Assembly: GCA_028823475.1 (NCBI GenBank)
Contig: JAPKBI010000004.1
Location: 1-32,313, forward strand
DNA: 32,313 nucleotides
Direction: 5' to 3'
Source: Halioglobus sp.
GTDB taxonomy: Bacteria; Pseudomonadota; Gammaproteobacteria; Pseudomonadales; Halieaceae
Shown: one piece after another, positions 1 to 32,313 of the stretch
Layout of the letters: every line of letters begins with the position of its first letter
How positions within the stretch are numbered: position 1 is the first letter of the stretch
Made by a program: the position numbers and the translations under genes
Notes under the pieces: model-generated
The model's input: only the letters and a program-made list of their open reading frames with translations
The model's database searches: none
What the model was told of the DNA's origin: nothing

Positions 1-88
1 CGGCAAAACTACCAGCGGTAGCCAGCAGTGCAGCACAGCTTACTATTAGGCTGCAAATCAGGTGTTTCTTAAACTTAGGAATTTCCAC
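1..88 (-). CDS. N-terminus of an exported protein truncated by the window edge (signal peptide; identity unknown)
   Basis: Reverse strand from GTG at 88..86 reads VEIPKFKKHLICSLIVSCAALLATAGSFA, a classic signal peptide with a purine-rich GGGAG upstream of the start. Confidence 0.55.
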   Translation of the reverse strand, partial: MEIPKFKKHLICSLIVSCAALLATAGSFA

Positions 89-195
89 TCTGTATAACTC
101 CCTGAAATTATAATTAGTTAGTGCGTCTGATAAAGATCATGATTTCAAAATTGTATTTAATGTATAAATTTGGAAAACACGCCACCGGTTAATAT

Positions 196-207
196 TTAAC
201 ATGTTAA
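196..207. promoter_or_regulatory. TTAACATGTTAA palindrome, putative MarR/HpaR-family operator
   Basis: Perfect 12-bp palindrome about 108 bp upstream of the leftward partial CDS; same core as the sites at 6732, 15052 and 22033. Confidence 0.5.
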
Positions 208-753
208 TGAGTTGGAGGCGCCTGTCAAGCCTCTATTATTTTCAGAGATCAATATTTGTATGGTTTTCCCTACAGCAGTGTGGGTTAGTCAGCGCTAGTA
301 ATCTGGGGAAAATTGACCTATTTCCACGTATGCCAATCCTGCGCTGAAATCTATTTCTATCGCTTGATGACAGCTCTATTTTTAGGTTTTCAGAAAGTTT
401 ATGGCGGTCATTTATATCGTTAAGTAATTGAAATTATGAGGTTTTTTGGGAGTTTGGCAATAGTGCCACTGATTCTCGTTTATCTGCCGGTCAGACGCAT
501 CGGCCTGTGAGCCGTTGCTGTGGTATTAACTAAACACGTTATCTGAACGTAATGAAAATCAGCTTTTATGGGTTGAACCCTAAATGTGAATGGTGCTGGA
601 GCTATGATTATACTTGCACCTTTTTCGTGTCGTGGAATACCCAAAATGAAGTGTTAGGAGCATGGTGTGGCTGCTGATTGTTCCCTGAGCAGTGCCCTAT
701 CTGCGGGTTTACAGTGTTGCGTGGGGTGTTGCTAGCACATTTCCTCCAACCCA

Positions 754-1515
754 CTATTCAGGGACGTAGTCAAACCATTTATCAACACCTGCTATGTAAC
801 TGGGTCGGCTGATAAAGCGGTTGATCCATTTTAGTGCATGAGGGTACTGTTCGAAGGGAAAGTTATTGAAATGCAGTAGCGTGTAGTTTGGAATCCAGGC
901 AATATCGGCCAGCGTCATTTTGTCGCAAACGAGCCACTCATATTTCTCTAGATTACTGTCGATGCGAGCAAATAGTGCGTGTAATTTCGCCGCAGCTTCA
1001 TCTATCATTGCCTGAGGAATGTGGCCACGGGCCAATGTCATTTTATGAAAGTCGATCAGCTCCTGGTTGGGCTGCTTCATGATGTATTCTTTCATGCTTT
1101 CCTTGGTTTTGGAGCGGTAACGCTCCGTGCCATAGACCCAAACTTTGATGACCTTTATGTGCAAGTCCCGTGTCAAATCTAGCCATTCCTCCATCTCTGC
1201 CCGTTGCTCAGGGTCATCGGGAATGAGTGAGGGTTCTGGATACTTCTCTTCCAGATAACGTAGAATATCGGAAGATTCATAGACGATTTCACCATTGTGA
1301 ACCAGTGAGGGTACTAGTCCATGGGGGTGAATTCGAAAGTACTCATCGGTCAAATTGTCCTGCGTATCGAGATTTATGTAATGACTGTTCCAGGGTAATC
1401 CCTTTTCCGCCAACGCAATGCGAATGCGCATCGCACAGTTAGACTGACTATAATGGAAAAGGTTGATACCTTTCATAGCCTTGGTTGTTGGGTCATCAGT
1501 GGGACGTATCGGCAT
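754..1515 (-). CDS. Glutathione S-transferase family protein
   Basis: Thioredoxin-fold N-terminus 'LFHYSQSNCAMRIRIALAEKGLPW', 'HGLVPSLVHNGEIVYESSDILRYLEEKYP', C-terminal helical GST domain. Preferred start MPIRP at 1515 with GGAGG just upstream (ORF track start is further upstream). Confidence 0.88.
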   Translation of the reverse strand: MPIRPTDDPTTKAMKGINLFHYSQSNCAMRIRIALAEKGLPWNSHYINLDTQDNLTDEYFRIHPHGLVPSLVHNGEIVYESSDILRYLEEKYPEPSLIPDDPEQRAEMEEWLDLTRDLHIKVIKVWVYGTERYRSKTKESMKEYIMKQPNQELIDFHKMTLARGHIPQAMIDEAAAKLHALFARIDSNLEKYEWLVCDKMTLADIAWIPNYTLLHFNNFPFEQYPHALKWINRFISRPSYIAGVDKWFDYVPE

Positions 1516-1613
1516 ATTGCCTCCAAAATGTAGGGTTGGGAGAAGTTTGGAATACTGTGCGTCGACTCGCAAGGCTTACCGAAAAGCGTTCCGCCTCATC
1601 GAATTGGTAGCCG

Positions 1614-2927
1614 TTACCGATGTTTGAAGACAATGCCGTTACGCATCACATAGCTGACTTCCTTGACCGCGGAGATATCTTGGAGAGGATCGCGATCAAG
1701 GGCAATAACATCTGCGATTTTACCCGGCTCCAGTGACCCGAGTTTGTCTGACATGCCAAGCAATGCCGCAGTATTGACGGTAGCAGTTTCGATGGCCTCC
1801 ATCGGCGTCATGCCTATTTCTACATAGGAAAGTAGTTCATCCGCGTTGTCCCCGTGATTGGATATACCCGCGTCGGAACCCATAGAGAAGAGCACACCAT
1901 TCTTGTGCGCTTTGTGTAATAACTCATTCACCTCCACCGCTTTCACTTTCAGACCCATTTTCACCGGATCGGGAATGTCAGGATGTTGCTGGAAGTATTT
2001 TGGCAAGGCTGCAGTAGCTACCAGATGCGCGCCGGTTTTCCTGTAGAGCTTGATTGAGGTGTCATCCATATAACTGGAGTGCTCTACAGAATCCACACCC
2101 GCTTCGAGTGCGGCATTGATGCCGTCGGTGCCATGAGCATGAGCCGTTACCTTAAGGTCCAAGCGGTGAGCTGCCTGAACTATTGCAACGAGTTCATCGG
2201 AGAACATTTCCGCGGCAGAATCTTTTTTCCCATTGCGGTCGCCACCGCCACCTGTGGCCATTATCTTGATCACTTCCGCTCCTAGTTTGTACTGATCGCG
2301 AACGGCTCGCCTGCAGTCCACTGCGCCATCGCAGACGCCGCTGGAGTGGTATAGTTGGGCGAAATCTTCGCGGACATTAAAATGATCAGAGTGACCTGCT
2401 GTCGCCGATAGAGCATATCCTGCGGCAATAATACGAGGACCAGGGATTACTCCCCGATTTATTGCGTCCCGCACTGCCATGATGGCTTCGCCGCTCATTG
2501 CCATCAGGTCCCTCACGGTAGTCACACCGGCCATCAGGGTCAGACTGGCATTTTCAACAGCGACCATGGCAAAGTCGGCGTCCGAGGTTTTATAAAAGTT
2601 ACTACGGGCAGCGCGGTTATCCATGGTTAAGTGGACATGCATATCCATCATGCCAGGCATTACAAAGCGCTGGCTGAGATCCACCGTGGTAACATTGGAT
2701 TCGGTGGAGTATTCTTCAGCGTTGACAAAGCCGTCAATGATCTCAATGACCTTGCCATTGCTGATGACCAAGCTTTGTCGCTCTTTTGGAGCAGTACCCG
2801 GGACCGCCAGTAGGGTGCCGGCATGGATAATGGTAATGTCGTCTCCCCCAGTTGGTGTCATGGCAAAAAGGAGCGCACCATAGAAAATAGTAATTAGTAT
2901 CAGTATTAGAGTGGTTAAGCGCTTCAT
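1614..2927 (-). CDS. Secreted amidohydrolase family protein (imidazolonepropionase/Xaa-Pro dipeptidase-like)
   Basis: 'FVMPGMMDMHVHLTMD' metal-binding HxH, 'KVTAHAHGTDGINAALEAGVDSVEHSSYMD', 'FSMGSDAGISNHGDNADELLSYVEIGMTPMEAIETATVNTAALLGMSDKLGSLEPGKIADVIALDRDPLQDI'. Start chosen at MKRLTTLILILITIFYGALLFA (signal peptide) with GAGG upstream. Confidence 0.9.
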   Translation of the reverse strand: MKRLTTLILILITIFYGALLFAMTPTGGDDITIIHAGTLLAVPGTAPKERQSLVISNGKVIEIIDGFVNAEEYSTESNVTTVDLSQRFVMPGMMDMHVHLTMDNRAARSNFYKTSDADFAMVAVENASLTLMAGVTTVRDLMAMSGEAIMAVRDAINRGVIPGPRIIAAGYALSATAGHSDHFNVREDFAQLYHSSGVCDGAVDCRRAVRDQYKLGAEVIKIMATGGGGDRNGKKDSAAEMFSDELVAIVQAAHRLDLKVTAHAHGTDGINAALEAGVDSVEHSSYMDDTSIKLYRKTGAHLVATAALPKYFQQHPDIPDPVKMGLKVKAVEVNELLHKAHKNGVLFSMGSDAGISNHGDNADELLSYVEIGMTPMEAIETATVNTAALLGMSDKLGSLEPGKIADVIALDRDPLQDISAVKEVSYVMRNGIVFKHR

Positions 2928-2938
2928 ATGCCGGCCTC

Positions 2939-3778
2939 TTAAGTTAGTAGGTCTAGGGGTTGTTGATACAGAGACAAAATGCTGCAGGTGGTTGCGTAAA
3001 TAGGTATTGGTTCGCAAAACCACACTTCGCCTGTCTGTTCTTCGGTGGCTGCCGCGATGCAGACCGATGTTCGAATTTCAAAAGCGCCCCCGCCTCCTTC
3101 ACGGTAGGTGTCTTCGTCGGTGTAAGCTAGTAGGGCATCTTTGCGTTTGTTGATGAGGTGGTCGATTAGTGTCCTGTCCCAGGCTTCGTTAATTTTCCCT
3201 GAATCCGGAGTGCAGGGCCAGTGTGAGGTGCCGCCCGTTCCGATAAGCGCAATTTTTTCGGGTGCAGAATTGATTGCTTCGCGTAAGGCCAGGCCAAGTG
3301 CCCAAGATCGATGCAGGGGGCTCATGGGTTTACTCTGACAGTTTATGTTCACAGGTATGATCGGTATTTTGTACTGCGGGGTAAGAAAGTGCAGAGGAAC
3401 AGACATGCCGTGGTCAAATTTCCACTCCTGAGCAAAACAGACATCTACGCTTTGCATTACTTGATTTATTAGGCGAAGTGATAAATCAGGGTTCGCTGGT
3501 ATGGTGGTTCGAGGAATTTTGAGCCAATTAGGGTCTTCAATAGGGCCGTAGTATTCGTCCGCGATACCAATCGAGAAGGTTGGCATGTTATCCATAAAGA
3601 AATTAGCGAAGTGTTCAGAAGACACCATTACGATTGCTTCGGCGCCGGCGCCCTCTATGGTCCGCCGCTGTCGATCAAAGGCTTCCAGCAACTGTCTGCG
3701 CAACTGTGGGTCCGCCATTTCACCCCGTGAGGTGATAGCGGGAGAATGGCAGCAGGTGCCAGCGTAAACAAGGCTCAT
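2939..3778 (-). CDS. LigB-type extradiol ring-cleavage dioxygenase (protocatechuate 4,5-dioxygenase beta-subunit-like)
   Basis: 'MSLVYAGTCCHSPAITSRG', 'MVSSEHFANFFMDNMPTFSIGIADEYYGP', 'IGTGGTSHWP': LigB-superfamily His motifs; adjacent to a LigA-like subunit. Confidence 0.88.
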   Translation of the reverse strand: MSLVYAGTCCHSPAITSRGEMADPQLRRQLLEAFDRQRRTIEGAGAEAIVMVSSEHFANFFMDNMPTFSIGIADEYYGPIEDPNWLKIPRTTIPANPDLSLRLINQVMQSVDVCFAQEWKFDHGMSVPLHFLTPQYKIPIIPVNINCQSKPMSPLHRSWALGLALREAINSAPEKIALIGTGGTSHWPCTPDSGKINEAWDRTLIDHLINKRKDALLAYTDEDTYREGGGGAFEIRTSVCIAAATEEQTGEVWFCEPIPIYATTCSILSLYQQPLDLLT

Positions 3779-3800
3779 AGTCTTTCCCTCAGGGTCACGC

Positions 3801-4124
3801 CTAAATCGCGCCCTTACCGTCTTGCATGGCGTAGAGGCCTTCGCGAACGGGACCATATTGATCAATGCCGTCGCGCATGGCCTGAATATATTGGGGCCAG
3901 TCATAGCCGCTCATCGTAGCATAGTGCATTAATAGCTGAGCGTTAACGCCCATTACATAGAGCAAGCCGATGTCGGGTTTTCTCAAGGCATCGACTTCTT
4001 CCTCTGTGAGTGTGTAATGGCCAAATACCGTATCGCGATCCTCAAAAAAATGCTGCTGCTGCACCGGATCACGATTCAAGTGGTAGAGTAGCTTTTGTAC
4101 GTAATAAAGGCTCATTTTGTACAC
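3801..4124 (-). CDS. LigA-like subunit (protocatechuate 4,5-dioxygenase alpha-subunit family)
   Basis: 'YYVQKLLYHLNRDPVQQQHFFEDRDTVFGHYTLTEEEVDALRKPDIGLLYVMGVNAQLLMHYATMSGYDWPQYIQAM', typical LigA small helical subunit, next to the LigB gene. Confidence 0.85.
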   Translation of the reverse strand: MYKMSLYYVQKLLYHLNRDPVQQQHFFEDRDTVFGHYTLTEEEVDALRKPDIGLLYVMGVNAQLLMHYATMSGYDWPQYIQAMRDGIDQYGPVREGLYAMQDGKGAI

Positions 4125-4159
4125 CCATACTGTAAATGAATCAGTTGCAAAATCGGACC

Positions 4160-4828
4160 TTACTCCCAGGGGATTCCGTAATTGCGATCCCGGCGCTCGA
4201 GGGCGACGACGCGCTGTACGGCCGGGCGTTGCCAGACTCGCTGCGCCAGGGCTTTCCAGTTAGGCCTCGGAGGTACGGAGGCAATCCGCTCGTCGGTTGT
4301 CCACAGGTACATCACAAAAAGGTAGGCATCGGCCACTGAAAATTGACTACCCGCCGCCCAGTCAAGGTCGGTGAGCCGGGTCTCAACGATCGCCACGGCT
4401 TTAGCCAAATTTGTAACACCCTGTGCGTAGACGGCGGCAATCACGTCATTGTCCTCGCCCGCATATACTGAAGAGCGGAAAATCGACCGCACATACGTAT
4501 GTACGCTACTGGACATAAAGTTCATCCACTCGTGGGCCCGATAACGCTCGAGGTCGCCGGGAGGCGCGAGGAGGTTCTTGGAAGAAGCATGATCGCCGAT
4601 ATAGGTGAGTATGGCATGTGTCTCCGTCAGCGTGGCCTCGCCAATGCTCAATGCGGGGACTGCGCCGCTGGGATTGGTAGCAAGGTATTCGGGATTCCAA
4701 TTTTTATGTGTGCGAAGATCGACTATTCGGCGTTCATATTGCAAGCCGCTTTCCTCCAGGGCTATATGCGCGGCTAGCGAACAGGCCCGAGGGAAATAGA
4801 ATAATGTAAGGTTCTTCGGTGCTGTCAT
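4160..4828 (-). CDS. Beta-class glutathione S-transferase (BphK-like)
   Basis: 'LFYFPRACSLAAHIALEESGLQYE' carries the beta-class xACS catalytic Cys motif; 'NPSGAVPALSIGEATLTETHAILTYIGD'. Start overlaps the M28 peptidase stop (ATGA-type coupling). Confidence 0.88.
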   Translation of the reverse strand: MTAPKNLTLFYFPRACSLAAHIALEESGLQYERRIVDLRTHKNWNPEYLATNPSGAVPALSIGEATLTETHAILTYIGDHASSKNLLAPPGDLERYRAHEWMNFMSSSVHTYVRSIFRSSVYAGEDNDVIAAVYAQGVTNLAKAVAIVETRLTDLDWAAGSQFSVADAYLFVMYLWTTDERIASVPPRPNWKALAQRVWQRPAVQRVVALERRDRNYGIPWE

Positions 4829-6456
4829 GGCGCAAACTGAGCGTCACGAAGGGGTTTGAACTCTTTGCCATCATACCACTGAGCAAATTCGCTGCTATTG
4901 GCCAATACTTGACCGGTCAAATATAACGCCATCACATCCAGTAGCGCACCCGATACATCCATTGAGTCTGAATACTCGTCGGCTACCTGATGGTACCTGT
5001 GTTCGAAATAATCGTCAGCCTGCGCGTCCATCCATTCAGATCCGTTATCTACATGCTCACTTCCGCTTGCCAACCCTATGGTGGGTACACCAGAGCGATT
5101 AAAACTGAAGCCGTCGTTCCTGTAGGCGATCCCCGCCTCAAGCCTGCCAAAAGGATTGACCACTCTTCCCTGTTTTTTGACGATGGCCTCATGGATAGCG
5201 GTGTCCATTAGTGCCGAATTTCCAAACCCGTGCACAAGCACATCGCGGGTTTTGCCGTTCAGATTCATCATGTCGAGGTTGATTACTCCAACGGTCTGAC
5301 GCAGTGGGACGACGGGGTTTTTGGTGTAATAATAAGACCCCAGCAAACCGCTTTCCTCAGCCGTGACCGCCATAATAAGGACTGAGCGCTGGTTGTTGGC
5401 GGCCGATTTAAACAGGTATGCAAGCTCTATCAGGCTGGCGATACCTGCAGCGTTATCTTTTGCGCCGTTAAATATTTGGTCTCCCTCAAGCTTGGTGTCG
5501 ATGCCAAGATGATCCCAGTGTGCAATATAGATAACAACCTCCTCAGGCCGCTCTAGGCCCGGTATTAGGCCGAGTACGTTGTAAGAGGTTACATACGCCA
5601 GTGCTGAATTAACATTCAGCGTTATAGAAGATGCCAGAGGTTTGGCTTTGAACCCTAGGCGCATCGCCGCACGCAATTCCAGCTCGTAATCCACTCCGGA
5701 AAGCGCCATGGTTCTGGCAGTTGTGGCTGCGGAGATATACCCCTGTATCAAAAGATTCCCCGCTGTACCCTCTGAGTCATTAAGAACCTGTCTAGCTTTG
5801 TTAAACTTGGCGACGTGTTTGGCCCAGTCTAGATTTGAGAGCCTAGTGTCGTGAATAATAAAGGCTGCGGTGGCGCCTTGGCGTTCGGCCTCTTCGTACT
5901 TATAGGAGTCCTTGGCGTAATAGGTAACACCTTTCCCTAAAAATAAAGAGCGGTCTTGCGTTAGGTGGCCCGGGTCGTTGCTGAGTATGATTACGGTCTT
6001 GCCTCTGACGTTAACGTCCTGATAGTCATTCCAGTCGTACTCAGGCGCTATCACGCCGAAACCAACGAAAACCAGTTGGGACTCAACTACAGAAATCCGT
6101 GTTTTGAGGGTGCGGGCGAACGCCAGTATATCAGTGCCGTGTTCCATGGGGTTTGATTCGCCGGCATTGCTTAAGTGTACCTCCGCGCGTTCAGTCGTAA
6201 GACTGGCGATGGGGGTTGCTTGTAAATAGCTGTTGCCGTTGCCGGGAGAGAGCCCCGCCTTTTCAAACTCTTTCCTAATGGTCGCAATGGTTTTCTTACC
6301 TCCCGCGGTGGAGGGTTTACGTCCTTCGTACGTATCTGATGATAAAGTTTTAAGATTCTCGCGAAAGCGTTCCTCGGAGGGGGGTGGGAGGAGAGGGGCT
6401 GAATACGCGCAGCATGACCCAAAGTATAAGATGACAGGAAGGAGTGGTTTGATCAT
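4825..6456 (-). CDS. M28 family metallopeptidase with signal peptide
   Basis: 'VVIYIAHWDHLGID', 'GAKDNAAGIASLIELAYLF', 'VLIMAVTAEESGLLGSYYY', 'VGVINLDMMNLNG'. Start chosen at MIKPLLPVILYFGSCCAYSAPLL rather than the longer ORF. Confidence 0.88.
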   Translation of the reverse strand: MIKPLLPVILYFGSCCAYSAPLLPPPSEERFRENLKTLSSDTYEGRKPSTAGGKKTIATIRKEFEKAGLSPGNGNSYLQATPIASLTTERAEVHLSNAGESNPMEHGTDILAFARTLKTRISVVESQLVFVGFGVIAPEYDWNDYQDVNVRGKTVIILSNDPGHLTQDRSLFLGKGVTYYAKDSYKYEEAERQGATAAFIIHDTRLSNLDWAKHVAKFNKARQVLNDSEGTAGNLLIQGYISAATTARTMALSGVDYELELRAAMRLGFKAKPLASSITLNVNSALAYVTSYNVLGLIPGLERPEEVVIYIAHWDHLGIDTKLEGDQIFNGAKDNAAGIASLIELAYLFKSAANNQRSVLIMAVTAEESGLLGSYYYTKNPVVPLRQTVGVINLDMMNLNGKTRDVLVHGFGNSALMDTAIHEAIVKKQGRVVNPFGRLEAGIAYRNDGFSFNRSGVPTIGLASGSEHVDNGSEWMDAQADDYFEHRYHQVADEYSDSMDVSGALLDVMALYLTGQVLANSSEFAQWYDGKEFKPLRDAQFAP

Positions 6457-6731
6457 GATGTAGCATTGCGCTCCTATGCAATTGGGACGGCCGCTGCCCA
6501 CTAGTGATTGAGTTCCAGTTGAATTAGTGTAGCGCGTAATTTGGATGTTGTGAACGAGCATCTATTTCACCTGCCGAAACAAAAATAAATTTTTGGCCGC
6601 ATTCCGCAAAAGTCTTGGCCTTGAACTGCAGCCACAGTCAATCTGAGCGAATAAGCAAGGCTCTCGGTCATCGTTCAGTCGTGTGATTTCTCTGTTGAGA
6701 ACTCCTCGATTTGACCGCCAGACTAATTGTT

Positions 6732-6745
6732 ATTAACATGTTAAT
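6732..6745. promoter_or_regulatory. ATTAACATGTTAAT palindrome, putative MarR/HpaR-family operator
   Basis: Perfect 14-bp palindrome about 100 bp upstream of the MFS transporter; shares the TAACATGTTA core with three other sites. Confidence 0.55.
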
Positions 6746-6844
6746 TAAATTCTCGCTCAGACGGCAGTTTTTCGCAATATTACCCTGTGCCGGAGTTAGT
6801 CAGCAAGAGTGCAATCAGTACTTCTTAAAATAAAGGATAAGGCT

Positions 6845-8023
6845 ATGTTGGGTTATTTCGGTGATCGCTCGAAAGCTATAGACGTCAATGCAACGAAATC
6901 TATTGTTGCGATTGTTGTCTTGGCCGTCATTGGGCCGTGTATGTTCATCTTGCAGCCTGCCTATGTCCAGGGGCTGGTGGAGTACATGAGCTTTACAGAG
7001 GAGGAGGCCGGGCTTATCGCCTCTGCTGAAATGTTCGGTTTGGCCGCAACCGCCATTGCGGTGAATTTTTTCCTGGGCAGGTTCAACTGGCGAGTCATGT
7101 CTGCGGTATTTCTTGCAGTATCCGCTATTGGTAACGGTCTATCTACCGGCATCTCTGATGCCGAGGCCCTGATGGTCATTCGATTTATTACTGGCCTGGG
7201 CTCAGGCGGGTTGATTTCGATCACCTTCACCATGATGGGCTTGACCGACCGCGCAGATCGCAATATGGGGTTTATCGTCGCTGCGGTTTTAAGTTACGGT
7301 GCTTTTGGGTTACTCCTCATGCCTTCCTTGTTTCATTGGGTAGGCTTGGAAGGGGTGCTGGCGTTCTTTGGCTTATTCTCAGCCTGCGGCTTCTTATTCG
7401 TAGCCAGTCTGCCGTGTTCTGATCAAACCCACAAACAAACAGCGATAGAAGGCTCGCCCTATACTTGGCGCACAAAGTTGGTAGCGCTATCGGGTGTGCT
7501 GGCCTATAACCTAGCCATCGGCATTGTCTGGGTGTACATCTTTTTGGTGGGTGTAGATGCAGGTATTAGTGAACAGTCTGTTGCAAATGCGCTTACAATT
7601 TCACAGTTTCTGGGTATAGCTGGCGCGATGGGGGCAGTAATTTTTGAGCTTCGGTTTGGCCGTATTTTTCCGCTTATGCTGGGTATTTTCGGGGGTGCGC
7701 TCGGAATCGGTTTTATCTTGGGGACTCCCAGCGCATTTATGTATACCGCCGGTGTCTGTATATTTAATCTACTGTGGAATTTGACGGTGCCCTATATGCT
7801 GGCAGCCTTGGCGGCTTTCGATGCCAGCGGCAGGGTGGTGGCCATGGGAGTAGCCTTACAAATGTTGGGTTTCGCTGTAGGGCCAGCACTGGCGGCTCTA
7901 TTGCTCAATGTATACGGATACGATTTCATTAACACAATTGCCATCGGCTTGTTTGTGGCAGCGGCGATTTTATTGGTGCCGGGGCTGCGCACCCAAAACC
8001 GGGTGGAGGCGGAAGCGAAATAA
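6845..8023 (+). CDS. MFS transporter (probable aromatic acid uptake)
   Basis: About 12 hydrophobic segments, 'VIRFITGLGSGGLISITFTMMGLTDRADRNMGFIVAAVLSYGAFGLLLMP'. Start at MLGYFGDRSK preceded by AAGGATAAGG; the ORF track start at 6809 is an alternative. Confidence 0.82.
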   Translation: MLGYFGDRSKAIDVNATKSIVAIVVLAVIGPCMFILQPAYVQGLVEYMSFTEEEAGLIASAEMFGLAATAIAVNFFLGRFNWRVMSAVFLAVSAIGNGLSTGISDAEALMVIRFITGLGSGGLISITFTMMGLTDRADRNMGFIVAAVLSYGAFGLLLMPSLFHWVGLEGVLAFFGLFSACGFLFVASLPCSDQTHKQTAIEGSPYTWRTKLVALSGVLAYNLAIGIVWVYIFLVGVDAGISEQSVANALTISQFLGIAGAMGAVIFELRFGRIFPLMLGIFGGALGIGFILGTPSAFMYTAGVCIFNLLWNLTVPYMLAALAAFDASGRVVAMGVALQMLGFAVGPALAALLLNVYGYDFINTIAIGLFVAAAILLVPGLRTQNRVEAEAK

Positions 8024-8038
8024 GAAAGGATTGAAGTG

Positions 8039-8076
8039 ACGAAGAACCGTCCGCAGTATTGCGAACGATTCTTCGT
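8039..8076. terminator. Bidirectional intrinsic terminator between convergent genes
   Basis: ACGAAGAACCGTCCGCA ... TGCGAACGATTCTTCGT, 17-bp arms with two imperfect positions, followed by T-rich sequence, between the convergent MFS and YceI genes. Confidence 0.65.
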
Positions 8077-8093
8077 TATTTACGGTTTTCTTT

Positions 8094-8666
8094 TTACTCG
8101 CGGATACCTTCTATAGAAAGTGTGAGCTCAACCTCTGCCGCTGCGGCCCCCAGGTTTTCGGCCAGATCCATTCCGAACTCTGCTGGCTTGAGCGTCGCGG
8201 TGCCCTGAAAGCCCTGCCTAAAACCTCCCCATGGGTCTTCACCGCCGCCCACGTGAACGACATCCAGTGTTACTGGCTTGGTCACTCCATTAAATGTCAG
8301 ATTACCAGTAACCGTCGCCGTTTCGTTATTTCCGGCCTGGTAGCTGGTGCTGACAAATTTTACGGTGGGGTGCTTGTCGGTGTTGAGGAAGTCACCTGAA
8401 CGGATATGTTTGTCACGTTCCGCGTGATGAGTGTCAACACTGGCGGCCTTAATCTCGATTGATACAGAGTTGCTGCCGAGCTTGGCTTCATCGTAGCTGA
8501 AGTTACCAGAAAAGTCGTTAAAACGACCATTCAGCCAGGAGTATCCCAGGTGTTTTACTCTGAACTGGACAAAAGTGTGCTCAGTATCAATCTGGTAGTT
8601 ATCCGCCAGTGTGGGGGTGCTGAGTATTACCAGGGAAGTGGCAACAGCAGTGAGAAGTTTTTTCAT
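8094..8666 (-). CDS. YceI family periplasmic protein
   Basis: Signal peptide then 'NYQIDTEHTFVQFRVKHLGYSWLNGRFNDFSGNFSYD', 'HIRSGDFLNTDKHPTVKFVSTSYQ', 'VTGNLTFNGVTKPVTLDV'. Confidence 0.95.
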   Translation of the reverse strand: MKKLLTAVATSLVILSTPTLADNYQIDTEHTFVQFRVKHLGYSWLNGRFNDFSGNFSYDEAKLGSNSVSIEIKAASVDTHHAERDKHIRSGDFLNTDKHPTVKFVSTSYQAGNNETATVTGNLTFNGVTKPVTLDVVHVGGGEDPWGGFRQGFQGTATLKPAEFGMDLAENLGAAAAEVELTLSIEGIRE

Positions 8667-8718
8667 GATTAAAGTTTCCTTTATGGTTGGTTATATTACT
8701 GGACTTGAGAAAATCATA

Positions 8719-9264
8719 CTACATTCCAAGCATGCGCTTGAGCGTGTTGTCGCGTTCGACGAAGTGGTGCTTGATAGCCGCCGAGGCGTGGACAATGGTT
8801 AATGTTATAAGAACGTAAGCGGCTATTTCGTGAATCAGGCCACTAGCGTCCTCCAGATTTTCAATGGATGAGGTGATCGCCGGTATGGAAAACCAGTTGA
8901 AAACATCAACTGCTTGTCCTTTGGCGCTAGAAATAAAGTAGCCGCTAAAGCCCATTAGAAGCAGCAACAGATAAAGCAGAGCATGGGTCAAGCGGGCAGC
9001 AGTCCGCTCCCAGGGTTTATGATTTTTCGGTGATTCGGGCATTGTCGAGAGCTTACGCCAAATCATCCTGGCTACTACAACCAGGGTTATCAGGACACCG
9101 ATGCTGCGATGGATGTTTGGCGCACGGTTATACCAGGGGTCGTAATACCCTAGGTCGACCATCCAGAGGCCTAGGACAAACAAGCCCAACACCACAATCG
9201 CAGTAACCCAGTGAACTAAAATAAAGGGAATACTATAACCGGCGGGTGTATTGTCTTTATCCAT
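8719..9264 (-). CDS. Cytochrome b561 family protein
   Basis: Four transmembrane segments, 'YSIPFILVHWVTAIVVLGLFVLGLWM', 'NIHRSIGVLITLVVVARMIWR', 'HEIAAYVLITLTIVHASAAIKHHFVERDNTLKRML'. Paired with YceI. Confidence 0.93.
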   Translation of the reverse strand: MDKDNTPAGYSIPFILVHWVTAIVVLGLFVLGLWMVDLGYYDPWYNRAPNIHRSIGVLITLVVVARMIWRKLSTMPESPKNHKPWERTAARLTHALLYLLLLLMGFSGYFISSAKGQAVDVFNWFSIPAITSSIENLEDASGLIHEIAAYVLITLTIVHASAAIKHHFVERDNTLKRMLGM

Positions 9265-9351
9265 GCAGTGACCTCATATTAAAGTCTCGTCTATGAGTAT
9301 TTAAAGGAGTATAGACTCGGTGATTGATGTATTGGCTCATTTAAATTCGAC

Positions 9352-10842
9352 TCATCCGATGTCAATCCAGGCTGTTTTCAAAGCCGTATATTTTTCAAGT
9401 GCATGCAGTGACTTGTCGTGCCCATTACCTGATTGCTTCATTCCACTTAGCGGTACTGTGATGTCGGTACCACCATAGCAATTCACATGGATGACGCCAG
9501 ACTGCACCTTTTTTATCATTCGGTGTGCTCTGGCGAGGTCGGCCGTCCATATACCTGCGGCCAGTCCGTAGTCGGTTGCATTGGCAATTCGCACCGCCTC
9601 CTCCTCATCTTCAAATGGGATCACACACAGCAGTGGGCCGAAAACCTCCTCCTGCGCAATCTGCATGTCAGCGGAAACGTTGCGGAAAATCGTGGGCTGC
9701 ATGTAGTAGCCGCCGCTCTGGGAAAGAATGCGCTCACCACCGGCACATAGTGTAGCCCCTTCTTTGATCGCGCTGGCGACATAGCCGAGGTTCTTTTCGA
9801 GTTGCTGTATGCTGTTTACCGCGCCGATATCTGATGCGGTATCAAGGGGGTCTCCCACAGTTAGCTTTTCGGTTTCGGCGACGACCATCGCTAAGAAGTC
9901 GTCGTGAATATCACGGTGTACCAAAAGACGGGACCCGGAAATACATACCTGCCCCGAGTTGCGGAAGATACCGTTTACGGAGGCCTTAGCGGCTTTTTCC
10001 AGGCTGGGCGCATCGGGGAATATAATATTGGGCGACTTGCCTCCCAATTCCAAAAATACCTGTTTTAGGTTTGACTGCGCCGAGTACTCGAGCAAGCGCC
10101 TGCCGATGCCACCTGAGCCGGTGAAGGCGAGAATGTCGACGTCATTGTGTAGGGCCAGGGCTTCGCCGGTAATTGCACCAGGCCCGGTGACTACATTGAA
10201 CGCACCCGCTGGCAACCCGGCCTCCAGTGCAAGCTCCGCGAGGCGAAGCAAACTGAGTGAAGCCGTTTCCGCGGGCTTAAGGACGACAGAGTTACCCGCC
10301 GCCAGGGCAGGTGCGATCTTCCAGGAGCCGATCATTAGGGGAAAATTCCAGGGTACGATTACGCCCACCACGCCGATGGGCCCGCGCTCAATCAGGCCGA
10401 TCACATTGTTAGTCGTGGGAGCGATTTCACCGTATACCTTGTCGACGGCCTCTCCATAGTACCTGAAGGTACCTGCAGCACTGCCCGGCTCTGCCTTTAG
10501 TGCCATATTAATTTCGGTGCCATTGTCGCGAACACCGAGGACGGCAAGTTCATAGGCGTGTGCCTCGATCAACTCGGCGAGCCGGATAAGAACTTTTTTG
10601 CGCCCGACAGGGGCCATTTGCGACCAACTGCCCTCGTTAAAGCTTTTTCTCGCGGACGCAACTGCCAGGTCGATTTCTCCTGCACCCCCATTGGCGATGG
10701 TCGTTAACTGCTTTCCGTCTCGCGGGCTGAACACTTTCAATACGGAGCCGTCACGGCTGGGCTGTCGCCCGCCGTCTATGAGGTGCCCCTGCGGTTCAAT
10801 TTCCGCATTTCTCAACTCATCGATCTGCGCTGAGCTGGCCAT
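9352..10842 (-). CDS. NAD(P)-dependent aldehyde dehydrogenase
   Basis: 'GPIGVVGVIVPWNFPLMIGSWKIAPALAAGNSVVLKPAE', 'FTGSGGIGRRLLEYSAQSNLKQVFLELGGKSPNIIF', 'GQVCISGSRLLVH', 'EEVFGPLLCVIPFEDEEEAVRIANATDYGLAAGIWT'. Confidence 0.95.
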   Translation of the reverse strand: MASSAQIDELRNAEIEPQGHLIDGGRQPSRDGSVLKVFSPRDGKQLTTIANGGAGEIDLAVASARKSFNEGSWSQMAPVGRKKVLIRLAELIEAHAYELAVLGVRDNGTEINMALKAEPGSAAGTFRYYGEAVDKVYGEIAPTTNNVIGLIERGPIGVVGVIVPWNFPLMIGSWKIAPALAAGNSVVLKPAETASLSLLRLAELALEAGLPAGAFNVVTGPGAITGEALALHNDVDILAFTGSGGIGRRLLEYSAQSNLKQVFLELGGKSPNIIFPDAPSLEKAAKASVNGIFRNSGQVCISGSRLLVHRDIHDDFLAMVVAETEKLTVGDPLDTASDIGAVNSIQQLEKNLGYVASAIKEGATLCAGGERILSQSGGYYMQPTIFRNVSADMQIAQEEVFGPLLCVIPFEDEEEAVRIANATDYGLAAGIWTADLARAHRMIKKVQSGVIHVNCYGGTDITVPLSGMKQSGNGHDKSLHALEKYTALKTAWIDIG

Positions 10843-10898
10843 TTATTCATTACTCCCTTGACTTTTCATGCCGGTTCACTATTATCACCAGTAGTTTA

Positions 10899-10913
10899 TT
10901 TATTATTAATAAA
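10899..10913. promoter_or_regulatory. TTTATTA-T-TAATAAA palindrome, candidate operator of the adjacent IclR regulator
   Basis: Perfect 7-bp arms around a central T in the gap between divergent ALDH and IclR genes; AT-rich, so chance occurrence is possible. Confidence 0.3.
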
Positions 10914-10938
10914 GTTGGGGGAAACGTCAAGTCCTATT

Positions 10939-11700
10939 ATGCAGACGGTAGATAAAGCGGTAGAACTGTTGGGCTATTTCTCTGAGCGCCAGCCGGAATT
11001 CGGGTTGAGCGAGCTTGCGCGTACGTCTGGCTTCGATAAAGCTAGCACTAGGCGCCTGCTGTTGGCCCTGATAAAGCACGACTATATTGAGCAGAACCCG
11101 ACAACTAAAGCCTATCGCCTGGGCATTGGCGTTCTGCGGCTGGCGAGAGTGAGGGAAACCAGTACGCCCACGGAGGCCATTGTTAATCCTTTACTGCAGA
11201 AACTGGTTGCCATCACCGGTGAGAGCGCACATTTTTCGTTACTGTCTGGAGGGCGAATTTCGTCGGTGGGAATTGTTGAGAGTAGTAAGTCCAACCGCAT
11301 TAGCTTCGTGCAGGGCGAGGAGGGAGCGATACATGCAACCTCATCCGGCATTGTTTGCCTGGCCTTTTCTTCAGATGAGTCTATCAACGAAGTTCTCAAA
11401 GATGGTTTGGAGGCGTTTACCGAACACACAATTACTGATGCGAGACAGTTTCGTAAGATGTTGCAGGCAGTAAGAAACGAGGGTTACCACATCAACCATG
11501 AATTGTACGAAAAGGATGTATGCAGCATAGCTGCACCCGTCTTCAACCAAGCGATGAGACCAATTGGGGCACTCGCTGTAGCCGCACCCACTTCGAGATT
11601 CGGTTCCGGGGCTAAAAAGCAAATATTGACCGCAGTTTACGAAGCGGCAGCAGCGGCATCGCGGGCATTCGGGGCTGAGATTGACGGCAGTAAATTATGA
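10939..11700 (+). CDS. IclR family transcriptional regulator
   Basis: 'MQTVDKAVELLGYFSERQPEFGLSELARTSGFDKASTRRLLLALIKHDYIEQNPTTKAYRLGIGVLRLA' wHTH, C-terminal effector domain ending 'SIAAPVFNQAMRPIGALAVAAPTSRF'. Start refined to 10939 from ORF track 10858. Confidence 0.92.
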   Translation: MQTVDKAVELLGYFSERQPEFGLSELARTSGFDKASTRRLLLALIKHDYIEQNPTTKAYRLGIGVLRLARVRETSTPTEAIVNPLLQKLVAITGESAHFSLLSGGRISSVGIVESSKSNRISFVQGEEGAIHATSSGIVCLAFSSDESINEVLKDGLEAFTEHTITDARQFRKMLQAVRNEGYHINHELYEKDVCSIAAPVFNQAMRPIGALAVAAPTSRFGSGAKKQILTAVYEAAAAASRAFGAEIDGSKL

Positions 11701-12353
11701 GTGTAAAAACGCGTGCACTGGTGCTGGATTTTGGTGGGGTTATCTCTCGGACATTGTTTGAAACGCATGAAATGACCGAGCAGGCTTTGGGTCTGGCTCC
11801 GGGCAGCCTGACTTGGCAGGGCCCCTTCGATCCTGCCGGTGATCCTCTTTGGGTCGCTATGCAAAATAATGAGCTGACGGAGCGTGAATACTGGCAGCAA
11901 CGAACTCTCGAAGTGAGCGAACTGGCGGGGGAGCGATGGGAAGAGATGTCCCAGTTCGTTATCGCCGCCCGGGGTGCCAATCCCGCGCTAATTATTCGAT
12001 CTGAGGCTCTCGATGCCATGGTTAAAGCGCAGGCTGGTGGCGCCAGATTGGCTATTCTTTCCAATGAGCTGGATTTATTCTACGGCGCGGGGTTTCGTGA
12101 CAAGCTCCCGTTTATGAAACAGTTTGAAGTGATTATTGATGCCACCTACACCAAAATTCTGAAGCCCGACCCGCGCGCCTACCACAGCTGCGCCGATGCG
12201 TTGGGAATGGCGTGTAAGGATTGTGTGTTTGTTGATGATCAGTTGCGAAATATTATTGGCGCCCAGGAAGTTGGGATGCAGACAGTGCATTTTGACGTGC
12301 AAAATCCAGGGCAAAGTTATGAGCAGGCGCTGTCCCTGCTACTGAGTGATTAG
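11697..12353 (+). CDS. HAD family hydrolase
   Basis: 'ALVLDFGGVISR', 'LAILSNELD', 'ILKPDPRAYHSCADALGMACKDCVFVDDQLRNIIGAQEVGMQTVHFD'. Overlaps the IclR stop (ATGA). Confidence 0.9.
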   Translation: MSVKTRALVLDFGGVISRTLFETHEMTEQALGLAPGSLTWQGPFDPAGDPLWVAMQNNELTEREYWQQRTLEVSELAGERWEEMSQFVIAARGANPALIIRSEALDAMVKAQAGGARLAILSNELDLFYGAGFRDKLPFMKQFEVIIDATYTKILKPDPRAYHSCADALGMACKDCVFVDDQLRNIIGAQEVGMQTVHFDVQNPGQSYEQALSLLLSD

Positions 12354-12362
12354 GAGAATAGC

Positions 12363-13694
12363 ATGCAGGATAGAAACTTAAAATATTGGCAGCCCATGAT
12401 TAACCCGGCTGCAACTCACAAGACACCCCCGAAGATTATTTGTGCGGGAGAGGGTGTTGAGGTCACCGATATAGATGGTCACCGGACGCTGGATGCAGTA
12501 GGTGGGTTGTGGAATGTCAATCTGGGCTACTCCTGCCAGCCCATCAAGGATGCGATCACCGAGCAATTACAGACTTTGCCCTATTATTCGTCCTTTCCCG
12601 GTGTCGCGACGGACAAGGCTATAGAGCTTTCCCACGCTCTGACTGATTGGTTTGCTGGGGACGGTATGCAGCGGGCATTCTATACCTCAGGTGGATCTGA
12701 TGCCGTAGAAACGGCACTGCGCTTGGCTCGTCAGTACCACAAAATTCGCGGCGATAAGGATCGCTATAAATTTATCAGCCTAAAAAAGGGCTATCACGGC
12801 ACCCATTTTGGTGGAGCCTCCATTGGTGGGAATGCAAAGAATCGACGCAACTATGAGCCGCTTCTTCCAGGCTGCCACCAGATTGCCTCTCCCTGGCCTT
12901 ACCGCAATCCTTTTAATGAATCCAATCCGGAGATTCTGGCTCAGCTTTGCGCCAACATGCTGGAGGACGAAATCAAGTTTCAGGGGGGCGATACTGTTGC
13001 TGCGTTCATAATGGAGCCGGTACAGGGCTCTGGTGGGGTGATTGTGCCCCACAAAACGTTCATGCCTATGGTGCGTGAGATATGCGATCGCCACGGTGTA
13101 CTTTTGATTGCCGATGAAGTCATTACCGCTTTTGGTCGCACCGGAGCGTGGACGGGCTCCAGGCTATGGAACACTAAGCCTGACATGATGTGTACCGCCA
13201 AAGGTATTAGCAATGGCTATTATCCTTTTGGCGCCACCATGCTGGGTGAGACTGTGGTCGAGGCATTTGAGGGTAATTCCGATAGCCTGGGGGAGATCGG
13301 CCATGGATATACGTATTCGGGCCACCCAGTGGGAGCCGCTGCTGCACTGGCAACCCTTCAGCAACTGGCAGTTACCGACGTTGCGACAAACTCCGCTGTC
13401 CGCGGAGAGGAGCTATCTGCAAGCCTAAAAATACTCATGGCGAAATATGACTGTGTCGGTGACATACGAGGAATTGGACTGATGCAGGTGTTGGAGTTAG
13501 TCTCTGATCGAGGTAGTAAACTACCGCTTGGTAAAAGCCTCATGACGAAAATCTCTGAGACTATTTACCGCGAGGGTGTAATGGTGCGAGTGTCTGGCAA
13601 TAATATCATCTTGTCACCACCACTTATTATTAACGCTGGCCATGTTGAGACTATCGTCAAGGCTATCGATGTCGGCCTCGGTTCGATTCAATAA
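12363..13694 (+). CDS. Class III (PLP-dependent) aminotransferase, aspartate aminotransferase family
   Basis: 'GVEVTDIDGHRTLDAVGGLWNVNLGY', 'AFYTSGGSDAVETALRLARQYH', 'LLIADEVITAFGRTGAW', 'PDMMCTAKGISNGYYPFGATML'. Confidence 0.95.
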   Translation: MQDRNLKYWQPMINPAATHKTPPKIICAGEGVEVTDIDGHRTLDAVGGLWNVNLGYSCQPIKDAITEQLQTLPYYSSFPGVATDKAIELSHALTDWFAGDGMQRAFYTSGGSDAVETALRLARQYHKIRGDKDRYKFISLKKGYHGTHFGGASIGGNAKNRRNYEPLLPGCHQIASPWPYRNPFNESNPEILAQLCANMLEDEIKFQGGDTVAAFIMEPVQGSGGVIVPHKTFMPMVREICDRHGVLLIADEVITAFGRTGAWTGSRLWNTKPDMMCTAKGISNGYYPFGATMLGETVVEAFEGNSDSLGEIGHGYTYSGHPVGAAAALATLQQLAVTDVATNSAVRGEELSASLKILMAKYDCVGDIRGIGLMQVLELVSDRGSKLPLGKSLMTKISETIYREGVMVRVSGNNIILSPPLIINAGHVETIVKAIDVGLGSIQ

Positions 13695-13707
13695 AAGAGG
13701 CTAGCTT

Positions 13708-14946
13708 ATGTTATCTCCCACTATTCTGATTGTCGGTACAGCTGATACCAAAGCAGACGAACTCCTATACCTGAAGAAATGCGTGGAGCGAGTCGGTGGT
13801 ACGGGTCGCATTATGGATGTTGGGGTGCTAGGCACCCCAGCCTTTGAACCGAACTATAGCAAGTTTGATGTGGCGATCGCTGCGGGGACAACGAACGAAG
13901 AGATTATCGCGCTCGGAGACGAGAATCGGGCGATGACCAAGCAAGCCGAAGGTGCCAGTAATTTGGCTCTGACACTTCAGCGCAAAGGCGAAATTAATGG
14001 CATGTTGGCCATAGGTGGTACCCTGGCGACAGATCTATCACTGGACGTTGCCTTGGCATTACCGCTGGGTTTTCCTAAGTGTATTGCTTCGACAGTGGCA
14101 TTTTCGCCGCTGTTACCACCACAACGAATGGCCCCGGATGTCATGATGGTACTGTGGGCTGGCGGTCTGTTTGGTTTAAATACAATCTGTAAATCTGTGT
14201 TGAGTCAGGCAGCCGGGGCCATCGTCGGCGCGTGCATGGCGCGGGAGGTTGAGCAAAAATCGCTACCGATTGTGGGCGTAAGCTCACTGGGAAGCAGTTC
14301 ACTCCGTTATATGCTAAAACTCAAACCTGCCCTAGAGCAGCGGGGATTTGAAGTGGCGGTATTTCATACCACTGGTATGGGAGGGCGAGCGCTGGAAGTA
14401 TTGGCTGCTAGTGGTGAGTTGGCCGCCGTTCTCGATTTCAGTCTGGTTGAGGTGAGTAATCATGAAAACGGTTCGGTAGTGAGTGCCGGCGAGGATCGCA
14501 TGGAAGCGGCCGTTTTAGCAAGGCTACCATTAATTGTTGCCCCTGGAGGCGTGAGCTTGATGGACTTCCAAACCTGGTCGCCGCCCGAGCAGAAGATCAA
14601 TGGCAGAGATATACTCACACACAATCGTCTCATCGCCTGTGTGCAATTGACCGTGGAAGAGAAAGTTCAGGCAGCTCGTACTATAGCGGCGAAGCTGGAT
14701 AAGGCAACCGGACCCTGCGCCTTTATTATACCCCTACATGGGATTGACGAATGGGACAGGGAGGGCGGCCCCTTCAATGATCCTGTTGGCCTTTCGGCCT
14801 TTTACGACACGCTTCGAGAAGGGCTGCACGATAACGTTGAGCTGATCGAAGTAGAAACGCATATCAATGACGATTTGTTTGTTGAAACAGCACTAGAAAT
14901 TTTTGATGACTGGCTTGCACAGGGTCTAATTTCCAGGGAAGTGTAA
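13708..14946 (+). CDS. Tm-1-like ATP-binding domain-containing protein (UPF0261)
   Basis: 'ILIVGTADTKADELLYLKKCVERVGG', 'INGMLAIGGTLATDLSLDVALALPLGFPKCIASTVAF', 'VAVFHTTGMGGRALEVLAASGELAAVLDFSLVEVSN'. Confidence 0.88.
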   Translation: MLSPTILIVGTADTKADELLYLKKCVERVGGTGRIMDVGVLGTPAFEPNYSKFDVAIAAGTTNEEIIALGDENRAMTKQAEGASNLALTLQRKGEINGMLAIGGTLATDLSLDVALALPLGFPKCIASTVAFSPLLPPQRMAPDVMMVLWAGGLFGLNTICKSVLSQAAGAIVGACMAREVEQKSLPIVGVSSLGSSSLRYMLKLKPALEQRGFEVAVFHTTGMGGRALEVLAASGELAAVLDFSLVEVSNHENGSVVSAGEDRMEAAVLARLPLIVAPGGVSLMDFQTWSPPEQKINGRDILTHNRLIACVQLTVEEKVQAARTIAAKLDKATGPCAFIIPLHGIDEWDREGGPFNDPVGLSAFYDTLREGLHDNVELIEVETHINDDLFVETALEIFDDWLAQGLISREV

Positions 14947-15051
14947 CCTCCCTGCGGTATTTTAGGACCGCTAAATATACTGCAAACTCAAGCCCTTAAT
15001 TCATTTTTTGTATAAATGACTGTAAGTTTATTAGTATATGCGTTATTTTAA

Positions 15052-15065
15052 GTTAACATGTTAAC
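15052..15065. promoter_or_regulatory. GTTAACATGTTAAC palindrome, putative HpaR operator
   Basis: Perfect 14-bp palindrome about 110 bp upstream of the hpaG-like/hpaR-like pair. Confidence 0.6.
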
Positions 15066-15175
15066 AGCATGGGTTGCGCGCTCATGGCAGCGCTTACTGG
15101 ATAGCCACTGGCGACTGAGGCAGGAGATTTTCCTCGTTCTGCGTTTTCAACCGAACAATCAATAAGAGATAAGTA

Positions 15176-16036
15176 ATGCGATTTTTAACTTTTGAACGAA
15201 ATGGCCAAGTATCCTGGGGCGTTATAACCGAAGAAGGCATCATTGACCTGGGGCTTCGGGTGGGCGGCGACTTACATTCGATCCTGAAAGACGACAGAGT
15301 TCAAGAGATGCAAACGCTGGCGGATGATATGCCTGCAGATTTTTCTGGCGATGATGTTCGTTTTCTTCCCCCGATCACCACGCCGGAAAAAATCGCCTGC
15401 GTTGGTGTCAACTACGCAAATCGTAATGCAGAATACAAGGATGGTTCAGAACAGCCGAAGTTTCCCAGTTTGTTTATGCGCACGCCAGATTCACTAACTG
15501 GCCATAATCAACCGTTGCTGCGTCCACCGGAAACACCGCAACTGGATTACGAAGGTGAAATCGTCATCATTATTGGTAAGGGCGGCAGACGCATCGCCGA
15601 GGAGGACGCTTACGACCATATTGGAGGGCTGAGCATAATGAACGAAGGTACATTACGCGATTGGGTGCGTCATGCAAAATTCAACGTGACCCAGGGCAAA
15701 AACTTTGTTCACTCAGGAGCCATCGGTCCGTGGATAGTCACCGCCGATGAATTCAGTCCTCAGCAACTGGAGAATATGCGGGTGACTACGCGGGTCAATG
15801 GCGAAGTTCGCCAAGACGATACCACGGCTAGCATGATGTTTCCCTTCCGCTATATCATAAGCTATTTCTCTACTTTCTTTCATCTTAAACCCGGTGATGT
15901 TATTGCCACGGGTACGCCGAATGGCGCTGGGGCCCGGTTTGATCCGCCAGTCTGGTTGATTCCAGGTGACGTTGTCGAGGTGGAGGTTGAAGGTGTTGGC
16001 TTACTGTCAAATGGTGTTATGGACGAGTTGGTATAA
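15176..16036 (+). CDS. Fumarylacetoacetate hydrolase family protein, likely HpaG-type isomerase/decarboxylase (single domain)
   Basis: 'KIACVGVNYANRNAEYKDGSEQPKFPSLFMRTPDSLTGHNQPLLRPPETPQLDYEGEIVIIIGKGGRRI', 'PGDVIATGTPNGAGARFDPPVWLIPGDVVEVEVEGVG'; linked to the hpa operon. Confidence 0.85.
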   Translation: MRFLTFERNGQVSWGVITEEGIIDLGLRVGGDLHSILKDDRVQEMQTLADDMPADFSGDDVRFLPPITTPEKIACVGVNYANRNAEYKDGSEQPKFPSLFMRTPDSLTGHNQPLLRPPETPQLDYEGEIVIIIGKGGRRIAEEDAYDHIGGLSIMNEGTLRDWVRHAKFNVTQGKNFVHSGAIGPWIVTADEFSPQQLENMRVTTRVNGEVRQDDTTASMMFPFRYIISYFSTFFHLKPGDVIATGTPNGAGARFDPPVWLIPGDVVEVEVEGVGLLSNGVMDELV

Positions 16037-16485
16037 TGGAAGATAAAAATCTTCGCGGATTTAAGTACTCTCTACCTATGTCTTTGCTGCGCGCGCGCGA
16101 AGCGGTGATGAAAAATTTCATACCTTCCTTACAGGAGCACAAACTCTCTGCGCCACAATGGCGTGTTATCCGGGCACTGCAGGAGGACAATGGTTTAGAT
16201 ATTTCTAAACTTTCAGTGCGCTGTTATTTGATGATGCCGAGCCTCTCCCGCATTATCAAAAATCTGGAGTCCCGCTCGCTAATAGAACGTACAACTAGCG
16301 ATAGGGACCAACGTGTTTCAATTATATCTCTCACGAAAGGCGGAAGGCAGCTGTATGAACTGGTTGCGCCAAAGTCGGTTGAACGATATGAGTACATCAC
16401 TAAAAAGTTTGGTTATGGCAAGCTGGAGCTCTTGTATGAATTACTAGCGGAGCTGGTAGAAAAAATTGATGAAGGTGACGAGTAA
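16036..16485 (+). CDS. hpaR: MarR family transcriptional regulator, HpaR-like
   Basis: 'YSLPMSLLRAREAVMKNFIPSLQEHKLSAPQWRVIRALQEDNGLDISKLSVRCYLMMPSLSRIIKNLESRSLIERTTSDRDQRVSIISLTKGGRQLYE'; overlaps the FAH gene (TAATG) and lies beside the hpa operon. Confidence 0.85.
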   Translation: MEDKNLRGFKYSLPMSLLRAREAVMKNFIPSLQEHKLSAPQWRVIRALQEDNGLDISKLSVRCYLMMPSLSRIIKNLESRSLIERTTSDRDQRVSIISLTKGGRQLYELVAPKSVERYEYITKKFGYGKLELLYELLAELVEKIDEGDE

Positions 16486-16789
16486 TCGCGGCTAGCCGTA
16501 ACAAACAGCAATTTGGTCACAGTAGTTATATTAGCGGAAAATGGCACAGCCCTAAAGCTCGCAGAATATTTCTGTACTCAATCTCGCTACCGCCGATACC
16601 ATCACCAAGGTGTCATTCTGAATAATAGAAGATGCCCTTAAGACCGTCCCGGCGGCTCAGATTGTGCTGCCTAGTTGACGGGGAGACGGGAATATTAGGA
16701 GGCTGGTTCGACTAGGTAATGCTACACCAGGATCATCTGCATTTAATATGTACTATCAACGATTCTGCTCGACTACGCGATGACCTTTG

Positions 16790-17215
16790 GAATAGCCGGG
16801 GTCTTCAGGTCAATCAAGTCTGGTGCACTGATCGGACTTATTTCTCGATGCGCAAGGCTTCCTGGCATCTGGAATTCCAGAAAGGTATTGTCTTGGCGAT
16901 GATTTAACTCTCTGGATGCCGCTCCTTGTATAGAGGCGCTGGAAGAATCGCTAGGAAGCTACGGCACACCTGAGATGTTCAATAGCGACTAGGGTTCTAT
17001 GTTTACCAGTGAAGATATCACGGATGTGCTTAAGCACAATGGCATCAAATTCAGTATGGACGGAAAGGGACGATGGAAGAATAATGTTTTTATTGAGCGC
17101 CTCTGGCTCAGGTTGAAATACGGGGAGGTTTAGCTCAAAGCCTACAACAGTGTCGCCTAGGCCAGGCAGGATATCGACGACTGGCTGACGCTTATCAATG
17201 GAGGCTAGCTTGTGT
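16790..17215 (+). pseudogene. Degenerate IS3-family transposase (OrfB integrase) remnant
   Basis: Across frames: 'LQVNQVWCTDRTYFSMRKASW' and 'EALEESLGSYGTPEMFNSD*GSMFTSEDITDVLKHNGIKFSMDGKGRWKNNVFIERLWLRLKYGEV*LKAYNSVA*ARQDIDDW', the DDE integrase core with in-frame stops. Confidence 0.85.
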
Positions 17216-17514
17216 AGGATGATATCCATCCAAGTCTATTATGACCGGCCCTCAGGTCTAACGATTGCAACATGAAACAAACTTGAGGATCTCACTTATA
17301 AAGGCTGACTCACTGTGTCAGGGATAGGATCCACTTCACAATCCAAATTCTAGTAACCCTGGCCTCGGCAAGCGCGATTACTTATCTCGAGATTGTGCAA
17401 ATAATAACAGAGTAGAGCGTTCTCAGCCCAAACCGCTGAAAAGGTTCATTAGTAGATTAGGGCACTAAAACCTAACTCGGAAGGTATGATATGGGCATCT
17501 AAGGTGGGTCGTCA

Positions 17515-18312
17515 CTAGTATCCGGCTTGTTCCAAATCTGATGTTATCTTTTTGAACTGGTTGGCCAGTTTCCGGGTTGCATTACTCAGTAGTGCGACAT
17601 CTACCCCCACACCGACAAAGCACGCTCCTTTTTCCACGTAGTGTCGCACGAGTGATTGATCTACCGCCAAAATGCCGACCGCTTTACCTGCGGCGAGAAT
17701 GGTCTTAAATCCGCTTTCAATGGCGGAAATCACATCGGGGTGCTCTGGATTTCCGATATGACCCATTGACGCAGATAAGTCAGAGGGCCCGAAAAATATC
17801 CCATCGATGCCGTCCACCGCCGCGATCTCATCAAGATTTTGCAGCGCAATTGTTGTTTCTACCTGTACGAGTAGGCAGATTTCTTCGTTGGCTCTGTGTA
17901 AATAATTGTCTACGCGATTCCAGCGCGCGGCCCGGGACATCGATGTCCCCAGCCCCCGAATTCCATCGGGGGGGTATAGCACATCCTGGACAAGTTGTTT
18001 AGCCTGTTCAGCGGTATCTACCATGGGTACCAGCAGTGTTTGCGCCCCAATATCCAGTAGTTGTTTAAGTAGAGCGGTACGCCCCTCGGCGGGGCGAACA
18101 ATGGCGGGCACGTTATATGGGGCGATGGCCTGAAGATGATTATGTACATCACGCACACTGTAAGGTGCGTGCTCAGCATCGACTAATACCCAGTCAAAGC
18201 CCGCGCTGGCACCGATTTCGGCACAAATGGTGTCGGGCAGGCCCATCCACAATCCGTACTGCGGCTGGTCGCTCTTTAAAGCCTGCTTAAAGTAATTTAT
18301 GGGTAGGTCCAT
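17515..18312 (-). CDS. hpaI: 4-hydroxy-2-oxoheptanedioate aldolase (HpaI)
   Basis: 'QYGLWMGLPDTICAEIGASAGFDWVLVDAEHAPYSVRDV', 'VRPAEGRTALLKQLLDIGAQTLLVPMVDTAEQA', 'QVETTIALQNLDEIAAVDGIDGIFFGPSDLSASMGH'; HpcH/HpaI family. Confidence 0.95.
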   Translation of the reverse strand: MDLPINYFKQALKSDQPQYGLWMGLPDTICAEIGASAGFDWVLVDAEHAPYSVRDVHNHLQAIAPYNVPAIVRPAEGRTALLKQLLDIGAQTLLVPMVDTAEQAKQLVQDVLYPPDGIRGLGTSMSRAARWNRVDNYLHRANEEICLLVQVETTIALQNLDEIAAVDGIDGIFFGPSDLSASMGHIGNPEHPDVISAIESGFKTILAAGKAVGILAVDQSLVRHYVEKGACFVGVGVDVALLSNATRKLANQFKKITSDLEQAGY

Positions 18313-18365
18313 GCTAGTTTACCTTGCTGAAAAGTGTTGCCGCTAAGGAAGCTTAGTTGCGCGAA

Positions 18366-19169
18366 CTAAACGAAGTGACAGGAAATTCCGCCCAACGGAC
18401 CATAGTCGGCGTGAACAGTGTCGCCGGCCTTGACGATGATGGGCCTGATAAATGAGCCGGACAATATAACCTGACCGGGCTCCAACGCGATGCCGTGTGG
18501 TGCGAATCGTTTGGCCACCCAGCATATCCCATTGGCAGGGTGGTTCAGAACACCGGCAGCCAAACCGGTCTCTTCCAATACTCCGTTGACATAGCAGAGC
18601 GCACCACACCATCGTAAGTCCATTTCTTGCGGCCTGATCGGGCGGCCACCCATAACGATGCCAGCGTTGGCGGCATTGTCGGCGATGGTATCGAAAATCT
18701 TACGTGTGTATCCGGTTTCCGGGTGAACCCGGTGGCTGCGCGCTGAGATCAGTTCCAGCGCCGGAACTACATAGTCAGTGGCGTTGAGCACATCGAACAT
18801 AGTGACATGTTCACCCTCAAGGCGGTCTTTCAGGACGAAGGCAAGTTCTACTTCTATTCGTGGATCACTGAAGCGGGCCGTCTCGATATCAGCGCCATCC
18901 TCGAACACCATGTCATCCAGGAGCACACCGTAATCTGGTTGATCGATCTTCATGGTATTTTGCATGGCGCGGGATGTGAGTCCAATCTTATAGCCGATCA
19001 CCCGCCGGCCATCGGATACTTTTCGGTCAACCCATTGTTTTTGAATAGCATAGGCCTCATCCATCGTCATGTTTGGATGGGTGAGCGTAATCGGGTCGAT
19101 CTGCCGCCTGTCGATTTCTGCCTGGTGGAGATCGCTCGCGGCTTTGTTAATATCAGTATCACTTAACAT
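18366..19169 (-). CDS. hpaH: 2-oxo-hept-4-ene-1,7-dioate hydratase (HpaH)
   Basis: Close to my recollection of E. coli HpaH across its length: '[37 protein letters not shown]', '[16 protein letters not shown]', '[17 protein letters not shown]', '[22 protein letters not shown]', '[22 protein letters not shown]'. Confidence 0.96.
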
Positions 19170-19202
19170 AGTGTATGGCCTTTTTATGAATCCCTGCCCT
19201 GG

Positions 19203-19583
19203 CTATGGGAGATAGTCGCGGAGGTTGTTTTTATTGTACTTCAGTATGGTGGGTAATTCCGACATTTCGAAGGAGATCGCCAGCCCCTGTCGATCAGATA
19301 GCGGTTGCAAAACGGCACTCATGGCCTTGAAGATACTGCCAGCAGCCTCTTTTTTCGCCTCTTCTGATCGGCCTACACCGATTTTTATTTGTAGATGTAA
19401 GAAGCCGAAATTAGGGTTTCCGTCGGCGATTCGAAAGTGTTCGCATCGGTGGGCGCGGCAGCGAATTCCTGCCAGCGGAAACAACTCGGTCTCCACAGCC
19501 GCTTCGCTGAGTGTCTTAAGAAGCTCAGGAATATCAATAGACTCATCCAGATTAGCAGAGTATTCCAATATAAAGTGGGGCAT
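19203..19583 (-). CDS. hpaF: 5-carboxymethyl-2-hydroxymuconate delta-isomerase (HpaF)
   Basis: 'MPHFILEYSANLDESIDIPELLKTLSEAAVETELFPLAGIRCRAHRCEHFRIADGNPNFGFLHLQIKIGVGRSEEAKKEA'; CHMI family with Pro immediately after Met. Confidence 0.95.
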   Translation of the reverse strand: MPHFILEYSANLDESIDIPELLKTLSEAAVETELFPLAGIRCRAHRCEHFRIADGNPNFGFLHLQIKIGVGRSEEAKKEAAGSIFKAMSAVLQPLSDRQGLAISFEMSELPTILKYNKNNLRDYLP

Positions 19584-19595
19584 CAGTGGTCCTCC

Positions 19596-20447
19596 TTAGC
19601 TTACTGGAAAGATAGCATTTATCTGGCCGGTGCCCGAACTACCGAAATAGGGTGTGACAACCTCTACTTTGCCCTGATATTTATCCCACCCGAGGCAGCC
19701 CAGTAGCATGGCTGTGTCATGCATGAATCCCTCGCCATGGCATTTATCCGCATACTCTGGCAACAGGGCTGTAAAGGTGTCCCATTCCCCGTTCTCCCAC
19801 ATCTTCACGACGCTCTCGTCCATTGCCTGTAAAAAGGGCGACCAGACCTTAAATGAGTACTGGTCTGTGACGCCGTTCTGAGCGAAGCGATGAGACAGTG
19901 AGCCAGAGGCGAATACGGCAACGTTCCCGTCGTAGTTTTCCTCGACGGCCTTGCGTACCGACTGCCCCAGCACTGCACTGCATTCCAAATCGTGCACTGT
20001 GCATAGAGCAGAGATAGAGATAATTTTGAAAGCGCGATCCTCGTTCATGTAGCGCATGGGGACGAGAGTTCCATATTCCAACGGAAGGGTAGTGTCGGAG
20101 TGCGCTCTGGTGTGTACGCCCGCTTTGGTGGCTGCCTGAGCGATACTCTCGCCTAGCTCTGGATTGCCGTCGTATTCGTAGTCCATATTTTTAATGAAAT
20201 GGGGCAGTTCGTTGCTGGTGTAACAGCCCTTGAAGTGCGCCGCATTATTAATGTGGTAGCCAGAATTCACCAGCCAGTGGGTGTCGAAGACCACGATTGT
20301 ATCAACATTTAGCTCGCGGCAGCGCCGGGAAATTTCCTTGTGCCCTTTAATTGCAGCTTCACGACAACCCTTATTCGGGCCGTCTAACTCGGAAAGGTAC
20401 ATAGATGGTACGTGGGTTATTTTTGCTGCTAAAGCGATGTTGCCCAT
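19596..20447 (-). CDS. hpaD: 3,4-dihydroxyphenylacetate (homoprotocatechuate) 2,3-dioxygenase, LigB-type (HpaD)
   Basis: 'IALAAKITHVPSMYLSELDGPNKGCREAAIKGHKEISRRCRELNVDTIVVFDTHWLVNSGYHINNAAHFKGCYTSNELPHFI', 'GTLVPMRYMNEDRAFKIISISALCTVHD', 'LLPEYADKCHGEGFMHDTAMLLGCLGWDKY'. Confidence 0.97.
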   Translation of the reverse strand: MGNIALAAKITHVPSMYLSELDGPNKGCREAAIKGHKEISRRCRELNVDTIVVFDTHWLVNSGYHINNAAHFKGCYTSNELPHFIKNMDYEYDGNPELGESIAQAATKAGVHTRAHSDTTLPLEYGTLVPMRYMNEDRAFKIISISALCTVHDLECSAVLGQSVRKAVEENYDGNVAVFASGSLSHRFAQNGVTDQYSFKVWSPFLQAMDESVVKMWENGEWDTFTALLPEYADKCHGEGFMHDTAMLLGCLGWDKYQGKVEVVTPYFGSSGTGQINAIFPVS

Positions 20448-20483
20448 AATGAATCTCCTTAATGTGAAATTGTGACTGTATGG

Positions 20484-22001
20484 CTAGCGCCCTAAAAGCG
20501 GGATCTTGTGAGTGCCGTGAGCAATACAGACATTCTTTGTTTCCATGTAGAAGTCGAAACTGAAATCGCCGCCATCGCGGCCGATTCCGGACATTTTGAC
20601 GCCACCAAACGGCGAGGGGAGGTTGCGATTATTCTCTGAGTTTATCCACAGCATGCCAGATTCTACTTGTCTGGCCATACGCATTGCGCGCCCTGTGTTC
20701 TCTGTCCAGATATAGCCGGCCAAGCCGTAGATTGTATCGTTCGCAATATCAATGGCTTGCTCTTCGGTGTCGAAGGATATAACGGTAAGAACCGGGCCAA
20801 AAATCTCTTCCTGGGCAATGCGCATGTTGTTTGTAGCCTGGGTGAAAAGCGTAGGGGTTATATAGTTTCCGGCTCCTAAATCTTCTCTGCGCTCACCTCC
20901 CACAGCAATGGTCGCCCCCTCTTCTCGAGCAATATCCATATAGCTCATCACCTTTTTATAGTGGCCCGTATGGACAAGTGGGCCCACCTCGGTGTCCGGA
21001 TCGAGCGGATGGCCAACTCGCAGGTTCTTTACCCGTTGCTGTAGGGCATCGATGAATTTTTGTTTAATACCACTTTGTATCAATAAGCGACTCGACGAAG
21101 TACAGCGCTGGCCATTGAGGCTGTAGATCATAAATACGACGGCATCCAGGGCACGATCGAAGTCGGCGTCGTCAAACACGATCACCGGGTTCTTGCCGCC
21201 CAGCTCAAAGTGTACGCGTTTTAATGTCTCCGCTCCCTGGCGCATAATATGGCTGCCAGTTGCTCCTTCACCCACCAACCCCACAGCTTTTATTGCAGGG
21301 TGTTCAGTGAGCCGTTTTCCGGCTTCTTCTCCGAATCCATTGATGGTGTTCCAAACCCCGTCGGGTAACCCTGCCTCTTTGGTAATATTAGCCAATAGCA
21401 TTGCGCTCAAAGGCGTCAGCTCAGCAGGCTTGTGCACAACGGTGCAGCCAGCAGCCAGTGCTGGAGCAATTTTCCAGGTGGCGAGCATGAAAGGCGTGTT
21501 CCAGGGGGTAATAATTCCCACGGGGCCAATTGGGCTGCGAATGGTGTAGTTAGTGTGTTCTTTCTGATGGAGGGACAAACCATTTTGCGCTTCAGGAGCT
21601 TTGTCAGCAAAGAAGCGAAAGTTTGCTGCACCGCGGATTGCGGCTTGTTTCATGAAGCGAATAGGTTGGCCGCAGTCCATGGACTCCACCAGTGCAATTT
21701 CGTCGGCATGCTGAACAATTTTATCGGCAAATTGATTCAATATTTTCTTCCGTTCGGCACCGGGGAGGTCACGCCAATCGGCGAATGCGGCTTCTGCGGC
21801 TTCACAAGCTAGGTCCACATCTGCGGCTGTCCCTGTTACCACGGCACCCAAAGAGCTGTTATCGACTGGAGTTGTGTTGTCATAGGTGACAGCTCCCGCG
21901 GGCAACACTACTCGGCCATTAATGAAATGCCCCGTGGTCTTGGCTTTGAACGGTTGCAGATACTGATTAGCCCTGCTTATGTTTTCTGAAAATTCGGACA
22001 T
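20484..22001 (-). CDS. hpaE: 5-carboxymethyl-2-hydroxymuconate semialdehyde dehydrogenase (HpaE)
   Basis: ALDH motifs 'IGPVGIITPWNTPFMLATWKIAPALAAGCTVVHKPAE', 'VHFELGGKNPVIVFDDADFDRALDAVVFMIYSLNGQRCTSSSRLLIQ'; first gene of the hpaEDFHI string. Start refined to MSEFSENIS with GGAGG upstream. Confidence 0.93.
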   Translation of the reverse strand: MSEFSENISRANQYLQPFKAKTTGHFINGRVVLPAGAVTYDNTTPVDNSSLGAVVTGTAADVDLACEAAEAAFADWRDLPGAERKKILNQFADKIVQHADEIALVESMDCGQPIRFMKQAAIRGAANFRFFADKAPEAQNGLSLHQKEHTNYTIRSPIGPVGIITPWNTPFMLATWKIAPALAAGCTVVHKPAELTPLSAMLLANITKEAGLPDGVWNTINGFGEEAGKRLTEHPAIKAVGLVGEGATGSHIMRQGAETLKRVHFELGGKNPVIVFDDADFDRALDAVVFMIYSLNGQRCTSSSRLLIQSGIKQKFIDALQQRVKNLRVGHPLDPDTEVGPLVHTGHYKKVMSYMDIAREEGATIAVGGERREDLGAGNYITPTLFTQATNNMRIAQEEIFGPVLTVISFDTEEQAIDIANDTIYGLAGYIWTENTGRAMRMARQVESGMLWINSENNRNLPSPFGGVKMSGIGRDGGDFSFDFYMETKNVCIAHGTHKIPLLGR

Positions 22002-22032
22002 GAGCGCCTCCAAGGATTGAATAAAAAGAATA

Positions 22033-22042
22033 TAACATGTTA
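22033..22042. promoter_or_regulatory. TAACATGTTA palindrome (context ATAACATGTTAAC), putative HpaR operator
   Basis: 10-bp perfect core about 30 bp upstream of the hpaE start; same motif as the 15052 site. Confidence 0.55.
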
Positions 22043-22257
22043 ACTAAAATATAAGCAAGACAATATCACGGCCAAAAAGATGCTGCCTTACGAGCTTAGG
22101 AGCACCCAAGGTGTAACGCTTACTTCGATGTAAATGATTTTAATGCTGACTACACGGGAGCTCGATACACTGCCTGGTTGTACGCTGCGGGAGTGTGTCG
22201 CCTAAGGGAGCATTACACTGAAGACATCTCCGCAGGGTATTTAACACGCACGGAGGG

Positions 22258-23358
22258 TTACTCATATTCGAGGTGCGCGCTGGCAGTTTCGGGATCGCAG
22301 TTTGCGGCGGGAAATTCACGTTTATCGGTGAGGTTGTAGACACCGTGTATGGAAAAAGGTCTCTCCAGATATACCGGGTCCTCTACCAGTGCTTCTACAA
22401 ACATTCTGGTGCCGCCCAGTTTCCTGCCGTTGGTCAGCGTGTAGCGCTCCGTCAGCCTCTTTTGGGTGCTTGAATCTAGTCCATAATCTATACCCCAGCG
22501 AGTGGCCGGAAACCCGGTAGTTTCAACAATCAGGCTGCCAAACTCGTCAAATCGACCGCTGGAAAAACCTACCGGGTTGGATTTGTAGTCAGCCGGCTTT
22601 TTACGGCCATCAAGCCATATAACACGACGCTCGGTTTCCTTGCCTTCTGTTTGAACTACGATGCGATCCCCATGGCGAGTCCAGTTGCGGGCATACACAT
22701 CGAAGATGATTTGCGGTGCTCCGTATTCCTGGCAGGTAAATGCGGGGTCATCTTTAGAATCATAGGCCGCGTAATTTTCTTGTCCTTTCTGTGACAGTGG
22801 CCATGGGTGGGTTAAGCCCATGCCCAAGACGAGGATTTCATCCAGAGTCAGGTAGTATTCCCAAGTACCGCTGAAATCCTTGGAAGTGGTTACACCGTAT
22901 TCGCCGAACACATTTGTCTTTTCTTTGCTGGTAGCATCGCTTTCTGCGGCCACCACAGGCGCTGGGGTTTCTTCACCCCCAACGGGCGGAAGAGAGGTAC
23001 CGTTGGAGAGAATTATCCGATTGTACAAACCCGATTTTTTCCCCGGGGGGCGCTGGGCATTTTTACGGTTGGGGAATACCTTAAACGTGACTTCGTCGCC
23101 GATTTTAACGGTATCTTCCATCCACCCGTTTTTGACCAGGTCGACGATAGCAGAGCCATCGAAGGCCCAGATTTCATTGACGCCTTGTTCATTAATTACT
23201 TCAAGAACGTACCTGACGTGTGGATTCCTCCATCGCATGGCCTTCACTGTGCCTTTGACGCTGATCTCGGTATCAAGGTCGTAGGCGGTGCGGGAGTGGT
23301 GAGCCTGGATGGTTGCCAGCGGGAGTAGCAAAAGTAGTAGTAGGAAGTGCTTGAGCAT
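22258..23358 (-). CDS. Exported DUF6152-like protein with C-terminal lipocalin-like domain (paralog 1)
   Basis: Signal peptide 'MLKHFLLLLLLLPLATIQA', then 'HHSRTAYDLDTEISVKGTVKAMRWRNPHVRYVLEV' (DUF6152-like) and 'RRVIWLDGRKKPADYKSNPVGFSSGRFDEFGSLIVETTGF'; ends SAHLEYE. Confidence 0.8.
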   Translation of the reverse strand: MLKHFLLLLLLLPLATIQAHHSRTAYDLDTEISVKGTVKAMRWRNPHVRYVLEVINEQGVNEIWAFDGSAIVDLVKNGWMEDTVKIGDEVTFKVFPNRKNAQRPPGKKSGLYNRIILSNGTSLPPVGGEETPAPVVAAESDATSKEKTNVFGEYGVTTSKDFSGTWEYYLTLDEILVLGMGLTHPWPLSQKGQENYAAYDSKDDPAFTCQEYGAPQIIFDVYARNWTRHGDRIVVQTEGKETERRVIWLDGRKKPADYKSNPVGFSSGRFDEFGSLIVETTGFPATRWGIDYGLDSSTQKRLTERYTLTNGRKLGGTRMFVEALVEDPVYLERPFSIHGVYNLTDKREFPAANCDPETASAHLEYE

Positions 23359-23457
23359 AATAAACCTCGCGTTAAATTTTTTATTGCAGGCCTGTGACGG
23401 GAGCTTGAGCGTGGGGCAAACCCAGTGGGCCGTTTACTTCAGTACGAGTAGATCCGT

Positions 23458-24555
23458 CTATTCGTACTCCAGGTGAGCACTAGATGCCTCTGGATCACAA
23501 CTAAACGGCACGTATTGGTGCGCAGGCGCGAGATCGTAGGCGCCCCAGGTCTTGACTGGCGTACTCAGGTATACCGAGTCTTCTACCACCATTTCGAAAA
23601 CCATACGGGTATGCCCGGTGAGTGGGCTGCCGTTAGTCAGGTTATAACGGACAACGACACGTTTCTGAGCGCTAGAATCAAGCCCGATAATGTTGCCCCA
23701 TGGAGTGGAGGCATAGCCCGTAGTTTCTACTATTAGGGTACCATTTTCGTCGATGGTGCCTGTGGAGAAACCGATATCGGAGGGCACAAAGTCAGCGGGC
23801 TTTTTCCTGCCGTCCAGCCAGATAGTGCGACTTTGGTTTTCGGCTGACATCTCGGTTTCCACTTCAATCCTGTTTTCAAACCGTACCCAGTTGCGCGCCC
23901 AGACCCAGAAGACAAGCCGTGGATGGCCAAAATTAATACACTTATAGAACGGATCGTCCTTAAGAACAAAGTTGTTGACTTGATCTTGCCCTTTGGCAGA
24001 AAGGGGCCAGTGTCGCGGTGGATCAAAGCCGCCAGTTTTACCCTCTTCATTGTTGACGAAAAAATGCCAATTGCCACTAAAATCATGGGTGCCGGGAGTA
24101 TTCATGATTTTGTCACTGTACTCACTCTCTCGCTCGGCTTCCTCATCACCCTCGACCTTAGGTGCATCTTCTGCCGGATTCGCATCCAGTACATTGCCAT
24201 CGGCCTGAATGATGCGCAGCAGTAAGCCCGATTGTTTCTCAGGTGTCCGCGAGACGTTCTTGTTGTTCGGATTGCCGATCATGGTTACCGCGTCGCCAAC
24301 CTGCACTGTATCTTTTCTCCAGCCGACTTTAACATAGGCAGAAACTGCAAAGCCCTCGAATTGCCAATTTTCCTTAACACCCTGCGCATTGACGGACTCA
24401 ATTTTGTAGTAAGGGTGTGGATTTCTCCATAGCACTTTGGTCACAGTACCTTTGACAGATATTTCCTGATCTGAGTTATAAGGGGCTCTGGAATGGTGGG
24501 CTAGCGCCATACTCGAGAACAGAAAAATGCATAGTATGACTATTAATCGTTGCAT
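23458..24555 (-). CDS. Exported DUF6152-like protein with C-terminal lipocalin-like domain (paralog 2)
   Basis: Signal peptide then 'HHSRAPYNSDQEISVKGTVTKVLWRNPHPYYKIESV', 'RTIWLDGRKKPADFVPSDIGFSTGTIDENGTLIVETTGY'; ends CDPEASSAHLEYE like paralog 1 (tandem duplication). Confidence 0.8.
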   Translation of the reverse strand: MQRLIVILCIFLFSSMALAHHSRAPYNSDQEISVKGTVTKVLWRNPHPYYKIESVNAQGVKENWQFEGFAVSAYVKVGWRKDTVQVGDAVTMIGNPNNKNVSRTPEKQSGLLLRIIQADGNVLDANPAEDAPKVEGDEEAERESEYSDKIMNTPGTHDFSGNWHFFVNNEEGKTGGFDPPRHWPLSAKGQDQVNNFVLKDDPFYKCINFGHPRLVFWVWARNWVRFENRIEVETEMSAENQSRTIWLDGRKKPADFVPSDIGFSTGTIDENGTLIVETTGYASTPWGNIIGLDSSAQKRVVVRYNLTNGSPLTGHTRMVFEMVVEDSVYLSTPVKTWGAYDLAPAHQYVPFSCDPEASSAHLEYE

Positions 24556-24795
24556 GATAGTTCCTACTGGTTATTGTCTATATCGCCAAGGGTGTTGCAG
24601 AGGCGAACGACACCAGTGTATGCGTCATTGTCGACAAAGAAAACATCCCCGATCAATTATTTTCGCATCATAACTTGGGACGAAGGGGTTCAGGCAGCCA
24701 TATATTAAATCGTTCCGTGATGCGAGACATTGCCGGCCAGTAGTTTTAACGTATTGAATTTAATCTAAACGGATTGGGCCGTAGGGCTATCGAGT

Positions 24796-25584
24796 TTACG
24801 TGGCCGAGTGTTCAGTGAGGGCTATCATTCTGTCCATGGAATCGACTATTTCACCGGCAGATTTTCGCAGTAACGCCAGATACTCCTTGGCCACCGTATC
24901 GTTAAAACAACTGGAGAAAACGGAGAGGCCTATAACGCCGATGACCTGATGGTCACTTTTAATAGGGATGGCCATATGAGTGGATTCACCACGTTTTCCA
25001 ACCCGTAAGCCGTAGCCTCGATCTTTCACCTCGGCTATGTAGCGCTTTATTTTAGAATCGCTCTCAAGAATGCAGTCCTCCTGAAATTCCTCGTCACGAA
25101 GCGCTTGAAGAATGATCTGTAACTGGGTTTCTTCACAGAAACCTAAATACGCTTGTCCCATAGCGGTTTTAAATAAGTTAAATCGCTTATTAACAGTGGA
25201 ACCCTGCATTACAAACTCTGAGTAAGGGCGGGTAGAATATTGAACAACAATGGTGTTGTAATCGAATATACCGATAGCGACGGGCCACTTAACCTCTTGG
25301 GTTATTCTTCTTGCCACCGGTGTGCCGACCTGTAGTAACCATGCCTCTTTACCGTAGCCTGAAGACAGTGACAGCACCTGATCTGTGAGCATATAGACAC
25401 TGCGATCAATATCTTTCCCCACATACCCGCAACTTATCAGTGTAGCGAGTATGCGGTGTACGGTGGGCTTGGGCAGTCCGGTCACCCGGTGGAGGTCGCT
25501 AATTGTAGACAGTCTATGCTGGTTCATCGCACTCATGATTGACAGCGCTCTGGCAATTGGTTCAATCACATCGGGTGAGGGCAT
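24796..25584 (-). CDS. IclR family transcriptional regulator
   Basis: 'IEPIARALSIMSAMNQHRLSTISDLHRVTGLPKPTVHRILATLISCGYVGKD', 'MGQAYLGFC', 'HMAIPIKSDHQVIGVIGLSVFSS'. Confidence 0.92.
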   Translation of the reverse strand: MPSPDVIEPIARALSIMSAMNQHRLSTISDLHRVTGLPKPTVHRILATLISCGYVGKDIDRSVYMLTDQVLSLSSGYGKEAWLLQVGTPVARRITQEVKWPVAIGIFDYNTIVVQYSTRPYSEFVMQGSTVNKRFNLFKTAMGQAYLGFCEETQLQIILQALRDEEFQEDCILESDSKIKRYIAEVKDRGYGLRVGKRGESTHMAIPIKSDHQVIGVIGLSVFSSCFNDTVAKEYLALLRKSAGEIVDSMDRMIALTEHSAT

Positions 25585-25633
25585 GGGGAAGGGGTTCTCG
25601 GTAGATAGTTAGTTAGGAAGGCCCTGTGCGTAA

Positions 25634-25650
25634 GGTTGAATAGTTCAACC
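25634..25650. promoter_or_regulatory. GGTTGAA-TAG-TTCAACC palindrome, putative IclR operator
   Basis: Perfect 7-bp inverted repeat about 50 bp upstream of the IclR start, in the gap divergent from the DUF6152-FAH-MhpB cluster. Confidence 0.55.
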
Positions 25651-25739
25651 AGTATAAAAAAAAATTTCTCAATATGGTACGCTTTTGTGATGTTTTTTAC
25701 TCGAACAGCCTGTTTTTTTGCTCAAATTTAGAAGCGATA

Positions 25740-25750
25740 ACTGGTTGAAC
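25740..25750. promoter_or_regulatory. Distal half-site ACTGGTTGAAC, perfect inverted copy of GTTCAACCAGT at 25643-25653
   Basis: 11-bp exact inverted repeat about 86 bp apart in the same intergenic region. Confidence 0.5.
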
Positions 25751-25881
25751 GAGTGAAGTAGCCCGAGAAATTGCGGGTTTATTATTCCGCAAGACGAAAC
25801 CCGAGGCTCGAATCATATATCCTTTATTAAACGGTGTGATTAAATGCCTGAGTAGTAGATGAACTTAGCCGGAGAGTATTT

Positions 25882-27114
25882 ATGAAAACCACAACCCATG
25901 TGCTCACTTTTATGTGGTTGCTTGCAATTACTCTTTCAACGCATGCACACCATTCGGCAGTCGTATTCGATTTCGATAAAAGCATCAGTGTTACAGGTAC
26001 CGTTACTCGGCTGTTATGGCGTAGCCCTCATGTCGCCATTAACTTGGAGCTGGTCAATGAAGCGGGAGAAACTGAGATTTGGAAGTTGGAATCTTATGCT
26101 ATTAATGCACTGGTTGAGCGGGGCTGGAAAAAAACCGACGTCAAAAAAAGTGAGATTATTACCGCACAGATCAATCCGCTGAAAAATGGCAAGCCTGGAG
26201 GCGTATTGCAGTGGGTAACTTTAGCAGACGGACGAGTACTGCCGATTCACAAGGATTCACCGAACGGGAATAAGGCGATTAAGGTCAATGTCAGCACCCA
26301 GAGTACGCTATACGTCAGCACGGAGTCAGCCGAAGACGCAGCGGTGCGCCGTAAGGCTGTCCTGGAGCGGGAGAAAAAATGGCGACCAGCCACGCTGCCG
26401 CTGATGAATAATGTCGGTGGCCCGGGCGCGCTGGATCCAGAGGCACTCATCAAGAAGCGCTCGGCAGCACCTTTTGACATGACAGGTGTTTGGGAGTTCC
26501 GCGCCGAAGATGAGCGGGCAGACAAGTACGGTGTTAATCCCTGGGATTTCTATCCTATCCCTAAGCTTACGCCAAAAGCACAGGCCACTTTGGACGAATA
26601 CCGCGCGGTGATAGCGCAGGGTAAGCGTGGTATGGATCCACATGCACGCTGTTATCCGCCGGGGCAGCCAGCACTGATGACTCGATTCGGGGCCTTTATG
26701 GCAATTCAGTTGCCCACCGCGGTCTATATTGTCCACCGTTTTAATAACAGCTTCAGGACTATTTTCCTCGATGGCCGCGGTCATGTTAATGAAGATATTC
26801 GTCAGGAAACCTATAATGGTGATGCCACCGGTCGGTGGGATGGCGATGCTCTCAATGTGGACTTAGTGGGCTTTGGCTCGCCAGAGCACTGGATTATGGA
26901 TGGCATTCAGGTTAGCGAGCAATTTCGGATGACGGAGCATATCAGAATGTTGAATGAGGGCAGCACGTTAATGATTGAGATGACATTTGTTGACTCGGAG
27001 AACTGGGTGGGTGAATGGAAGCACACTAAATTCTATGACCGTCTGTTGAACATGGATATCGAAGAGGCGACCTGTATTGCCGAACTTGATAATTCGGCAT
27101 TACCAGGAATGTGA
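25882..27114 (+). CDS. Exported DUF6152-like protein with C-terminal lipocalin-like domain (paralog 3)
   Basis: Signal peptide 'MKTTTHVLTFMWLLAITLSTHA', then 'HHSAVVFDFDKSISVTGTVTRLLWRSPHVAINLELV'; C-terminal 'FRTIFLDGRGHVNEDIRQETYNGDATGRWDGDALNVDLVGF'. Confidence 0.8.
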   Translation: MKTTTHVLTFMWLLAITLSTHAHHSAVVFDFDKSISVTGTVTRLLWRSPHVAINLELVNEAGETEIWKLESYAINALVERGWKKTDVKKSEIITAQINPLKNGKPGGVLQWVTLADGRVLPIHKDSPNGNKAIKVNVSTQSTLYVSTESAEDAAVRRKAVLEREKKWRPATLPLMNNVGGPGALDPEALIKKRSAAPFDMTGVWEFRAEDERADKYGVNPWDFYPIPKLTPKAQATLDEYRAVIAQGKRGMDPHARCYPPGQPALMTRFGAFMAIQLPTAVYIVHRFNNSFRTIFLDGRGHVNEDIRQETYNGDATGRWDGDALNVDLVGFGSPEHWIMDGIQVSEQFRMTEHIRMLNEGSTLMIEMTFVDSENWVGEWKHTKFYDRLLNMDIEEATCIAELDNSALPGM

Positions 27115-27346
27115 TTACCTGGTCCGTCAATCGATCGACGCTTTTGTTGTCATTGAATCCTTTATTTGTTGTGAGAAGTAACAGTTGAAAGATAGACTCG
27201 GTGGTGCCAAGTCCAACGCACAAAAAAGAATACTCTAGTCTTTTATGTTTCGTAAAGTGGAATGGGAATGTGTGTTTGTTGTGAGTTCAGAGCATTTGGA
27301 GGAAGATTTAGAAATCGTTAATTAAATAACTTATTAGGGCTCTATT

Positions 27347-28351
27347 GTGAAACTGGCAAGTATTTCATATCAAGGAATTGATCGAATTGTTGCGGCAATA
27401 GACGAACAACGTGTGGTGGACATCGTCGCAGCATTTGCCGCAGCATTCGATGATCGTGTCAGTGCTCCGGGTGATATGCTCGAGCTGCTACAAGGGGGAG
27501 AAGAAGTCTTGGCTCAGGTCTCGGAGGCGGTCGACGCAGTGCGAAAATCCCCAGATACCGTGGAGATGATTTTCCAGTCCGATGTATACTGGCACGCTCC
27601 GATTCGCAATCCAGGCAAGGTTTGCGGTATCGCGATGAATAACTCCGCCAGTAACAGTCGCAAGATCAGAGCACCAGAGCACCCCGCCTTTTTTCTGAAG
27701 CCAGCCTCGTGCCTGATTGGTCATAAAGAACCTATCGTCATCAGAAAATACTATGGCAGCGTACACCCCGAACCAGAGCTTGCGGTAATCATAGGTAAAG
27801 AGATGCGTGACGTGCCTGCAGTTGATGCGATAAATTATGTTGCTGGTTATACTATCATGAACGACTTGACTGGGAATGACATGCGTGCGGAAGACCTATT
27901 TCAGTATTGGGCTATCTACGCCAAAGAAGATAATCCCAATGAGACGAATCGAGTCGAGCAGCACCTCTCGTATGCGGGTCGTTATAAGGGTTGTGATACG
28001 TTTGGCATATTGGGCCCCTGGTTAGTTACTCGGGAGGAGATTTCAAACCCGGATGATCTCGCCGTTGAGTGTAGTGTAGGGGACGAAATGATCGCCGAGG
28101 ATAGTACGCGATATTACAATTATAAAGTGGCTGAAATACTCAGTTTTATTAATCAGTTTCACACTCTGTACCCTGGCGACGTGGTGTCATGCGGTACGGC
28201 ATTCAAACCTGTGAAAAACCAGAAATCTATTCACTGTGCTAATTTCCAACAGGTTCCTGGACCAGTGTCAGTATCCATTGAAGGTCTCGGTATTCAGGAG
28301 AATCCTGTTATAGTTGAGGACAGAGTGATAGGTGAATGGCGGTTGAATTAG
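27347..28351 (+). CDS. Fumarylacetoacetate hydrolase family protein (long form, possible C-C hydrolase/isomerase)
   Basis: 'GIAMNNSASNSRKIRAPEHPAFFLKPASCLIGHKEPIVIRKYYGSVHPEPELAVIIGKEMRDV', 'YTIMNDLTGNDMRAED', 'LYPGDVVSCGTAFKPV'; GTG start. Confidence 0.87.
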   Translation: MKLASISYQGIDRIVAAIDEQRVVDIVAAFAAAFDDRVSAPGDMLELLQGGEEVLAQVSEAVDAVRKSPDTVEMIFQSDVYWHAPIRNPGKVCGIAMNNSASNSRKIRAPEHPAFFLKPASCLIGHKEPIVIRKYYGSVHPEPELAVIIGKEMRDVPAVDAINYVAGYTIMNDLTGNDMRAEDLFQYWAIYAKEDNPNETNRVEQHLSYAGRYKGCDTFGILGPWLVTREEISNPDDLAVECSVGDEMIAEDSTRYYNYKVAEILSFINQFHTLYPGDVVSCGTAFKPVKNQKSIHCANFQQVPGPVSVSIEGLGIQENPVIVEDRVIGEWRLN

Positions 28352-28809
28352 AGGCCCTTGCCCGCCTTGAAGCTCGGCTGGCAATTGAAGATTTAAACAC
28401 GCATTTTTGTCATTACCTTGACCACAACAAGGTCGATCTGCTGGTGGGTCTTTTTACCGCCGAGGCATACTACGCACACGGCAGTCGGGTGTCTGTTGGG
28501 GTTGAGAAGATTCGCAGTTTGTTTGATGCTCGTTTGAGTGCGGGTGTACGAACGGCGCGGCATATGTATAGTGGCCTTAAAGTTGAGCTAGTAGCGGCGG
28601 ATCGAGCACGAGGCACGAGTGTCTGTATGACTTTCGCGCAGAATGCTGCTCCGCCGATCACCTCGGCAGTACCGTATCTGGTAGCGGATTTTTTTGACGA
28701 ATATGTGCGCGAGGACGATGGTTGCTGGCGCATAGCAAAACGGCGTATAGAACGCATTTTTATTGACCCTTCAAACAAAGGCCCAGTTGGACAAACGAAC
28801 AAGGGCTAG
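28336..28809 (+). CDS. SnoaL-like/NTF2-fold protein
   Basis: 'LARLEARLAIEDLNTHFCHYLDHNKVDLLVGLFTAEAYYAHGSRVSVGVEKIRSLFDARLSAGVRTARHMYSGLKVEL ... YVREDDGCWRIAKRRIERIF'; overlaps the FAH 3' end. Confidence 0.85.
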   Translation: MAVELEALARLEARLAIEDLNTHFCHYLDHNKVDLLVGLFTAEAYYAHGSRVSVGVEKIRSLFDARLSAGVRTARHMYSGLKVELVAADRARGTSVCMTFAQNAAPPITSAVPYLVADFFDEYVREDDGCWRIAKRRIERIFIDPSNKGPVGQTNKG

Positions 28810-28844
28810 GCCTGCGATGGAGTACTTTTTGGCAGGAGATTGCA

Positions 28845-29804
28845 ATGAACACAGTTCTGGTGTGTGCTTCGCACAGTCCACTTTTACATTGTTATAGTAA
28901 GGAACCCGAGAGCTGGCAGGCGCTCCAGGAAGCCTACATCAAAACTGCTACAGTGATTAGGACATTTGATCCGGAACTTGTGATCGCATTTGGCTCGGAT
29001 CACTTTAATGGCTTCTTTCTGAAGATGATGCCGGCTTTCTGTGTGGGGGCTAAAGCTGAAGCGGCTGGCGACATTGGGGGCTATCCTGGTCCTCTGAATG
29101 TACCTCAGGATATTGCATTCAGTGTTGTAGAGTTTCTACGGGACAATGATATTGATCCCGCGATTTCGTATCAGATGACGATCGATCACGCTTTTTCCCA
29201 GACGATTGTTGATATGTTGGGTGGCCTTGATAAACGGCCTGTCATACCCGTATTCATAAACTGTATCACGACACCATTCGTTCCTTTTAAGCGAAGTAGA
29301 TTAATGGGAGAAGCAATTGGTCGATTTACCCAAACTCTTAACAAGCGTGTTTTGTTATTGGGGTCTGGCGGTATGTCACATCATCCCACTCGATACTATC
29401 CCGCTTATGGTGAAGGGGGAGAAAAGGTTCAGGCCTGGCAGCTCTCCGGTGGCGATGATCCATCTTCATTGACGCGGCCAGAATGGTTGGAGCGACTGGA
29501 GGTAATGCATCACGAAGGGGCCGATATGATAGCGCGAGGGGAGCGTACAGCAAAAGATATGCGCTTGAATGCAGAGTCTGATCGAGCTTTCCTTGATACT
29601 CTGGTATCTGGTGGACTTGAGGCTTTCGACACCTGGGACCAGTATAAACTGGTAGAAGAAGCGGGGATTGGTTCTATGGAATTACATACTTGGATTGCTG
29701 CCGCTGCTGCGCATAAAGCTGCTGGCGGATCAAATCCGGTGGTAGATATTTACACCATGGCCCCAGAGATCGGTATCGCGGCTGGTATTGTTCATGCCCT
29801 TTGA
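28845..29804 (+). CDS. 2,3-dihydroxyphenylpropionate 1,2-dioxygenase-like LigB-superfamily enzyme (MhpB-like)
   Basis: 'VLVCASHSPLLHCY', 'FDPELVIAFGSDHFNGFFLKMMPAFCVGAKAEAAGDIGGYPGPLNVP', 'VIPVFINCITTPFVPFKRSRLMGEAIGRFTQTLNKRVLLLGSGGMSHHPT', matching my recollection of MhpB blocks. Confidence 0.9.
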   Translation: MNTVLVCASHSPLLHCYSKEPESWQALQEAYIKTATVIRTFDPELVIAFGSDHFNGFFLKMMPAFCVGAKAEAAGDIGGYPGPLNVPQDIAFSVVEFLRDNDIDPAISYQMTIDHAFSQTIVDMLGGLDKRPVIPVFINCITTPFVPFKRSRLMGEAIGRFTQTLNKRVLLLGSGGMSHHPTRYYPAYGEGGEKVQAWQLSGGDDPSSLTRPEWLERLEVMHHEGADMIARGERTAKDMRLNAESDRAFLDTLVSGGLEAFDTWDQYKLVEEAGIGSMELHTWIAAAAAHKAAGGSNPVVDIYTMAPEIGIAAGIVHAL

Positions 29805-29822
29805 TGGCTGAGGTAGAATTCT

Positions 29823-30638
29823 TTGATTGACAATTCACTATTGATCGCCGTCGCGCCGAACGGAGCGCGTCGTAATTATGCGGATCACCCCCACTTACCG
29901 ATATCTCCCAAAGAACTGGCCTACACTGCAGCCAGATGCCTCGAGGCTGGAGCGGCCATGCTTCACTTACATGTGCGGGACGAGTGGGGTGGCCACACCT
30001 TGGATGCCAGACGCTACCGTGCAGCCTTAAAAGAAATTGAGAGCGCCGTTGGCGAAGATATGCTGATTCAGGTGACATCGGAAGCTGCCGGAGTCTATCG
30101 ACCGCACGAGCAAGTGGCTGCCGTTCGAGAATTAGAGCCGCGTTGCGTGTCAATCGGGTTGCGAGAGATCATCCCCGATGATACCGCGATAGATTTTGGA
30201 GCCAGTTTTCTCGCGGAGCTACGAGAGCGAGCTTGTCTGGTGCAGTATATTCTCTATTCGGTAGAGGATATTCAGCGGTATCAGCGCTTCTGTGTCGAAG
30301 GGGTAATCCCGACGTCGGGAAATCTCGTTCTATTTGTACTGGGACGTTATGACAATCAACAATATCAGGAGAGTGCTCTACAGGAGTATCGAGCCGCTCT
30401 AACTCAGCCGGATAACTGGATGGTGTGCGCCTTCGGCAGCCAGGAACAGCGAGTTATGTCCCAGGCCATTCAGCTCAGTGGGCATGTCCGTGTCGGCTTT
30501 GAGAATAATATTTGGCTACAAGATGGCTCGCTTGCTGAAGATAATTCAGTATTGGTCTCTCTCTCTGCGCAGTCAGCTCGGGAGCAGGGGCGCAATTTGG
30601 CTACGATTAAAGACGCGGTCGCGATGTTTGGAACCTGA
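29823..30638 (+). CDS. BKACE family protein (DUF849, beta-keto acid cleavage enzyme)
   Basis: 'LLIAVAPNGARRNYADHPHLPISPKELAYTAARCLEAGAAMLHLHVRDEWGGHTLDARRYRAAL', 'LIQVTSEAAGVYRPHEQVAAVRELEPRCVSIGLREI', 'GHVRVGFENNIWLQDG'; TTG start. Confidence 0.9.
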   Translation: MIDNSLLIAVAPNGARRNYADHPHLPISPKELAYTAARCLEAGAAMLHLHVRDEWGGHTLDARRYRAALKEIESAVGEDMLIQVTSEAAGVYRPHEQVAAVRELEPRCVSIGLREIIPDDTAIDFGASFLAELRERACLVQYILYSVEDIQRYQRFCVEGVIPTSGNLVLFVLGRYDNQQYQESALQEYRAALTQPDNWMVCAFGSQEQRVMSQAIQLSGHVRVGFENNIWLQDGSLAEDNSVLVSLSAQSAREQGRNLATIKDAVAMFGT

Positions 30639-30801
30639 TTGATCGAGGGATTGTTATGTCGACCCTAGTCGCTAGTGTGGAGTAACCCTCTGTAGAGGAT
30701 CTAGATAGAGTCACTGATACTTTTAGAGGTGTCATAGTACCCGCCAGCGGCGTGGATATACTCGATGGTTTTAATGTGTAGTCAGTCAATTAGGTGAACC
30801 A

Positions 30802-30981
30802 ATGAAAAAGTGAACAAGACCCACTTTTAGCCCCGAATTTAGACTGGAAGAATCTAAGTTAGTGGTTGATTAACATTACACCGTTAGTGCAACAGCTCAA
30901 GCCATGAACGTAGGCATTTCTACAATGGCCAAATGGGTCGCCCAGTTAAAACAGGAACGCCCTATGCAGCTGCCACGCTAA
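30802..30981 (+). pseudogene. Degenerate IS3-family OrfA remnant
   Basis: Reads MKK*TRPTFSPEFRLEESKLVVD*HYTVSATAQAMNVGISTMAKWVAQLKQERPMQLPR*, an IS3 OrfA N-terminal HTH with two in-frame stops. Confidence 0.83.
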
Positions 30982-31077
30982 AATATGATGCCGTCACACA
31001 GCAAAGAGCGCGTGATAATTTAATCCAAAAGCAACAGTTGAGATCACGACTTATAGATCTTGGATGCTGAGTATTTA

Positions 31078-31553
31078 ATGAAAACCTTCTTCCTAACCAT
31101 CATTAGCGGACTAGCCTCGATCTTCTTCATCGTAATTTTAACTGCTACCAATACTTTTGCAGAAGGCTACGACCGCTCAGTATTCAACTTCCACAGCTAC
31201 AAACCTGACACCTCCATAGGCTTCTACACTAACCAATCCTGTGACTTCATTAACATAGATCATGTGGTCAGCCTCAAGGATGCCTACGACAGCGGTGCGG
31301 CCTCTTGGAGCAACTCTAAGAAAAATCCTTCGCTAACGATAGGCTCGCTTCATGCGGCCGCGTGAACAGTTCTAAAGGCTCTGCGGGGCCAAGTGATTTC
31401 CTGCGTAGAAGCAATAATGGCAAGGGTTTGGAGTATAAGATTGTCAGGTTCTGTGAGTATGTGCAGAAGTATCGTGCGGTGAAGATTAAGTTTGGTTTGT
31501 CGCTTGAAGGCAATAATGCCAAGACCTTTACTACCTGTGGAATTAGTCTTTAA
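31078..31553 (+). pseudogene. Frameshifted HNH endonuclease family protein (DUF1524/GmrSD C-terminal-like), with signal peptide
   Basis: 'MKTFFLTIISGLASIFFIVILTATNTFAEGYDRSVFNFHSYKPDTSIGFYTNQSCDFINIDHVVSLKDAYDSGAASWSNSKK' continues in another frame as 'SFANDRLASCGRVNSSKGSAGPSDFLRRSNNGKGLEYKIVRFCEYVQKYRAVKIKFGLSLEGNNAKTFTTCGISL'; frame change near 31320-31332. Confidence 0.75.
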
Positions 31554-32114
31554 ATGGTGGTCAGATATTTTTGGGGCGATTTAGAGTTTTATACGCATTC
31601 TTCGCCAGTTCAGATTCATTCCCGCTCATTAGTAATACTAGGTAGAGCAGGAGTCCCTTCTGACAAAAGGGGTGGTACCCCCGGGGTAGGGTCGGCGTAT
31701 CTGAGAATTAGGGCTTTGTTGCAGGGTTTTTTGGTCATGAAAATAAAATATGACGGTACTTTTGACGGTATAAGTATTTAATAAAATTAAATTAAGTATA
31801 AATATCAATATCTTATCATCTATTATCAAGTCCGGCCCCGGCACCATAGATACACCTAACCCATTCTTTTACCTGTGTATTCTTGCAACTACACCGTTAG
31901 GGTAGACAATGCGGTATACACAAAATCACCCGCAAGACACATACTTATGAGTGGCTTAGTGAATATACATTTCATTGGATTTACTACTCATTTATCACAG
32001 GATGCTAAAAGAGTGGGAATTGCTATTAATACTATTGAAATGATTGCCAGCAGAGGTTTTGTTTAATTTTAAGCGTGCTAACATGATAGCTACTCATTAG
32101 AATAAGACCAACAA

Positions 32115-32313
32115 ATGTCCCTAGACCAGCAGATAGACCAGCTAATAAACCCTCTTGCAGAGGGCTTATCAGACATTATTTTTTATCAAATAAATATCTT
32201 TGGGCAGGGCTTTCCACTCATTGTCTTATGGCTGGTATCAGCAGCGGTATTTTTCACCTGTTATCTTGGTTTTATTAACATACGCGGCTTCTCAAAAGCG
32301 ATTAGCATCGTTA
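32115..32313 (+). CDS. N-terminus of an AGCS-type sodium:amino acid (alanine) symporter, truncated by the window edge
   Basis: Reads MSLDQQIDQLINPLAEGLSDIIFYQINIFGQGFPLIVLWLVSAAVFFTCYLGFINIRGFSKAISIV, characteristic AGCS N-terminus; not in the ORF track because it runs off the window. Confidence 0.78.
   Translation, partial: MSLDQQIDQLINPLAEGLSDIIFYQINIFGQGFPLIVLWLVSAAVFFTCYLGFINIRGFSKAISIV

Follow-up and report, generated by a model that had tools for sequence, protein, structure and literature searches.

A recurrent FAH-SnoaL-MhpB-BKACE gene unit in Halioglobus sp. and its possible role in the breakdown of triol-type aromatics

We analyzed the first 32,313 nucleotides of contig JAPKBI010000004.1 from a MAG of Halioglobus sp. 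(GCA_028823475.1), a stretch referred to below as the window. An earlier note, made from the letters of this DNA, had called five same-strand genes and a divergent IclR regulator, and Pfam profiles matched every one of these calls (Table 1). The note described the five genes as closely packed, which is true of four of them: the FAH and SnoaL genes overlap by 16 nt, and the next gaps measure 35 nt and then 18 nt, giving a tight four-gene block (27347-30638) that runs from FAH through SnoaL and the MhpB-like gene to BKACE. The upstream DUF6152 gene is separated from FAH by 232 nt. A promoter and terminator scan returned counts no different from the range of shuffles. The window also holds a further LigB-type gene (2939-3904) and a homoprotocatechuate (hpa) gene set, which goes unmentioned in the earlier note and which includes HpaF-, HpaI-, and HpaG-like genes in addition to the members listed in Table 1.

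Table 1. Coordinates of the genes and the candidate operator discussed in the text
Feature	Position	Strand	Details
HpaH	18366..19169	-	TIGR02312, 440 bits (cut-off 351)
HpaD, 3,4-dihydroxyphenylacetate 2,3-dioxygenase	19596..20447	-	TIGR02298, 473 bits (cut-off 316)
HpaE	20484..22013	-	TIGR02299, 812 bits (cut-off 638)
IclR-family regulator	24796..25584	-	Pfam HTH_IclR and IclR_C; divergent, MhpR-like
Candidate IclR operator TTCCGCAAGACGAAA	25785..25799	+	Imperfect palindrome TTYCG-N5-CGRAA
DUF6152 protein	25882..27114	+	PF19649, 82.5 bits; signal-like N-terminal segment
Long FAH-superfamily enzyme, FAA_hydrolase	27347..28351	+	PF01557, 141 bits; 334 aa
SnoaL_4 / LinA-fold protein	28336..28809	+	PF13577, 74.5 bits
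LigB/MhpB-like class III extradiol dioxygenase	28845..29804	+	Pfam, 113 bits; NF009910, 274 bits
BKACE-fold enzyme	29823..30638	+	PF05853, 209 bits

The best NCBIfam match of the IclR protein was PRK09834/NF007342, which we take to be an MhpR-type regulator, although its score of 190 bits lies below the cut-off of 251. An IclR gene occupies the same position at three other loci (C521, L013, and L016). The candidate operator lies in a block that does not vary among the four intergenic regions compared, and a search of the whole MAG at no more than one mismatch returned only two sites, both in this intergenic region, on contigs C487 and C521. The divergent IclR protein is probably the regulator of the unit in this lineage.

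Conservation of the gene order, a check that the earlier note had proposed, was borne out: the order FAH-SnoaL-MhpB-BKACE recurs in 11 loci from two very different groups, four of them gammaproteobacterial and seven of sulfate-reducer type (e.g. Desulfopila). Flanks could be read at 35 FAH loci; a class III extradiol dioxygenase adjoins FAH in 32 of them, and BKACE is present in 13 and missing from 22. Thus, the set ends in a BKACE in the window but not generally, and BKACE as an obligatory last step was ruled out. Two loci consist of FAH-SnoaL-BKACE and lack the dioxygenase, and contig C521 of the same MAG carries a second copy, IclR-DUF6152-FAH-SnoaL-LigB, that lacks BKACE. This family of FAH enzymes is uncommon, being found in 1 of 369 gammaproteobacterial genomes. 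Several copies of the unit have a TRAP or MFS transporter and a dedicated regulator next to them. DUF6152, which had been counted as part of the gene set, is missing from the seven sulfate-reducer-type loci; it was ruled out as a pathway enzyme on this ground and is a lineage-specific companion outside the conserved core. No mention of DUF6152 was found in the open-access papers searched.

Statements on the active sites of all of these proteins rest on sequence alignment. The dioxygenase keeps H10, H53, D114, H115, H179, and E279, and in a 29-sequence alignment the Fe ligands and acid/base residues are kept by every sequence in which the column can be read. The 2-His-1-carboxylate site H10/H53/E279, which binds Fe in MhpB and LigAB, and the acid/base pair H115/H179 have the same letters as the MhpB structure 8k04 (199 bits), and the sulfate-reducer-type copies carry all Fe ligands and acid/base residues exactly as the aerobic ones do. 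By this measure the active site is intact. The protein has an RYYP insertion of its own after SHHP, and since its NF009910 score (3-carboxyethylcatechol 2,3-dioxygenase) of 274 bits stays under the cut-off of 291, we filed it as MhpB-like rather than as MhpB.

In the FAH enzyme, the metal ligands E142, E144, and D173 are invariant together with K118 (33-sequence alignment). When its lid was compared with 1wzo, 8gsr, and 4pfz, the H-x-x-E dyad (H30-E33 of the FAHD1/acylpyruvase type) was absent, with NNSASNxRK there instead, and an insert of about 25 aa precedes RYKGxDTFG. This dyad has been proposed as the water activator in acylpyruvases (PMC8398924). The FAH-type hydrolysis suggested earlier therefore retains its family and metal site but lacks the canonical catalytic lid His-Glu. 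An AlphaFold2 model (mean pLDDT 84) matched YisK, HpcE, and fumaryl- and maleylpyruvate hydrolases in Foldseek, so that, judged from the model, its nearest folds are enzymes that cleave C-C bonds of alpha-keto acids. Against the HpaG profile it reached 127 bits, far under the cut-off of 276.

The SnoaL protein has D29 and H76 in 23 of 23 sequences, aligned with D25 and H73 of LinA, presumably the catalytic dyad of that enzyme, and we regard Asp29-His76 as a putative dyad. The top Foldseek matches of its AlphaFold2 model (pLDDT 89) were scytalone-dehydratase-like proteins, Rv3472, LinA, and bile-acid 7-alpha dehydratase. We propose that it is an isomerase- or tautomerase-like helper.

The BKACE, the only one in the MAG, scores well above the PF05853 cut-off of 24.8 and reaches 84 bits against NF053538 (cut-off 430). 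Its Zn ligands H46/H48/E230 and R226 are kept and are invariant where readable, and it carries the substitutions E14R, E143I, and D231N; Ile and Asn occupy the latter two positions in all 11 operon copies covering the site, and the same holds for every non-operon member that was read correctly. By alignment, E143 of Kce corresponds to E171 of BKACE15, where the change E171L abolished activity (PMC11961710). The BKACE assignment is thus upheld by profile and Zn site and weakened by the replacement of the catalytic Glu by Ile. We did not accept that this loss makes it a dead enzyme, because the change is subfamily-wide, a T/S-S/T-E motif is invariant throughout the subfamily, and two members (L068 and L075) directly adjoin an acetoacetate-CoA ligase that scores over its cut-off. 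We propose a distinct subfamily, predicted to produce acyl-CoA and acetoacetate.

What the computation shows is the order of the genes, the residues that they keep, their structural families, and their neighbors; we infer every reaction of the following route, as well as its substrate and cleavage position. It is quite possible, though somewhat short of probable, that the four-gene operon serves the catabolism of a 3-R-5-hydroxycatechol (2,3,5-triol type), with R probably an acidic side chain and with BKACE as the end step. The MhpB-like Fe(II) dioxygenase would, like MhpB, open the ring between an OH carbon and the carbon that bears R, to form the 2,4,6-trioxo acid R-CO-CH2-CO-CH2-CO-COOH in enol forms. 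The SnoaL protein would then move protons to give the right tautomer, and the metal-dependent FAH would hold the 1,2-dicarbonyl end and break the beta-diketone into pyruvate and the beta-keto acid R-CO-CH2-COOH. Finally, the BKACE-type zinc enzyme would convert this acid and acetyl-CoA to R-CO-SCoA and acetoacetate, the latter being recovered by an acetoacetate-CoA ligase, which the MAG encodes. On chemical reasoning, only a 2,3,5-type triol would yield a beta-keto acid that BKACE can use.

The FAH-dioxygenase adjacency, the four-gene order, the kept dioxygenase residues, the invariant FAH metal ligands, and the FAH fold neighbors all count for this triol pathway, as do the hcd precedent and the transhydroxylase context described below. 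The ligase beside the same BKACE subfamily elsewhere counts for its last step and fits the fate of the beta-keto acid suggested in the earlier note. Against the pathway count the missing FAH lid dyad and BKACE Glu, the loci without BKACE (the C521 copy included), the two loci without a dioxygenase, and the fact that no aromatic hydroxylase was recognized in the operon of gammaproteobacterial loci. Two candidates for an upstream hydroxylase were set aside: HpaB (PF03241) had no match in this MAG, and PF01494-family flavin monooxygenases, which lie elsewhere in the genomes and outside the operon, gave scattered and uninformative matches.

The closest precedent is hcdABC of Pseudomonas mandelii 7HK4, from the 7-hydroxycoumarin / 3-(2,4-dihydroxyphenyl)propionate pathway, in which HcdB and HcdC act on 3-(2,3,5-trihydroxyphenyl)propionate; HcdC, a member of the FAH family, fails to decolorize ordinary meta-cleavage products (PMC6222606). 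It shares with our proposal a triol substrate and an extradiol dioxygenase followed by a FAH-family enzyme, HcdC being compared by description. HcdC is drawn as yielding acetylpyruvate and succinate, a different cleavage position that counts against the triol pathway (PMC6222606). HcdB was also placed in the type I extradiol superfamily, whereas the dioxygenase here has the class III LigB/MhpB fold; HcdC is 31 kDa, whereas the FAH here has 334 aa and an altered lid; and hcdABC has a linked FMO hydroxylase (HcdA) with no SnoaL or BKACE reported, whereas our operon has no such hydroxylase. The route that the note had called undescribed therefore has a precedent for its first two steps; for the four-gene combination, no report was found in the open-access literature, which leaves out most subscription papers. 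The orcinol/resorcinol meta pathway, which runs through 2,4,6-trioxoheptanoate, also resembles the proposal in its triol, extradiol cleavage, trioxo acid, and hydrolysis. We know of no BKACE in it, and its genes were not found in the open-access papers searched. Overall, the unit looks like an apparently unstudied variant of known phenol breakdown.

Proximity to the hpa set raises another reading, in which the MhpB-like enzyme and FAH take a related catechol (e.g. a hydroxylated phenylacetate) and pass intermediates to HpaE/F/H/I. The hpa/hpc pathway likewise combines a class III dioxygenase with FAH-fold enzymes; the unit lies beside hpa genes in the window, C521, L013, and L032, and L010 and L030, which lack HpaD, have it in line with HpaE-F-H-I. 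However, the operon dioxygenase is MhpB-like rather than HpaD, its FAH falls short of HpaG, and the window already has HpaD and a separate HpaG-like FAH. Moreover, no hpa genes flank the sulfate-reducer-type loci, L016, or most FAH-LigB loci, so the unit is not tied to hpa, and we consider such a branch unlikely.

An ordinary mhp-type route would send the MhpB-like product to enzymes encoded on contig C60, with FAH as a hydratase or accessory. The dioxygenase and regulator recall E. coli MhpABCDEF, but the operon has FAH, SnoaL, and BKACE in place of MhpC/D/E/F. C60 does carry an alpha/beta-hydrolase, a hydratase, an aldehyde dehydrogenase, and an aldolase in a row (the aldolase alone was profile-tested, at 546 bits against a cut-off of 286; the others are named by appearance), so the claim that no MhpC-type hydrolase is present stands for the operon and fails for the genome. 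An mhp-type set elsewhere under common regulation was what the note would have taken as refutation: the set exists, but the MAG-wide operator search found no candidate site on C60. No aldolase of this type over the cut-off was found in 8 of the 12 operon-related genomes searched, some of them incomplete MAGs; the counterpart set in the L016 genome lies beside what, by appearance, are a Rieske oxygenase and a type I dioxygenase of its own; and a plain-catechol meta pathway yields no beta-keto acid for BKACE. This route is improbable. To about the same degree we doubt that the unit clears over-oxidized or mis-hydroxylated phenols from other pathways instead of serving growth: such a role would suit the rare FAH family, the patchy BKACE, and the variety of settings (hpa clusters, islands with transhydroxylases, TRAP transporters), but the TRAP or MFS transporters and the dedicated regulators that adjoin several copies suggest uptake and growth.

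The sulfate-reducer-type loci add a context of their own. A Mo enzyme resembling pyrogallol transhydroxylase (hydroxytransferase) occurs in 7 of 7 of these operon genomes and shares 86-91% identity with the query copy. Each of the three islands that were read has additional paralogues on its contig, and Cyclase-family proteins (PF04199) and an SDR share the islands. The transhydroxylase-like enzymes point to a polyhydroxybenzene context. The anaerobic phloroglucinol pathway (PGR, DPGC, TfD, and TAL; PMC10470551) likewise has a BKACE-family enzyme as its last member, and Cyclase-family and transhydroxylase-like enzymes are found near the sulfate-reducer-type operons; TAL, however, is close to Kce, whereas the BKACE here is of another subfamily and adjoins a dioxygenase. 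It is very unlikely that the LigB-like protein works without O2 in these genomes, say by hydrolyzing a reduced ring, and that the operon is part of anaerobic phloroglucinol-type degradation: the islands and the description of dihydrophloroglucinol cyclohydrolase as a "cyclase" family enzyme (PMC10470551) favor this, but the Fe ligands and acid/base residues are all kept as in the aerobic copies.

For the triol pathway, an O2-dependent enzyme in relatives of sulfate reducers is puzzling and counts against it. One could envisage, as a rather speculative extension, a hybrid route by which relatives of sulfate reducers at oxic-anoxic borders would degrade polyhydroxylated aromatics, in which O2-independent Mo transhydroxylases would prepare the ring, O2 would serve only the MhpB-like cleavage, and the altered FAH (with SnoaL) and altered BKACE would give pyruvate, acyl-CoA, and acetoacetate; aerobic marine gammaproteobacteria would use the same cassette with other upstream enzymes.

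If the triol pathway is true, it would supply genes for the breakdown of triol-type aromatics (plant and algal polyphenols, coumarins, and resorcinols), for which genes are hardly known, along with a complete route from these compounds to CoA esters. It would also mean that an FAH and a BKACE operate without their textbook catalytic residues, and the transhydroxylase link raises the question of how relatives of sulfate reducers use an O2-dependent ring cleavage.

The window is C487, one of 572 contigs in a MAG that is 74.6% complete. Pfam and NCBIfam searches agreed with the earlier note on the identity of all five genes and of the divergent IclR regulator. The FAH and SnoaL reading frames share 16 nt, and gaps of 35 and 18 nt separate SnoaL from the MhpB-like gene and the latter from BKACE; the DUF6152 gene lies 232 nt upstream of FAH. 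The note's description was largely right and its reading as a ring-cleavage pathway stands in outline, but went too far in calling the route apparently undescribed and in counting DUF6152 in. DUF6152 proteins also occur near FAH in several further loci.

Features of the window and of its second copy on contig C521 of the same MAG (G000)
Feature	Coordinates	Strand	Remark
LigB-type protein	2939-3904		low score to every known subfamily (best 141 bits, cut-off 290); in locus L010 its relative is placed in line with the operon
HAD-like protein, class III aminotransferase, UPF0261 protein, after a second IclR	11697-14946		in a row
12.3-kb stretch in two copies	17502-29802; G000:C521:6779-19101		100% identity across 19001-24000, 79-94% to either side
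DUF6152 paralogues	22258-24555; 25882-27114		three, flanking IclR
IclR	24796-25584	-	divergent
DUF6152	25882-27114	+	
FAH	27347-28351	+	
SnoaL	28336-28809	+	
MhpB-like (LigB)	28845-29804	+	
BKACE	29823-30638	+	

When 84,980 genomes were scanned with the FAH alignment, 39 loci came up at 50-90% identity, or 41 with the window and the C521 copy, which is without BKACE; architectures came from a profile search. The four-gene order FAH-SnoaL-LigB-BKACE occurs in 11 loci (window, L015, L016, L032, L023, L024, L025, L027, L029, L033 and L050) and so is not limited to the window; the last seven are labelled Desulfopila, Desulfofustis, Desulfobulbaceae or Deltaproteobacteria. The remainder comprise FAH-SnoaL-LigB (7 loci), FAH-LigB (10), FAH-SnoaL with a LigA/LigB-type dioxygenase in place of the MhpB-like enzyme (4: L018, L048, on a weak LigB match, L049 and L051, with both subunits confirmed by Pfam), FAH-SnoaL-BKACE (2), FAH-SnoaL alone (1) and cut or unclear loci (6). 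A class III extradiol dioxygenase adjoins FAH in 32 of 35 readable loci; 25 have a SnoaL gene and 13 a BKACE gene. Members of the FAH family are scarce: of 369 sampled gammaproteobacterial genomes, the Halioglobus MAG alone has any. We regard the unit as very probably a genuine ring-cleavage cassette.

Several loci differ in their surroundings. In L018, L049 and L051 (Aminobacter sp. J41), LigA and LigB subunits come after FAH-SnoaL; L051 has a 280-aa reading frame in between, matching nothing in Pfam or NCBIfam, and TRAP genes downstream. Woeseiaceae-type loci (L028, L031, L034-L038, L040) share extra neighbours: HupE/UreJ-like, cytochrome b561, DUF5916/CBM9-like, Nramp-like and thiamine-diphosphate enzymes. 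The identity pattern of the 12.3-kb stretch could reflect gene conversion between duplicates or a two-strain chimera in the MAG; the C521 version is 95% identical to L013.

The MhpB-like dioxygenase carries a family-specific RYYP insertion and retains, in all readable sequences, what we take from MhpB and LigAB to be the Fe ligands and acid/base residues. All 33 aligned FAH sequences keep the metal ligands. The lid dyad His-x-x-Glu, which in FAHD1 is proposed to activate water (PMC8398924), is absent from FAH, with NNSASNxRK in its place. The AlphaFold2 model (pLDDT 84, lid low-confidence) resembles YisK, HpcE and fumaryl- or maleylpyruvate hydrolases. SnoaL has the fold of a scytalone-dehydratase- or LinA-like enzyme, and its invariant Asp-His pair corresponds to LinA.

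The operon BKACE retains the zinc ligands and Arg226 and carries E143 to Ile, D231 to Asn and E14 to Arg. E143 aligns with BKACE15 E171, and changing that residue to Leu abolished activity (PMC11961710). Members of its subfamily, found in 13 of 369 gammaproteobacterial genomes including the MAG, share Ile and Asn, and also Arg except for two with Tyr (L060 was read in a wrong frame). Most of those read, partly by appearance, directly follow a class III aminotransferase, in some cases accompanied by TRAP-transporter genes, and two adjoin an acetoacetate-CoA ligase over its cut-off. The shared residues and ligase neighbours argue for a working, acetoacetate-forming variant, which, because of Arg14, may prefer an acidic beta-keto acid. 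The MAG encodes an acetoacetate-CoA ligase. The L067-L077 gene sets, with the aminotransferase and sometimes TRAP or ligase genes, are possibly a beta-amino acid pathway.

From a plain catechol, a meta pathway leads to a simple acid and 2-hydroxypentadienoate and, to our knowledge, never to a beta-keto acid. On chemical grounds, a C5 ring hydroxyl would make the cleavage product a 2,4,6-trioxo acid, whose hydrolysis could yield pyruvate and a beta-keto acid, the BKACE substrate type. In full, the MhpB-like enzyme would cleave a 2,3,5-triol-type ring, SnoaL would tautomerise the product, FAH would release pyruvate and the beta-keto acid, and BKACE would form acyl-CoA and acetoacetate; we hold this whole sequence tentatively, at slightly less than even chances. 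For a triol substrate, HcdB/HcdC of the 7-hydroxycoumarin route set a direct precedent, but their products are drawn as acetylpyruvate and succinate (PMC6222606).

The window also holds a homoprotocatechuate (hpa) set that the note left unmentioned: HpaD, HpaE and HpaH, each over its curated cut-off, with HpaF-, HpaI- and HpaG-like genes. That the unit is a branch of the hpa pathway is attractive where the two are linked but fails in lineages lacking that linkage, and we judge it unlikely. An ordinary mhp-type route is more improbable still: the MAG has a hydrolase-hydratase-dehydrogenase-aldolase row on contig C60 (the aldolase identified by profile, the others by appearance), but an aldolase over cut-off is missing in 8 of 12 genomes searched, and a conserved 15-bp site in the IclR-DUF6152 intergenic region, a candidate operator derived from four sequences, three closely related, occurs genome-wide solely at the two operon copies.

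Each of the seven operon-bearing genomes of sulfate-reducer type encodes a pyrogallol-hydroxytransferase-like Mo enzyme (365 bits to its nearest relative, pyrogallol hydroxytransferase), 86-91% identical to the query copy in the six non-query genomes. Its gene is divergent from the operon in L027, L029 and L033, with a GntR gene between, and lies on the operon's contig some 14 and 35 kb off in the genomes of L023 and L024. Genomes G521, G522 and G531 each have three such Mo large subunits on one contig within roughly 60 kb, accompanied by cyclase-family proteins, SDR and TRAP transporters; thiolase/DUF35-like genes also surround the operon there (G521:C47, G522:C14, G531:C10; L088-L098). These may be polyphenol-degradation islands in sulfate-reducer relatives.
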